Source: Agrocybe praecox (taxonomy: Eukaryota > Basidiomycota > Agaricomycetes > Agaricales > Agrocybaceae). Taken from it: 64,000 nucleotides of DNA. The stretch lies in NCBI GenBank assembly GCA_964017145.1, contig CAXHKQ010000064.1:1-64000 (forward strand), read 5' to 3'. Every line of letters begins with the position of its first letter. Position 1 is the stretch's first letter. Under the pieces are notes generated by a model. The model was not told where the DNA came from, searched no databases, and saw nothing but the letters and a program-made list of their open reading frames with translations. Positions 1 through 64,000 of this stretch are shown one piece after another. The translations under genes were made by a program, and so were the position numbers.

Positions 1-665
1 GCCCAAAGTAGTAATTACTACCCAAAATGAGAAGCATCAATTCAATGCTGCTAAATCAGGCGAAGTTGGCTATGTAATCTGATCTAATCAGTCCAGAAAA
101 TGTATTCCAAGTACCCGGAGTGATTGCTATATCAAAAATAGACTGCACGCTCATGCTAAAATTAGATTTATTAATAAATTCAACATTATCTGACTACATC
201 CCAAGCCATCCACCCCTCAACTTCTCCCAATAAGCATGCATAGTGTCCCATAAATCATTATTAATATATATGAATTTATTGACAATGTTTCCTGCCCCCA
301 AACGGCCCCAAACCTATCGAACTAGCTATCCCGACACCCAAGAAGGCCATTTTGTGCATTCAGCAGTGTGTTTGGTTGTGTTTACCAGTGCCCGCCCTCC
401 CTGCAAGCCCCTTGCCCTTACTCCCGTCCTCCTACGCGGCTCCTCAGCTACTAAAACACCTATACCTGCCTCCCCAAGCCATTTCTCACCCATATATGCC
501 TGCCCCGGCACCTAAAAACCTCAAAAAAAAGACCTTCTCAAAAGGGAAGGTAGGCAACTGCCAATACGCATTTATGAGCCATTTAGGCAACCACCTGTTA
601 TTCATTAATAATATTAGCAGCTATGGCTGAAGAAACAGGTCCAAAATGTGTCAGGAAGCATATGC
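1..665 (-). mobile_element. LINE 3' end, 5'-truncated copy A
   Basis: This is the 3' end of a LINE on the minus strand, related to LINE-A. Read on the minus strand it ends with codons for a peptide like AIAANIIN plus a stop, then continues as a long 3' untranslated region. The same untranslated sequence occurs at about 3084-3835 (plus strand) and 5640-6289 (minus strand); the last directly follows the RNase H ORF of LINE-A, which is how I assign it. Shared landmarks are a GGCAACTGCC motif, a CGCCCTCC block and a TTAATAAAT tract. Upstream LINE coding sequence is absent, which fits 5' truncation during target-primed insertion. The 3' end lies at or beyond base 1. Confidence 0.65.
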
Positions 666-748
666 AAAAGCTTCAAGACATCATTCTTGGACGTGCCATT
701 GCTGCTAATTTGTTGAGAAGCAGAAAAGCAGCTCTTTGAGGTGTCCAA

Positions 749-2203
749 ATGCCCACTACTGCACCCCAAGCACCGGAATCAAGTACCGAAGCTCCAAATC
801 AAGTTCTTGAGAGGGAGGGACAAGCTGATTGGATGATGGTTGCGGATTTTATTGAGGAATACGCAATGGCGGCCAAAATCAGCGAAGCAGAAGCTCTTGA
901 ACCTCAAAGTCTTGCAGAGGCAAGGCATCATCCGGACTGGCCACTATGGGAGAAAGCTATTCAAGAAGAATTAGATGTCCTGAAAACTGCAGGAACTTGG
1001 GAATTTGTCGACGCACCTGAAAATGCCAATATTGTCAGCTCAAAATGGGTTTTTCATGCAAAAAAGGATGCGTAGGCAATGTAGTTCAATACAAAGCCCG
1101 CCTCGTTGCCCAAGGATTTTTGCAGGTACCAGGAGTTGATTATTTCAACACTTTTGCTCCTGTTGTGTGCTTGGCATCCATCCGTGCAGTACTTGCAATG
1201 GCAGCTGTGAACGACTACAAAATTCATCAGATAGATATCAAAGGTGCATATTTAAACAGAATACTCACATCTGACGAGGTCATCTTCATGAAACAGCCAC
1301 CTGATTACCCCACTCCTGGATCTCCTGGCAAAGTTTGTAGGCTTCGAAAAACACTATATGGTTTGAAGCAATCCGGCAGACGCTGGTACCAGAGGCTCGT
1401 CAAGATAATGGTCAAAAATCTTGGCTTTACGAGATGTGATGTGGACCAGGCAGTGTTTTTTCACTGTTGAGGTGGAAGCTTGATAATTGTGCTTGTGCAC
1501 GTTGATGACTGTACAATTTTTGCCACGTCAACAGGATTAATTGACCAATTCAAGACACAAATCAAAAGTCATGTGGACATTACCAATTTGGGCGAATTAC
1601 ACTGGATCCTCGGCATCGAGATCCGGTGTGTCTGAGAAAAGAATCTAATCTTCTTATCTCAGCAATCTTATCTCAAATCAATTTTGCACCACTTCAGACT
1701 TGAAGATTTGAGACCTGTCTCGTTACCCATGGAAACCAGTACTCGACTCTCTTCTGCCCAGTCCCCATCAACCACCAAAGACATTGCAAAAATGCGAGAT
1801 GTCCCATATCACAAAGCCATCAGTTCCCTCATGTACGCATCACTCAGAACTCGGCCAGACATCATGTATGCTGTCCAAGCCATCTCGTGTTTTTCAAAGA
1901 ATCCCGGTTTGATGCATTGAGATGCCGTGAAGCATATTTTTTGGTACCTCAAGGGAACAAAAGAATTATGGTTAGCATATGGTGGAAAAGAGAAAGAACT
2001 CACGGGATACGCAGATGCCAATGGAAATATGGCTGAGGACAGACATGCCATTTCAGGGTACACTTTTTTGCTTCATGGTAGCGTGGTTTTGTGGTTAACT
2101 AAACGATAGGAAATTATTTCACTCTTGATGACTGAAAGCGAGTACATTGCAGCGACGTACGCAGCAAAAGAAACCAAACATGCTGCCACATGTAATGCCT
2201 CAG
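749..2203 (+). pseudogene. Ty1/copia pol remnant (RT to RNase H)
   Basis: This is a decayed reverse transcriptase and RNase H region of a Copia-type retrotransposon. Visible motifs are SKWVFHAKKDA, YKARLVAQGF, DIKGAYLN, TLYGLKQSGRRWYQ, the catalytic HVDD (about 1498-1509), YLKGT and ESEYIAATYAAKE. A one-base frameshift lies near 1070. Downstream, a single frame is interrupted by TGA at 1468, 1633 and 1918 and by TAG at 2107. Alignment in my head suggests several stops arose by C-to-T or G-to-A change, for example WLTKR-stop-EI where Copia elements normally have Gln. No integrase, gag or LTR is recognisable, so it is a dead fragment truncated at both ends. Confidence 0.9.
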
Positions 2204-3083
2204 TATGCATATTATTCAACTTTTATATTGCTCTTCATTCCAAATCCTATCTTTTGTTGTAATACAATGTTTCTCTTGTTCTATATTTCTCCTAGTAATA
2301 TTTCTATCAACTATACTACTTATAGTCTCTGCAGACTATGAAGCACTCAAGTAAATAGATAAATACTTCTGTATTTTGTTTGAGCTCCCCTCAGTTGTTT
2401 GTCAAGCAAACAACTGAGGTGAGCAACTTGTTACATATTTCCTACATTACATATTACTTACTTGTAACCTAGATTTCATACTAGGTATGTATATAATATA
2501 TAACTCAGTCGTTTGTCAAGCAAACAACTGAGATTTCGTACTAGATATCAAATTTTTTTTTTTTTTTTTTGCATTCCATTTTACGTCCGTTGGGGCGTCC
2601 ACCCTATGTCAGACGTCTATCTACATTCCTGAATACAATCGTCCTTTATCTACCCCGTTCCTTGTGTGTTGTCTCCCTACTGTTACTATTTTGTATGATG
2701 GGCAAATGATGGGTGCCTTTGGCTGCTCACTTGCCTGGCTGGCAAAATATGTTTGGTTGTTTGGGGTGTATTGTGATTATAGGTTGCGGTATGCGTAAAT
2801 TGATGCATGGGTTAGCGTAGTCGTGATTATCATGTTGGGTTATTGTATGTTCGTATTATATTGCTTTGGCATATTGATGCCGGTGCCTTATTATATATTG
2901 GTAGCGTAGTTGATGCCTCTCCATTTTTATCCCCTGTTGTCTTCCCCTTCCCCTTCTCTCTGTGGCTTCATGTCTATGTTGATCTTTGCGTGGGATTCCA
3001 TGAACCGTTTTGTGTCTCGCACGTATTTCAGCAATTCGATTATGTGCTTCTTGCTCACCTGTATATGCTACTCTCATTAATGA
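2204..3083. other. Non-coding stretch with two hairpins and a T tract
   Basis: No gene is visible. The stretch holds two copies of a 29-base hairpin (2390-2418 and 2504-2532; stem CTCAGTTGTTTG, loop tcaag) and a run of about 20 T at 2549-2570. The T run could be the poly(A) tail of an insertion on the minus strand. From about 2690 the sequence is GT-rich and without features. ORFs here have no recognisable protein content. Confidence 0.4.
2390..2532. repeat. Two copies of a 29-nt perfect hairpin
   Basis: CTCAGTTGTTTG-tcaag-CAAACAACTGAG occurs at 2390-2418 and again, with one change (C for T in the left arm, so one G-T type mismatch), at 2504-2532. Each is followed or preceded by related TTTCATACTAG / TTTCGTACTAG sequence. 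This suggests a small duplicated unit of about 114 bp or paired termini of a small element. Confidence 0.6.
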
Positions 3084-3835
3084 TATATAGGCAGTTGCCT
3101 AAAATTCTGATAAATGTAGGGGGGCAGTTGCCTACCTTCCCTTTTGGGAAGGTCTTTTTTTTGAGGTTTTTAGGTGCCGGGGCAGGCTTATATGGATGGG
3201 AAATGGCTTGGGAAGGCGGGCATAGGTGTTTTTGAAGCCGAGGAGCCGCGTAGGAGGGCGGGAGCAGGGGTGGGTGACTTGTAAGGAGGGCGGGCGCTGG
3301 TAAACACAACCAAACATGCCGCCGAACGCACGAAATGGCCTCCTTGAGCATCAGGATGTCTATTTCGATGGGCTCAGGGGCATTTGGGGCGGGAAACTTC
3401 GTCAATAAATTTATATGTATTAATAATGATTTATGAAACACTGTGCGCGCCTATTGGAAGGAGGGGAGGGGTGGATGGCTTTGGATGTAGTCGGATAATG
3501 TTGAATTTATTAATAAATCTAATTTTAGCGTGAGCGCCCAGCTACTTTTAATATAGCGCGCTCTACGGCTATTCGGAATATATTTTCCGGTCTGATTAGA
3601 TTAGATTATACATTCAACTTAAGCTCGGTTCGCTGCATTGGACTAAGCGCGTCCCTTTTTGGGATTTATTGCCATTTTAGGCATTTTGGTTGAATTTGTA
3701 GGATTCAAACAAAAATCATATATTATTTATTTATATAGGTACAGACTACATACAGATCTGAGAGAAAATGAAAAAGGCAGAAAAAGGATAACACATATGA
3801 AAAAAAAGAGCAAATTAAAGAAGAAAAAAAGGAGT
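3084..3835 (+). mobile_element. LINE 3' end, 5'-truncated copy B
   Basis: Plus-strand copy of the LINE-A 3' untranslated region, starting ATTAATGATATATAG (the last two codons and stop in LINE-A) and carrying the GGCAGTTGCC, GGAGGGCGGGCG and AATTTATTAATAAATC landmarks also found in the copies at 1-665 and 5640-6289. It ends in an A-rich tail at about 3765-3835 (AAAATGAAAAAGG, A-runs), as expected for a LINE 3' end. No coding part of the LINE is present, so this is an extreme 5' truncation. Confidence 0.65.
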
Positions 3836-5639
3836 GTATAGGACATAGTCCTATACGCTCCTCGCTTGCATCCCCTCTTACAAGCGCAGCCCCATCGCCC
3901 TCCTGCGCTCGCTCTCATCCACTAACCCTCTGCCCTGTGCGCACGTTCACCTCACGTTGCACCTGCTCGTTCGCGTCGTAGTGCCTGCCATCGCTGTTGT
4001 TGATGGTCGTATCCCCCCTCCACCTCGTCACCCTATTGCCACCACTGTGTGCCAAAGCACACACGGTCCACGCTCGCACCCTTCCCTTGTCGTCGTGCTC
4101 GTGTTCGCCGTCACCTTCGTCCATGTCGTCCTCGCTGTCACCTTCATCCTCACTCGCCTTCATCCTTATTGCCTTCGTCCTTATTGCCTTCCTCCATGTC
4201 GTCTTCGCTGTTGCTGTTGCTGTCGTTACCGTGCCTGCTCATCGTTCTCACCATCTGCTTGAGCCACTTACCTGGCTCGTAGGCCTTACCCTCTCACCTT
4301 CCCTCGTCATCATGCTTGCCCTCGCTGTCACTGGTGCTCATGTGCCCATGTTCGCCCTTGTCATCGTTGTCGTCGCTGGCGCCCTCATCCTTGTTCTCGC
4401 TGTGAGCCTGCAGTTGGTGACAGTGTGGGGAAAGGGTGAGGGACCAGCATGGTTGATGGTTGAAATTGACCCAAATTGGGCAATTCCCACGCCGGTCCGA
4501 GCAATAGCTGAGTCGATCTCATCATTGATCTCGACGATGAGGACATATTTAGGCTTTCTGAGCCGGAAAAAAAAAGTATTTAGACCTGTAGTAATACATA
4601 GAGTATTAAAAATATTTATTTTGATTTCTATATGTTTTTTTAAAATTTGGGGAATGCAGGTACATATGGTGCTGTCTGAGCTTCTTTGAACTTGATGCAT
4701 TTTTGCATCTATGAGGAATATGTGAAGGTATCAATAAATTGGCAACATTTTTTGTTGATAAAAGTATTTAAAATGGTCTGTAGAATAGATATATATACCT
4801 AAAATGATAATCCCTTCGTGTATCATATGTTAAGAAAGTGAATATGTCTTCAAAATAAATTCATACTCACCTTGCAAACCTAAATTTCGCATTTTCATTT
4901 CAATAAAACATATATTTTGTATTTTTTGTACGTACAACACAATGTAATATACTTCTAAATCACATATATATTTTACTTTAGGAATACCTACCTCGATTTG
5001 CTCCAGCGATGCCATCGACGACGAGCTTGAATGTTAAACATAGCGTGAAAAGTTTCCCAAATAAGGAAACTTCAACCACTTTCAATATTTGTCTTTCATC
5101 ATTGCTCCACCACCTTCGCCCACACCACCGTCCATTGCCAGCCCCATGCCCATTGTCACCGACACTGCGGACGCCTGCGTGTGCGAAGAACACCACCGCG
5201 ATGGGTCACAACAACAACAACAACCACGCTGGGCAGCACGACCATGCTGAAGACAAATAACGACCACAACGGCACAGGAGACCAGGTATCGACGACAGTA
5301 TGAGAGGAGTGAGATTCTAGGAGGAGGTGATGAGTTGAGAAGGTGAAGAGCAGGCGCGCACACGAGCACATGAGGATGGCCAACGACGTGGACTCCAAGT
5401 CGACGTCGAATGAGCACTGTGGCAGAGACGACAACAGTGAGCGGCCTGCGTCCAACATTCGCAAGGCCCTCCAGTCATCCTGCACGGTTGTTGCCCCTGC
5501 AGACCGCCAACAAACATTATGGTGTTTGTTCTTTGGCTGTTTTATTTTGTTTTTGTTTTATTTTCGATATTTCTATATGTCTTTTTCTCTTTTTTCTTCT
5601 CCTTCTATATATAGTTGAACTCCTTATGTTACTCTAGTT
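3836..5639. repeat. Divergent copy of the M1/M2 inverted module
   Basis: No gene is recognised; the long ORFs here arise from pyrimidine-rich simple sequence such as (CCT/CGT)n. The module matches DNA at 26.6-28.1 and 29.9-31.2 kb. An M1-like motif lies at about 3865-3893. An M2 hairpin with arms GAAATTGACCC and GGGCAATTCC lies at about 4461-4487, followed by a CCCACGCCGGTCCGA block and ATGAGG. A facing CGACGACGAGCTTGAA block lies near 5015. The 4700-5000 interval is the AT-rich spacer. It is bracketed by LINE 3' ends in opposite orientation. Confidence 0.45.
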
Positions 5640-6289
5640 ACATTATATGTTTTGAAATAAAATATGATGTTTTAAACATAAAACAAACCAATGTGACTAA
5701 AATCATAATTACTACCCAAAACGGAAGGCTTATTTTTTTAATGCTATAAAATTAAGCGAAGTTGGCTATGTAATTTAATCTAATCAGACCAAAAAATGTG
5801 TTCCGAGTACCCAGAGAGTGCACTATGTCAAAAATAGACTGCGCACTCATGCTAAAATTAGATTTATTAATAAAATCACCATTATCCGACTACATCTCAA
5901 GCCATCCACCCCTCCCCTACTCCCAATAGGCGCGCAAAGTGTTCTATAAATCATTATTAATACATTTAAATTTATTGACGAATTTTCCTGCCCCCAAACA
6001 TTCCCGAACACATCAAAATAGCCATACCGACGCTCAAGGAGGCCATTTCGTGCATTCGGCGGCATGTTTGGTCATGTTTACCAGCGCCCGCCCTCCTTAC
6101 AAGTCACCCACCCCTGCTCCCGCCCTCCTATGTGGCTCCTTGGCTTCTAAAAGACCTATGCCCGCCTCCCCAAGCCATTTCCCACCCATATATGCCTGCC
6201 CCAGCACCTAAAAACCTCAAAAAAAGACCTTCCCAAAAAGGAAGGTAGGCAACTGCCTCTCTACATTTATGAGGTTTTTAGGCAACTGC

Positions 6290-7243
6290 CTATATATCAT
6301 TAATGATATTAGCAGCTATGGCTGTCTTGCTCCCTAGGAGTGCTTTGTCGACCTTCGTTTTTTTGCCGATGTTTCTCTGTAGGGTTTTCCTCTGCTCGTT
6401 GTACGCTGCACAGTGTTTTATGAAGTGCGTCGGTGTTTCTTCATCCTTATTGCATTGGTCACATATGGCGCTGTCTGTTAGATGGAAGCGTTTCAGATAC
6501 GCCTTTAATGGGACGTGCTCTGTGCGCAGCTGTACCAGGATGCTCGCACTTGCCTTGTTGAGTTTTTCGCATATCTTCCAGAAATTTCCTGATAGGGCTG
6601 TGTCGTCTATTGCTGCCATGCTGTGGTATCTGACTCCTTTCTTGAAAATTTCTTCATACTTCTTCGTTCTCTTGCATTTAAGTTCTTGTTTTATCACGTT
6701 CTTGTTCCCTGGGATTTTACTTTTGAGTATTTTGTGCTGCGGCTCTGTACCTTGATTCTTTTGGGATCCCTTGGCCGCTTTTTTGGCCTCCTTGTCTGCT
6801 GCTTCACTTCCAGATATGTCCTCGTGTCCTGGTACCCATTGTATGTGTATCTTTGCGCTTGGGTATTTGGCCGTGAACCACTTGTGTTCATCGGCAACTG
6901 CTTGGATTATGTAGTGGCCAGATTCTGGCTTTCTTTTCTCGTGATTGCGTATTGATGCCTGGTTGTCAACGGCTATGCTTATGGTCGAGTGGTTGATGTT
7001 GTTCTTCCTGGCATATTCTTTAAGTAGCCCAAAACCAAGCAGTTGGCCTATGCATTCTCCGCTGTGCACTGTGTGTCTTTTGATGGAGCCCAGGTGGTGT
7101 CTTGTGATCTGTTTTGGCCTGTGGCCGTGTATTAGCACAGCTGCTGCTCCTACCTTGCCATCTTTTCCTGATCCGTCTGTGTAAATTTGAATGTTGCTTT
7201 TGTCGTTTTCTTCCATTTGTATTGCCACTTTTCTGGAGGGCTT
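6290..7243 (-). pseudogene. LINE-A ORF2 C-terminal part: RNase H and tail
   Basis: RNase H domain of the LINE polyprotein, which in the family removes RNA from the RNA/DNA hybrid. The first catalytic Asp is in IYTDGSGKDGKVG. The Glu is in the GECIGQLLG segment, the second Asp in SIAVDNQASI, and a late IQWVPGHEDISGSEAADKEA block follows. A later cysteine/histidine cluster (CDQCNKDEETPTHFIKHC) is the zinc-binding tail typical of Tad-like LINEs. The frame stays open to a TAG at 6290-6292. Upstream it is cut by the inverted-repeat element ending at 7245. Confidence 0.85.
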
Positions 7244-7245
7244 TA

Positions 7246-8796
7246 CACTGCCCCACTGATTCCTGACGGAGTCCAGTGGAGTCCGGTGCTTTTTGCACTT
7301 TTCCAAATGGCTGGTAGCCCCAGCCAAGCTCAAGTACTGGACTCCACCTGGATTGGGGGTGGACTGAGGCTTATACTGGACTCGGCACCGGAATATGGTG
7401 GACTGGACTCAATCTGGACTCAATCTGGACTCAATCTGGACAATAATATATTTTATTTTATTTTATTATGGTTATTTCGTCATTTCCGCCAAAACCGTAA
7501 CATATTACGTCATATTTAATGTTTAATAAATATATTTCGAATATTTTAGGAATTATCGTGATTTTTTCATAATTTTAGGAGGTCCGTGTGACATACAAAC
7601 AACAGTTTCTGCAAAATTCCTAAAATAGATGTTCGGGCCGCTTCGGAAATTGCCGGCACAGCCACAACCCGCTGCCCTGGCCACGTCATCACTCTTTCCT
7701 TGCTTCTTACCACTACCACCAACATCCATCCACCGTCCGTTACCACTACGTCCGGTCTCCACCACGCCGCAACGCCAACGACGACGCCCATGACAACAAA
7801 CATGCCAACAACGCCAACAACGATGACACCGTGAATGCCAATGACAACGCAAACAACGACGATGGTGCGAATGACGGCGGTGACGCGAACGACGACGACG
7901 ACAGACACCAATGACAACGGTGACGACAACACAGCGACGACAACACGACCACGACGCCAACGACGACACGCACATCAGCAACAACACGCATGTCAGCAAC
8001 AACACACGTCAGCAACAGCACGCACGTCAGCAACGATGACGCCAACACCCGCGACGGCTCCAATGGCGACAACTCGACGACTCCGACGCCATGCCAATGA
8101 CGACGCGATGGCAATGACGACACGAGCAACGACGTCACGCCAATGCCTACGACACACTGACAACGACCCCCCCGAACCATGATGACGATAACGACGGACG
8201 CGCATGGCGAAACCGACAAAGGCTGCCAGCAAACCAGCCGACGAATGCGAGGGGGCGGGGTTGGGCGCAAGGGTGTGACGTGGCAAGGCGGGGCGTTTAG
8301 GACAACGACGAGGTAAGTACTCCGTTTGCTTGCTCACCGCCGCTGTCGACAGGTTGAGCCCTCTGTTCCTCCTTTCCCATCCCCTTCCTCCTCCCCACCC
8401 TCTTCTCATCTCTCTGCCCTATCCCCTCCCATCTCCTCTTCCCTCTGCTCTCCTCTTTCCATATCCCCTCCCTCTATTTTTCTCTAATCAAAAATAATTA
8501 TAGAAGTATATTACAAATCATGTATATTATGAAATTTCTTAATTAATTAATTAAATTTCGCTTTTTCATATGTTTTTTTGTGTGATTCTTATGTTTTTTT
8601 GTGAATGTTATGTTTTGTAAACATAAATGACATTGCATAAAACATGCAAACAGCAAGTTTCCACAAAGTTTGACTGGATTCTGGATGGAGTCCACCAGAC
8701 TCCAGTGGAATCCAGCACAAAAAGCATGCCAATCCACTGGACTCCATGGGACTATGTGGACTCCACTGGACTCCACCAGAAATTAGTGGGGCAGTG
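7246..8796. mobile_element. Non-autonomous TIR element, CACTG...CAGTG ends
   Basis: The element sits inside LINE-A ORF2. Its ends are inverted repeats: CACTGCCCCACT(G/A)ATT, then blocks built on GGAGTCCAGTGGAGTCC and GCTTTTTG, extending for about 60 bp on each side. The dinucleotide TA flanks both ends (7244-7245, 8797-8798), and the extended match CTTTA/TAAAG makes the exact terminus uncertain. Subterminal repeats of GACTC/CTGGACT are seen at 7300-7445 and 8685-8775. The interior is low-complexity ACR/ACGACGA sequence (about 7780-8180) and pyrimidine-rich DNA, with no transposase. CACTG termini with subterminal repeats point to the CMC (CACTA-like) group, but this is inference. Confidence 0.75.
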
Positions 8797-8798
8797 TA

Positions 8799-10113
8799 AA
8801 GTATTGCTTTTCTGTCTGCTGCGATTCGGATGTCTATTTCAGGATTCCATTTGGGTGGTTTCTTGAGGGTTTCGATGACTTCTACCCCTTTTTTGATGCT
8901 TTTGTGCATATTCATGAGGATGTGCAGTGGGGATGGGTGCTGTTGGGGCATCTTCTGGTCGCAAGCTTGATGTCTTGGTGTAGTGGATGTCTTTTTTGAT
9001 AGGGTTGCTAGTCGCAGGGCTGCTGTGTCGTGCGCTTTTTGAATTAGATAATCAATTGGTTGCATGTTGGTGTGAGCAAATAATAAGTCGGTTGGTGTTG
9101 TCCTTAGGGCACCTGTTGCCTGGATGGCAGCTTTCCTTTGCATCACGGTTAGTTTTGCTATTGGTCCAGCCATACCTCTTGCTCGTTTTCCGTCCTCCTT
9201 AATTGGTAGGTTACACCATACATCTGCTGCGTAAAGCATGCTTGGTACTATGCTGCTGTAGTACATCTGTCTCGCCATTTTGCCTTTCATGCCACCTGCA
9301 TTTTTTGTTAGTCTCTTGATTTGGTTTACCAATTTGCTCCCTTTCTCAATTGCGTGTGTAGTGTGTTGTTTGAAGCGCAACTCCTGGTCGATGATTACTC
9401 CCAGGAACTTGTGTTGGTTGGCTGTCTGGATTTTTCACCCATTTAGTGTCAGTTCTATTGGTGCCTGCTTGATCCTTTTTCCTGGCTGGTTGGGGTCGCC
9501 TGTTCGTTTGCATGTTAATGCCATACAGATGAACTTGTGGTACTCATATTGTGAAAAGTGGGATTCGGCCCAACTTGATGGGCCATCTTCTTGATGGAAG
9601 GCTTCTTCTAGCCACTTAGCTGCATCTTGTAGTGTGTCCCCTGCTGCCACGTTGATTGCATCATCTGCATAATTGGTTGCTAACTCGTTTTTGTGTGTCT
9701 GCGCAGCTTTGATTTGTCCTGAATTGTAATACCTGTAGAAGAAAGTGGATGTGTTGCATCCCTGGTCTAGCCCGTTGCATATCGGGATCATTTCTGACCT
9801 GAAGTCGTTGAATGCTATGTTAGTGTGTCTCCCTGTCATTTTTCTTTCCACCCAGTCTGTATATTCTTTGTGTACTCCTTCCATTCTCATGTCGTGTATT
9901 AGCACGGGTATGACAGTGTTTGGAAAGGCCCCCTTGACATCCATGAACAGGACGACGACTTCCTTCTTCTTTCTCCACGCATCTTTGGTGAACTTGATTA
10001 GCATGTGTAACAAGTCAGTTGTGGTGCATCCTGGGCGTCCTCCAAATTGATATTTGGCTAGGTTTTGGAGTTTCTCCGTGTGGTATTCGGGGTTGTTCTT
10101 GACGCACGCTGAT
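8799..10113 (-). pseudogene. LINE-A ORF2 middle part: reverse transcriptase
   Basis: Continuation of the LINE-A reverse transcriptase after the Gypsy-1 insertion. Motifs are KYQFGGRPGCTTTDLLH, VLFMDVKGAFPNTV and the catalytic NYADD (about 9661-9678), then HKFLGVIIDQELRF and a thumb region MARQMYYSSIVPSMLYAADVW. One in-frame TGA at 9432-9434 and small shifts break it. The residues LLSA end at the left part of the ORF (17332), and CVKNNPEYHTEKL continues here, in frame across the CTGAT duplication. It is cut at 8798 by the CACTG element. Confidence 0.85.
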
Positions 10114-10527
10114 TGTCAGGGCAACACTAAGATCAGTGTGACAAGGCCACCAACAAAGACAAAGCAAGAGAGAGAGAGAGATGAAGAGAGAGAGACACTC
10201 AATGGTTCCAAGAGATCACACCAATGATAGTGGATATCCTAAGAGATTGAAGCTGAGGCTACAGCTACATACATGTCCAGTATATATACCCTACAGCTAT
10301 TCTAGAATATTCCTCCATGACATCATAAAGAAAGTAAAAGAATGATGTGGAATGATGGAGAATGGATGAGGCTATGCTCATGGGAAATTAAAGTGATAAG
10401 TATCTAATCAAATGATAATCAAGAGATAATCAAAGATATGAAACAGATAAGATATCTACACATCTACAAAAGGGAAAAATGCGAAATAAATATAGAAAAA
10501 TAAAGAAAAATAGGAGAAACTCTGACA
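10114..10527 (-). repeat. Gypsy-1 3' LTR
   Basis: 414 bp, same length as 16913-17326. It ends exactly next to the pol stop codon: the reverse complement of 10528-10530 is TGA. The purine run AGAGAGGGGGTGA just inside the LTR acts as polypurine tract and at the same time encodes the last codons. Confidence 0.95.
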
Positions 10528-13500
10528 TCACCCCCTCTCTAAGGCACATTTCCCACAATGTGCACATGTATGACTGAGTTTGAAGGGTTTCAGAGGAGGT
10601 GGAGGTTCAGTAAAATTGATTAAAGGAGAAAATGAAAGTCTATCAAAAGTGAGAGCAGAAATTTTTCTGGGAGCAGCTGGGTGTTTTGCATGGAATTCCT
10701 TGATTAATTTAGCTGCCCTCTTCAAATTTTCAGCAGGTTCCCAAGTACTTTCTTCATTTGGGTAGTTTTTCCATTTAACCAAGTATTGCAGCTTATTTCT
10801 GAATAATCTGCTGTCCTTGATGTACTCTACTTCCCATTCAGGGTTTTCACCTTTGATAACTGGTGGAGGTCTGGAAGGAGGCTTTCTACCAACTGGATCA
10901 GGATGATGGGGCATGAGCTTGACCACATTGAATACAGGATGGATCTTCATGGTAGCAGGCAATTTCAATTCATAAGCATTTGGACCAACAACTTTGGTGA
11001 TCTTGTATGGTCCATATCTTTTGTCCTCCAATTTCTTGGAAGGCCTATCAGTTTTTAAGTCCTTGCCATCTAGCCAAACCATGTCCCCAACCTTATACAT
11101 CAGGAAAAACACTTTTTGCCCTGACTGCCCTCAGGGAGTCCCAGGACACCCTAGGGCAGCTCAGGGCAGTCAGGGCAGTCAGGGCAGTCAGGGCTCCTGA
11201 GGGCATCCCAGGCTTCAGTCTAAGATATTTTCTTGCTCTCAGGGCATCCCAGGGCACTCCAAGGTTCCTCAGGGCACTCCAGGGCAGCATAGAGCAACTC
11301 TGAAACTGGGTTAAAGCTCTGTTATAACCAAGATTTACAGTACTATATCAGGATGTTTGATGCTATCTATTCTTATTTATCATGCATCAAAAGGACTTTA
11401 TCTCATTATCTCAAAGTCCTAAGTCATCTGGCATGACTCTGATAGCACTTATAAGTTTTGTTTGTTTAGCACCCTGTATGCTAGAGGACTGCCAATCTTT
11501 TATTTACTATTTGTTTATATTTGAGGCCATAAAATCATATTAGTAGAGACCAAACATGTAAATAGAGGCAACTAAAAAGTCATGTGTTTGCATTTTGATC
11601 CCATCAATCCTCACCATATTACTATTAATTAATATTTAACCGTCCAAATAAATAATCTGGCAATTGTTACACTGGTTAAATTGTATTCTGAATGTTAACA
11701 GCTACTGTAATTGAACCTATTATGAACTAATATGATTATTAAGAATTGCTCAGGGTTCTCCAGGGTTCTCCAGGGCTACTCAGGGCTACTCAGGGCTACT
11801 CAGGGCTACTCAGGGTACTATAGAACTTCCTCAAGTGTATTATGAGGCAATAATATTGTCAGAGCTACTCAAGGCTACTCAGGGCTACCCAGGGCTACCC
11901 AGGACTACTCAAGACTCCTTAGGGTGCCACAGGACTCCTCTCTAATTCCTAATTTCCTGAGGGCTACCTAAGGCCAAAGTGTTTTTCCTGATGTACTCAG
12001 TAGGTGTACCTCTGTGCCTATCATAGAACTTGGCCATGTCATCAGCAGCCTTTTTGAGTGCAGACTCTGCTTCTTTTCTGGCCTCTTCCATGTTTTTCAC
12101 AAAGGTATCTACAGTGTCCATCTTGCTGTCTCTAAGAGGTTCTGTGCCCATCCTGGGATGTCTACCATTATTGAGCATGAAGGGTGTTTGCCTAGTAGAT
12201 GCTTGAACTCTGTTGTTGTAGGAGAATTCAGCCAAGGACAACCATTCTACCCAATCATCTTGTCTATGGTTTATGAAGAGCCTGAGGTATTGTTCTACTT
12301 CTTGATTTACCCTCTCAGTTTGACCATCTGTCTGGGGGTGATAGGCTGTAGATGAAGCAGTCTGAATACCTAATAAGGAGTTGAGCTCTTTCATAAACTT
12401 AGAGACAAACTGAGGACCTCTATCACAGATGATTTTGATAGGTAGACCATGCAATTTCCAGACATAGTCCCTGTAGAGCTTAGCAGTACCTTCAGATGTG
12501 ACCTCATCTGTGGTAGGTATGATGTGGATCATCTTGCTAAGCCTATCTACAACTATCATGATGGCATTGTACCCTTGACACTCAGGTAATCCAGTGATAA
12601 AGTCCACAGTAATGGTTTGCCAGACATCAGAAGGAATTTCAGTAGGAGTCAAGAAGCCAACAGGCTTAGCTGGGAATGTCTTTGTCCTGTTACATCTATC
12701 ACAGCTTCTAGTGTAGGCTGCAATGTAGTGAGACATTCCTGGCCACCAATAATTCCTAGAGACAAGCTCTATTGTCTTCCATTTTCCTGGATGTCCAGCA
12801 ATGTAGGCATCATGATGTAGTTCCACAATTTTCCTTCTAAGATCTTTGTCCTTGGGAACATACACTTTTCCTCTGTAGAGAATAAGTCCTTGCTCTTCTG
12901 CCCATTCCTGTCCTTCTATCTTCTTGGTTGAGGATCCCTTCAATTCCTGTACTGCCTTCACAACCTTTTCATCCATATCCTTTGCTTCTCTGATTTTCTT
13001 TAGAAGATCAGTCTCAGGACCAGACAAAATGGTGTGCCCCTGTTTGAGAGCTTGGATTTTGAAGTAGGAAGGTTTGAGGAGAATTATATTTTCATTATCA
13101 TTCTCCCCCTTCTTATGATCTGATCTCCTAGACAGTGCATCTGGCTTCAATGATTTTTTACCAGGCCTATGATGGAGAGAGAAGTCAAATCTGGACAAAA
13201 AGAGTGACCATCTGGCCTGCCTTCTGCTTAGCTTTTGGGCAGTCATAAAGTACTCTAGATTCTTGTGATCTGTCCAAATCTCAAATGTATGTTGAGTTCC
13301 TTCAAGATAGTGTCTCCATTCATCTAGTGCTCTGATAATAGCCAGCATTTCCTTGTCATGAATCTCATAATTCCTTTCTACTTCAGAGAGAAACTTAAAC
13401 ATAAAGGCCACAGGATGCCATTTCCCATCTGATCCTTCCTGAGATAAGACAGCCCCAGTAGCATAATCTGAGCTATCTGCTTCAACTTTATAGGGCTTAT

Positions 13501-15304
13501 TATCATCAGGGAAAACCAAAACAGGGGAGGATGTGACTTTAAGCTTTAACTGATCAAAGGCTTCCTGATGTCTAAGTCCCCATCTCCAGACTGTTCCCTT
13601 CTTTGTCAATTCATGAAGTGGCTTGGCAATGTCTGCAAAATCCTCTATGAACCTTCTGTAGAAGTTGACAAATCCCAAGAATGATTGAACATCCTTGACA
13701 TTTTCAGGTTCAGGCCATTTGGAGACTCCCTCTACCTTGACAGGATCCATTTCAATCTTGCCTTGTGAAATGATAAGTCCAAGATATTCAATCTTTTCCT
13801 TTTCAAATTCACATTTTTCTGCTTTGAGGTAGAGTTTGTTCTCTTCTAAGATTTGCAGAACCTTCTTGACTACTTCTCTATGATGTTCAAGAGTCTCAGT
13901 GAGGACCAATATGTCATCCATGTACACAATGACCACATTGCCATCAATAAGCTCTATGAAAATGTCATTCATCATAGTTTGAAAGGTTGCAGGACTATTG
14001 GTTAAGCCAAAGAACATGACCAGTGGCTCAAACAGCCCTCTATTGGTTCTGAAGGCTGCCTTCCACTCATCTCCTTCCTTAACTCTGACATTATTAAAGC
14101 CCCATCTGACATCCAGCTTGGTGAAATACTTGGCTTTGCTGAGTTTGGTAATAATGTCAGAAATGAGAGGTAGAGGGTAGGAGTTTTTGATAGTCATTTC
14201 ATTTAGCTTTCTATAGTCCTGTACTAGTCTAAGAGAGCCATCCTTCTTCTTGACAAAGAAAACAGGGGATGCCATTGGTGACTTGGAAGGTCTAATTCTG
14301 CCAGATTTCAGATTTTCCTCTAGAAAGGCATCAAGCTCCTTCTGCTCTTTAGGTGAAAGAGGATAAATCTTTGATCTATAGGGCTCAGAACCAGGCTTTA
14401 ACTCAATAGCATGATCCCAAGGCTTTCTATCTGGTAGCCTGTCAAAAGATTCCTTTGAGAATACCCCTTTGAATTGATGATAATGCTTGGGGACAGCTTC
14501 TTCAAAGGATTTCTTTGGGGAATCAGCTTTCTGGTGAGATTCTTCTGCCAGTTTTTGGGACACAGTGGAAGTAGCATTAATAGACTGCCTTTGAGGATGT
14601 AGACAAGAAATAAAAATCCTATCCTCAGGCTCAATCTCAGAGTCAGAGTCAGGTGACTGATCTACAAGATCTACACCTTCATCATCAAACTGAGGAAGCT
14701 GTCTTCTTTGTATTGCAGCTATTCTCCGTCTCTTCCTCCTGGCTCTTATAACCTCCATGTGGCAGTCAGATGGACATCTAGTGAGTTGGATATCCCCTGA
14801 CTTCCAGTCAACATCTGGGTTGTGTAGATAGAGCCAGGTGTGTCCAATAATAGCAGTCTTATCTCCCAAGTCACAAACAGCAAAGGTAGCCTTTTCTGTA
14901 TGGTTCTTGTAGATCATAATTAAGTCAACTTCCTCATGAATAGAACCACTCTTATTTAGAGTACCATCTACATTGTAGACAGGAATGGCTCTGGGGAGTT
15001 TTCTTGTGTTGAGATTATGATACTTTACAAAACCAGTATCCAGAAAAAGGCCAGTAGCTCCAGAATCAAGTAAAGCATCCACAGAAAGCCTTTTTCCTGT
15101 ATCCATTGTCTTCAGAATGACTGACAAATGGGTAGAGGCTTTAGGCCTGTGACCCAAGATGTAGATCCTTTCAGGGGTAGAAGAAAGAGAAGGTGAATCA
15201 GAGGACATGATTTCTGTATCAGAATTTGAAGAGGAGGGATTGAGTTTATTGCTTTCATCTTCTAATACATTAAATCTATTCCATTGGGACATGTCTTTCA
15301 CCAA
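10528..15304 (-). CDS. pol: Gypsy-1 pol (interrupted by a TA-flanked element)
   Basis: Polyprotein that cleaves, copies and integrates the element. Domains in order: aspartic protease with LLDSGATGLFLDTG (about 15075-15035), RT with LDVRWGFNNVRV, FGLTNSPATFQ and catalytic YMDD (about 13915-13930), RNase H with VEADSSDYATGAVL and TDHKNLEYF, integrase zinc finger (HH then CDRC), integrase core (VDFITGLP, ICDRGPQF, HPQTDGQTERVNQ), GPYKITKV module, and a chromodomain YLVKWKNYPNEESTWEPAENL. The 896 bp insertion splits the codons for EYKVGD; removing it with one TA restores one frame of about 1,290 codons. Start: the first ATG is four codons into the open frame; pol lies in the -1 frame relative to gag with no standard slippery heptamer that I can see, so how it is translated is open. 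Confidence 0.92.
11098..11993. mobile_element. Non-autonomous TA-flanked TIR element in Gypsy-1 pol
   Basis: Inverted ends CATCAGGAAAAACACTTT...AAAGTGTTTTTCCTGATG, 896 bp, with TA on both sides (11096-11097, 11994-11995). Excision with one TA gives GAG TAT AAG GTT GGG, which reads EYKVG, the expected chromovirus integrase sequence, so the borders are well supported. The interior has no ORF of note. It is built of short tandem repeats: CAGGGCAGT/CAGGGCA units at 11150-11290 and CAGGGCTACT units at 11755-11940. TA duplication fits the Tc1/mariner group or another TA-targeting group; no transposase is present to decide. Confidence 0.85.
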
Positions 15305-15312
15305 TGGTGCCT

Positions 15313-16404
15313 CTAAAAATTCTTTTGGGTACCTTCTTTCTTTTCTTCCCCATCCTGAATAATCTTGGTGAAATGTTCCACCAGTTCCTCATGGTTCATG
15401 GCATTGATGTTAACTGAAGATCTGCAGTCAGCTGCCTTGTGACCCTGCTTTCTGCATTTAAAGCAGATGAGAGGCCTTACTGACTTCCATCCTGAATCAA
15501 CTTCCATGGGAACTACATCTTGTTGCCTTGCTTGAGCAACATTACTCCTCTGGCTGCTAGTTGAGAAAGGAGAGGGGCTGGAAACATTGGACTTGGACTG
15601 AGGCTTTTGAGAGGTAGATGAGGAGGGTGCTTTAGAAAATGGAGAAGAGGAAGAGGAAGTAGATTTGTTGAAGGCTTCCATCTGTCTCCATTGTCTGTCC
15701 AGCTTGGTAGCCCGAGAAATCCAGCCACTCAGAGATCTGGGCATCTCAGGTACATTATAGACCCTTTCCCTGAGAGATCTGTTAAGCCCAGTCTGAAATT
15801 TCTCTACCAGTGCAGCATCATTGTACCCAGTGTCTGAGACCAACTCCCTGAAGCTAGCCACATACTCATCAGCAGTCTGACTTCCCTGCTTGAGCAAATT
15901 CATTTTGTGTCTAGCTGTGCTAGCAGGGTCTGGATCTCCAAAGACTTCCCTGAATTCATAGACAAAATCATCCCAAAGACCTTCTTTGGAATAATCTCCA
16001 TCTAGAATTTTGGTTTTATCAAGTGCCCATTTCCCAGCAGTACCTCCTTTCATGTAGGATAGAGCACAAACAACCTTTTGAAGGTCATCTGTGATGCCTT
16101 TTCCATAGAAATATAACTTTAGTTGGCTGAGGAAGGTTTCTGCTTTCTGCATTGAACCATCAAATGGTTCAGGAGGGGAAACTTTGATTCCAGACTGTGA
16201 ACCAAAGGTAAAGGGACCATGACTGGCAGGGGGAGGATGGACTTCTCTAGCAGCAGAGGAGAATGGTGATTGAGTAGTTGGAGGTGTGACTGACTGTTGC
16301 TGCTGCTGCCTTAAGAGAGCCACCTCCTGGGTAAGGAGAGAGATTTGTTGAAGGAGCTCCTCCACAGAGGGAAGAGCAGTGGTAGGGGTAGTGGTAGTGT
16401 CCAT
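15313..16404 (-). CDS. gag: Gypsy-1 gag
   Basis: Capsid/nucleocapsid protein, 363 aa. It starts MDTTTTPTT, then a predicted coiled coil (about residues 14-45, LLQQISLLTQEVALLRQQ). The capsid-like core is at about 70-230 (KAETFLSQLKLYF, FREVFGDPDP, ADEYVASFRELV). A Ser/Pro-rich linker follows, with a single CCHC knuckle CFKCRKQGHKAADC near 325. It ends in TAG at 15313-15315 a few bases before the open pol frame. Gag is full length and unbroken. Confidence 0.93.
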   Translation of the reverse strand: MDTTTTPTTALPSVEELLQQISLLTQEVALLRQQQQQSVTPPTTQSPFSSAAREVHPPPASHGPFTFGSQSGIKVSPPEPFDGSMQKAETFLSQLKLYFYGKGITDDLQKVVCALSYMKGGTAGKWALDKTKILDGDYSKEGLWDDFVYEFREVFGDPDPASTARHKMNLLKQGSQTADEYVASFRELVSDTGYNDAALVEKFQTGLNRSLRERVYNVPEMPRSLSGWISRATKLDRQWRQMEAFNKSTSSSSSPFSKAPSSSTSQKPQSKSNVSSPSPFSTSSQRSNVAQARQQDVVPMEVDSGWKSVRPLICFKCRKQGHKAADCRSSVNINAMNHEELVEHFTKIIQDGEEKKEGTQKNF

Positions 16405-16912
16405 CTTGGTGCAGATAAAGTAGAGGCTCTCTGGTGTGTGTGTGAGAGAAGCTATCTACAAAAAGTGCCCTTGAGACTATACTAAGTAACTAAAAAAAGA
16501 CTATGTAATGGATACCCAGTTGTCACCCCAAACACAGTGGGTCTAAACCTAGGATCACAGGATTGACTACCTGGTATTTTCCTAGACCACCAAAGACAGA
16601 AACAGTTGGCCTGATTCTGCCCCAACAGTTGGTATCCCTATCTACAAGTTCACACACAACACACAGCAGAGAGTGAGAAATCCAGTAGAAAGAGAGGTGT
16701 CTTGAGGAGATGTTGAAATTGTGGAGGGAGAGATGATGTAGAAGATTGGGAGGATATTGGAGGTTGAAGGGTTGATGATGATGAGAAAAATGATATATGT
16801 GGTAAGGGAATGTGTGGGTAAATGTTGGAAAGAGAGATGAATAGATTGGTGTAGATAAATGTGAGATGATGGATACTGAGTGGTGGGGTTGTCTGAGATA
16901 GCTTCAATCTTC
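16405..16912 (-). promoter_or_regulatory. Gypsy-1 leader with putative self-priming primer-binding site
   Basis: Minus-strand leader between the 5' LTR and gag. Two bases inside the LTR border lies AGATTGAAGCT (16910-16900 on the minus strand). Its reverse complement AGCTTCAATCT lies in the LTR at 17053-17043, about 34 bases downstream of a TATATATA box, where transcription would be expected to start. This is the arrangement of the fission yeast Tf1 element, in which the first 11 bases of the mRNA fold back and prime minus-strand synthesis. No tRNA-type TGG primer site is seen next to the LTR. Confidence 0.7.
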
Positions 16913-17326
16913 TGTCAGGGCAACACTAAGATCAGTGTGACAAGGCCACCAACAAAGACAAAGCAAGAGAGAGAGAGAGATGAAGAGAGAGAGACACTCA
17001 ATGGTTCCAAGAGATCACACCAATGATAGTGGATATCCTAAGAGATTGAAGCTGGGGCTACAGCTACATACATGTCCAGTATATATACCCTACAGCTATT
17101 CTAGAATATTCCTCCATGACATCATAAAGAAAGTAAAAGAATGATGTGGAATGATGGAGAATGGATGAGGCTATGCTCATGGGAAATTAAAGTGATAAGT
17201 ATCTAATCAAATGATAATCAAGAGATAATCAAAGATATGAAACAGATAAGATATCTACACATCTACAAAAGGGAAAAATGCGAAATAAATATAGAAAAAT
17301 AAAGAAAAATAGGAGAAACCCTGACA
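16913..17326 (-). repeat. Gypsy-1 5' LTR with TATA box
   Basis: 414 bp LTR with TG...CA ends. On the minus strand GGGTATATATACTGG (about 17091-17077) is the likely TATA box, followed after about 26 bases by AGCTTCAATCTCTTAGG, the probable 5' end of the transcript. A (CT)n tract lies near the 3' side of the LTR. A diverged, truncated relative lies at 63141-63509. Confidence 0.93.
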
Positions 17327-17331
17327 CTGAT

Positions 17332-19012
17332 AATAACTTTGCCATTGTGTCTAACAGAGCAATTGGACGGTACACATTTGCCACTGTATAGTCTGTTTTC
17401 CCTTGCTTTCGTAAGACTATTGTTGTGTAGTTTTTCCATTTGTCTGGGTAATGCTTCGCCGTGAATGTGGCTCTGTAAATCGGGCCTAGGTGGGGTACTA
17501 TCTGTTCAATGCAGTGTGTTAGTACTGAATTGGATATACCATTCATCTCAGGTGCCTTATATGGGTTCAGGGCTTTTGCTGTTCGTATTATTTGCTTGTT
17601 TGTTATTGTCTCAAACGGTATTGATGGTGCTGGGTATTCTGCATCTGGGTTGACTCTGTGGTTGTCTGGCGGTTCGTAGAAGAAAGCCTTGTGTAAGAGC
17701 TTACTCTTCTCTTCGTTGTCTTTGACCAATGTTGTTGTTCCATCCTCGTTTGTGCATTTTAGTGCTGGTATTTGTGTTTTACCTCCATCTGACTGTTCCG
17801 CTGTGATGAGCTTGTGAGCATCCCACATTGTGTTCTCTCCTAGGTCCTCAAGCCAGTCTATCCAGTGGTCTTGTTTGGTTTTCTTGAGCAGCTCGCTGTA
17901 GTCATTTCTTGTTCTTCTCCTCTCTTCGTGTGCATCGTGATTTGGGTGATCTTTATATTTGTGGGACTTGCTTTCAGCCTTCCTTGCGCGACTTCTTGCT
18001 TGGTCCAATTCTTTCGTCCACCACCTTTTGACGTACGGGTTGAACTGTTTTGTTGGGACAACAGTTGCGATAGTGCTTGTTATGGCCTGTTTGAGGGCTG
18101 TCAGTGCCATGGCTATTTCCTGTGCTGATTTGAGTTTCTTCGGTGGCGGTATGTTTTTTAGATTGTCTGCAAGCTTTTCTCTGAATATCGCCCAGTCGGT
18201 GGCTCTAAAGTTTCTTGTTGGCTCCCTGTTTATTCTCTGAATGGGAAGGTTGATGATTGTTTCAATTGGGAAATGATCTGCCATTGGTGGTGTGTCATCA
18301 TGTCTAACTTCACATTTTGTCAGCCACTCTACGGCACTTGCACTTACGAAGACATTGTCTGGTCCTGTTAGGTTACCCTTGGAATTTCTGATTGTTGGTA
18401 TGCCTTTCAGGAGTGCTAGTTCCATATCGTAGTCTGACATGAGCTCTAATATGACCTCTGCCGCTTCCATGTCCTTTTTCGTGAATAGTCTGTCATTTCT
18501 GTCGTCTTCCCAGAGCGGGTGGTGTCTGTTGAAGTTGCCCAGCCAGATGTTTGCCTGTTGTCGCTCCTCTTGTCTTCTCGCTCTTTGGCTTTCTGCTCGA
18601 TCTTCTTTTTCTTGATCTTCTGTGTGTCGTCTCAGTGTGCGTAGGGTGCTGTCGTCCTCTGAGCTATTGTATATGTTGTATATGTTGATGATGTGTGCTT
18701 GTGTCTGGATTCGTATTGCTACGATATCTTTTGAGTCAGCGTCTATTTGTGTCCACATGTTAGTATCCATTTTTGCGTTTACTAGGGTTACCACTCTGCT
18801 TGTTCCATTTCCCTCCTTTCTGTGATATGTCGGGTATATAACATGCCATCTGCTTGTGGCTGTTGTTAATCCGGCTGGGTTGATATGGGGTTCCTGTATG
18901 CAGATTATATCATATTCTTGCGTTACTGAGTGTAGTGTGGCGAGTTGCGCCTCCTTGGATTTTCATTCGTTTTGCTGCCAATCTTAATTTTGTCTTTTGT
19001 TTCTCTGTTCAT
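17332..19012 (-). pseudogene. LINE-A ORF2 N-terminal part: endonuclease and start of RT
   Basis: Apurinic-type endonuclease (EEP fold), which in the family nicks the target to prime insertion, followed by the RT N-terminus. Motifs: YDIICIQEPHINP (catalytic Glu), WLGNFNRHHPLWEDD, DNVFVSASAVEWL and PPMADHFPIETII (the SDH-like end motif). Then come RWWTKELDQARSRARKA and the RT entry YKAPEMNGISNSVL and VYRPIALLDTMAKLL. The likely start ATG at 19012-19010 overlaps the ORF1 stop as ATGA. A lost base near 18985 breaks the frame just after an IWQQN-like motif, so this copy cannot make the protein. Gypsy-1 interrupts at 17331. Confidence 0.87.
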
Positions 19013-20929
19013 GTGATGGCCTGTTTTTTCCCTTCTGCCTTCTTGCTGCTACCTGCCTGTTGGTTCTCATTTGATGCGTGAGTCTTGTGCGCGCCGTGGG
19101 CCCATGTGTTTGGTAGTGTCAATTGTTTATTCTTGGTGGTGTTCGTCTGTGTGGTCTGCTCGTTGTGTTGTGTGGACTCGGTTTGTGGCCTGTTAGTCTC
19201 GGAGGAGTCCCCCTCTATAATTTCGCCATCTTCATTTGTTCTCTTTTCTAGATCTTCTAGCTTTTTGGCTACGAGGTCATATAGTTCGTCTGCACTCCTC
19301 TCTTTGGGTTTGGGTATGGTATAATGCAATTCATGCCTCTTTCTGTATTCTACCTCTTCCTCGAAGTTTGGTACCTTGGTATGGCATTCCCATGTCCATT
19401 CTAGATCTTCGTCTGGGAAATACCTGTAGAAGTTTTCTGGTGCTTTTTCCCAAAGTTTAGTTCTTTCCTTGCTGAAAATTGGACACCTTCGACTCCATGA
19501 TGCGTGTTTGTGTGGTAATTTGGCGTGTTTGCAACTTGCACATTGATAGTCCTTTGGTTCTGCTGTGCAATCACCAGTTTTGTGTGTCGTTTCGTAGCAA
19601 TATGCGCATACCTCTTCTTCAGGGCAGGTGGTGGAGTTGTGTGTGATGTCTACCCTTTGGCATTTGTAACATCTCTTTGGGTCATCGTTGAGCTTCCTGA
19701 TTTCCATCTCCTATTGTTATGCCCTCTTGAAGGAATTCATTGGCTACTTTCTTGCTTGTGGTGGTTATTATGGCATGTGCTGTCTCCTGGCCTTTCTTCC
19801 AGCTTTTCTCGGGGTTTTATATCCATCTCAGTTTCTTAATGGCTCCTATCTCTAGGTCGTTGTCGGCTTCTAAAATCTCCCTCGTTTCTTCTAACTCCAG
19901 CTCTTGTCTCATGTCAGTGGATACATATTTGATCCTCATGCTGTATGTCCTTTCTTTTATTTCTGCCGAGCCGCCAAAGTTTGTTTCAAAGTTGCTCTTG
20001 ATTTTGGGGTTCCTTAACCATTCTGGCCCTGCTCTGCTTGACATCGTTAGAGATACCCCTCCGTTTTTGAGAACTTTTGCTGCTGTGAAGGTGATTCCCT
20101 CTGGTTTGCTTGTTTCGTCGAGGTTGAGTCCTTCTTCATCTGATTCTAATGCTTCCCATGCCATGTTGGCTTTTGCCACTATTTCCTTTGCTGTGAGTCC
20201 CTCCGTCGCGCTTCTCATGTTTGGTATTCCATCAATTAATATTTGCTTCTTGCGTATGTCGTCCCTCGTTCTTACTTCTTGTTCAACTTTCTGCCAGTCC
20301 CTTTTTGATCCCCATTCAACTATGCCTGTCCTCAACTCCCCTTGTTGGTTTCCGCGTTGTGCACCTTGTCGTGTCATGTCTGCATACATTTTGGATGTGT
20401 TTTCATTCGTGTTTTGCAATTCTGTGCCAGTTGCACAGTGCCACTCCCTCTCCTCTCCTGCTCTGGATTGTCCCCCTCTTGTGTTTGCTTCTCCTGATTT
20501 TCTGATTGCGTCTGTTGCTGCTTCTTGTAGTTTGTTGATTTCGCTTTTTGCTTCTGCCAATAGTTTGGCAATGTCTTCCCTGTTGCGACATATGATATCT
20601 TCCACTGCATCTTCTTTCAATACTGCATCAATACATATTGCTGTGGCTCTCATCGTGTCCACGAGGAATTGAGTTGTTGTATTCTCTCCCGCTGCTGCTC
20701 TGAGAAGTGCCATGGCGATGGTGGTCATGTTCACCCTTTTGCCTTCTATCATTAGGTCTTTCTCAATCAGATGTGTTCTTGCGGATTTCGTGTCCTTAAT
20801 TGAGGATCGCGAGTCATTCAATAATTCTGCTTTAGACTTTTTTGCGTTACGTGTAGTTACTCCTGTGCTTGACTCTCCTGCACCGTGTTTGTGCGTTCTC
20901 TGACTCGGGTTGGGTGTTTTGGATGCCAT
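19009..20929 (-). pseudogene. LINE-A ORF1 (gag-like, zinc knuckles)
   Basis: Nucleic-acid-binding ORF1 protein of a Tad-like LINE, about 635 aa if restored. The N-terminal part (20929-19817) has a predicted helical/coiled segment (EDIAKLLAEAKSEINKLQEA) and a region ending RTYSMRIKYVSTDMR. A TAA stop near 19815 and a frameshift near 19710 separate it from the C-terminal part. That part has CCHC/C2H2-like knuckles (CYKCQRVDITHNSTTC, CAYCYETTHKTGDC, CASCKHAKLPHKHASWSRRC) and an Asn/Thr-rich tail. The stop at 19009-19011 overlaps the ORF2 ATG by ATGA. Confidence 0.85.
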
Positions 20930-21040
20930 GTGTTATTAGTGTTTAATGTAGGGTGAGTATGCATGTTGTGAATAGTGTATTCACTATGTATTCTCTTTTC
21001 TCAACCCCCTTGTCGCAGTTTCCCCGCTTTTTGGGCGTGA

Positions 21041-22238
21041 GAAAGTTTATGGTAGTGGTGGTATTGGATCAAGAAGTGGTCCACTAGATATCGAATACTT
21101 TCTGATCGGCCTTGATCTTAAAGTTTATAGAATTTATTATATCCCAAAGGATACCATGAATCATGCCTTTTTAAGCTATGATTTTGACCAATGCCGAATA
21201 TGGAAGTTATTTCCCAATTGGGATGTTTCCGCTTTTTTACTATATTTTAAGAGATTAAACCCACTATGCCTACTATATAAGGTATACATAGACTCTTGCA
21301 GTAGTTTACAAATTTCACAAGGGACTTATAATGTATAAAAGTATAGAAAAAGTTCGCTTTTTTGATGAATTTATAAATAGGTCAGATTATTTTGAACATT
21401 ATCCAAATACAGATTCTTGCATCCATCCCATACCTTATACTTTTGGGTCTTTTTTGTATCTTATAAATCATGATAAATCCATTAGAATCTATAGGAGCTG
21501 TTTATTTGGCAAAAAAGCGCCCAGAATGTAGTAAATCACATACTTGGTTCGCTTTTTGGACACATTTATAAATAGTACATATTATTTTTGAACATTATCC
21601 AGATGCACTTTTGTGCATCCATCCTTTCCTTTTGTATTTATACATTTTCAAAGGTCTTATAATTCATTATAAACTACTAGAACATATATCCACCTCTTTT
21701 TTGGGCAAAAAAAGCGTCCAAAACATAAGAAATCAGACAATATAACCTTTTAGGAAATTAATCATGTGACATATTCCACAGCCACACATTTGATAAGATA
21801 TGATAAGATATGATAAGATAATTACTATTTAGATAAGATATAAGAGCATAGCCACAATGTAGATAAGATATCTGACAACATAGCCACAAGTCAGATAAGA
21901 TATGAAAAGCATAGCCACAGTGAGATAAAACATTATAGCATAGCCACACATCAGATTAGATATGGTTACATGGTCACACTTTTTCTAGAAATATATTTTT
22001 TGAAGTTTAAATTTAGAACTGCAGAAATGTTTTTGATGTTTAAATTTAGAGGGGCAGAAATATTTTTAATAGTAAAATGTTTTCAAATGCAAAAACATTT
22101 TTAAAAGATAGAAATGTTTTGAAAGAAATGTTTTGCACAAAAATGTTTCTATAAAACATTATCATAGGGTCTCTTAGGTTTATTTCCTATCAGGAATTGA
22201 ATGACCTAAGAGGTCATGTCACTGGTTCACTGAAGTGA
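21041..22238. mobile_element. Fragment of the long-TIR (D) family
   Basis: Non-coding DNA whose right end, read inward, is CACTTCAGTGAACC...ATGACCTCTTAGGT. This is close to the terminus of the large element at 36477-57840 (CACTTCAGTGGTCC...ATGTACCTCTTAGGT). The interior at 21330-21980 matches 55290-55920: repeated TTTATAAATAG..CAGATTATTTTGAACATTATCC modules and ATAAGATA...GCCACA repeats. A subterminal hairpin CTCTTAGGT/ACCTAAGAG with its own loop is kept (22168-22217). The left end is missing, probably removed when LINE-A arrived. It interrupts LINE-B at a TATGTGCTAGATGTATGG site. Confidence 0.65.
21770..21965. repeat. GATAAGATA / GCCACA tandem repeat
   Basis: Variable copies of (T)ATGATAAGATA and CATAGCCACA alternate over about 190 bp. 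The same composite repeat is found in the same order and orientation at 55720-55910 inside the complete long-TIR element, so it belongs to the family and is not a local expansion. Confidence 0.7.
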
Positions 22239-24400
22239 CCATACATCTAGCACATAGGTCATTTTTGGCATGGCGACTGTGAGGTACAACTGCTGCATTA
22301 GTTTGAGTTGTACTCCTGTGGAGGGTTTTGTTAGTCTCTTGAATAACATTACCCATTTTGTTGCTTTTTTGACTGCACGCATGGTTTGGGCTTTCCATCG
22401 CAGTTCCGGATCAACTAGTACACCTAGGTATTTGTAGGTTTTGATGGCCTCTATAGTGGTGCCAGCTCATGTAGCTTGACTTTGGTGCCATCTTCTTTTC
22501 ATCCCATTCCCTGGGACATGTGCATGACTGCAACTTTGGTGATTTCAAAACGCGAGTTGTGTTTGGAGGACCATTGGAAACCTCCTCCCTCGCGCTCCAT
22601 CATATCCTCAAGTTTGTTGACTGTCTCTTGAAATGAGTTGCCAATGGCTATAAGAATTGTGTCGTCAACATATCCAATCGCATCTTTGTCATTGTCATCT
22701 GGTATAGTTAGTAGATCAGCATTATATAGAATGTAGATGATCATTGACAGTGGGCATTCCTGCCCTATGCCATTGTCTATGGCCCGGAATTTGGATAGGA
22801 AGTCGTCGAATTGAAGCTTTGTCCTTCTATTCTTGAGCATGTTGTTGATTAGCTGCACATATGGTTCGGGTATTTTACATTTTTGTAAGTTGTGAAGCAC
22901 TCAGTCAGTGACTGCATTTGGGAATGCACCTTCAACATCAAGAAAGAGGACTGAAACCACTTTTCCGTTACACCATGCTGATTTTATCTGGTGTACGAAA
23001 TAGTGTAGTGCGTCAGTAGTCGTGCGGTCAGGTCTTCCTCCAAAGTGGTTGTTTGGCAGAAGGTTGTGTTGTTCAATGAGTCGTAACATGTTGTCAGCGA
23101 CAATGGCAGAGAGCAGCTTTGCCATGGTTGATAGCAAGGCAATTGGCCTGTAGGCCTTGGGTACCTGGTAATCAGGCTTGCCTGGTTTCTTGAGAACACA
23201 GGTAATAGAGTCTTTCCAGGACTGATGGTATAGGTTGAGTTCGATGGCTGCTGTGTATATTCGAGCTAGGTGATGGGATAATTTGTCAGTACATTCTATT
23301 ATAATGGAGTTAGGGATACCGTCCAGGCCTGGGGCCTTCCAGGGTGACAGAAATTTTGCGTGTGCTGCCACACATGTTGGGGTAATGGGCAGGGATGCCT
23401 CTAGTGGAGGCGGATATTGAGGATCTCTGGGTATGCTTGATTCTGCAGGTTTTGGTGGGAAAGACATGGCGATGGCTTTGGCCTTTTCTTCATTCGAGGA
23501 TACTTCCTTCTGACCTTCAGGTGTGCTGACTTTGAGAGTAGATATCCTGGGGCAGCCTCCATCTCCAACTGGTTCTTTTATGAACTTGTTAGCAATCCAC
23601 ATTTCCCTTTCGGTTGCTTCTTTGAGGAATTCTTCTCAGTGCTATCACTTAGCTTTTGTTATGGCGTCTGCAAAGGTCTTGCTATGTTCCTTGTATTCAT
23701 TGTGCGAGTGGTGGTCTGGGAGAGCCCTGAATTTGTATGAGGTTCTGCTGAGTCGGTTGCCTTCTTTCTTCATGTGATCGAGCTCCTTTGTCCACCATCT
23801 TTTGGACAGTGGGTTGGGTTTGCTGAGCGGCACCTTCGTTTCGATGGTTTCCTGTAGTATGGTTGTTAGTGTCTTGATTTGCCTGTTGAACTTGTCTTTG
23901 TTGTGGATGTCAGTCCACGCCGGAGCATCCTCTAGTCTTCTTTTGAGTTCTTCTTGGAATGCTGTCCAGTTGGTCATTCGGAAGTTTCTGATTGGCATGG
24001 TTGGTGCTGGTGTCTTTGATATGTCGAGGATTAATACAATTGGGATGTGGTCTGTCTTGGCTGGTCATCATTCGGGAAGGGTGCTGCATTTGACTATTAA
24101 ATCTGTAAGCTCTTTCGTCCCAAATACATTGTCGGGCCTTGAATACTTGTTGGTTACCCAATGTTGCAGTGTTGGGATCCCTTTAGGCAAGAGCATCATT
24201 ATGTCCCATTTGGCTAAGAGCTGGATGAGTCGTAAGGAAGCTTCCATCACATTGGGGGTGAATAGTCGGTCATCTGCATCATCATCCCATAACGGGTGGT
24301 AGCGATTGAAATCGCCACACCATATTACATTTTTGCCCTGTCCAAATATTTCATTTTTGTGCGTGTTGAGGTATTTATCGAGCATACGTTCAGTTTTCAG
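22239..24400 (-). pseudogene. LINE-B: endonuclease-RT fragment of a second Tad-like LINE
   Basis: Second, distinct LINE on the minus strand, cut at both ends. Endonuclease part (24385-24060): VIWCGDFNRYHPLWDDDADD, SRPDNVFGTKELTDLIV. Linker (23998-23645): RNFRMTNWTAFQEEL, KRWWTKELDHMKKE. RT (23602-22260): SPWKAPGLDGIPNSII, YRPIALLSTMAKLLSA, FGGRPDRTTTDALHYFV, VLFLDVEGAFPNAV, GYVDD (about 22666-22652) and YKYLGVLVDPELRW. Stops or shifts occur near 24060, 23640, 22901 and 22500. The thumb ends at AMPKMTYVLD, where the D-family fragment begins. No RNase H or ORF1 remains. Confidence 0.88.
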
Positions 24401-24419
24401 CTATGGCAGCTAGAATTCT

Positions 24420-24995
24420 ACATCAAATATAGCCAGTTTGCTACCTTCTGCTTTCAGACACCTCCCCTCTGAGGGAGAGACACTGCTGGGGCCGCCAGGG
24501 CTGCTCACAGGGGGCGGGCACAGGTAAACACCTGTAAACAACACAGGAAACAGTGTCCCCGAAGTGCCTGCCGCTGTAATTGGGCTCCTGCGCTGCATCA
24601 GGCATCGTTCTGGGTGCTGAAAAAGCCCAGATATATTATTTGAATATATTTCGATTTTTTGGCGCTGTTTGTGCCATCAAAAGAGGGAGGGACGGGATGG
24701 ATCACAAAACATAAAACTGGATGACATGTTATTTTTAGCATATTTCAACAATTTCGGGTGCTGCACTATTTTTAATTATAATATGATCACCTTTGTACTA
24801 TATTTATTTTGTATACATATATCCTGGCCTAGATTAGATTAGATACCAAAAAAACGACCTTTTAGCATATGTTTTAAGCGGTATTTCTCTATTTGGCACT
24901 TATTGCCATTTTGTTACTTCTGTCCAAAACATATAAAATTCTGTGAAAATTCCTTTTTATTTTGTATATTGTAGCACATAAAAATTCTCTACACT
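24420..24995 (+). repeat. Divergent copy of the X inverted-repeat arm
   Basis: Same sequence type as the arms at 25485-26113 and 28353-28948 but clearly more diverged: CAGACACCTCCCCTCTGAGG, GGGCTGCTCACAGGGGGCGGGCACAGG, GCATCGTTC, CCCAGATATA, GATTTTTTGGCGC, CCATCAAAAGAGGG. It is a separate, older copy, inserted or left beside LINE-B. No coding potential. Confidence 0.7.
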
Positions 24996-25049
24996 ACGTA
25001 TTCCCTCCTCTCTTCTACTCCTTCCTCCCAACCCACTTGTGTACCCCCT

Positions 25050-25385
25050 GCTTGTTCATGCCTGCTAGGTCATGTGTGGTGGGCTGTATAGGCTACTTGT
25101 GCGTGTGTGCTGGGTTGTATGGACCTGCTCATTCGTGGGTGCTGGGACATATGGCTTTCTCATTTGCGCCTGCTGGGTCGTGGGTGCTGGGATGTATGGG
25201 CCTGCTTGTTCATGGGTGCTGGGATGTATGGCCTGCTCGTATGTACCTGCTGGGTCGTGCATTCTTGTACATACCTGCCTGTTTGTGTCTGCTAGTTCTT
25301 GCCTGCTCAGTCGTGCCTGCTCATATGTGCCTGTTCGTTTGTGTCTGCTAGGTCATGCCCAGGTGTTTGTGCCAGGTTGTCATCG
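25050..25385. repeat. CTGCTGGGTCGTG minisatellite
   Basis: Irregular tandem array of units built from (T)GCTGGG(A/T)(C/T)GT(A/G)(T/G)GG, CCTGCTCGTTCATGG and TACCTGC. Overlapping ORFs in all plus frames are products of the repeat and carry no domain. Confidence 0.6.
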
Positions 25386-25484
25386 GCAGTGTTGAGGACC
25401 ACGCATGGTCATGCCATCATGATCCTCCATCGCTTGCATCCCTATTGACAGGGGAGGAGCCACCTGTAGCAGCCACCTTTATAT

Positions 25485-26113
25485 ATGAGTATTAAACAGT
25501 TTGCTATCTATAGTGATACATACCTGTAGCTAGCCTAGCTACCTGCCTCTTTCGGACACCTCACCTCTAAGGCAGAGACACTGCCGGGGCTGCCGGGGCT
25601 GCTCACAGAGGGTGGGCACAGGTAAACACCCATAAACAATGCCAGAAACAGTGTCCCCGAGGTGCCTGCCACTGTAATTGGGCTCCAGTGTTGCATCGGG
25701 CATCATTCAGGGCGCACAAAAAGCCCAGATATAATGTCTGAATATATTTCGATTTTTTGGCACCCTTTGCGCCATCAAAAGAGGGTGGTACAGGATGGAT
25801 GGCAAAACATAAAAGTGGATGACAACCTATTTTTAGATTATTTTCATCATTTCCGGTGATGCACTATTTTTAATTCAGATATAATCATTTTTTGTACATA
25901 CTATATTTACTATACATATATATCAAACATAGATTAGATTGGATATTGAAAAAGCGACTGGCTAGCAATGTTTTGAGGCAGCACTTCCCAATTCAGCAGA
26001 TATTGCCATTTTAGCACATTCTTTTTAAAACATATAAAAGCATATTTTAAAAAACATTTATTTGGTATGCTACATTACTTCTACATACAATATATGTACT
26101 AAATATTGAGTAT
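25485..26113 (+). repeat. X inverted repeat, left arm
   Basis: Reverse-complement match to 28353-28948, continuing at 29801-29840 after the Y insertion. Over most of about 570 bp the two arms look nearly identical; a translated 65-codon stretch is the same in both (25662-25859 and 28612-28809). Inner limit is at TACTAAATATTGAGTAT. The high identity means the arms are recent or are kept alike by gene conversion. No protein family recognised. Confidence 0.85.
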
Positions 26114-28352
26114 GACTCGCCCTCCCTAGCCGTCGCGAAGGGCTGGTGAAGTCTGTGTGTGGCAGCCACCATCCAAGCCTCATCACTGCTGTCGTCATTG
26201 CGGCCTCGTTTGTAGGCAGTGCACTTGGTCATCCTCCTTGTCTCTGCCTGGGCAAGCTCATCATCCATGCTTGTCCATCCACCTCGTCCTGAGCCCACAT
26301 CTAAGCTCACGCCTCTTCCTCGTCCTCTCTGGTGCATCACTGTCGTCCCTCTCACGCATCACTGGCATCCCTGCCCATTTGTCCCGTTCATTCCTTGCGC
26401 TCGTTCTCCACATTTGTTCATTGCATTTGTTCATTGCATTTGTTTGTTCCTCTTGTTCCTCTCAATTGTGCGTCCCCCTCTGCTTGTGTTTGTGGACATT
26501 GCTGGTTGTAGGAGAAGTAAGTTGGCGGAGAGGGCGGTGGAGGTGGAAGTAGAGGTAGAGGTGGGAAGAAAGGTGGCTGTATGCAGTGGTGGTTCGTCAC
26601 AGTTGCGTCGTCGATGTTGCACAGCCCACATCCCTACAAAGAGGGGAGGGGCTGGTGTGCTGTCAACGGCAGTGGTGATGGTGGGTGATAAGGAAGAAAT
26701 CAACCATCGATGGTTGATTTCTTCCAAATCCGGAGATTCCCATGCCAGGCTGGCTGATAACCGGCTCGAGCTTGTTGTCATGCTCAACAATGGCGGCAGG
26801 TCACGAATGTTTTTCAACAAAATTAGGTATACAGAAGTGTTGTGAGAGTAAAATATATTTGTTCAAATTTTTAAAAAAATCTTCATTAGTTTTTTTCATT
26901 AAATACATTGATATGTTTATTTTACATGGTGTGCCTGATGATTTTGTCGAATCTCTCAACAGATTGATATTTATTTTACTTGAACCATTGAGAGGACATT
27001 ATGTTTGTATATCTATACTAGTTGTATACTATTCTATAGTTTCTAATATGTATATAAATTGGGCTTCAATGCATTATACAAAGTGATATTTGATGATGTC
27101 TGTATAATGCATTGAGTTTGCATTGAGATTCAATGCGAGCAATAGTCAAGCAATAGTTGTGTTTGTACCCCGGTTAAATTATGTCAAATTGACTCTGAGG
27201 TGTTGAATTTTTATTCACAAAATATATTCACTACTCACTATAGCCTGGTTACATTATTTATAATTTAATTTGAATAAAGAGTGACTGAGACATGACAATT
27301 GCTTTGAGTTGGAAGGCAAGTGCCTGTACTTCTCATACCAGAGAACAAAAACCCTCTCATGTTATGATTTTTGAGATTATTTATAAAGAAACCTAATTTA
27401 TTTGCTTGTATTAATTTACTATGCTATTTAATACACTGTTTAATTAACAATAGCCCTTGTCCTCGTCATTGTGTTCGATGAGCTCGAACTGGCTATGAGC
27501 CGGACTGGCATGGGAAAGGCCTGATTTGGACAGAAATGAACCGACATGTGTTCATTTCTTATCAACACCCATCACAACTATGCCGGCACTTTGCACATAG
27601 CCCCTCCCCTCACTGCAGGGATGTGGGCAGTGCCTGGCAAAGGTGTAAGGCACGAACCACAACAATGATGGCGAACCACGACCACAATAAATGACTGCAA
27701 ACAACCACGAACGACGTCAAACAATGACGGCGACAACATTTACTGCCCCTCCCCTCTGTACAGGGATGTGGGCCGTGCTGGACGACATAGCAACGATGAC
27801 AGCAGCACCACACAACAACGTGGTTTGGACAACGAGGCCAGGACAACGTGGTGTAGATGCACAATGACAGATGAGGCAATGTCGGACGACGGACAAGGCG
27901 ACTACCATGGATGGCCACATGGACGACCACAGACAACATGCACAATGACTGGCAGTGCATAACAACAGGCACAACGACATGGACGACTATGTAGACAACT
28001 ACAGACAACTACGATGATGGACAACTACGGCCAGACTGTGCTACCCCTTCCCCTCTCTCGAGGGATGTGCACAGTGCTTGCGATTTCCAATGTCATCAGA
28101 CGAACGAGCGCGGAGATATGAGATGACGACTACGACACCATGACGGTGATGACCCCCACAATCGTCGACTGTCATGGCGCTCAACTTCACCCTAAGGTCA
28201 TTACCTGGCAGTGACATGGGGACCAGTGTGGGTGAGTATGACGGTTAAGGAGGGCGAGTACAACAGCTCGGGGGTGTGAAGGCGAGAACCATTGTCTTCT
28301 CACCTTCACATATTGCTTTGCCTCCCCGTTTGTCCTCAATTTCATCCCCTTT
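26114..28352. repeat. Core between X arms: M1 motifs and M2 hairpins, no gene
   Basis: About 2.2 kb with mirror organisation. It has M1 at 26622-26652 and M2 at 26690-26800, then about 650 bp of AT-rich spacer, then M2 in reverse (27460-27570) and M1 copies at 27599, 27744 and 28040. M1 is an imperfect palindrome of about 35 bp, GCCCCTCCCCT-n-AGGGATGTGGGC. M2 contains the hairpin arms GAAATCAACC/GGTTGATTTC (or the covaried GAAATGAAC/GTTCATTTC), then CCCATGCCAG..GGCTGATAACCGGCTCGAGCTTG. Regions 26120-26600 and 27640-28280 are pyrimidine- or ACR-rich low-complexity DNA. ORFs there are not credible. Confidence 0.6.
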
Positions 28353-28948
28353 GTATTATACTTGATGTTTAGTACATATATTGTATGTAGAAGTAATGTA
28401 GCATACCAAATAAATGTTTTTTAAAATATGCTTTTATATGTTTTAAAAAGAATGTGCTAAAATGGCAATATCTGCTGAATTGGGAAGTGCTGCCTCAAAA
28501 CATTGCTAGCCAGTCGCTTTTTCAATATCCAATCTAATCTATGTTTGATATATATGTACAGTAAATATAGTATGTACAAAAAATGATTATATCTGAATTA
28601 AAAATAGTGCATCACCGGAAATGATGAAAATAATCTAAAAATAGGTTGTCATCCACTTTTATGTTTTGCCATCCATCCTGTACCACCCTCTTTTGATGGC
28701 GCAAAGGGTGCCAAAAAATCGAAATATATTCAGACATTATATCTGGGCTTTTTGTGCGCCCTGAATGATGCCCGATGCAACACTGGAGCCCAATTACAGT
28801 GGCAGGCACCTCGGGGACACTGTTTCTGGCATTGTTTATGGGTGTTTACCTGTGCCCACCCTCTGTGAGCAGCCCCGGCAGCCCCGGCAGTGTCTCTGCC
28901 TTAGAGGTGAGGTGTCCGAAAGAGGCAGGTGGCTAACTTAGCTACAGG
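28353..28948 (-). repeat. X inverted repeat, right arm
   Basis: Reverse complement of the 25525-26113 arm. It contains CTTTTGATGGCGCAAAGGGTGCC, CCGGCAGTGTCTCTGCC and GAGGTGAGGTGTCCGAAAG. Its outer end is cut at GCTACAGG (28941-28948) by the Y element; the arm resumes after a second GCTACAGG at 29801 (TGACAGGCATGTATCACTAT). Confidence 0.85.
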
Positions 28949-29792
28949 CACAGCCACTGCAGTCATATTTTTATATGATATATTGATAGTTGCTGAACTA
29001 TGAGCATGCATCCAGAACGTTGCCTATCTGGGCTGGCAGTTGCCAGACTTATTATGTTTCACTGCCTATGTGCTTGACTGGTCATGTGCTGTGACTGGTT
29101 GTTACTGATTGCATCAAAATATAAAAGCATGACTTTTTGCTTGCCTCTATTTACACATTTATGGTTCATAGCTACAATTTTATGGCCTCAAATACAAACA
29201 AATAAAAAAATTGTGATGATCAGCTACCAACACACCCAAATACCAAACAACTTAAGACTTGAGTGATGTCACAACCAAATACCTTAATAAGGCAAATGAA
29301 CTTTGGACTTTGAGGTTTTTGCATAAAGGCTCATCAACATATAATGATAGCAACTAAGACATGACCAAATAAGATCAAATCTATTTTCGGAACAGATCTA
29401 TTTTAATCCGGTTCTATTTTTAGAACACTTTACATATTTAGTTAGTTTAAGCCTAAACTGGTATAGCACACATTTTTTCATGATTTTACAATTTATATTT
29501 AGCATGCTATGAATATTTCAATCTTTTATTTTGATTTGTATCCGGCTTTCCACAGATATTTTGCATTTTGTGCTGAACTGTTGATGATTATGTAATAAAA
29601 AATATTTAGCATAGCTTTTAAATTTTTCTCTACAACTTTGATTTTTGGTGGCTGTGCACCAAATCATATGACTATCACATGCTAACAGCCATCTACAGGA
29701 CGTCAGACTGGCAACTGCCAGGCTGGGTAGATTCCATTCTGGATGCATGCTTATAGTTTGGCAGCTACCATATATGAAGACGTCAACTGACT
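28949..29792. mobile_element. Y: 844 bp TIR element with 8 bp duplication
   Basis: Flanked by direct GCTACAGG (28941-28948 and 29793-29800). The left X arm at 25525 has this octamer once, inside matching sequence, so it serves as the empty site. Inverted subterminal blocks are shared by both ends: AACTATGAGCATGCATCCAGAA and GGCTGGCAGTTGCCAG. The outermost 15 bp match poorly. The interior at 29390-29610 is a reverse-complement match to 55950-56160 in the D element. An 8 bp duplication is typical of hAT elements. No ORF of note. Confidence 0.75.
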
Positions 29793-29800
29793 GCTACAGG

Positions 29801-31579
29801 TGACAGGCATGTATCACTATAGGTAGCAAACAGCCTATATTTGATATAGAAATATAGCTGCACTGGCTGGAGGAGCAATGTGGGGGCGTCCTCATCCTCA
29901 TGGTCACCGTTGTCGTCCTGCACCGCTCACATCCCTTTTGAGAGGGGAGGAGCGAGGTGAGGTCGTCGTCATCGTTGGTGGTGGAAAACACTGCCCACAT
30001 CCCTGTACAAAGGGGAGGGGCGATTTAGAGACGTTGGCAGCAAGCAGGTCATTGCGGTCGTCGTTGGCGTTTATAGATGAAAGGGGAGGTACGAGCATTG
30101 GGGCCAGAGGGGGTAGTGGGCAGAAGATGAGGAAGAAATCAACCGTGATGGTTGATTTCTGGCCAAATCGGAAAGTTCCCACACTGGTCCGACTCATAAC
30201 CGGTTCGAGCTTCTCATCAAACACAGCGATGAGAAGGGATTGAGAGATGATTTAAGTAAAGTAAGTGGTAGATTACATTCTAATAGTGTAATATAACATT
30301 TTTGCATAAAAAGATTACAACATACAAAAAAAATATATGTATTATCATCCCCAGTGTGAAGACCACTATGAATGTCCTTACATTGCAATACATAATTCAT
30401 ACATGAGTCAATGCCACTCTGTGTAAGGTACCTAGGGCCAAATATACTTCATACTATTGGTGCATGTATACTCTAAAGTCAATTCATGTACTCAAAAATA
30501 CAGTCACACAGATACTTCACACAGAATGTGAGTTAATGTCTTTGCTCACTGTTTGAAATCACCACGCTTGACATTTAAAAACATATGAATCAATGTTTTG
30601 ATTTTAGTAGTACATATTTCATTATTTCAAGGTAGTAGAAAGTATGTAGTTCAGCATAGTAGTATATAAAACTAAAAACAAGCAAAAAAACAACTGCCAG
30701 GTCCACATACAATTCAAACTGCATCGAGTTTTTAGTTTGAACAGTGGCAGATTCACATTTTTCATACCAATGAACATCAAAAGAAAATTTATCAGTTACT
30801 TCTCAATTTTATTTGGCAAAAGTATCTTTATTAACAATACTAATGTATTCTACTACTTACTTTAACCTCACCAATTGCAGAGAGCCTCTCATTGTCGAGC
30901 ACAACAATGAGCTCGAACTGGCATGGGAAATGCCTGATTTGGACAGAAATGAACCAACATGGGTTCATTTCTTCCTTATCAGTGCCCATCACGCTGGCAC
31001 TCTGCAGCTAGCCCCTCCCCTCACTATAGGGATGTGGGCAGTGCCTGGCAAGGTGTCAGCATTGAACGATGTCTTGATCAAGAACAACAAGGACAAGGAC
31101 AAATGATGATGACACATGGACTGCAGAGGATGACAATGACGACGATGACGACACATGGTGATGCCGCATCCCATCATCACCACCATGATTGACCGACCGA
31201 CTGTACTCAGCCCCTCCCTTCTTGGATGTGGGTGGTGGCGACAACACCCTCGACCCTATGGACATGGACAAGAGCATGCAGAGGGCGAGCAGGAGCAAGG
31301 ATGAGGAAGGGTAATGATGGCTATGGTGAACATGACAGACGACAGCTATGGCGAGGGTGAGGACAACAGACAACAGCCACAGAAAGGATGACTGATGACT
31401 GACAATAGCCACAGCTAGGACGACAACTAGCGCACGCATGCCAGTTAGCGCAAGCATAACCACTAGCACAAGCACGACAGCCACCACCACAACAGCTGCC
31501 CAACACATTACCCCTCCCTTGTCAGCTCAACCAGTGACAAGCAACCCCACACCATGCCTGTTCCCTCTTTGTAGGGATA
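29801..31579. repeat. Second M1/M2 mirror unit, no gene
   Basis: Outer X-arm sequence to about 29840, then M1 at 29920 and 29990 and M2 at 30130-30235. A spacer of about 650 AT-rich bases follows (30240-30885), then M2 reversed at 30886-30975 and M1 at 31008 and 31205. Another M1-like element at 31546-31579 is cut by the Plavaka insertion. From 31060 to 31500 there is GAC/ACR-rich low-complexity DNA. No gene supported. Confidence 0.6.
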
Positions 31580-31581
31580 TG

Positions 31582-32256
31582 TGTCGGAAATCTCCAGAGT
31601 GCCTTATCAGGTTTAGTCCTGATAAGGCCCGTTTTTAGTATGATTAGACGTGCCGAAAATATAATTAGGTCTGACAAATATGATTAGGTTTGATAATGAT
31701 GTCCGGCATCTAATAATGCCGCCCTATTTTTAAATCAGAAAGCGGACTTAGATAATATTTGACAATTTGACTACAAACAGCAGTAGATAGATGGTGCCTT
31801 TGAATTAGAGCATAGCATGATAGTATCTACATATACATATGATAAAAACATGACAGAGAATGTGGATGAAATCAGTTTCACGTAGCAGGATGTCGGTACA
31901 ATGTGATGGATACATGATAAATTGTGTGAGATTTATGACTCAGTATGCACAATACTGCACTTAAATAATCATGATTTTCACAGGAAACATACCTCAAGTG
32001 TTGGGATAATACAAGGAATCATTTTCAAAAGATTGTTTCCACAGAGATAAACGCAGATTGATGAAAATCTGAATGATTCAACAATGATTTAGATGTCATT
32101 TTTTCGGGTGGGTGGGATGTATATATTTGTGTACCAGAGATTAAAATATCCTTTGAGGTATATAACAAGATGAATTGTAGAGACTAGAGAACATTAACTA
32201 GCTCCTAAGCACTTCAATCTCATCAATACTCTTAACAACTTGAAGTAACAAACATA
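31582..32256 (+). promoter_or_regulatory. Plavaka 5' terminus and subterminal repeats
   Basis: The terminal repeat is followed by inverted or direct CCTTATCAGG, CCTGATAAGG, ATGATTAG and AATTAGGTCTGAC units up to about 31740. In CACTA-like elements such repeats are the transposase-binding sites. The remaining 500 bp are AT-rich and should hold the transposase promoter. No clear TATA box can be singled out (TATAACAAG at 32160 is a candidate, about 95 bp before the ATG). Confidence 0.6.
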
Positions 32257-35200
32257 ATGGCCACAAGAAGGAAACCTGCGGCACAAGCTTGTCCTCACTG
32301 TGGGCAGATCTACCAAGCTCGCAGGATGCACAGACATGTGTCTTCTTGCTCGATGCGACCCTTGTCACAGGGAGATAGAACCACTGTTGGTCCAGTAGCT
32401 AATGAATCGGCCTTGGAAACTTTGATACAATCAGATAACAAATGTGGTATGTTATCAATATGATTTAAATATTAGCACATGCTGATGTGTTCACCTTTGA
32501 AACAAACAGGAAATAATGCTATACGTCAAGCGCTGGGAATGGAACAGACACGCACTGACAACGTGTTGTATCATCCCGTCAACGATGAAATACCAGCGCA
32601 CAACTTTGAACATCAAATCACAGATTTTGACCAGGAGCATGACGGTCCCACCGAGGATCCTAATAACGATACAGGTCAGTATACATCGAACTATCATGCA
32701 GTGTAGCTAATACTCATTATAAATCCTCTATAATTTTCAGACAATACAGCTCCGAACACTGGTGTTGGTCCTGTCACGGTGCAAGACCGCCCAAACTCGA
32801 ATGATAACGGCAGCCCAGCGCAGCCTCCGCCAGGACTTAACAATATATCCATTGAGTTGCATCCGAATTCAAGCGTAGCACTGAAGATCTTAACTTTTCT
32901 TGAATATGCGGAGCTTGTAGACAAGGAGAACAAGAAAAATCAGCAGCGCCTCAATGCAGAGGCTGAGAGCCGCCAAACTACACCATGGAATCCTTTCAAC
33001 ACTAGAGAGGATTTTGAATTGGCTGAAATCACGCTGGAGTCTTACCTCAACCGCAAACAAACTGAGAAGCTGATCGACATTATATGGAGAGCAATCCCGG
33101 AAAATTCCCGTCATCTCTCTCTGCTATCTATACACTCATACAGCGATCTACGTGCTACCTGGGATCATGCAAGAAAGATACGAGCAAGCGGGGTAAGTTA
33201 TTATATCGTTTTAAACACTGGAAATAAGCTAACTCTCAGTCGCAGTTTGTAGAGCATACAATCAATGTACCATACAAGAATACAGAGCTTTCTTATAAGG
33301 CTTGGGTTCGCCCAGTCTGGACATGGTGTGAAGAGCTACTCAAAAATCGTGACCTCATTGGCCAATTCCACTTTGATGCAATCAAGAAATCCAGGTTTAC
33401 TTCGGAAGGAGTATGGGAGAGACTCATTGACGAGCCATGGACCACTGATGCTTGGTGGGAATTTCAAGTGAGTATCATCTCAGAATCATTTTTTTAATCT
33501 TATTAAATTCTTCTCAATACAGACGATGATCAGAGAGTTACACATTGACGCAAAGCCATTCTCGATCATTCTCTACGCAGATAAAACCCGACTATCATCA
33601 TTCGGAACGGAGAAGGGCTATCCTGTTCTGGTGCGCTGTGCGAACCTTCCGGTGGATATTCGTAATGGGAATGGTGTAGGAGGCGCTCGTCTTGTAGGGT
33701 GGCTCCCCATTGTGCGTACTCAGTAGACTGTATTATTATTGACATAGAGAATTCATGTGACATTTTGTATTTAGCCAGAAGAATTAGCAAGTGAGACAGG
33801 AAAACGGCTCTATATTAATGCCAAACGAGAGATTTGGCATGAAGCTGTGGCTTTAATATTTAAATCTATCGAGCCATATACACGAGTTGGAACCGCTGTC
33901 AGGTGTGCTGATGGCATAACTCACAAGCTCATACCACACATTTTGATAATATCAGCTGACTACGAGGAACAGTAAGTGCAAGATTCAAAGCTATGGTCTA
34001 TATTAATCACCTGTATTTATAGAACCATGATGTCTCTTATCCGTGGACAAAGCTCTTTACATCCTTGCCCAGTATGTCTTGCTGCATCCAAGGATATTCT
34101 GCGCCTTTCAATTTCATATGAACTTCGCACCACCATTTCAATGGAAGTGACCTATAACGAGAGTCAGAATATGAACGCAACGGACCGCGAAGAATTGCTG
34201 AAATTGGTTGGACTTCGGAACGTGAATGTAACTATTTATATATTGCTTCTGATCTACATGTTTAATTAGCCATTGAATCTATATATAGAACATGTTCTGG
34301 AATCTCCGTGGAACCGATGTTTATTCTGCCTTATCGTGGGATCGTCTACATGCATATCATGGCGGGCTATTCTCCGATCATTTGCTCACCGAATTCAAAA
34401 GCATTCTAGAAAAAGATGTACAAAATAAACAAAAAAGTGCAACAGAAATAGATAAAGTGTATGTATCTACATTATAAGAGTTAATTTATCCATCTAAATA
34501 ATGGCTTAACTCGATAACGGAATACAGGAGATGCCGACGTGGTCAGGCCTGTATCATTTCAAGTCTCTAAGTGAAACTGGGGAGTTTGCAGATGGAACAA
34601 AATTTGAGGATTTATCCAAGGTACACTTTCTACTCTTACATGCATTAGGATAACCTTTATACCCAACTTGCTGTTAGATTATCGTCTATGCGTCAGCTCA
34701 TGTGCTAAGCAAGCAAGCAAGCAAAGCCAGCTTCAGTCTTCTTCGAGTAATTCGAAGTTATGTAGAACTCGACATGTTCACCTCACTCACCCTTCAATCA
34801 GACAGTACATTAAAGCGTGGTCAAGAGGAACTGCTCAAATTTGAGCAGCTTGTTCAGGTACAGTATTTCTCCAGTAGTATCTCCGAGTCACTGAAATACT
34901 CACAGATTTTATTGATCATTAGGAATATTCTAAGCTACGTCCAGAGAAAAACTGGACCTTTCCGAAGATGCACACACATCAACATGTTTTCCGAGACATT
35001 ATTCGAAATGGGGTCACACGAAATTACAATACAAAACCAAACAAAAAACTAAACGGACCATTGAAGAAGTTCTACCAAAATCATACAAATTTTAAAAATG
35101 TGGCATCGCAGGTACGCTCCTACTGTCTTTCTTTAACTGAAATACTCTCTGATGACCAGCAGATCTTACACGTAAACGAGATGCAGCTTGTGTCCACTAT

Positions 35201-36046
35201 TATCAGGACCGATATTGACATTTTAGATGAGAGGAACCGTGTTGCCGCTGATGCAGCAGAGGCATTATCTACACATACGGACCAGGACCGTGCCGATTCA
35301 GATGAACCCAAGCCGCAAGCGCCTAATACTACTGAGGCGCCCGTCGAGTCTTCAGAGAAATCCAAGAACGACTTTGATCATATTGTGCTTGGCTCACCAA
35401 ACAATCCCATTACCTTGTCGTCCATTGAGACGGAGTCCCCACAGTTCAATGGCCTTCAACGTAAACTCAATAAATATATTTCCAATCAAACTCAAGGTGT
35501 ACGTGTTATCTTATCAGCAAACCATGAGGTATTTGCATATCTATATTTATATATTACACTTCCACTTGATTAACATAATGAATACTGTAACAGATTACTC
35601 TTTATCGGATGCTCAAAGTCCAATTTGGGTCCGTCGTAAACTGGGAACTTCAAACTAACATATTACGCGTCAATCCTAGATTCCATCACAAAGATCGACA
35701 TGATTTCGCACTTATTCAAGCAACAAAGGAAGAAGTCGTCTTCATTCAGCTCCAAGCAATGTTCAAGCTGCACTATGATGGGATTAAATATCTGCTAGCC
35801 CTGGCTCTTCCGTTCGACGAACCTCGATCCATGCAGAACTGGCGAAGAGACACTCTTTTGTCTTTTACAAGAGTTCGTCCACGAAAGGAGTCAATCATTA
35901 TTGATTTGAACTCGCTCATTCGGGGAGCATTATTGTGCTTCGATCAGTCATCTGATGCAGACAAGCGTCTGGTGATAGATTCAACAGACGAGGACATGTG
36001 GTTGCGATTGAAGTCTGTTCAGCAGGGTCTTCATATCAAATTCTAA
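32257..36046 (+). CDS. Plavaka transposase, 13 exons, open throughout
   Basis: Cut-and-paste transposase. Twelve GT-AG introns (starting at 32447, 32675, 33193, 33468, 33712, 33972, 34228, 34457, 34621, 34858, 35112, 35529; 51-71 nt) leave 3,069 nt, exactly 1,023 codons with no internal stop. Features: an N-terminal C2H2 finger CPHCGQIY..RRMHRHVSSC; VPYKNTELSYKAWVRPVW and TTDAWWEFQ; IILYADKTRLSSFG (likely catalytic Asp); ADYEEQ; CPVC knuckle; DRLHAYHGGLFSDHLL; MPTWSGLYHFK; FPKMHTHQHVFRDI and GVTRNYNTKPNKKLNGPLKKFYQ. The order matches Plavaka proteins known to me. The tail (about residues 730-1022) is acidic/Ser-Pro then basic. The intact frame contrasts with the broken neighbour gene. Start chosen as the first ATG in frame before the zinc finger. 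Confidence 0.92.
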
Positions 36047-36476
36047 CATTCATTGAATACATGTGTCTTCAGTACTGCTAGTATATAATTTATAGATACT
36101 TGTTAAACTTATGTCTGACCTGACCTTTATTTATCTTAGTAATGGCAGTTGGTCGGATGATTGTACTACTATATATACAGGTAACTATCATACAAAAAAA
36201 AACAATCTTTCCCTATAACATGCCCCCATCGTCTGCTTCACATAATAGAACACTGGCAGCTCGCCTGATTGTTCCCGCTGCTGTTATTACTCCTGCCCCA
36301 AGTCCTGCTCCTCCCGGAAGCGCTCAGCCGCCCCCGGCCATGGCTCAACCTCCTGCAAGCACTGGGTCAACCGCAAACTCCGGCAGGAGTACTCCAAGTC
36401 ATGCATCTGCAATCTCCCCTTCTCATACCAACATGTACCAGTTGGATAAAAAAGAAATCTATAAGGTATGTTACCA

Positions 36477-37686
36477 CACTTCAGTGGTCCCATAAAATGT
36501 ACCTCTTAGGTTGCAAAATGTTGGATCTTTTTGCAACCTAAGAGGGGGTAAAACAGAAGAAAGATAGAAGAGAAAAGACTGTAGGTTCTTTCCTCTTGGC
36601 GTTCTGATGACGTTGTGACATGGATCTTTCTTGTCACTAGGGAAATTTCCCTGAATGGGGGCTGGTTCCAGGGGTCCTCTAGGACAGATCTGGGATATGA
36701 TTCTGGCTATTTTTGGGATACTTTTCCTGCATATTGGGGGTACCATTTTGGTTGTATTGTGGGTGTTTGGGTTGTGTTTGGGGTTATCTTTTGAGTGATA
36801 TTAGGCATGTATATAAGCTATACTATGGTGTGTTCTGGCATACAATCCTGGCTATTTTTAGAGTACTTTCCTGCATATTGAGGCCACCATTTTGGTTGTA
36901 TTGTGGGTGTTTGAAATGTGTTTGTGGTCATATTTTGAGTGATAGTAGGCATGTATATAAGCTATGCTATGGTGTCTTTGATAGACCTGTATCCTGTATA
37001 TTGAGGGCTGTTCAGGGCATTTTGTATTACTACAAAAGAGTATTGTGCTAGTTCAAAAATGCTATATGGATGTTGAATGGGTTGGGGCAAGCAGAGATGC
37101 AAGAGGTCCTCTATGAATAAGAAAGATGACTTAGGCAAGGGATTGACTTAGATTGTAGGATGAACTGGTCAACTTGGGTAAGGAGGTTGGTCAATCAACT
37201 TTGCATGGAGTATGAGGTTGGCTGCTGAACTTGGGTAAGGGGGTTGACTTGGGTGGTAGAGTAGGGTGATTGACTTGGATAAGAGGGTTGGTCAACCAAC
37301 TTTGACTGAGTATAAGGTTGGCTGCTAGACTTGAGTAAGATGTTGACTTGAGCAATATGGTTTGCTGATTGACTTGAATGAGGGGGTTGTCAACTGACTT
37401 TAACTTGGGTTGGCTGGTGGGGTCAGTCAATCAACTTTGACTTAGGTAAGAGGGTTGACTTGAGTGGTAGAATGACTGATCAACTTGAGCCAAAGGGTCG
37501 GTGGACCAACTTTGACTTGGATATGAAAGTTGACTTTTTGATAGCAGACCTATATTTCTAATATACAGATACTGGCGTTTGCCATGTTGGTGATCCACCT
37601 GTGCAAGGGGGCCCAGGTAAAACTATTAACCCTGTGAGTAAATAGAAAGATCAACATAGTCAGGCACCTTTGACTGCAGGAGACAT
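36477..37686 (+). repeat. D left inverted arm (outer part)
   Basis: Reverse complement of 56630-57840. From the tip it carries a subterminal hairpin (36502-36545), a repeated module GTATATAAGCTAT(A/G)CTATGGTGT (twice, 36820-36850 and 36953-36980), and a long tract of about 400 bp built of TTGACTTGGGTAAG/TGGTCAACCAACTTT units (37130-37530). ORFs that look shared with the right arm are palindrome shadows. Confidence 0.85.
36502..36545. repeat. Subterminal hairpin of D
   Basis: Perfect 17 bp stem CCTCTTAGGTTGCAAAA with a 10-base loop, 25 bp from the tip. The mirror copy is at 57772-57815. The diverged fragment near 22200 keeps a CTCTTAGGT/ACCTAAGAG stem although its loop sequence is different, so the foldback tip seems to be selected. 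Confidence 0.8.
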
Positions 37687-38147
37687 TGTTGAAATTAGTG
37701 ATCAAACACTTTGAATTGGACTTGTATATATGGACTTTTACATAGATTTCGGTGTTTTTCCCTGTTTTTGGACAGTATTTCATAAATAGTTATTCATAGA
37801 GTACAGCTATGGACGAGATCTCTTCGGATTCGGAATCTCCTCAACGAGACGAATCCGGCAGTATATAATATGTAGCGTAAAACTTTGTTTGGTGCACCAC
37901 TGATTTCGAACGCAATATTGTGGGCACCTATATTCACACTTAGGGATTTTTGGGGTAAATAGGAACAAACAAAGCAGTATTCCTACTATGTCTGGGGAGT
38001 ACTCAAGACACTAGATTGGGATTTTGGTTATACAGAAGCAATATACTATTTTCATTAAGACTAGTCATTGTTGTGCATTTGAGACTTGACCTTACTGTTG
38101 ACTATAAGTCTATTGACTATTGGTTACACTATTGTCAATTTCTAACA
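37687..38147 (+). repeat. Copia 5' LTR
   Basis: 461 bp, TG...CA. A probable TATA box is AGTATATAATATG (about 37860-37872). Just before it lies an imperfect palindrome, TTCGGATTCGGAATC with CGAGACGAATCCGGC, that could bind a regulator. Confidence 0.95.
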
Positions 38148-38159
38148 GGTTATGGGCCC
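38148..38159 (+). promoter_or_regulatory. Copia primer-binding site for initiator tRNA-Met fragment
   Basis: GGTTATGGGCCC directly follows the 5' LTR. Its reverse complement GGGCCCATAACC is the anticodon arm of eukaryotic initiator tRNA-Met (from memory). Copia of Drosophila primes from a cleaved half of this tRNA in the same way. The 3' end of the tRNA is not matched. Confidence 0.8.
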
Positions 38160-38265
38160 CGGCTTATAAACTTGGCTATACAATTGATTAAGTCTATTGC
38201 TGTCTGTTATTGAACTTGGGGAATTACAACTTGACTACAAAGTTGACTATTGATTTGGGATTACT

Positions 38266-41200
38266 ATGTCTACATCAGACAACAACACAGTTGCTAAAGT
38301 TAAGCCATTGTCTAATTCAAACTACACTGAATGGTGTGGTGAGATGAAGGCTTGGCTAATGCGAAATGGGCTATGGAGGCTAGTGGCTGGCAAGGAGACC
38401 AAGCCATCAGATTCAGATGCATTAAACAAATGGGAGATCAAGGCAGAGAGGGCAGCAGGAGAGATCTACCTATTGGTAGAAAGTGATCAGAGGGTACATT
38501 TCAGGGGGCATGAGGAGGATCCTATCAAAATGTGGTCATTGTTGGAAGCTGCACACTTATCAAAGAAACCTGGAGCAAGGTTCAATGCTTATGATGACCT
38601 GTTCTCTATCAGAAAACAGGATGATGAAACTTTGGTGGATTTGGGAACCAGGATAGAGAAAGCTATGCAGGCAATTCAAAACCTGCGTCCTACCGATTTC
38701 AAGATTGAGACGTTGGATGAAGAACTCCAATGCATGGCGCTTATACGTGCATTGCCCGAGGAGTACCGTCACCTTACAATGCCTCTCTTGTTGTTGGACA
38801 AACTGGACAAGTCAGTAATAATCCAGGCATTCCGAAGCGAGGAGTTGAATCGACAACGTCAAACTGGAGGAGAATCGCTCAATCAGGCCAAGGCAGGTGG
38901 TAATGGATATAGAGGGCAGAGGAAGCAGTGGAATTCGCAAAATGGGGGAAATAGGCCACAGGAGGATAGAGATACATGTCGCTACTGCAAGGAGAAAGGT
39001 CACTGGGCGCACAATTGCCCTGAGCTTGCAAAGAAGAAGCGTAACACAGAGAGTGCCAAAAAGGCAGATGAAGAGAAAGCTGCAGCAGTAACAGAATTTG
39101 CTGGCAAGGCAAGTGCTGTTGCTGAACACGAAGTCAATTCTACATCTTCTAATGTTTTTCATTGGAATACTGATACAGGTGCCACTTCTAATATGACCCC
39201 ACATAGAAATTGGATCCGCAATTATACCCCTTATCGTGTCCCCATTAGACTAGCGGATCATAGAGTCATATATTCAGAAGGTGTTGGTACTGTTGTGTTT
39301 AGACCCATGGTTAGAGGCAAACAATTTAGAGATGTAGAATTCACTAGAGTACTTCACGTTCCCGCGCTTCGTAATAATCTTCTTGCTGTTTTATATTTGA
39401 CAAAGAATAAGGGCATAGATGTACATATTTCACAAGATAAATTCGCTTTTTCACAACACAAGAAACTCCTATTTACTGCTACTATTGATAATGATAATAT
39501 TGGGTATTTAGATGGTTCAACAGTAGATATAATGGAGAATGTACATTTGGCTTCAACGCTGCCTCTTGATTTGTCTCTTTGGCATAAACAGTTAGGACAC
39601 CACAACTATGATGGGATTAAGTTGATGATGAAGAATAATCTAGTTGATGGTTTGACTATTGATTCAAAGGCAAAGCCAGATCCTATTTGTGAGCCATGTC
39701 TAGCAGGCAAGATGCATGCAAACCCATTCCCGTCATCAGAAAACAGAGCTACAGATGTATTGGAATTGATTCATTCAGATGTACATGATGTTGGTGTCAT
39801 CTCACATGGTGGATATCGTTATTGGGTGTCGTTTATAGATGATTGTGGGCGCTTTAAAGTCTATGTTCCTATGAAGAAGAAGAGCGACACATTTGAAGCA
39901 TTCAAGTCATTCAAAGCTTATGCAGAGAATCAGACGGGAAAGAAAATCAAACGATTCCGAGACGACAAAGGTGGTGAATATATGTCTAATGAATTCAAGG
40001 CTTATCTGGATGAATGTGGAATTGTGCGGGAGCATACTTGCAGGAACAGACCTCAACAGAATGGTGTAGCTGAACGTGCAAATTGCACTATTGCTGAAAG
40101 GATCGTAGCACTGCTGGAAGAATCAGGTCTGTCCAAGAAATTTTGGGCTGAGTGTTTGGCTGCACTTGTACATGTCTTGAATCGTTGTCCCACATCTGCT
40201 GTTATTGGAAAGACCCCATATGAAGTCTGGCATAAAAAGCGACCTAATGTTAGCCATTTGCGTGTTTGGGGTTGTGTTGCCTATGTTCACATTCAGAAGG
40301 ATAAACGAGGGCACTTGGGTTCACATATGGAGAAATGCATTTTTATTGGATATCCAGATGGTTACAAGGGCTGGAAGTTTTATAACCCTGAAACTAAGAA
40401 GGTCATCATTTGCGAACGAGCTGACTTTGATGAACGGTACACTTATGGAGGCGAATTGATGACATCCAATAACCATGATCATACGGAAGCTGAACCAGTG
40501 CCAGTACCAGGAAATGTGAACATAGAGGAGGATGATGAACCAGCACCTGAACCACAGTTACAGGATGCACCTCCTGATGTTGTAGAGCCCAAACACGAAA
40601 TTGGAGACCAGAATGCTTTGGAACCAGCTATTGAAAGTGACGATGAAGACGAACCAAGAGAGGATGTAACACCAGAACCAACCAAGCCAGAGGGATTGCG
40701 TCGCTCTACGCGCATCAGAAAACCACCAGGAGAATGGTGGGTTGTCAGAAAGCCAATGCCAGCTGTTCCAGACTATGATTTTGAGGAGGAGGATGACGAT
40801 GAAACTGAAGCAGCTAATGTTGTGGGTGGATCTCCTGACCCGCAGACATACTCGGAAGCAATGAAAAGCGAACAGGCACAGCAATGGCATGAAGCAATGA
40901 TGGAGGAAATGAACTGGCATTTAGAAAACAAGACTTGGGAGGCTGTGGAGTTACCGGAAGGGCAGAAAGCAATTGGGTCAAAATGGGTCTTCAAAACAAA
41001 ATATAATGCAGATGGGACAATTGAACGGTTCAAAGCACGTGTGGTTGCTAAGGGTTTTAACCAGCGACCTGGTCAGGATTACTTTGAGACATTTGCATCA
41101 ACTATGCGACAGGCAACTGTGCGCATTGTATTGGCATTGGCTGCAATTGAAGATTTAGAACTCCGTTCAGTGGACATTTCATATGCGTTCACAAACAGCG

Positions 41201-44200
41201 ATATTGACGTTGAGATCTATATGCAGCCACCAGCAGGATTTGTGCAAGGTCAACAAAAGGTAGTCTTTCGACTTAACAAGTCCCTTTATGGGTTAAAGCA
41301 GTCATCACGGTTATGGAGTGAAACACTTGGAAAGGTCTTGATTGAACTGGGGTTCAAAAAGACATATAGTGATTCATCACTCTATATCTATGACCGAGAT
41401 AATATCAAAGTCATTATGCCTGTGTTTGTGGATGATATTACTCTTGCTTCAAAATCAAAGGATGCTCTTGACAAATTTGTTGTCGAACTTGGAAAGCACT
41501 TCAAATTGCGGGATTGTGACGGGATAGTATCATATAAGCGTCCGCGGTATCTTGTTTCTTGTCGCACTATTTTATTTTCGAATCTCGCACGCGCCGTTCT
41601 TATCTTATCTCATCCCCACGGCCCGTGCTCGCTTAATGTATTATTAGATAATAATGTTTACTAGTACTTATAACGTTCGGTAGCACTAGTTATAATACAT
41701 CTTTACTTCTTGCCGACTCCTCTGCGATCCCTGAAGGCTCAGAGAGTCGTACTCTACCCTCGCCGGCTGAGCACCCAGTCATCTGCTCTCCCGCTCGGGG
41801 TGACAGAGCCTCTAGCTGAAGAGTCACAACAGCCTGACCGTGACGTTCCAACGAACGTCACGCTCATACACACCTTACTCTCAACTTCTCCCATCGCGCA
41901 CCTCGATGCCTCGAAGTCCCGAACGGCCTAGCGTCACAATGGTGGGGGCACCGCGGACTTCAATCCCTGCATTGAAGGTGCTCTTTTCTCGCAACGAAAA
42001 ACGGGACGACCAACCGACGAACGATTTGACGGACCAAGGTTAAGGAACGAGGGGAATCGGTTGACAGCACTTTCGAGTTGCGTCAACCGTGCCTATCCGA
42101 GCATATGAAACGTAGCCGGTTGCGCCTTCGGGCTGCACTGTCTTAGTTTCGTACTCTCTCGGACCCTTTTCCGGGCCTTGGAATTCAGGGAGTGATTCAG
42201 AACGAGCCACAGTGGATAGCGCCTTCGGGCAGCATCTGCTTAAACTCGTTCGAAATTCGAAGATATAAGGTCTGCTGCGCCTATGGTAGCGCAGGCCGAA
42301 AATCTTCGAACCTTCAAGGATATAAGGTCTGCTGCGCCCATGGCAGCGCAGGCCGAAATTCTTTGAACCCTCAACTCCCTCTCGAAAACTCACGTCGAAG
42401 GAACTCGCGAAAACCCCCTGCTATTTCAATTCACTTCCATTTCTATTCGTATAGCATGTCTACCCCCTTTCCTTCTACCGATGCGCTTCGCTGGACGATC
42501 CGATCGTAGGAAAATTATTATTATTCCAACCCGTCTATTCAGTCTACTGCTCGTTCTAACGACTTGGCGATATCTCTCGGGGTTATGGAAAATTTCTAAG
42601 GGCCTTATCACGTACAAAAACCTCCATACACTCGCACACTCTTGCTTCACTCTCGTCGTTTCAACCTTCCTATATTCCCCCCCGGGCGTATGGCATCCTC
42701 GAGGAACTCCAATCGAGGTTCCACCAACGGAACCAATCCTAGTCGTGGAAGGAATACGATTAATTCGCGTTCGACTACCCCGGGAGTAGAGTTACCTGCT
42801 CCCGCTGCCAGAAGAACCAACAACTCCAGACGAAGAGTCACCATAGAGGAAGGGCCCCCTGACCCTCAGACGGTTGGAGAAACTCTACCGTTAGAAGCGG
42901 GAGCTCCGGTTCTTGACCTTGCTGAATCGGTTGCTACTAGCGCCAGAAGCGAGGGAGCTGGCGCTCCTAGCTCGACGAATGGATCCTCGGTGGGTGGAGA
43001 CGAAAGCTTTCGTTCTGCCTCGGCTACTCCGTCACTCTCTTCCTTGTTTGGAACCCATAGCACCAATGGATCGGATAACACCATCAATGCGAAACGCGAC
43101 AAAAGGGAAGATGAATATCCGCGAATATTCCACGGTATACCAGTAGCGGGCGAACTCCCGCTATTCCACGAACCTCTGCATACTTCCTTACTAAAGTATC
43201 ATGCTCCTTTCGATCCCTTGGTCGATCGTGATCCTCTCGAAGAGTTCGGAGCCTCGGATGGCGCGCTCATTGGAAGACCTGCGGAGGAAGCTATATTGCT
43301 AAGGGACGTTATCCTTAGGTGGACCGCCCCGCATCTAGCCTGCTTCTGGGAGAATTTACCTCAAGCCATACAGTCGTTCGTCAAATCTCAAATTAGGATT
43401 ACCGACTTAATTTCGTATGACCTAACTACGGAGGAAACCTTCTACGCGTTACCCAAGGAACGACTGCATGAAATTGGGCAGATTCTCCTAGCTCTTTCTC
43501 AAATATTGGAATCTTTGGCGGACTTCTTCTATCGCGGAAAACGCTCTTCGTTTACCGTGGACTCAAATTACTCCTTACTTCGTATGCTGGCCTGGCACGG
43601 AAACCCTTCGGAAATCGTGCTGACAGTGCCGGTTTTGCAACGACGATGTGAAATTGCCGTATCACACGTTACTCAATACTTCAATAAGCTCCGGAAGCTA
43701 TTCTCGGATAATGATGAAGTCGTGTCGGTAGCCTCCTACCATTCCTCCAACCCTTCGGAACGATCAATAATTGCTCAATCCTCTCCAAGGACCGTCCTAG
43801 CTCGTCTAGCAGCTCGAGACGATTATCCGTCAGGATTTAGCAGGGATAATTTGGCTACGCGACATTCTCTAATTAAGGAATTCGAAGAGAAAGGATCCAA
43901 ACCGTTGCCTACCTCCCCATTCGTCTATCGAGCCCATGTCGACTCCTCCTTGCCTAAACCACGCAATGAACCTGCGCCGAACGAAGCGGTCAACAACTCC
44001 ATCAGTTCGTTCTTGACGAATAGGAGACCCACTGCGAACGCCGAAAGGGTGGTCCCTATGCCCGAGTCGATATCTGCAATCCCCAGCCGTCATGCTATAT
44101 CGTCTTTACCAGGTGTGGGCCGCTTCGATTCTAACGTCAATTCAATGGAAACTGGGGGGCCATTCGTGACGCGTAGAGGGATTCTGAACACGACCCCTAA

Positions 44201-47200
44201 TGCCGTATCGAATCCTCCTGTTAGCGGATGGACTAGCTATCAGTTCAAGAACTCTCCGGGCTCTACCGACTCCAGCATCGCCAATTCTAAGGAGACAGAA
44301 ACCAAGGATAAACCGAGCTTCAACGGACCGCCGGGGGGGCCTGGGGATCCCTCAGGAGACCCCAATGGCCCTGGTGGAGGACCGAACGGACCACCTGGAT
44401 GGCCACCCGGTTACACAGGCTGGCCAGGGTATAATCTTGGTCGAGGCGGTGGAGGCGGTGGTGGAGGTGGTGGAGGCGGTGGTGGAGGTCCTCCTCCTGT
44501 CGGAGCTGCAGCTGCCTTACCCGCAGCTGACGAAGAATGGCAGATGAATCCAAAAATTAATCTATCTAATCTACCAACTTGGAACGGAAAGAACGACACT
44601 CTCATCGAATATCTCAGTGAGATGGGTGGCTTTGCTAAGCTTGGTCAAAGGATGAAAAGAGGAATAGGTCAATTAGCCACTTTCAAATGGTCTGGCCCAG
44701 CAAAGTTATGGTGGGATACGCTACCCCTCCCAGACTCCGAAGCGCTAATATGTTGCATGTCGATTGGGAACCAGACCAGGAAGCGGAATGGGATAGAGAG
44801 TATCTAGCTATGATTGTAGAGCAAAATCAGAATGATCTTTCTGCTTATGATTCGAGTGATCCCGCTGAGGCTACTTATAAGGAAGCTCTCAATATAACCA
44901 AGGAATTACCTGCTCAAGTCAAAGCTACCCTTTTACCTCGTCGGATACGACGAGCCAACACTCGAGCTATTCCGAAAAAGGATCTATCATCTAGCGATGT
45001 CTCCGGTTCCGAGAGTGCCTCCTCCGAACGAATAGTCAAGGTTAAGAGAGGTCGAGCCCTTCCTGAGGGTATGGGATCTCTCGGCGCCAGAGCATTACAT
45101 ATTAAAGCTCGAGTACATTCCATCGAGAACACGTCGGTGCAAACACGCCTAGATTCGGGGGCTGACATCACGCTAATGTCTGAAGAATTTTACAAATCGA
45201 TTCCTGACCTTCCTCGCATTAAAGAAGGATTAAGAATGAAACTCTACCATCTTACGGGTAATGCTAAAGTCCTTGGCTATGTTCGCACCTCTCTAATTAC
45301 ATCAGCGGAGGATGGTACCGTTCTGCAATTCGACTTAGAGGCGTACATTGTTAGGGATATGAGAGTGCCCTTGCTCATAGGAGAGGACTTTCAAACGACT
45401 TATGAACTTGGCCTACGAAGATACGCTACTGGTCAGAGCGAAGTCTTAGTAGGAAGGGATGCGCTATACACGATACAAGCTTCTTCCGCGCAGAGCGTAG
45501 ACTTGGGTTTCGAAATTCGACAGGCCTTCACCTCTCAATCTTTCGTGAGGTCTCGAGCAGTTAGACGAGCAAGAGCTAAGGCACGACAATCGGATAAGGA
45601 TGCCCCAGTAGTTGCGGCTCAGGACGTCTGTATTGCCGCTGGTTCCGTCCATAACATTAAGGTGCAAGCTCCTTTCGGAGATGAGCGTGAATGGATAGTG
45701 GAAAAGGTCGTTATTGGAACCGATACTGCGGATATATTAGCTGCTCCAACGACGTGGATTAATTCTGCTTGCCCATACTTGCCCATTGCGAATCCCACTC
45801 CCAGACCGATTTACATACGAATGGGGGACGTAGTCGGACACTTGCTCGATCCCATGGCCTTAAACAAGTCAGACAGCCCTGAGGCGACGAAGATGTCCGC
45901 AGCGGCCGATGCGATCAGAGCCGTTATAACTGGTACCCTCAGAAATCAGGATCTAGGAGCTGCAACCACCATACGAGAACCAAGTGACGACAAATTAGAG
46001 CAGGATGAATCGTGGGGACCTAAAACCACCACCGTGGCTATCGACGACGTTCATGGAGACGTATCGACCTTGGTAAACCTAGGACCTGATATTCCCGAGG
46101 AATATCGAACCAGACTAGCTTCCGTACTGAAGAAGAACGAGCGAGCGTTTGGAGTCAACGGACGACTGGGGCAAGTCGAAGCCCGTGTTGAAGTTCCTCT
46201 GAAACCTGGTACTCAACCCATTTTCGTTCCTATGTACGGCGCTTCGCCTGCGAAACGTGAAGTAATCGATAAGCAAATTAATGCTTGGTTCGAAGCTGGG
46301 GTGATTGAGCCGTCCGTTAGCCCTTGGGGATTTCCTGTGGTAGTCGTCTACAGAAACGGCAAACCTCGTTTGGTAGTCGATTACCGAAAGTTAAACACTC
46401 ATACTATACCGGACGAGTTCCCTATTCCCCGCCAGTCTGAAATCATTCAAGCTCTATCCGGCTCTCAAGTACTGTCCTCTTTCGATGCGTTATCAGGTTT
46501 TACTCAACTCGAAATGGCGGACAAGGATAAAGAAAAAACAGCTTTTCGTTGTCATCTGGGCTTATGGCAATTCAAGCGTATGCCTTTCGGGTTGCGTAAC
46601 GGCCCATCCATCTTCCAACGCATCATGCAAGGAGTTCTCTCGCCCTTCTTATGGCTTTTCGCCTTGGTCTATATCGATGATATCGTAGTATTCTCAAGGA
46701 ACTGGGAAGAACACTTGATCCACTTGGATAAAGTGCTTAGTGCTATCGCTTCGTCCGGAATCACTCTCTCACCTCCCAAATGTTTCGTAGGCTATTCTTC
46801 TATCTTGTTACTCGGCCAAAAGGTATCTCGTTTGGGTCTCTCTACTCATGCCGAGAAAGTTGCGGCTATCCAGGAGTTAGCTCGTCCACACAATGTTCAC
46901 GATTTGCAGAAATTTTTAGGCATGGTCGTCTATTTCTCTCAGTATATTCCCTTCTACTCCTTCATTGCCTCACCTCTATTCGCGCTACTGAAGAAAGGAG
47001 TACGTTGGCACTGGGGTGCAGAACATGAAACGGCCTGGGCGAGCGCAAAGGCTGCTCTGGCTTCTGCTCCAGTCCTAGGTCATCCTGTTCAAGGGGTTCC
47101 ATATCGTCTTTATACCGACGCATCAGATTTTGCTCTAGGTGCTAGTTTGCAACAAGTGCAGCCTATTCTCGTTCGAGATCTGAAGGGCACTTCAACGTAT

Positions 47201-50200
47201 GAACGTTTGCGTAAAGCTTGGGAGGCTCAAGACCCGGTCCCTTCTCTGTTTCCTATCCTCATCAAGGATGTAGTAGAACGTTGTTCCTCGGACGATTGGG
47301 CGGATTCCCTGGATGACACGACTGTTCACGTCGAACGAGTCATCGCTTATTGGAGTCGTTCTCTTAAGCCCGCTGAACGTAACTACAGCGCGACTGAACG
47401 GGAGGCTCTTGGCGCGAAGGAAGCCTTGGTTAAATTCCAACCTTTTATTGAAGGCGAAATTATAACCCTGGTCACCGATCACGCTGCTCTTCAGTGGGCT
47501 CGCGTCTATGAGAATGCTAACCGGCGCCTAGCGGCGTGGGGGGCGGTATTCGCTGCATATCCTGGTCTACGAATAGTGCATCGACCGGGTCGAGTACATT
47601 CTAACGTGGACCCGTTGTCCCGAATGCCTCGAGTGCCGCCGCATAGTTCTCCGATCAGAGACGATCTTGTCACCATTACTCCCACTGAAGAAAAGCGGGA
47701 ATTAGCTCAATTAGCGGAGGATAAAGGAACTTACAGCCCGGCCAACAGAGCAGCGTTTTCAGTATGCTGGTGGGAAGAAGTAGTAGAGAAATCTGCCTAT
47801 CCGGTTATGACTAGGAGACAGCGAGCCGAATTGGAAGCAGTAACCTCAAACCCTACGCAAGATATTAAGGACGATTCTGAGAGTCCCACGGAAAGTCAGA
47901 GCTTGGATCTTCCTTTCGAAAACGAAGATCACTGGACGTATCCTGTCGGAACGAAGCCAGTTGTCGATAATCTAGAAGAGAATTGGGATAATCGTACCCA
48001 CTTGCTCATTTCTATGAAACCCTCGATTATTAAATCATTTGTGGAAGGATACAAGACTGATCCATTTTTCAATAAACGATACGTTGACGAACAACCCAAT
48101 CCTCAGACGGTTCTTACTCCCTCGCATTTTCGTAAAGGGGCAGACGGCTTGCTCTACTTTCTAGACGCTGATTGGAATGCTAAGCTCTGTGTTCCTCGTT
48201 CACAAGTCAACTTCGTCTTAAAATGGATACACGATTCGCCATTCGAAAGTGCACACGCGGGTTACAAACGCTTCTCTGCCAGACTTTTAGAGGTGTTCTA
48301 CTGGAACACAATGATTAAAGACGCGTCTATCTTCTGTTCCACCTGCGATGTGTGTCAAAAGATCAAAGCTGATCACCGCAAAGGAGTTGGTGCTCTCCGA
48401 CCAGCTCATATTCCTGCTCGACCATTCGCTACTGTCTCACTGGACCTAATCACTGGGCTACCACCTTCAGGAGAAGCCAAATATACTGCGGTTCTGGTTA
48501 TAGTTGATAAACTAACCAAGTTCGCCATCATTGTACCCACGCATGATACTCTGGATCGCGAAGGATTCGCTAAAATATTTGTGGAAAGAGTGGCGAACAT
48601 ATTCGGTCTACCTGAAAGAATAATCGCGGATCGTGACAAAAGGTGGTCAACGGATTTCTGGAAGTCAGTAGTATCAAGTTACGGAGGAGTCATGGCTCTG
48701 TCTTCTTCGCATCACCCTCAAACTGATGGTCAAACGGAAATCCTGAATGCTAACATTGAACAAATGCTTAGAGCATACGTAGCTGGAAACCGCAAGAGCT
48801 GGGCAGAATGGTTAAGCGTACTAGCTTTCTCCTATAATTCGGCGGTCCATTCATCCACCTCATATTCTCCAAACTTTCTACTGTTGGGATATAATCCCAG
48901 ACTATCCACTAGCTCGATACTAAAGGAAGTGGACCCTTCCAACCGACCTTTCCTCCCAAGTCAGAGAGCCGAAGAATTCATTCGTTCCATCGAGGAAGTT
49001 CGGACCCTGGCGAGGAACTCTTTGGTTTTGGCCCAAGAAAAGCAAGCTAAAGCGTACAACAAGGGACGTAGACCGGTTGATGATATTCGTGTAGGAGACC
49101 TCGTCCTCGTGAATCCCCATACTCTCAAACTTGTAGACGCTAAGGGGACTGGGAAGAAGCTGGTGCAAAGAACTATCGGGCCTTTTGAAGTGCTGGAGAA
49201 GATCAACCCTGTGGTTTTCCGGCTGAGGCTACCTGACTCTTACCCTATGCATCCAGTGTTTAATGTTAGTCATCTGAAGAAGTACTACCCCTCGCCCAAA
49301 GAGTTAGGAGAAAGGGAAATATTGCCATCCACTCGAGAGTTCTTAGGGTCACCGGAATACGAAGTAGAAGCTATACTTGGCCACAAGCTCACTAACAGAA
49401 AGACGGGAAATCGTAGGATGTATCGAGTTCGATGGACTGGATATGGCCCCGCTGACGATTCCTGGGTATCCGAATACGACTTACGAAACTCCCCAGAACT
49501 ACGACGAGAATATCTATCTCTCCATAACCTCAATTAAATAAGGATCCTACACCACTCTGCAAATCTTCAGCCCTCAACAACGAGATATCATTCCCAATTT
49601 TCGTCTTATCCGCAAACACTATTAATGAACCTTACCTTTCTATTTTTGCTACCTTTTCTAAAATTAACTTTCAAGTATATTAGTTAAGTAGATAGTCGAC
49701 TACGTATTACTTAATCATTTCCACGGGATCGGATGTTCGAAACCGATCCTTTTCTTTTAGATACATACCATCTTCTGCCATTCATTTTTATCTTGGTGAT
49801 TCAGACTTGGTTGCGCTTCGAGCTGCGCCTGCGCGAATCATCCTCGAGAGATACCCGCCTATTCCGATTCCTTCTTTCCCCTCTTGGTGATTCAGACTTG
49901 GTTGCGCCTCGAGCTGCGCCTGCGCGAATCATCCTTGAGAAAATTGTCGTCTACTCCGAACCTCCCTGCTCATCTCGCTGATTCAAACACGGTTGCGCCT
50001 TGAGCTGCGCCTGCGCGAATCACTCTCGAGAATCAGTCGGTGGAGTCGTCTACCGTGATCCAGCATTCAATATCGAGGTCTTGCCGTGAGCCGCATCAGC
50101 TAAAGCCCGGGGACGCGAAACTAGAGGAAGAACACTTTATCCTACTGCAATTTCCAGGATGAGTCCCATGAAATTGTTTTCAGTGGATCGTTTAGAGAGT

Positions 50201-53200
50201 TTCGCCGGATATGCGCTCAAACCCTCGATCCAGGACGCCATGTTGTTCTTTCTCCCTCCCTTCCGTCTCATGACTACGCGCGTAGTGAATTCCTTCTCCA
50301 GCATGTGGGAACTATGGTCCCCGAACTCTACGCGAAGTGAATATTATCCGGGTGTCAGGGACAAAGAGGTCAAATTAGGATTGAGGTTACCTCTTAGTTC
50401 GAGGAGATACGACGGACACCTCGGACGGTTTGACCCCACCATCTCTCCTCAGCATTACGACTCGAACGAACCATGGCTCCCTTTCATATTGCGCGATTCG
50501 GGCGGGAACAGACCCGAACACGTTCCGCTCATCAGAGTTTGGAGATCGGAGGGAAACACGGCGAAGGGAAGTATTCAATGGTCACACATACAGGCTCTGG
50601 AAAAGCGTGTCGTGTACCTCTTCAACATGATGGATAGTTGGGCTGCGATGGAGCAGATACAGCCTGATCATTGGAGGAATAGGCCGATGAGCCCCACTCT
50701 GGCGGACCTGAAAGGACTATCGGGAACTATTGGCTTTGAAGAGGCTATGGACTGTTACGCTCACTTTCAGCGAGGCATCAAACGAATGTCTGCTTGGGGA
50801 CGTTATGCCGCAGCGGTAGTAAACGATGGGGAAACGTCACTCGGACCCCCTCACGAAGTCGTTGCCGCGGATGATCAACTCATTGGATTATGGCTCAACG
50901 GAACGGACGAAACTACGGGGTTATGGTATTTGAAACATCGAGTGCCGGGCTATATTATTCATGAACACGATTCTCTTACCTCGAGAGCGAAAGTGTCGCC
51001 CCGAATTCTACGATGTCGTAGCTTCGTCGAGGGTACTCCTGCCTTGCGGGAAGTAATGGCGCCGGATCATGTCGACCATCTCGTGTTCTCGTCTGGGCAC
51101 AATCTAGGCAAATTACAGCAGGATTTGGGCGTGGCCACTGAAGCCAAGATCGAACGCTACATGAGAACGGATCGTCTGCGCTCTTCCCCGGTCGCTCAAG
51201 GATGGGACAAGGACCATTACGTTGACCCTCGCGCTCCGGTCAAGCTGGATTTACCCCCTGCTGCTACCTCTCTATTGCCTCCGCCGGTGGTCATGATACA
51301 AAAGAATCTGTCCTGGAGCAATTGGACGGAGGAGACTGATTCGGAAGGGAAATCCTATCTGTTACGGCATGGCAAGAATTATTCAATCGAGCCCCATTAC
51401 AGAACATACTATGATCGCATTAACGCCAGACGTCTGCATGTGGAGGATAGGATCTCTGTTCCTGCGGGATACAAAGCGAATCCAAAGATATTTGGGCTAC
51501 CGGCTCCGCGTATGGATTTCTTCGAACGGGTTAATAATCAGGATCTGCTTCCGAGAATGGCCTCTTCCTGGATTTATTTGGATGAGCGCCCCTCGATCAA
51601 GGACGAAGGAAGGATCTTCGATCCTGAAGCAGTCGGAGATCGCGAATTGACTTACGACGATAGGATGGAGTACAGCGACGCTGAGAGTGAAGTGGACTTG
51701 GGCAGTAGTAGCTCAAGATCTTCCTACCAGCCAGCTGAAGGAAAAAAGCGAAAGGAGTCTCCGATGCAGTTAGATGAGAGGCACTCGACAATACAAGGCA
51801 ACATAGGCGGGCATGCCGTACCTGTGGCATCGTCGTCGCGCCGACAAATCTCCCCGCCTCGTCAACCTCGTTGGAACAGGAGTTTCGGTGCTCGGGATTC
51901 GGGTAGGAGGCCTACGCAATTAGCTCCTTCGGTCCTTCGCAGTACAGACTTGAGAAGACCTCCCGGATTGACTTCGTTGGGTTCGAAGAGAGATCGTTCC
52001 CCTTTTTCTCGACGTTCTCGCTCTCGATCGCCTCGTTGGTCTCGAAGAGCCTACTCCCCGAGTCAAGGAGTCATCTCTGCGCCTCGGCGAAGTTCACCTA
52101 GGCTACCCCCGCGCTCCCCTAGTCGTCGCCTCAAAGCCCGTTCTCGGTCTCAATCATTCGACAGAAACTATCGATCGGTCAATTCGCGCTACGTTACTCC
52201 CCCCTCTCGGCGCCCTGTATCACGACGACGCTCCCGATCAGCGACGCCTGCTAGGACTCGCTCGCGCTCCCATTCGAGGGAACTTCCCCGTCGTTCTCCG
52301 TCTCCTCCCATGCCTACTGCCACTATCTCTTCATCGGAGTCCGCTGCTGTCACTATGCCTCCTACTTTGCTCTCGCGACTCGTTGGACCGGTCGTAGCGT
52401 CTGTTCCTCCCGGTACCCCTATCCAATCCCCTCCAAGCTCAATAATAGTCCGTTACGATCCAGCTGTCGCTGCTGCCGGGACTGGATCTCTGCTGGTCCC
52501 TGTTCCCGCGTCTTCATCTCTTTCGAATTTGTTCCCTGTACCGGCTCAATCAACTGTCCCTGTTCTTACGACTATCAACGTTCAAGGCTTTACGCGCTTC
52601 CTTATCATCTGGAATCTCCCTGTATATCACACATGGGAGCAGGTAGTCGATTGGGTTGCTAGTGTGCTCGCGATGATGCCTGGCGTTAAGGTCAAACGTT
52701 TGATACGCACCAATGAGGTGGGACAACAAGTTTTTTGGCTGTCTTTCAACCATGCTCGCCAAGCGGCTACGTTTCGTGGCCTGGTCGAAAATCGTCAGAC
52801 TTCAGGAGGGACTGTTATCCGTTGTGACTTCGTATCCACCCAGGAATGGTGTGCGGCAACAGGGTCCGGAGTGGTTAATTCTTGGAGTCCAGATACTGGC
52901 TACTCGAGTGGATTGCTTGGATCTTCACCCTTGTCAACGAATGAAGTGGTGCGTCAGCCGACCCTTTCGCTTGCCCAACGTCTTGGAATCGTTGCTCCCC
53001 CCTCTCGACCCCCTCGAACTAAGCGAAGAAGACGTGCTTTGTACCAAAATTCTGCGGACGGGGGGGCTCTGTGACGGGATAGTATCATATAAGCGTCCGC
53101 GGTATCTTGTTTCTTGTCGCACTATTTTATTTTCGAATCTCGCACGCGCCGTTCTTATCTTATCTCATCCCCACGGCCCGTGCTCGCTTAATGTATTATT

Positions 53201-54386
53201 AGATAATAATGTTTACTAGTACTTATAACGTTCGGTAGCACTAGTTATAATACATCTTTACTTCTTGCCGACTCCTCTGCGATCCCTGAAGGCTCAGAGA
53301 GTCGTACTCTACCCTCGCCGGCTGAGCACCCAGTCATCTGCTCTCCCGCTCGGGGTGACAGAGCCTCTAGCTGAAGAGTCACAACAGCCTGACCGTGACG
53401 TTCCAACGAACGTCACGCTCATACACACCTTACTCTCAACTTCTCCCATCGCGCACCTCGATGCCTCGAAGTCCCGAACGGCCTAGCGTCACAGGGATCT
53501 AGGTGAAACCAACTATCTATTGGGTGTTGAAATCACAAGAGACAGAGCAAATCGGAAATTGTATTTGTCTCAGCGCCAGTATATTATCAACAAATTGGAG
53601 GAATTCAACATGTCAGATTGCAAACCTGTTGGCACACCTATGATCCCAGGATTAAAGTTGACGTCAGAGCAATGTCCCAAGACAATTGAAGAGAAAAGCA
53701 AAATGAGTGTCATTCCTTACATTTCTGCCGTTGGATCTCTTATGTATCTGGCCATGATGACCAGACTGGACATTGCATTTGTGGTGGCATTATTAGCCCG
53801 GTTCAATCACAATCCTGGTGAAGAACATTGGAAAGCGGTCAAGCACTTGTTCAGATATTTGAAGGGCACATTGGATATAAAGCTGGAATATGGACCAGAC
53901 CCAACAATTGGCGATGAATTATTTGTGACGTACAGTGATGCCAACCATGGAGGAAATAAGGATAATGGAAAGTCAACAAGTGGCTATATGGTGAAGATTG
54001 GGAAAGGAGCAGTAGCGTGGAGGAGCAAACTACAACCTGTAGTGACAAGGTCAACAACGGAGGCAGAGTTTATTGCAGCTGGAGCAGCAGGGATGGAAAT
54101 ACGTTGGATACAGAACATTCTCAAGGAACTTGGATATACACCAATCGCACCAGCCAAACTATATATGGACAATCAATCATCTATGTCTGTGGCGAAGAAT
54201 CCGGAACATCATGGGAAGATGAAGCACTTGGACTTGTGTTTCTACTGGTTGAGGGATCAGGTGGAGATGAAGAGGATTCAACCAATATACATTCCGACAG
54301 AAGACATGCCAGCCGATTTATTAACAAAAGCACTGCCAAAGCCGCAGGTTGAAAAGTTGAGAAAGATGATGGGGTTAGTGGAGTAG
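38266..54386 (+). CDS. gag-pol: Copia gag-pol polyprotein (interrupted at 41514/53499 by Gypsy-2)
   Basis: Single polyprotein, 38266-41514 plus 53499-54386 = 1,378 aa. Gag: LSNSNYTEWCGEMKAWL and a UBN2-like core, CCHC knuckle CRYCKEKGHWAHNC (about residues 238-251). Protease: WNTDTGATSNMT. Integrase: zinc-binding HKQLGHHNYDG..CEPCLAGK, core Asp in HSDVHD and in RFRDDKGGEYMS, QQNGVAERANCTIAERIV. An acidic linker, then RT: SKWVFKTKYNADGTIERFKAR, DISYAFTNSDI, SLYGLKQSSRLW, FVDDI. RNase H: YSDANHGGNKDNGKSTSGY, TTEAEFIAAG, DNQSSM. The second Asp of the FVDD box and the rest are normal. All domains expected for Ty1/copia are present in order. Start: first ATG after the primer site. Confidence 0.95.
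41515..41938 (+). repeat. Gypsy-2 5' LTR
   Basis: 424 bp, TG...CA ends, matching 53070-53493. It carries an inverted GTGACGTTCCAACGAACGTCAC (about 41839-41860), a near perfect palindrome that may be a regulatory site. No consensus TATA; AGTTATAATACATC at about 41687-41700 is a weak candidate. Confidence 0.95.
41939..42689 (+). promoter_or_regulatory. Gypsy-2 primer site and gag leader with hairpin duplicates
   Basis: TGGTGGGGGCACCGCGG starts one base after the LTR and fits a primer site pairing with a tRNA ending ...CCCCCACCA; I cannot name the tRNA. The leader is about 750 bp. It contains two tandem copies (about 42257-42308 and 42318-42367) of GATATAAGGTCTGCTGCGCC...GCGCAGGCCGAAA. Each folds with the stem CTGCGC/GCGCAG and a differing loop, a candidate packaging or translation signal. 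CGCCTTCGGGC occurs twice upstream. Confidence 0.7.
42690..44807 (+). CDS. gag: Gypsy-2 gag, apparently lacking its C-terminus
   Basis: The start is taken at ATG 42690 (MASSRNSNRG) rather than an upstream in-frame ATG at 42642. About 705 aa: a long Ser/Thr-rich head, a helical domain (about residues 150-370), a Gly/Pro-rich stretch with a run of about 15 Gly (about 592-606), then a capsid-type motif LPTWNGKND..LIEYLSEM..FKWSGPAKLWWDTLPL. In related proteins this motif is followed by about 150 more capsid residues and a zinc knuckle or basic tail. Here the frame ends 30 residues later in non-matching sequence, overlapping pol. I infer a deletion that fused the capsid middle to the pol start, so the copy may need gag from a relative. 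Confidence 0.8.
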   Translation: MASSRNSNRGSTNGTNPSRGRNTINSRSTTPGVELPAPAARRTNNSRRRVTIEEGPPDPQTVGETLPLEAGAPVLDLAESVATSARSEGAGAPSSTNGSSVGGDESFRSASATPSLSSLFGTHSTNGSDNTINAKRDKREDEYPRIFHGIPVAGELPLFHEPLHTSLLKYHAPFDPLVDRDPLEEFGASDGALIGRPAEEAILLRDVILRWTAPHLACFWENLPQAIQSFVKSQIRITDLISYDLTTEETFYALPKERLHEIGQILLALSQILESLADFFYRGKRSSFTVDSNYSLLRMLAWHGNPSEIVLTVPVLQRRCEIAVSHVTQYFNKLRKLFSDNDEVVSVASYHSSNPSERSIIAQSSPRTVLARLAARDDYPSGFSRDNLATRHSLIKEFEEKGSKPLPTSPFVYRAHVDSSLPKPRNEPAPNEAVNNSISSFLTNRRPTANAERVVPMPESISAIPSRHAISSLPGVGRFDSNVNSMETGGPFVTRRGILNTTPNAVSNPPVSGWTSYQFKNSPGSTDSSIANSKETETKDKPSFNGPPGGPGDPSGDPNGPGGGPNGPPGWPPGYTGWPGYNLGRGGGGGGGGGGGGGGGPPPVGAAAALPAADEEWQMNPKINLSNLPTWNGKNDTLIEYLSEMGGFAKLGQRMKRGIGQLATFKWSGPAKLWWDTLPLPDSEALICCMSIGNQTRKRNGIESI
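44687..49537 (+). CDS. pol: Gypsy-2 pol with chromodomain
   Basis: Open frame of 1,616 codons in the -1 frame relative to gag; the true start is unclear because the gag C-terminus is missing. Domains: a linker starting at WEPDQEAEWDREYL; protease TRLDSGADITLMSE (about 45145); RT with WGFPVVVVYRNGKPRLVVDYR, SSFDALSGFTQLEM, FGLRNGPSIFQ, catalytic YIDD (about 46670); RNase H with YTDASDFALGASL and TDHAALQWA; integrase finger (HAGYKR..CSTCDVCQ); core LDLITGLPPSG, IADRDKRW, HPQTDGQTEILN; and a C-terminal chromodomain (YEVEAILGHKL..YRVRWTGYGPADDSWVSEYDL). All catalytic residues that I can identify are present. It ends in TAA 160 codons after the integrase core module GPFEVLEKI. Confidence 0.94.
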   Translation: MVWPSKVMVGYATPPRLRSANMLHVDWEPDQEAEWDREYLAMIVEQNQNDLSAYDSSDPAEATYKEALNITKELPAQVKATLLPRRIRRANTRAIPKKDLSSSDVSGSESASSERIVKVKRGRALPEGMGSLGARALHIKARVHSIENTSVQTRLDSGADITLMSEEFYKSIPDLPRIKEGLRMKLYHLTGNAKVLGYVRTSLITSAEDGTVLQFDLEAYIVRDMRVPLLIGEDFQTTYELGLRRYATGQSEVLVGRDALYTIQASSAQSVDLGFEIRQAFTSQSFVRSRAVRRARAKARQSDKDAPVVAAQDVCIAAGSVHNIKVQAPFGDEREWIVEKVVIGTDTADILAAPTTWINSACPYLPIANPTPRPIYIRMGDVVGHLLDPMALNKSDSPEATKMSAAADAIRAVITGTLRNQDLGAATTIREPSDDKLEQDESWGPKTTTVAIDDVHGDVSTLVNLGPDIPEEYRTRLASVLKKNERAFGVNGRLGQVEARVEVPLKPGTQPIFVPMYGASPAKREVIDKQINAWFEAGVIEPSVSPWGFPVVVVYRNGKPRLVVDYRKLNTHTIPDEFPIPRQSEIIQALSGSQVLSSFDALSGFTQLEMADKDKEKTAFRCHLGLWQFKRMPFGLRNGPSIFQRIMQGVLSPFLWLFALVYIDDIVVFSRNWEEHLIHLDKVLSAIASSGITLSPPKCFVGYSSILLLGQKVSRLGLSTHAEKVAAIQELARPHNVHDLQKFLGMVVYFSQYIPFYSFIASPLFALLKKGVRWHWGAEHETAWASAKAALASAPVLGHPVQGVPYRLYTDASDFALGASLQQVQPILVRDLKGTSTYERLRKAWEAQDPVPSLFPILIKDVVERCSSDDWADSLDDTTVHVERVIAYWSRSLKPAERNYSATEREALGAKEALVKFQPFIEGEIITLVTDHAALQWARVYENANRRLAAWGAVFAAYPGLRIVHRPGRVHSNVDPLSRMPRVPPHSSPIRDDLVTITPTEEKRELAQLAEDKGTYSPANRAAFSVCWWEEVVEKSAYPVMTRRQRAELEAVTSNPTQDIKDDSESPTESQSLDLPFENEDHWTYPVGTKPVVDNLEENWDNRTHLLISMKPSIIKSFVEGYKTDPFFNKRYVDEQPNPQTVLTPSHFRKGADGLLYFLDADWNAKLCVPRSQVNFVLKWIHDSPFESAHAGYKRFSARLLEVFYWNTMIKDASIFCSTCDVCQKIKADHRKGVGALRPAHIPARPFATVSLDLITGLPPSGEAKYTAVLVIVDKLTKFAIIVPTHDTLDREGFAKIFVERVANIFGLPERIIADRDKRWSTDFWKSVVSSYGGVMALSSSHHPQTDGQTEILNANIEQMLRAYVAGNRKSWAEWLSVLAFSYNSAVHSSTSYSPNFLLLGYNPRLSTSSILKEVDPSNRPFLPSQRAEEFIRSIEEVRTLARNSLVLAQEKQAKAYNKGRRPVDDIRVGDLVLVNPHTLKLVDAKGTGKKLVQRTIGPFEVLEKINPVVFRLRLPDSYPMHPVFNVSHLKKYYPSPKELGEREILPSTREFLGSPEYEVEAILGHKLTNRKTGNRRMYRVRWTGYGPADDSWVSEYDLRNSPELRREYLSLHNLN
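49538..50158 (+). promoter_or_regulatory. Gypsy-2 pol-ORF3 spacer with a 91 bp triple repeat
   Basis: Three tandem units of about 91 bp (starting about 49791, 49882 and 49973) share TGATTCAGACTTGGTTGCGC, TCGAGCTGCGCCTGCGCGAATC and CTCGAGA. Each unit holds a GATTC...GAATC inverted pair and a GC-rich stem. The position just before ORF3 suggests a promoter, splice/translation signal or RNA export element for ORF3. This is inference. About 120 bp of unique sequence separates the repeats from the ORF3 ATG. Confidence 0.65.
50159..53074 (+). CDS. Gypsy-2 ORF3: RS-rich, RRM-like protein of unknown function
   Basis: 971 aa, uninterrupted. Residues about 1-490 are globular and not recognised (landmarks GLWYLKHRVPGYIIHEHD and WSNWTEETDSEGK). 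An acidic patch follows near 500-515 (DDRMEYSDAESEVDL). Residues about 605-720 are an arginine-serine domain (SRRSRSRSPRWSRR, TRSRSHSREL). After a Pro/Ser/Val linker, about 809-895 looks like an RRM: FLIIWNLP as RNP2, QQVFWLSF as RNP1-like, and GGTVIRCDFVS as the last strand. The tail PPRTKRRRRALY is a likely nuclear signal. The final codons pass through the polypurine tract ACGGGGGGGCTC and the TGA (53072-53074) lies inside the 3' LTR, so the ORF is a native part of the element. It is not an env: I see no signal peptide or clear membrane span. Confidence 0.85.
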   Translation: MSPMKLFSVDRLESFAGYALKPSIQDAMLFFLPPFRLMTTRVVNSFSSMWELWSPNSTRSEYYPGVRDKEVKLGLRLPLSSRRYDGHLGRFDPTISPQHYDSNEPWLPFILRDSGGNRPEHVPLIRVWRSEGNTAKGSIQWSHIQALEKRVVYLFNMMDSWAAMEQIQPDHWRNRPMSPTLADLKGLSGTIGFEEAMDCYAHFQRGIKRMSAWGRYAAAVVNDGETSLGPPHEVVAADDQLIGLWLNGTDETTGLWYLKHRVPGYIIHEHDSLTSRAKVSPRILRCRSFVEGTPALREVMAPDHVDHLVFSSGHNLGKLQQDLGVATEAKIERYMRTDRLRSSPVAQGWDKDHYVDPRAPVKLDLPPAATSLLPPPVVMIQKNLSWSNWTEETDSEGKSYLLRHGKNYSIEPHYRTYYDRINARRLHVEDRISVPAGYKANPKIFGLPAPRMDFFERVNNQDLLPRMASSWIYLDERPSIKDEGRIFDPEAVGDRELTYDDRMEYSDAESEVDLGSSSSRSSYQPAEGKKRKESPMQLDERHSTIQGNIGGHAVPVASSSRRQISPPRQPRWNRSFGARDSGRRPTQLAPSVLRSTDLRRPPGLTSLGSKRDRSPFSRRSRSRSPRWSRRAYSPSQGVISAPRRSSPRLPPRSPSRRLKARSRSQSFDRNYRSVNSRYVTPPSRRPVSRRRSRSATPARTRSRSHSRELPRRSPSPPMPTATISSSESAAVTMPPTLLSRLVGPVVASVPPGTPIQSPPSSIIVRYDPAVAAAGTGSLLVPVPASSSLSNLFPVPAQSTVPVLTTINVQGFTRFLIIWNLPVYHTWEQVVDWVASVLAMMPGVKVKRLIRTNEVGQQVFWLSFNHARQAATFRGLVENRQTSGGTVIRCDFVSTQEWCAATGSGVVNSWSPDTGYSSGLLGSSPLSTNEVVRQPTLSLAQRLGIVAPPSRPPRTKRRRRALYQNSADGGAL
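53070..53493 (+). repeat. Gypsy-2 3' LTR
   Basis: 424 bp copy of the 5' LTR; its first five bases TGTGA contain the ORF3 stop codon. Polypurine tract GGGGGGG just before it (53060-53066). Followed by the GGGAT duplication. Confidence 0.95.
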
Positions 54387-54473
54387 TGAGGAGATGTATC
54401 ATCAGGGGGTTGTTTTGGAAGTGATGGGACATCTCTGGTTGCCAAATTGTCAAAGTGTTTTCTCAGGGGGTTG

Positions 54474-54934
54474 TGTTGAAATTAGTGATCAAACACTTTG
54501 AATTGGACTTGTATATATGGACTTTTACATAGATTTCGGTGTTTTTCCCTGTTTTTGGACAGTATTTCATAAATAGTTATTCATAGAGTACAGCTATGGA
54601 CGAGATCTCTTCGGATTCGGAATCTCCTCAACGAGACGAATCCGGCAGTATATAATATGTAGCGTAAAACTTTGTTTGGTGCACCACTGATTTCGAACGC
54701 AATATTGTGGGCACCTATATTCACACTTAGGGATTTTTGGGGTAAATAGGAACAAACAAAGCAGTATTCCTACTATGTCTGGGGAGTACTCAAGACACTA
54801 GATTGGGATTTTGGTTATACAGAAGCAATATACTATTTTCATTAAGACTAGTCATTGTTGTGCATTTGAGACTTGACCTTACTGTTGACTATAAGTCTAT
54901 TGACTATTGGTTACACTATTGTCAATTTCTAACA
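54474..54934 (+). repeat. Copia 3' LTR
   Basis: 461 bp copy of 37687-38147, preceded by a purine tract CAGGGGGTTG (54464-54473). A second CAGGGGGTTG at 54402-54411 may be a spare or central tract. Confidence 0.95.
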
Positions 54935-54959
54935 GACATATGTACATGGTCAATAAACT

Positions 54960-55202
54960 AATTATTGTACAAATCCTATCTTTTTCTTTTCTTTTCTTCT
55001 TTTCTTCTTTTCTTCTTTTTATCTTTTTATCTTTCTATCTTTTCTTTCTTTCTTTCTTTCTTTCCTTTCTTCTTTTTATCTTTCTATCTTTTCTTTCCTT
55101 CTTTCTTTCTTTTCTTCTTTCTATCTTTCTATCTTTTCTTTCTTTTCTTCTTTTTATCTTTCTATCTTTTTATTTTTTCTTTCTTTCTTTCTTTTCTTCA
55201 GG
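54960..55202 (+). repeat. TTTCTT pyrimidine tract, inner left arm of D
   Basis: About 240 bp of (TTTCTT)n/(CTTTTTAT)n on the plus strand. It mirrors the purine tract at 56283-56595, so it is the inner part of the D inverted repeat. ORFs here encode Phe/Ser/Leu runs and are not genes. Confidence 0.85.
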
Positions 55203-56282
55203 GTTATAGCTTATGTTTATGCTGTATGACATACATATGAGGTCTGTCAATAGTTCAAGAATAGTCTTGTATTTTTTAAAAGGGTGAAACCACAGCAAAT
55301 GTGCGCTTTTTCAGAGCATTTATAAATAGTACAGATTATTTTTTGAACATTATGTAAATGCACTGCAATCCCATTCATTTTTGACCTCTTTATGCAGTGG
55401 ATAAGTAGTGGTAAATGTATAGAATACTATATCAGCATTTTATTTGATAAAAAAGGGTCCATAATAGAGTGAAACAGACATTTGATGCGCTTTTTGTACC
55501 TATTTATAAATAGGTCAGATTATTTTTGAACATTATCCAGATGCACTTTTCTGCATCCATCCCTTCCTGTTACATTTTTGCATTTTTGAGTACACCATAA
55601 ATCCCCATAAATGTATAGAATGCTATATCCACCTTTTGTTTTGTCAAAAAGCACCCAGAACATAGCAAACTGGACAATATTCAGTAAAAACCGCTTTTTT
55701 AGGGAATTAGTCATGTGAGACAGATGCCACAGCCACAGATATGATAAGATATGATAAGATAGGTTGTCACAGCCACAGATAGAATAAGATATGATATAAT
55801 AAGATTACACAGCCACATAAGATAAGATATAGATTATATAGCCACATGTCCGATAAGATAGCTTTGCACTGCCACATTTCAGATAAGATAAGATAGCACA
55901 GCCACAAATACAAAAATTATATGGTTGTGTAGAGAAAAAATCAGGCATCAACGTAAATATTTTTTATTACATAACCATCAATGGATCAGCTGCAAAATGC
56001 AAAATACTTTTTAAACCTTGTGTATAAATCAAAATAAAAGATTGAAATATTCATAGCAAGCCCAAAAAAAAATCTAAAATCATGGAAAAATGTGTGCTAT
56101 ACTATTTTGGGTATGGTCTATCCAAATATATAAAGTGTTCTAAAAATAGATCCAAACCAAAAATAGACATATCTAAAATAGAACCAGCAAAAACAAACAT
56201 GTGTTTGAGTTTGATGTTATCAACAGTAGACATATCATCTGACACTCAGGAAGTGCTGACATATAATCACAGATATTTTAAC
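55203..56282. other. D unique interior, non-coding
   Basis: Contains TTTATAAATAG..GATTATTTTTGAACATTAT modules at about 55310 and 55500, the GATAAGATA/GCCACA tandem repeat at 55720-55910, and at 55950-56160 a segment also found reversed in Y (29390-29610). No transposase. These shared blocks tie D, Y and the 21.0-22.2 kb fragment into one loose family. Confidence 0.7.
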
Positions 56283-57840
56283 CCAAACATAAGAAGTAAA
56301 TTAAAAACAAAAATAAAAAGAAAAATAGACAGAAAGAAAGAAAGAAAAGATAGAAAGATAAAAAGATAAAAAGATAAAAAGAAGAAAAGAAAGAAAGAAG
56401 AAAAGAAAGAAAGAAAGAAAGAAAAAAGAAAAAGATAAAAAGATAAAAAGAAGAAAAGAAAGAAAGAAAGAAAAGATAGAAAGATAGAAAGATAGAAAGA
56501 AGAAAAGAAAGAAAGAAAGAAAGAAAGAAAAGATAGAAAGATAAAAAGATAAAAAGATAAAAAGAAAAAAAGAAGAAAAGAAAAGAAAAGATAGGATTTG
56601 TACAATAATTAGTTTATTGACCATGTACATATGTCCCCTGCAGTCAAAGGTGCCTGACTATGTTGATCTTTCTATTTACTCACAGGGTTAATAGTTTTAC
56701 CTGGGCCCCCTTGCACAGGTGGATCACCAACATGGCAAACGCCAGTATCTGTATATTAGAAATATAGGTCTGCTATCAAAAAGTCAACCCTCATACCCAA
56801 GTCAAAGTTGGTCGACCGACCCTTTGGCTCAAGCTGATCAGTCATTCTACCACTCAAGTCAACCCTCTTACCCAAGTCAAAGTTGGTTGACTGGCCCCAC
56901 CAGCCAACCCAAGTTAAAGTCAGTTGACAACCCCCTCATTCAAGTCAATCAGCAAACCATATTGCTCAAGTCAACACCTTACTCAAGTCTAGCAGCCAAC
57001 CTTATACTCAGTCAAAGTTGGTTGGTCAACCCTCTTATCCAAGTCAATCACCCTACTCTACCACCCAAGTCAACCCCCTTACCCAAGTTCAGCAGCCAAC
57101 CTCATACTCCATGCAAAGCCGATTGACCAACCTCCTTACCCAAGTTGACCAGTTCATCCTACAATCTAAGTCAATCCCTTGCCTAAGTTATCTTTCTTAT
57201 CCATAGAGGACCTCTTGCATCTCTGCTTGCCCCAACCCATTCAACATCCATATAGCATTTTTGAACTAGCACAATACTCTTTTGTAGTAATACAAAATGC
57301 CCTGAACAGCCCTCAATATACAGGATACAGGTCTATCAAAGACACCATAGCATAGCTTATATACATGCCTACTATCACTCAAAATATGACCACAAACACA
57401 TTTCAAACACCCACAATACAACCAAAATGGTGGCCTCAATATGCAGGAAAGTACTCTAAAAATAGCCAGGATTGTATGCCAGAACACACCATAGTATAGC
57501 TTATATACATGCCTAATATCACTCAAAAGATAACCCCAAACACAACCCAAACACCCACAATACAACCAAAATGGTACCCCCAATATGCAGGAAAAGTATC
57601 CCAAAAATAGCCAGAATCATATCCCAGATCTGTCCTAGAGGACCCCTGGAACCAGCCCCCATTCAGGGAAATTTCCCTAGTGACAAGAAAGATCCATGTC
57701 ACAACGTCATCAGAACGCCAAGAGGAAAGAACCTACAGTCTTTTCTCTTCTATCTTTCTTCTGTTTTACCCCCTCTTAGGTTGCAAAAAGATCCAACATT
57801 TTGCAACCTAAGAGGTACATTTTATGGGACCACTGAAGTG
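56283..57840 (-). repeat. D right inverted arm
   Basis: Reverse complement of the combined left arm: purine tract (AAAGAAAGAAG)n to 56595, then GATAGGATTTGTACAATAATTAG, CTGCAGTCAAAGGTGCCTGAC, the CAAGTCAACC tract, the GCTTATATACATGCC modules and the tip hairpin at 57772-57815. Near perfect match outside the microsatellite, where it is about 70 bp longer than the left arm. Confidence 0.88.
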
Positions 57841-59849
57841 GTTACCATGCAATTTCATCTCATTTAAATGTACTATTACACATTTTAACCCTCAAATTAA
57901 AATTCAAACAGGCTTACTGTGAATCTGAGCTTCAGAACGCTATTCTAAAGGAAGAAAACCGCAAGCATCTCGAAACAATCGTCGCTCTTACCGCAAAGCT
58001 TCACAGAAAGGGCCCAGGCAAGAACAAAGCATCTTCAAATGTGGAACAGGACCCGGAAACTGCTATTGCAGAGCTGCACGACGACAATCTTGGTGACCCC
58101 TCTATTTTCTGAATAACCGACATTTTGGAGAAAGAAATAGAGAAAGCCGCTCATAATTTTCTCATCATGGGATCATTATATGTCGATCCCGTCGATTTTG
58201 TGCGTATTCCGCCACACTGGGGTCCTACATCATTTTCCTGCCACCATGGACTTCCACCTCAGCAGGTGGACTCACCTGATGGCATAGCTTCTGAGCTTCA
58301 GCACACTATTGACAAGAAATTCCATCCCCTGATGCGTCTTGCTGGCCATGAAAATGGCAGTGAGTTTGCCCAAATTGTAAGTTATATTTTTGTTCTATAA
58401 TTGTTGATGAGATTCACTATTCTAAATATAGTTTCGACATGCTATGGGCGGCGCACGGTCCATTACCATAAATATTCTACAAGGACAGGTGCCGCAGCTC
58501 TTCCACGTCACGGCGGACGCAGCGAATAAGGAGAAGAGTCTATGTGGATCGTTGGACAAGTTCAAAACACTTCTTGGTATTACCCAGGACTCCGTAACAG
58601 GGGAGATCATCGCTCCAAAGTTATGTCCTATTTTTAACTACAATAACCCTTTGGTCAGTCAAGATGCCCCCGTTCAGAAGGAACTCTTTTGTTCAGAAAT
58701 TCTATATGCAGTATGTAATACTACATTCCGATACCATTAATACTCTGAGCTAATTTTATACTTGACTTAATATAATATGTAGATCGGCCGCTGTATTATG
58801 TTCGGGAAATCTGCTATAAATCGAACCGGTGCCTCAAAATCAAGAGCAAAAAGCATGTTTATACTTCCTGGTGTAGAACTGCGCACTACCTTCGGATTTA
58901 TCTCGATGGTGGCTATTTTGGTATGTCATTCACACCGTAACACATTCATCACTGATATGTCGTCAACTATTAATAATACTCACTGGGATAAATTTAGGCA
59001 CGCTACATTCTCTCATGCGATACACGGTTTGACAGCTCTGGGATTGGAAGCAATACTGGGTGGAATTATTGGGAGGATTATGGCTATTATAAGCGACTTC
59101 TTGTTAAGGCCACCAGTGAAAACCCAGAATACATTTGGCGATTGCTCAAGGCATGGGACGACAACATATTCTCTCAGGAACTCAGCCGTAAATCCGCCGC
59201 AAGCGACAATAGTCATGGTACCACTAACCGGATAGATGACCAACTCTCTCGGGACCTGCAAGCCATCAATCTTCAGCCTCCATCTCCATCAAATTCTGAT
59301 TCCGAGGACAGCAACCTCCCTCATGAAAATCCCCCGGCACCTCGGCATCAACCAAATTACGAATCAGACGCAACCTACGATTTATCATATCTTGAGGTTG
59401 AAGCCCCACCTGAGTCCCACCCACAATCACTTCGCTGAACGTATACAGAGAGCAATGTTATGATTGGCTCATTATCTTCGGCACCCCAGGTGTGTACTAA
59501 TCATATCTAATCATATCTGATCTAATCTAAATTACACATGTATAGATTATTCCTCCACCTTCCGGGCCCACATTGCTTGCAAGTGATATGAGTGCTCCTG
59601 CCGACATCAATATTGCAGGTCCCCCTCCATCCCGTCAAGTTGTTAATGATGCCGAGGCTGGTACTATGGTATTTATAGATCAACTTGAAATTTCGACTGA
59701 CATTGACAACACTGCCACAGGTTAAACCACGACCTAAACCAAAGCCAAAGCCAAAGAAAAAGGTAGAATTAGAAAATACTATAACAAGTGCTGATAGTGA
59801 ACCACCAATTACAAGGAGTATGCGACAACGAGGAAAAGCACCAAATTGA

Positions 59850-60413
59850 TCTGTAGTATCATTAATGTAAATTGTATGCATTGTCATCATTCAGTGCATT
59901 TTAAATTTGATTTGGGTATCCATAAATTTATTCAAGTTGAAGCTCTACGTTACAAATGATAAATACATGGTAAACACCAAAAATCTACATATAATGTCGA
60001 CTTGAAGTCGATTACAACCAGTTCACTGATTATCTAAAATGGGGGTATATATTTAGGTCACATTACTAAGTTATACAAGGACTAATGGCCTACTTGGTAG
60101 CATGTTGGACACACATGCATAATAATGCAGCATACTCTTTATGAGGTTGCGGGTTCGATTCCTGAACTGTGCATTCTAATTACGTGCTTATGTCATTATA
60201 ATTTTTGCCTCAATGCTGATTATAAGCGGAGATCTAATTAGTTGCTGCCTCTTATTTTCGGGAACCGAAACATCTGATTAGGTTTGATGCTTGTTCTAAT
60301 TAGGTTCGCAACGTGTCTAATAAGGCGTAACTTGAAACTTATTAGGCCTAATAATACAAAAATAACTATAAGTGCCTTATTGGCCTAATTAGGCACTTAT
60401 GAAATTTCCGACA
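59850..60413 (+). promoter_or_regulatory. Plavaka 3' terminus and subterminal repeats
   Basis: From 60230 to the end, repeats GATCTAATTAG, CTGATTAGG, TCTAATTAGG, CTAATAAGG, TATTAGGCCTAATA and GGCCTAATTAGGCAC match those at the 5' end in reverse. Element ends ATTTCCGACA at 60413. Confidence 0.75.
60080..60173 (+). other. tRNA-like sequence (SINE head or tRNA pseudogene)
   Basis: TGGCCTACTTGGTAGCATG resembles a pol III A box region and GGGTTCGATTCC (60151-60162) matches the B box, 65 bases apart. The acceptor arms do not pair, so it is not a working tRNA. It lies inside the 3' flank of Plavaka. Confidence 0.5.
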
Positions 60414-60415
60414 TG

Positions 60416-61149
60416 GGTAATGCACCCACGATGACCCGGCTGACAACGACATTGAGGACAGTGAGACAAGCGAGTGCATGGGGATCAGCGAGCTAGTACG
60501 GCACCTGTAGATGCTAACCTGATGCATCATATCCTGGCAGTTGCCCAAATGCCTGATACATGCATGTCGGGACTGTCCAGACTACCTAATTTGGACACCT
60601 TCATTAAATAATGTTATATGATGCTGGATAGGCCGGAATAGACATTTTGCATGGCCACCCAGCATTCTCTACAATAATTACAGGTACGAAAAAAAAACAT
60701 ATTGGGTTGATATTGGGCAGGCAGGGTGCAATTATGTCAGTGTTTGTTAAACCTATTCTGTTGGGTCGTTTTTTGGTTGTTTTCATTCTAACGTCATCAG
60801 TTTGTTTCCTTTGGGCATCAAACAACTCCATTATATTTATATCTAATTTAACAATATATTGCGCCCTTTAGCGCCTGTGTTCAAATGGTTTAATGGATGG
60901 ATTGAAGCTACTGAACTTGGATGACGAGTTATAAATTTAAACACATTCAACTATAAATAACACAACACTATAAATAATCTGACTGTATACATATTACATA
61001 ATCACTCCAAAAAGCCATGTGATCCGGGCATAGACTCAGGCTTAATATTTGAAAAAGCTCAATATTTTATAGAAATTTAGCATAGATCAATGGCACATAT
61101 GTATTCAGCATAGAGGTACGAGTAAATATAGTAGGTATCATAGAAGGAC
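60416..61149. other. Non-coding stretch after Plavaka
   Basis: Continues the M1-containing host DNA (GGTAATGCACCCACGATGACC) to about 60600, then AT-rich sequence with TATAAATAA repeats. No gene or RNA recognised. Confidence 0.5.
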
Positions 61150-63140
61150 ATATTTAAATTTTTGTGAAAACAGCCAAGCAATCCTCCAGAGCATCAGCCC
61201 ACCGACAATGAAGCTTCAAAGATTTCTGCACCTGAAGTCCCCAGTAATAAAGACTGACCATGACAGAAATGATCCCATTGCTTCCAGATATCTTCAACAT
61301 ACTGAAGTCACCATCTAACAAAGGGGATATCTTTCCTCCTGCTGTGATCCTCTATTTGGTTTGCAATGACGTCCACCATGCTAAGAACTCTTTTTTGAAC
61401 GCAGCGGGATCCGGCACAGCATCTTCAATGGCGTAGGAAAACTTTCACCTTTGCTTGATCCACTCGCCAATGCTCGCAGGTCTGCCACTAGATTCTAGAA
61501 TTGGCTTTGTATCTTCATGATTGCAGCTAACTTCAAAAGCTGACCAGGTATCGACTAGTTTGGCCCAACGAGATCCCAAACCAGGCCGTGCATTGCAGAA
61601 GCTGCCAAGTACAGAAGTATACCAGGGAGGTGGCAAAAGCACCAAGGGAGCACTAGTATGCAGATTAGACACCCTGCCTTGATTGTGTGCCTTTTTCGTA
61701 CTCGGTGGGGATGGGGCAACGGTTGATGGTTTGTCAGCTTTGCGCTTCCTTGTCTGTTTAGGCAAATCAATGATAGGGGAAGATTGTGGAGTAATTTGAC
61801 AACTTGGTTCTGGTGGGACAACAATGTTGGTGTGTGCTGAGGAGGAATCACTGGTACCACTGATGGTAGGGGCAACGTCAGCCTCAGTTGCAGATGCAGC
61901 GGGAGTGATCGTAACCTCGGTATGGTCAGAAGCAGGTGTAGGACCTGGAGATGGATTCATCGCGAGACCAGTGTCAGGCACAATGTCGTCCTTTGCCCTG
62001 GATGTAGGTGTCATGCCATTGACAGCTGACTCGTGTAGGTTGTTAGACATAGTTGTGTCGGGAGTGATAGGTGTGGTGCAATTTTCGGCTGGTTTGTCAG
62101 GGGCCTTGGTTGACACTGAAATCATGGGTGCTACCATTAGCAATGTGGCTGCTGTGATTGGTGTTGGAGGGATAGGACTAGGACCTCGATCAATGGGAGC
62201 ATCAGTGGATTGAACAGGTGTGTGGGAGGGTGAAACAGGTGGGCTGCACCCGCAGAAAGAAAATGATGGGCTTGGTGACGGACGAAAAGTTGGGACATTT
62301 ACAGAAGTAATGTCTGCCTCTTCAGGTACTACTGGATCAACTTGAGATGCGTGTGGCGACACGTGTGGTGAGGGTGACCCTACCACGGTTTGTGTGGATG
62401 TGATTAAGTCCAATGCAACAAGAGTGACTGTGTTGACAGTCACTGCCGTAGTGATATGAGGTCCTCCTTCAGAGTCATGAGTTGGAATAGGCAAAGGGAG
62501 GTGGTCCTCAATGGAGTTGACTTCACACTTGTCCTTGTCAAACTTCATTGAAAGGAGACCTTCAAGTCCATCTTCAGGCATTAACACACATGCACGGCAC
62601 TCCTCCGGTGCTATAAGGAGAAATTCAGGACAAATCACAGTAAATAAACAGCGAGAGGGACTTCAATAAACGGTACTCACGAAAGGATTTACACAAAAAG
62701 GAACCAAAAATAGGGATTATGTATTTCTTGTAACGAGCTCATTCTGCTCTCCTAAAATTCATTTTGATGTCACCGACAGTTTTTCCAGAATGTACGCTAG
62801 AGGTCAGAATTCATAAGCAAAAAACAGATCTAAGAAATAAAAAGGAAGAATAGATATACCTTATCATGTTGAGTTGACCATTCTGTGCTGGTTCTGGCCC
62901 ACCAGCAAGAAGTGTAAGGTTTCAACCAGTAAGGTCGTGAATTGAATTGAGTATTGGGTGAATAAAGGGGACTAGAGCTTCAATGCATCTGTGGAAAGGA
63001 TGGTAAGAAAGAAAAATTTAATATGAAAATTGAGACGATCCTTTGATGATCTTTGGCATTGGTAGACAGCTGTTTATTTTGCTCGGAATCCCATTTTTCC
63101 ATAAGGGTGGCATGTTCAGCTTTAGCTAATTGTTCCCAGT
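61150..63140 (-). pseudogene. Agaricomycete protein of unknown function, 5'-truncated and broken
   Basis: On the minus strand, from an LTR at 63141: NWEQLAKAEHATLMEKWDSEQNK, then after a probable intron CIEALVPFIHPILNSIHDLTG..NLTLLAGGPEPAQNG, SVHSGKTVGDIKMNF, and (62638-61445) a long Thr/Ser/Pro/Val-rich low-complexity region ending in a basic KQTRKRKADKP patch. The conserved C-terminal block follows: PPPWYTSVLGSF..LGSRWAKLVDTWSAFE..GRPASIGEWIKQR, AFKKEFLAWWTSLQ and, after a stop, SGSNGIISVMVSLYYWGLQ. I recall this architecture as a very common Agaricomycete family of unknown role. Stops occur at about 62925, 62840 and 61350. Its 5' part was removed or separated by the LTR fragment. Confidence 0.65.
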
Positions 63141-63509
63141 TGTCAGGGTTTCCCCTATTTTTCCTTATTTTTCTATATTTATTTCGCATTTTTCCCTTTT
63201 GTAGATGTGTAGATATCTTATCTGTTTCATATCTTTGATTATCTCTTGATTATCTCTTGATTATCATTTGATTAGATACTTATCACTTTAATTTCCCATG
63301 AGCATAGCCTCATCCATTCTACATCATTCCACATCATTCTTTTACTTTCTTTATGATGACATTGCCTTACTCATCATTCCTTTCTATGATGTCATGGAGG
63401 AATATTCTAGAATAGCTGTAGGGTATATATACTGGACATGTATATAGCTGTAGCCCCAGCTCCAATCTCTTAGGATATCCACTATCATTGGTGTGATCTC
63501 TTAGAACCA
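63141..63509 (+). repeat. Truncated LTR of the Gypsy-1 family
   Basis: TGTCAGGGTTTCCCC start, then a base-by-base match to the Gypsy-1 LTR (in its transcription sense) through the TATATATACTGG box to TCTTAGAACCA, where it stops; about 100 bp of the 3' side is missing. It has an extra 36 bp or so (CATTGCCTTACTC...) and many differences, so it is older. The self-priming motif reads AGCTCCAATCT, one change from Gypsy-1. Confidence 0.88.
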
Positions 63510-64000
63510 GGATTTGAAGGGTAGAGCCCCCATCGTGCAGTGCATGTCGGGCTCGTACAATGTATAGGTTGAAATCGCATGTTGGAATTGCGCCTTCAAA
63601 CTGAATGAGGACTTGTCTTCTCGACAGGCCTTCTGCGACTTGCGCTTTCGCAACTTTGTTAGCCCCGCTCTGTTCTGATTGGTTACCTGCGCCACTGCAC
63701 TAATTGGCAATTGAGGCATGACCTTTGCAAGTTGCGCGATGGTCACGGGTTGCTTCGGTCCTTGGCCGAGGCAAGAGGCATATGACCCCTTGCCTGGACC
63801 AACGGTCCGTCAAGAAGGAAGTGGTGGCACGATTCTTCCGAACCGAGTCTCTGGCACCTTGGGTTGCTGCATTGGCTGTGTAGTAGCCAGGGCCGTGGGA
63901 GTGGGCTTCTTAGGTCCAGACCCTGAGGGTCCAGGCTTTTGAGGCTGTGTGGGAGGGGGTGCCTCCCTTTGCTTCCCCTTGTCCGTGCGCGGTGGGGGTC
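63510..64000 (-). pseudogene. LINE ORF1 fragment (Tad-like), runs off the window
   Basis: Minus strand, entering from beyond 64000: a Pro/Lys/Gln-rich stretch (KGKQREAPPPTQPQKPGPSG), then after a frameshift PVTIAQLAKVMPQLPISAV, and after another VAEGLSRRQVLIQFEG...DFNLYIVRARHALHDGGSTLQIL. The GLSRRQVLI-type block and what follows resemble ORF1 of Agaricomycete Tad-like LINEs. It is cut by the LTR fragment at 63509. Assignment is from memory of the family. Confidence 0.5.

What the first reader, a model, noticed from the sequence alone, without database searches (positions are those of the whole stretch)
50159..53074. A Gypsy retrotransposon encodes an SR-protein-like third ORF (RS domain plus RRM-like fold)
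Seen: a 971-codon open frame between pol and the 3' LTR, in an element with identical-looking LTRs, with a strong arginine-serine domain (about 605-720), RNP2/RNP1-like strands (FLIIWNLP, QQVFWLSF) and a basic tail. Known: RS domains plus RRM are the mark of splicing/export factors, and chromoviruses normally have only gag and pol. Inferred: the element carries a tool to control splicing, nuclear export or packaging of its own RNA, or to act on host splicing. I know of no such ORF in Ty3/gypsy elements. This is my best candidate for an undescribed system.
Basis: partly seen in the sequence, partly recalled or inferred. Interest (0 to 1): 0.92.

Follow-up and report, generated by a model that had tools for sequence, protein, structure and literature searches.

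The report
Fungal retrotransposon with RNA-binding third gene
A Gypsy-type jumping element, in what is likely a mushroom genome, carries after its usual genes a third gene that selection has kept in its copies and that has relatives in several mushroom species; its protein is predicted to have an RNA-binding fold next to an arginine-serine tract and would likely help the element handle its own RNA.

Summary
A 971-codon frame (50159-53074) lies between pol and the 3' LTR of an 11,979-bp chromodomain Gypsy element; its last codons overlap the polypurine tract and its stop lies in the first five bases of the LTR. The genome holds twelve such loci, this one included; ten keep ORF3 open. Homologues occur in eight named mushroom species. 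ORF3 is under purifying selection (dN/dS 0.07-0.09 for residues 1-490, 0.04-0.07 for 791-905; protease-RT 0.05-0.06). AlphaFold gives an RRM at about 801-914, a disordered RS tract, and a confident 490-residue N-terminal part with no fold match found in PDB or BFVD. Repeated stem-loops precede gag (covarying) and, in weaker form, ORF3. Not shown: RNA binding, localisation, expression, or any effect on transposition. No canonical splice donor was seen, and RS before RRM is not the SR-protein order. Best reading: a nuclear RNA-binding accessory protein that would act on the element's own RNA, working like Cer1 CERV or retroviral Rev. New variant of a known kind.

The parts
41510..41514 (+). Target-site duplication GGGAT, 5' side, inside a Copia element
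   Evidence: read directly; LTR boundaries
41515..41938 (+). 5' LTR, 424 bp
   Evidence: 424/424 identical to the 3' LTR
41939..41963 (+). Presumed primer-binding region directly after the 5' LTR (tRNA not identified)
   Evidence: 25-nt block identical in the five other aligned leaders B1, B2, C2, D and, but for one base, B3
42098..42156 (+). Leader stem-loop 1
   Evidence: fold and covariation
42195..42251 (+). Leader stem-loop 2
42252..42310 (+). Leader stem-loop 3
   Evidence: fold z -2.21
42309..42368 (+). Leader stem-loop 4
   Evidence: fold z -4.25
42690..44807 (+). gag part, cut short in this copy by a 682-bp deletion relative to the copy on contig 5
44687..49537 (+). pol: reverse transcriptase, RNase H, integrase, chromodomain; protease weak
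   Evidence: Pfam
49791..49849 (+). pol-ORF3 gap stem-loop 1 (91-bp tandem unit)
   Evidence: not more stable than shuffles (z -0.54)
49882..49940 (+). pol-ORF3 gap stem-loop 2
   Evidence: z -1.42
49973..50031 (+). pol-ORF3 gap stem-loop 3
   Evidence: z +0.36
50159..53074 (+). ORF3, 971 codons
50159..51628 (+). ORF3 residues 1-490: N-terminal folded part, no fold match found
   Evidence: mean pLDDT 91.5 for 1-498; dN/dS 0.07-0.09
51839..52348 (+). ORF3 residues 561-730: RS tract, predicted disordered
52559..52900 (+). ORF3 residues 801-914: predicted RRM fold
53021..53035 (+). ORF3 residues 955-959, KRRRR; possible nuclear localisation signal (motif recalled)
53056..53069 (+). Polypurine tract, also coding for the C-terminal DGGAL
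53070..53493 (+). 3' LTR; the ORF3 stop TGA is at 53072-53074
53494..53498 (+). Target-site duplication GGGAT, 3' side

Best explanation
The frame is a true third gene of a young chromodomain Gypsy family, and its protein is likely a nuclear RNA-binding accessory factor that would bind the element's own RNA through a predicted RRM and use the RS tract to recruit host RNA-export or mRNP factors. Shown by sequence: position, conservation, selection, RS tract, and repeated stem-loop sequences before gag (covarying) and before ORF3. Predicted: the RRM fold and the disordered RS tract. Inferred: nuclear location (RS tract, KRRRR tail), RNA binding, the stem-loops as its targets, and the outcome, namely that full-length unspliced RNA leaves the nucleus or is handed to Gag. 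It would thus work like CERV of Cer1 (PMC10309623) or retroviral Rev; no relation to either is claimed. How ORF3 itself is expressed is not resolved.
Against: No experiment shows RNA binding, nuclear location or export. RNP2 position 2 is I816, not aromatic. Full-length model pTM is 0.49 and Foldseek E-values stay above 0.001 (best 0.0038). The RS tract is not universal: 18 of 37 homologues have 10 or more RS/SR dipeptides in their best 120 residues, and 26 of 38 alignment rows carry the RRM (several records are short). Leader covariation was counted on a structure derived from the same alignment and on related repeats; two of five measures are unclear (15 and 339 of 500 shuffles). The leader model R1 did not find the gap stem-loops at E <= 1; outside its training families its hits are weak: C leaders 0.016 (two near-identical copies, and not at the place of the core pattern), D leader 0.1 and 0.4. 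The gap stem-loops are no more stable than shuffles (z -0.54, -1.42, +0.36) and their covariation is weak: 3 pairs changed on both sides, 21 of 500 shuffles reach that. Family D has no core pattern before ORF3. No splice donor was found, so an intron-retention problem like that of Cer1 or HIV is not evident. Gag of fuller copies already has a CCHC motif.
Confidence: 0.42

Rival explanations
1. ORF3 is a ribonucleoprotein or packaging cofactor: in the cytoplasm it would coat or condense element RNA and assist Gag assembly or reverse transcription, as L1 ORF1p does for LINE-1 (L1 role recalled; abstracts' openings in the listing).
For: RRM next to a disordered Arg/Ser tract and a basic tail; structured leader RNA, where packaging signals usually lie (recalled).
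Against: Gag of fuller copies already carries a CCHC motif; an RS tract is more typical of nuclear proteins (recalled).
Confidence: 0.25
2. ORF3 acts on the host: it would alter host splicing or block silencing of the element RNA.
For: RS tract, and an RRM whose fold matches include U1A and the RBM39 and SPF45 domains.
Against: No host target is visible; such fold matches are shared by RRMs in general; the strong constraint on the 490-residue N-terminal part is not explained.
Confidence: 0.12
3. ORF3 is a chromatin or integration cofactor that would tether the pre-integration complex or guide target choice.
For: Inferred nuclear features; large conserved N-terminal part with no recognised fold.
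Against: Pol already has a chromodomain; an RRM is not needed for this.
Confidence: 0.1
4. ORF3 is an envelope-like gene in the usual env position.
For: Position between pol and the 3' LTR; one relative (C2) has a hydrophobic 19-residue stretch of Kyte-Doolittle mean 1.83 near its N terminus.
Against: Highest such mean is 1.24 in the window protein and 1.38 in B1, below the usual 1.6 (recalled); RS tract and RRM do not fit.
Confidence: 0.03
5. Not exclusive of the others: the repeated stem-loops have nothing to do with the ORF3 protein and are translation-start or promoter elements placed before each gene.
For: They stand before the gag ATG and, in A, B and C, before the ORF3 ATG.
Against: Family D lacks the pattern before ORF3; gives no role to the protein.
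Confidence: 0.35

Closest known systems
CERV of the C. elegans Gypsy-type element Cer1 (PMC10309623; abstract and sections 9 and 15 read)
   Same: Extra protein of an LTR retrotransposon beyond Gag-Pol; Cer1 too has no stop between gag and pol; nuclear role in export of full-length RNA (shown for CERV, inferred here).
   Different: CERV shares exons with gag through splicing, has no recognised RNA-binding motif, and no obvious homology outside nematodes; here the gene is a separate frame after pol with RS tract and RRM.
Retroviral Rev with its structured RNA target (as described in PMC10309623 section 15)
   Same: Proposed pairing of an element protein with structured element RNA.
   Different: No sequence relation looked for or known; binding untested here; Rev couples RNA to CRM1.
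Additional ORFs of plant and rotifer LTR retrotransposons (PMC7264820 and PMC5408684, passages found by term search)
   Same: ORF between pol and the 3' LTR, kept across copies.
   Different: Types named in the passages are env-like, GDSL esterase, DEDDy exonuclease, coiled-coil or TM, and antisense ORFs with SMC or transposase-like domains; no RS plus RRM.
Transposons that captured RNA-related domains: Turmoil-1 of C. elegans with an RRM coding sequence (PMC2572040) and orchid Gypsy elements with an m6A demethylase domain (PMC9289625); both seen only in search listings
   Same: A mobile element carrying an RNA-directed domain.
   Different: Turmoil-1 carries captured coding sequence in its inverted repeats, not a gag-pol-ORF3 plan; the orchid case is an enzyme domain.
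Host proteins with RS before RRM, e.g. PGC-1alpha (PMC10485026, abstract) and RBM39 (order recalled)
   Same: RS region and RRM/UHM fold; PGC-1alpha RS region binds RNA and NXF1.
   Different: Host genes; no sequence match of ORF3 to an RRM profile at Pfam cut-off.
L1 ORF1p (recalled)
   Same: Retroelement protein with an RRM.
   Different: Non-LTR element, trimeric coiled coil, encoded first; no RS tract.

Membership tests
Ty3/Gypsy chromodomain element (chromovirus) | Direct LTRs with short target-site duplication | tested here: met
   424-bp LTRs identical, GGGAT on both sides
Ty3/Gypsy chromodomain element (chromovirus) | Order protease, RT, RNase H, integrase, with C-terminal chromodomain | tested here: met
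   Pfam RVT_1, RNase H, Integrase_H2C2, Chromo 5.6e-9 in this order; protease (0.034) and rve (0.013) below their cut-offs
SR protein (definition recalled) | RRM N-terminal, RS domain after it | tested here: not met
   RS 561-730 precedes RRM 801-914
SR protein (definition recalled) | RS stretch of at least 50 residues with about 40% RS content or more | tested here: met
   best 50-residue window has 44% of residues inside RS/SR dipeptides
RRM domain | beta-alpha-beta-beta-alpha-beta fold | tested here: met
   (prediction, not solved)
RRM domain | Recognised by an RRM sequence profile | tested here: inconclusive
   0 Pfam families for this ORF3 at E <= 10; among 38 members at E <= 1 only BRAP2 (an RRM-like domain, recalled) matches 2 members, best E 0.024
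RRM domain | Aromatic RNA-contact residues in RNP1 and RNP2 (positions recalled) | tested here: inconclusive
   RNP1 position 5 W or Y in 26 of 26 rows; RNP2 position 2 is I in the window protein
Env-like third ORF | Transmembrane segment | tested here: inconclusive
   hydropathy only: 1.24 in the window protein, 1.38 in B1, 1.83 in C2
[quoted passage not shown]
CERV/Rev-like RNA export factor | Expressed from a spliced mRNA | tested here: inconclusive
   no GTRNGY donor in five leaders, acceptor-like site in some copies only; no RNA data
CERV/Rev-like RNA export factor | Binds element RNA and is needed for its export | not testable with these tools
   needs experiment
L1 ORF1p-type protein | Coiled coil next to the RRM | not tested
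   no coiled-coil prediction was run

The most novel reading that the evidence does not exclude
A Gypsy element lineage in mushrooms has built its own Rev-like RNA control system: a trans-acting protein that joins a previously unseen 490-residue fold, an RS tract and an RRM, together with a repeated family of bulged stem-loops before gag and before ORF3 that the protein recognises, giving the element autonomous control over export, translation or packaging of its unspliced RNA.
Probability: 0.3. Interest if true: 0.87.

Novelty: new variant of a known kind. Interest (0 to 1): 0.74.

Why it matters
LTR retrotransposons are usually thought to manage with gag and pol, and how those without a Rev get unspliced RNA out of the nucleus is largely open (recalled). 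A fungal element that keeps an RS-plus-RRM protein under selection close to that on reverse transcriptase, together with covarying stem-loops in its leader, gives a concrete and testable case outside animals. It would also add a protein family with a large part for which no fold match was found, encoded by young copies with near-identical LTRs.

Tried and rejected

Prior description: nine literature searches ran (open-licence PMC only). I saw their capped listings (for instance 20 of 215 and 10 of 799 papers), and no listed paper announces an RS/RRM ORF in a Gypsy element. In the two fungal surveys opened (PMC3248453, PMC2864245) I saw only passages found by term search, without such an ORF. 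This is not proof of absence.

The dN/dS script stopped on a division by zero in the last pair (A-D) after printing four of its seven segments; the other pairs had been printed. C1 and B4 were not compared.
Full report
WHAT IS THERE. The frame at 50159-53074 has 971 codons. It belongs to a Gypsy element at 41515-53493 with identical 424-bp LTRs and a GGGAT target-site duplication. The element sits inside a Copia element: Pfam RVT_2 and copia gag in 38266-41661 (the 3' piece 53520-54383 gave no Pfam family there), and identical 300-nt repeats at 37687 and 54474. Pol carries RT, RNase H, integrase and a chromodomain. The last codons of ORF3 (ADGGAL, stop) read through the polypurine tract, and the stop lies in the first five bases of the 3' LTR. 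In this copy gag is damaged: 682 bp present in the contig-5 copy are missing across the gag/pol junction. In five of the twelve loci (A3, B1, B2, B3, C2) gag-pol is one open frame of 2538-2551 codons.

OTHER COPIES. A search of the same genome gave 15 matches, which are 12 loci, the window's included: group A (four, 99% identical or more), B (three at about 75% plus one broken locus in three pieces), C (three, about 50%) and D (one in two pieces, about 41-44%). In each of the 12 Gypsy pol lies upstream, broken in some. ORF3 is open along its length in 10 of 12: A1-A4, C1-C3, and B1-B3, which end at their own TAA 25 nt before the LTR (the one internal TAA that one search counts). LTR pairs were seen for nine loci (A1, A2 in part, A3, B1, B2, B3, C2, C3, D) at 99.75-100% identity; A4, C1 and B4 gave none in the stretches fetched. 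So these are young insertions, and ORF3 stays open in copies whose gag-pol is broken. A plain Gypsy element in the same window (repeats at 10114 and 16913, pol 11942-15304 on the minus strand) has no frame of 200 codons or more in its 1.5-kb pol-LTR interval, so a third gene is not general here.

HOMOLOGUES. Thirty-seven proteins at E <= 0.001 include named records from Agrocybe pediades, Flammula alnicola, Gymnopilus dilepis, Galerina marginata, Pholiota molesta, Hypsizygus marmoreus, Mycena vitilis and Favolaschia claudopus, called hypothetical or uncharacterized (one proteophosphoglycan ppg4). A profile search added three. Eight of the 37 end in ADGGAL or TDGGAL. Since that peptide is the polypurine tract in this element, those proteins probably also abut a 3' LTR; this is inference, as their contigs could not be read.

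SELECTION. Nei-Gojobori dN/dS from scripts of mine. ORF3, A against B (three pairs): 0.116-0.134 overall; residues 1-490 0.068-0.077; RS 0.27-0.34; RRM region 0.037 and 0.045, third pair saturated. Within B (two pairs, dS 0.71-0.88): overall 0.14, residues 1-490 0.083-0.085, RS 0.25, RRM 0.07. Within A changes are few: synonymous/non-synonymous 5/6, 6/7 and 13/9, ratios 0.39, 0.38 and 0.23. In five pairs of fuller copies the protease-RT piece is 0.05-0.06, RNase H-integrase-chromo 0.02-0.03, gag N-part 0.12-0.15. dS near or above 1 makes the A-B ratios approximate; the within-B ones are safer. C2-C3 are nearly identical (2 and 5 changes) and uninformative; A-C is saturated at synonymous sites.

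RNA ELEMENTS. The leader between the primer-binding region and gag holds four long stem-loops with a bulged core, GCGC-loop-GCNGC in three and a one-base variant in the fourth; three simpler ones lie in a 91-bp tandem array before ORF3. I chose the core pattern after seeing family A, so counts in A and B are not independent. In the window the pattern has 14 matches on both strands against 2.76 expected; 3 lie in the leader, 2 in pol, 6 in the gap array (both strands), 3 elsewhere. In families not used to choose it, it recurs in the C2 and C3 leaders (2 each) and before their ORF3 (1 each), and in the D leader (3), not before D ORF3; C and D each also have one in pol. The sister-lineage stretches, which hold no leader, have one match, in pol. 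For covariation I aligned 9 of the 16 distinct leader units printed (four of A, four of B1, one of B2; near-duplicates and the C and D units left out): 93.6% of cells pair and 30 cells are changed on both sides against 11.4 shuffled (0 of 500); slid controls reach at most 43% paired and 5 such cells. Two of the five measures are less clear: pairs with a change on both sides 15 of 500, further pair types 339 of 500. A covariance model from these units found leaders of A and B; the first hits beyond them are C leaders (0.016, not at the core pattern) and the D leader (0.1 and 0.4, at two of its core patterns). It did not find the gap units. The gap units alone, 13 distinct, show weak covariation and are not more stable than shuffles.

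EXPRESSION. No GTRNGY donor was found in five leaders up to gag; the one match each in A1, B3, C2 and D lies inside gag, and B1 has none in the 1100 nt scanned. YCAG followed by G directly before the ORF3 ATG occurs in A1-A4, B1, B3 and B4, not in B2, C2, C3 or D. Separate promoter, internal initiation and unusual splicing all remain open.

MECHANISM. Position, conservation and selection show that ORF3 serves the element. RS tract, RRM and basic tail point to a nuclear RNA-binding protein. The best precedent is CERV of Cer1, an extra protein needed for export of full-length RNA (PMC10309623: abstract and sections 9 and 15); PGC-1alpha shows that an RS region beside an RRM can serve mRNA export through NXF1 (PMC10485026: abstract). 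I therefore favour handling of the element's own RNA, above all nuclear export (0.42), over packaging (0.25), host effects (0.12), integration (0.10) and env (0.03). Binding of the stem-loops by ORF3 is a proposal only.

NOVELTY. Extra ORFs after pol are known in plants and rotifers (passages), and other mobile elements have captured RNA-related domains (listings). An RS-plus-RRM third gene was not announced in the listings of nine searches. I call it a new variant of a known kind.

Noticed in passing
L024, L025, L026 (C9:1223500-1230600, C8:1642700-1649700, C93:23600-30600): A sister Gypsy lineage (65-66% RT identity) carries a different third ORF of about 760-860 codons in the same place, also with a short RS-like stretch; homologues P0042 and P0043 (Gymnopilus dilepis) bear precomputed Pfam PF28437, not found by our Pfam copy. 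No significant profile match to ORF3.
   Followed up: partly
L018 and L007 (copy B3, contig 8): Leader and gag N-part are close to group A (gag 96%; leader) while ORF3 is nearer to group B: a likely recombinant element.
   Followed up: partly
L012, L023 (family D) and L009 (family C): By RT, D (90%) is nearer to A than C is (87%), but by ORF3 it is further (41% against 49-50%): uneven evolution or exchange of ORF3.
   Followed up: no
L010 (copy C3): One extra G in the polypurine tract shifts the ORF3 frame at its last codons, so the C terminus depends on tract length.
   Followed up: no
window 37687-41514 and 53499-54773: Copia element split by the Gypsy insertion.
   Followed up: yes
window 10114-17213, minus strand: A plain Gypsy element without third ORF, member of an abundant family at about 36% RT identity.
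   Followed up: partly
window 54958-55210: Long pyrimidine-rich CTTT-type repeat array beside the Copia LTR.
   Followed up: no
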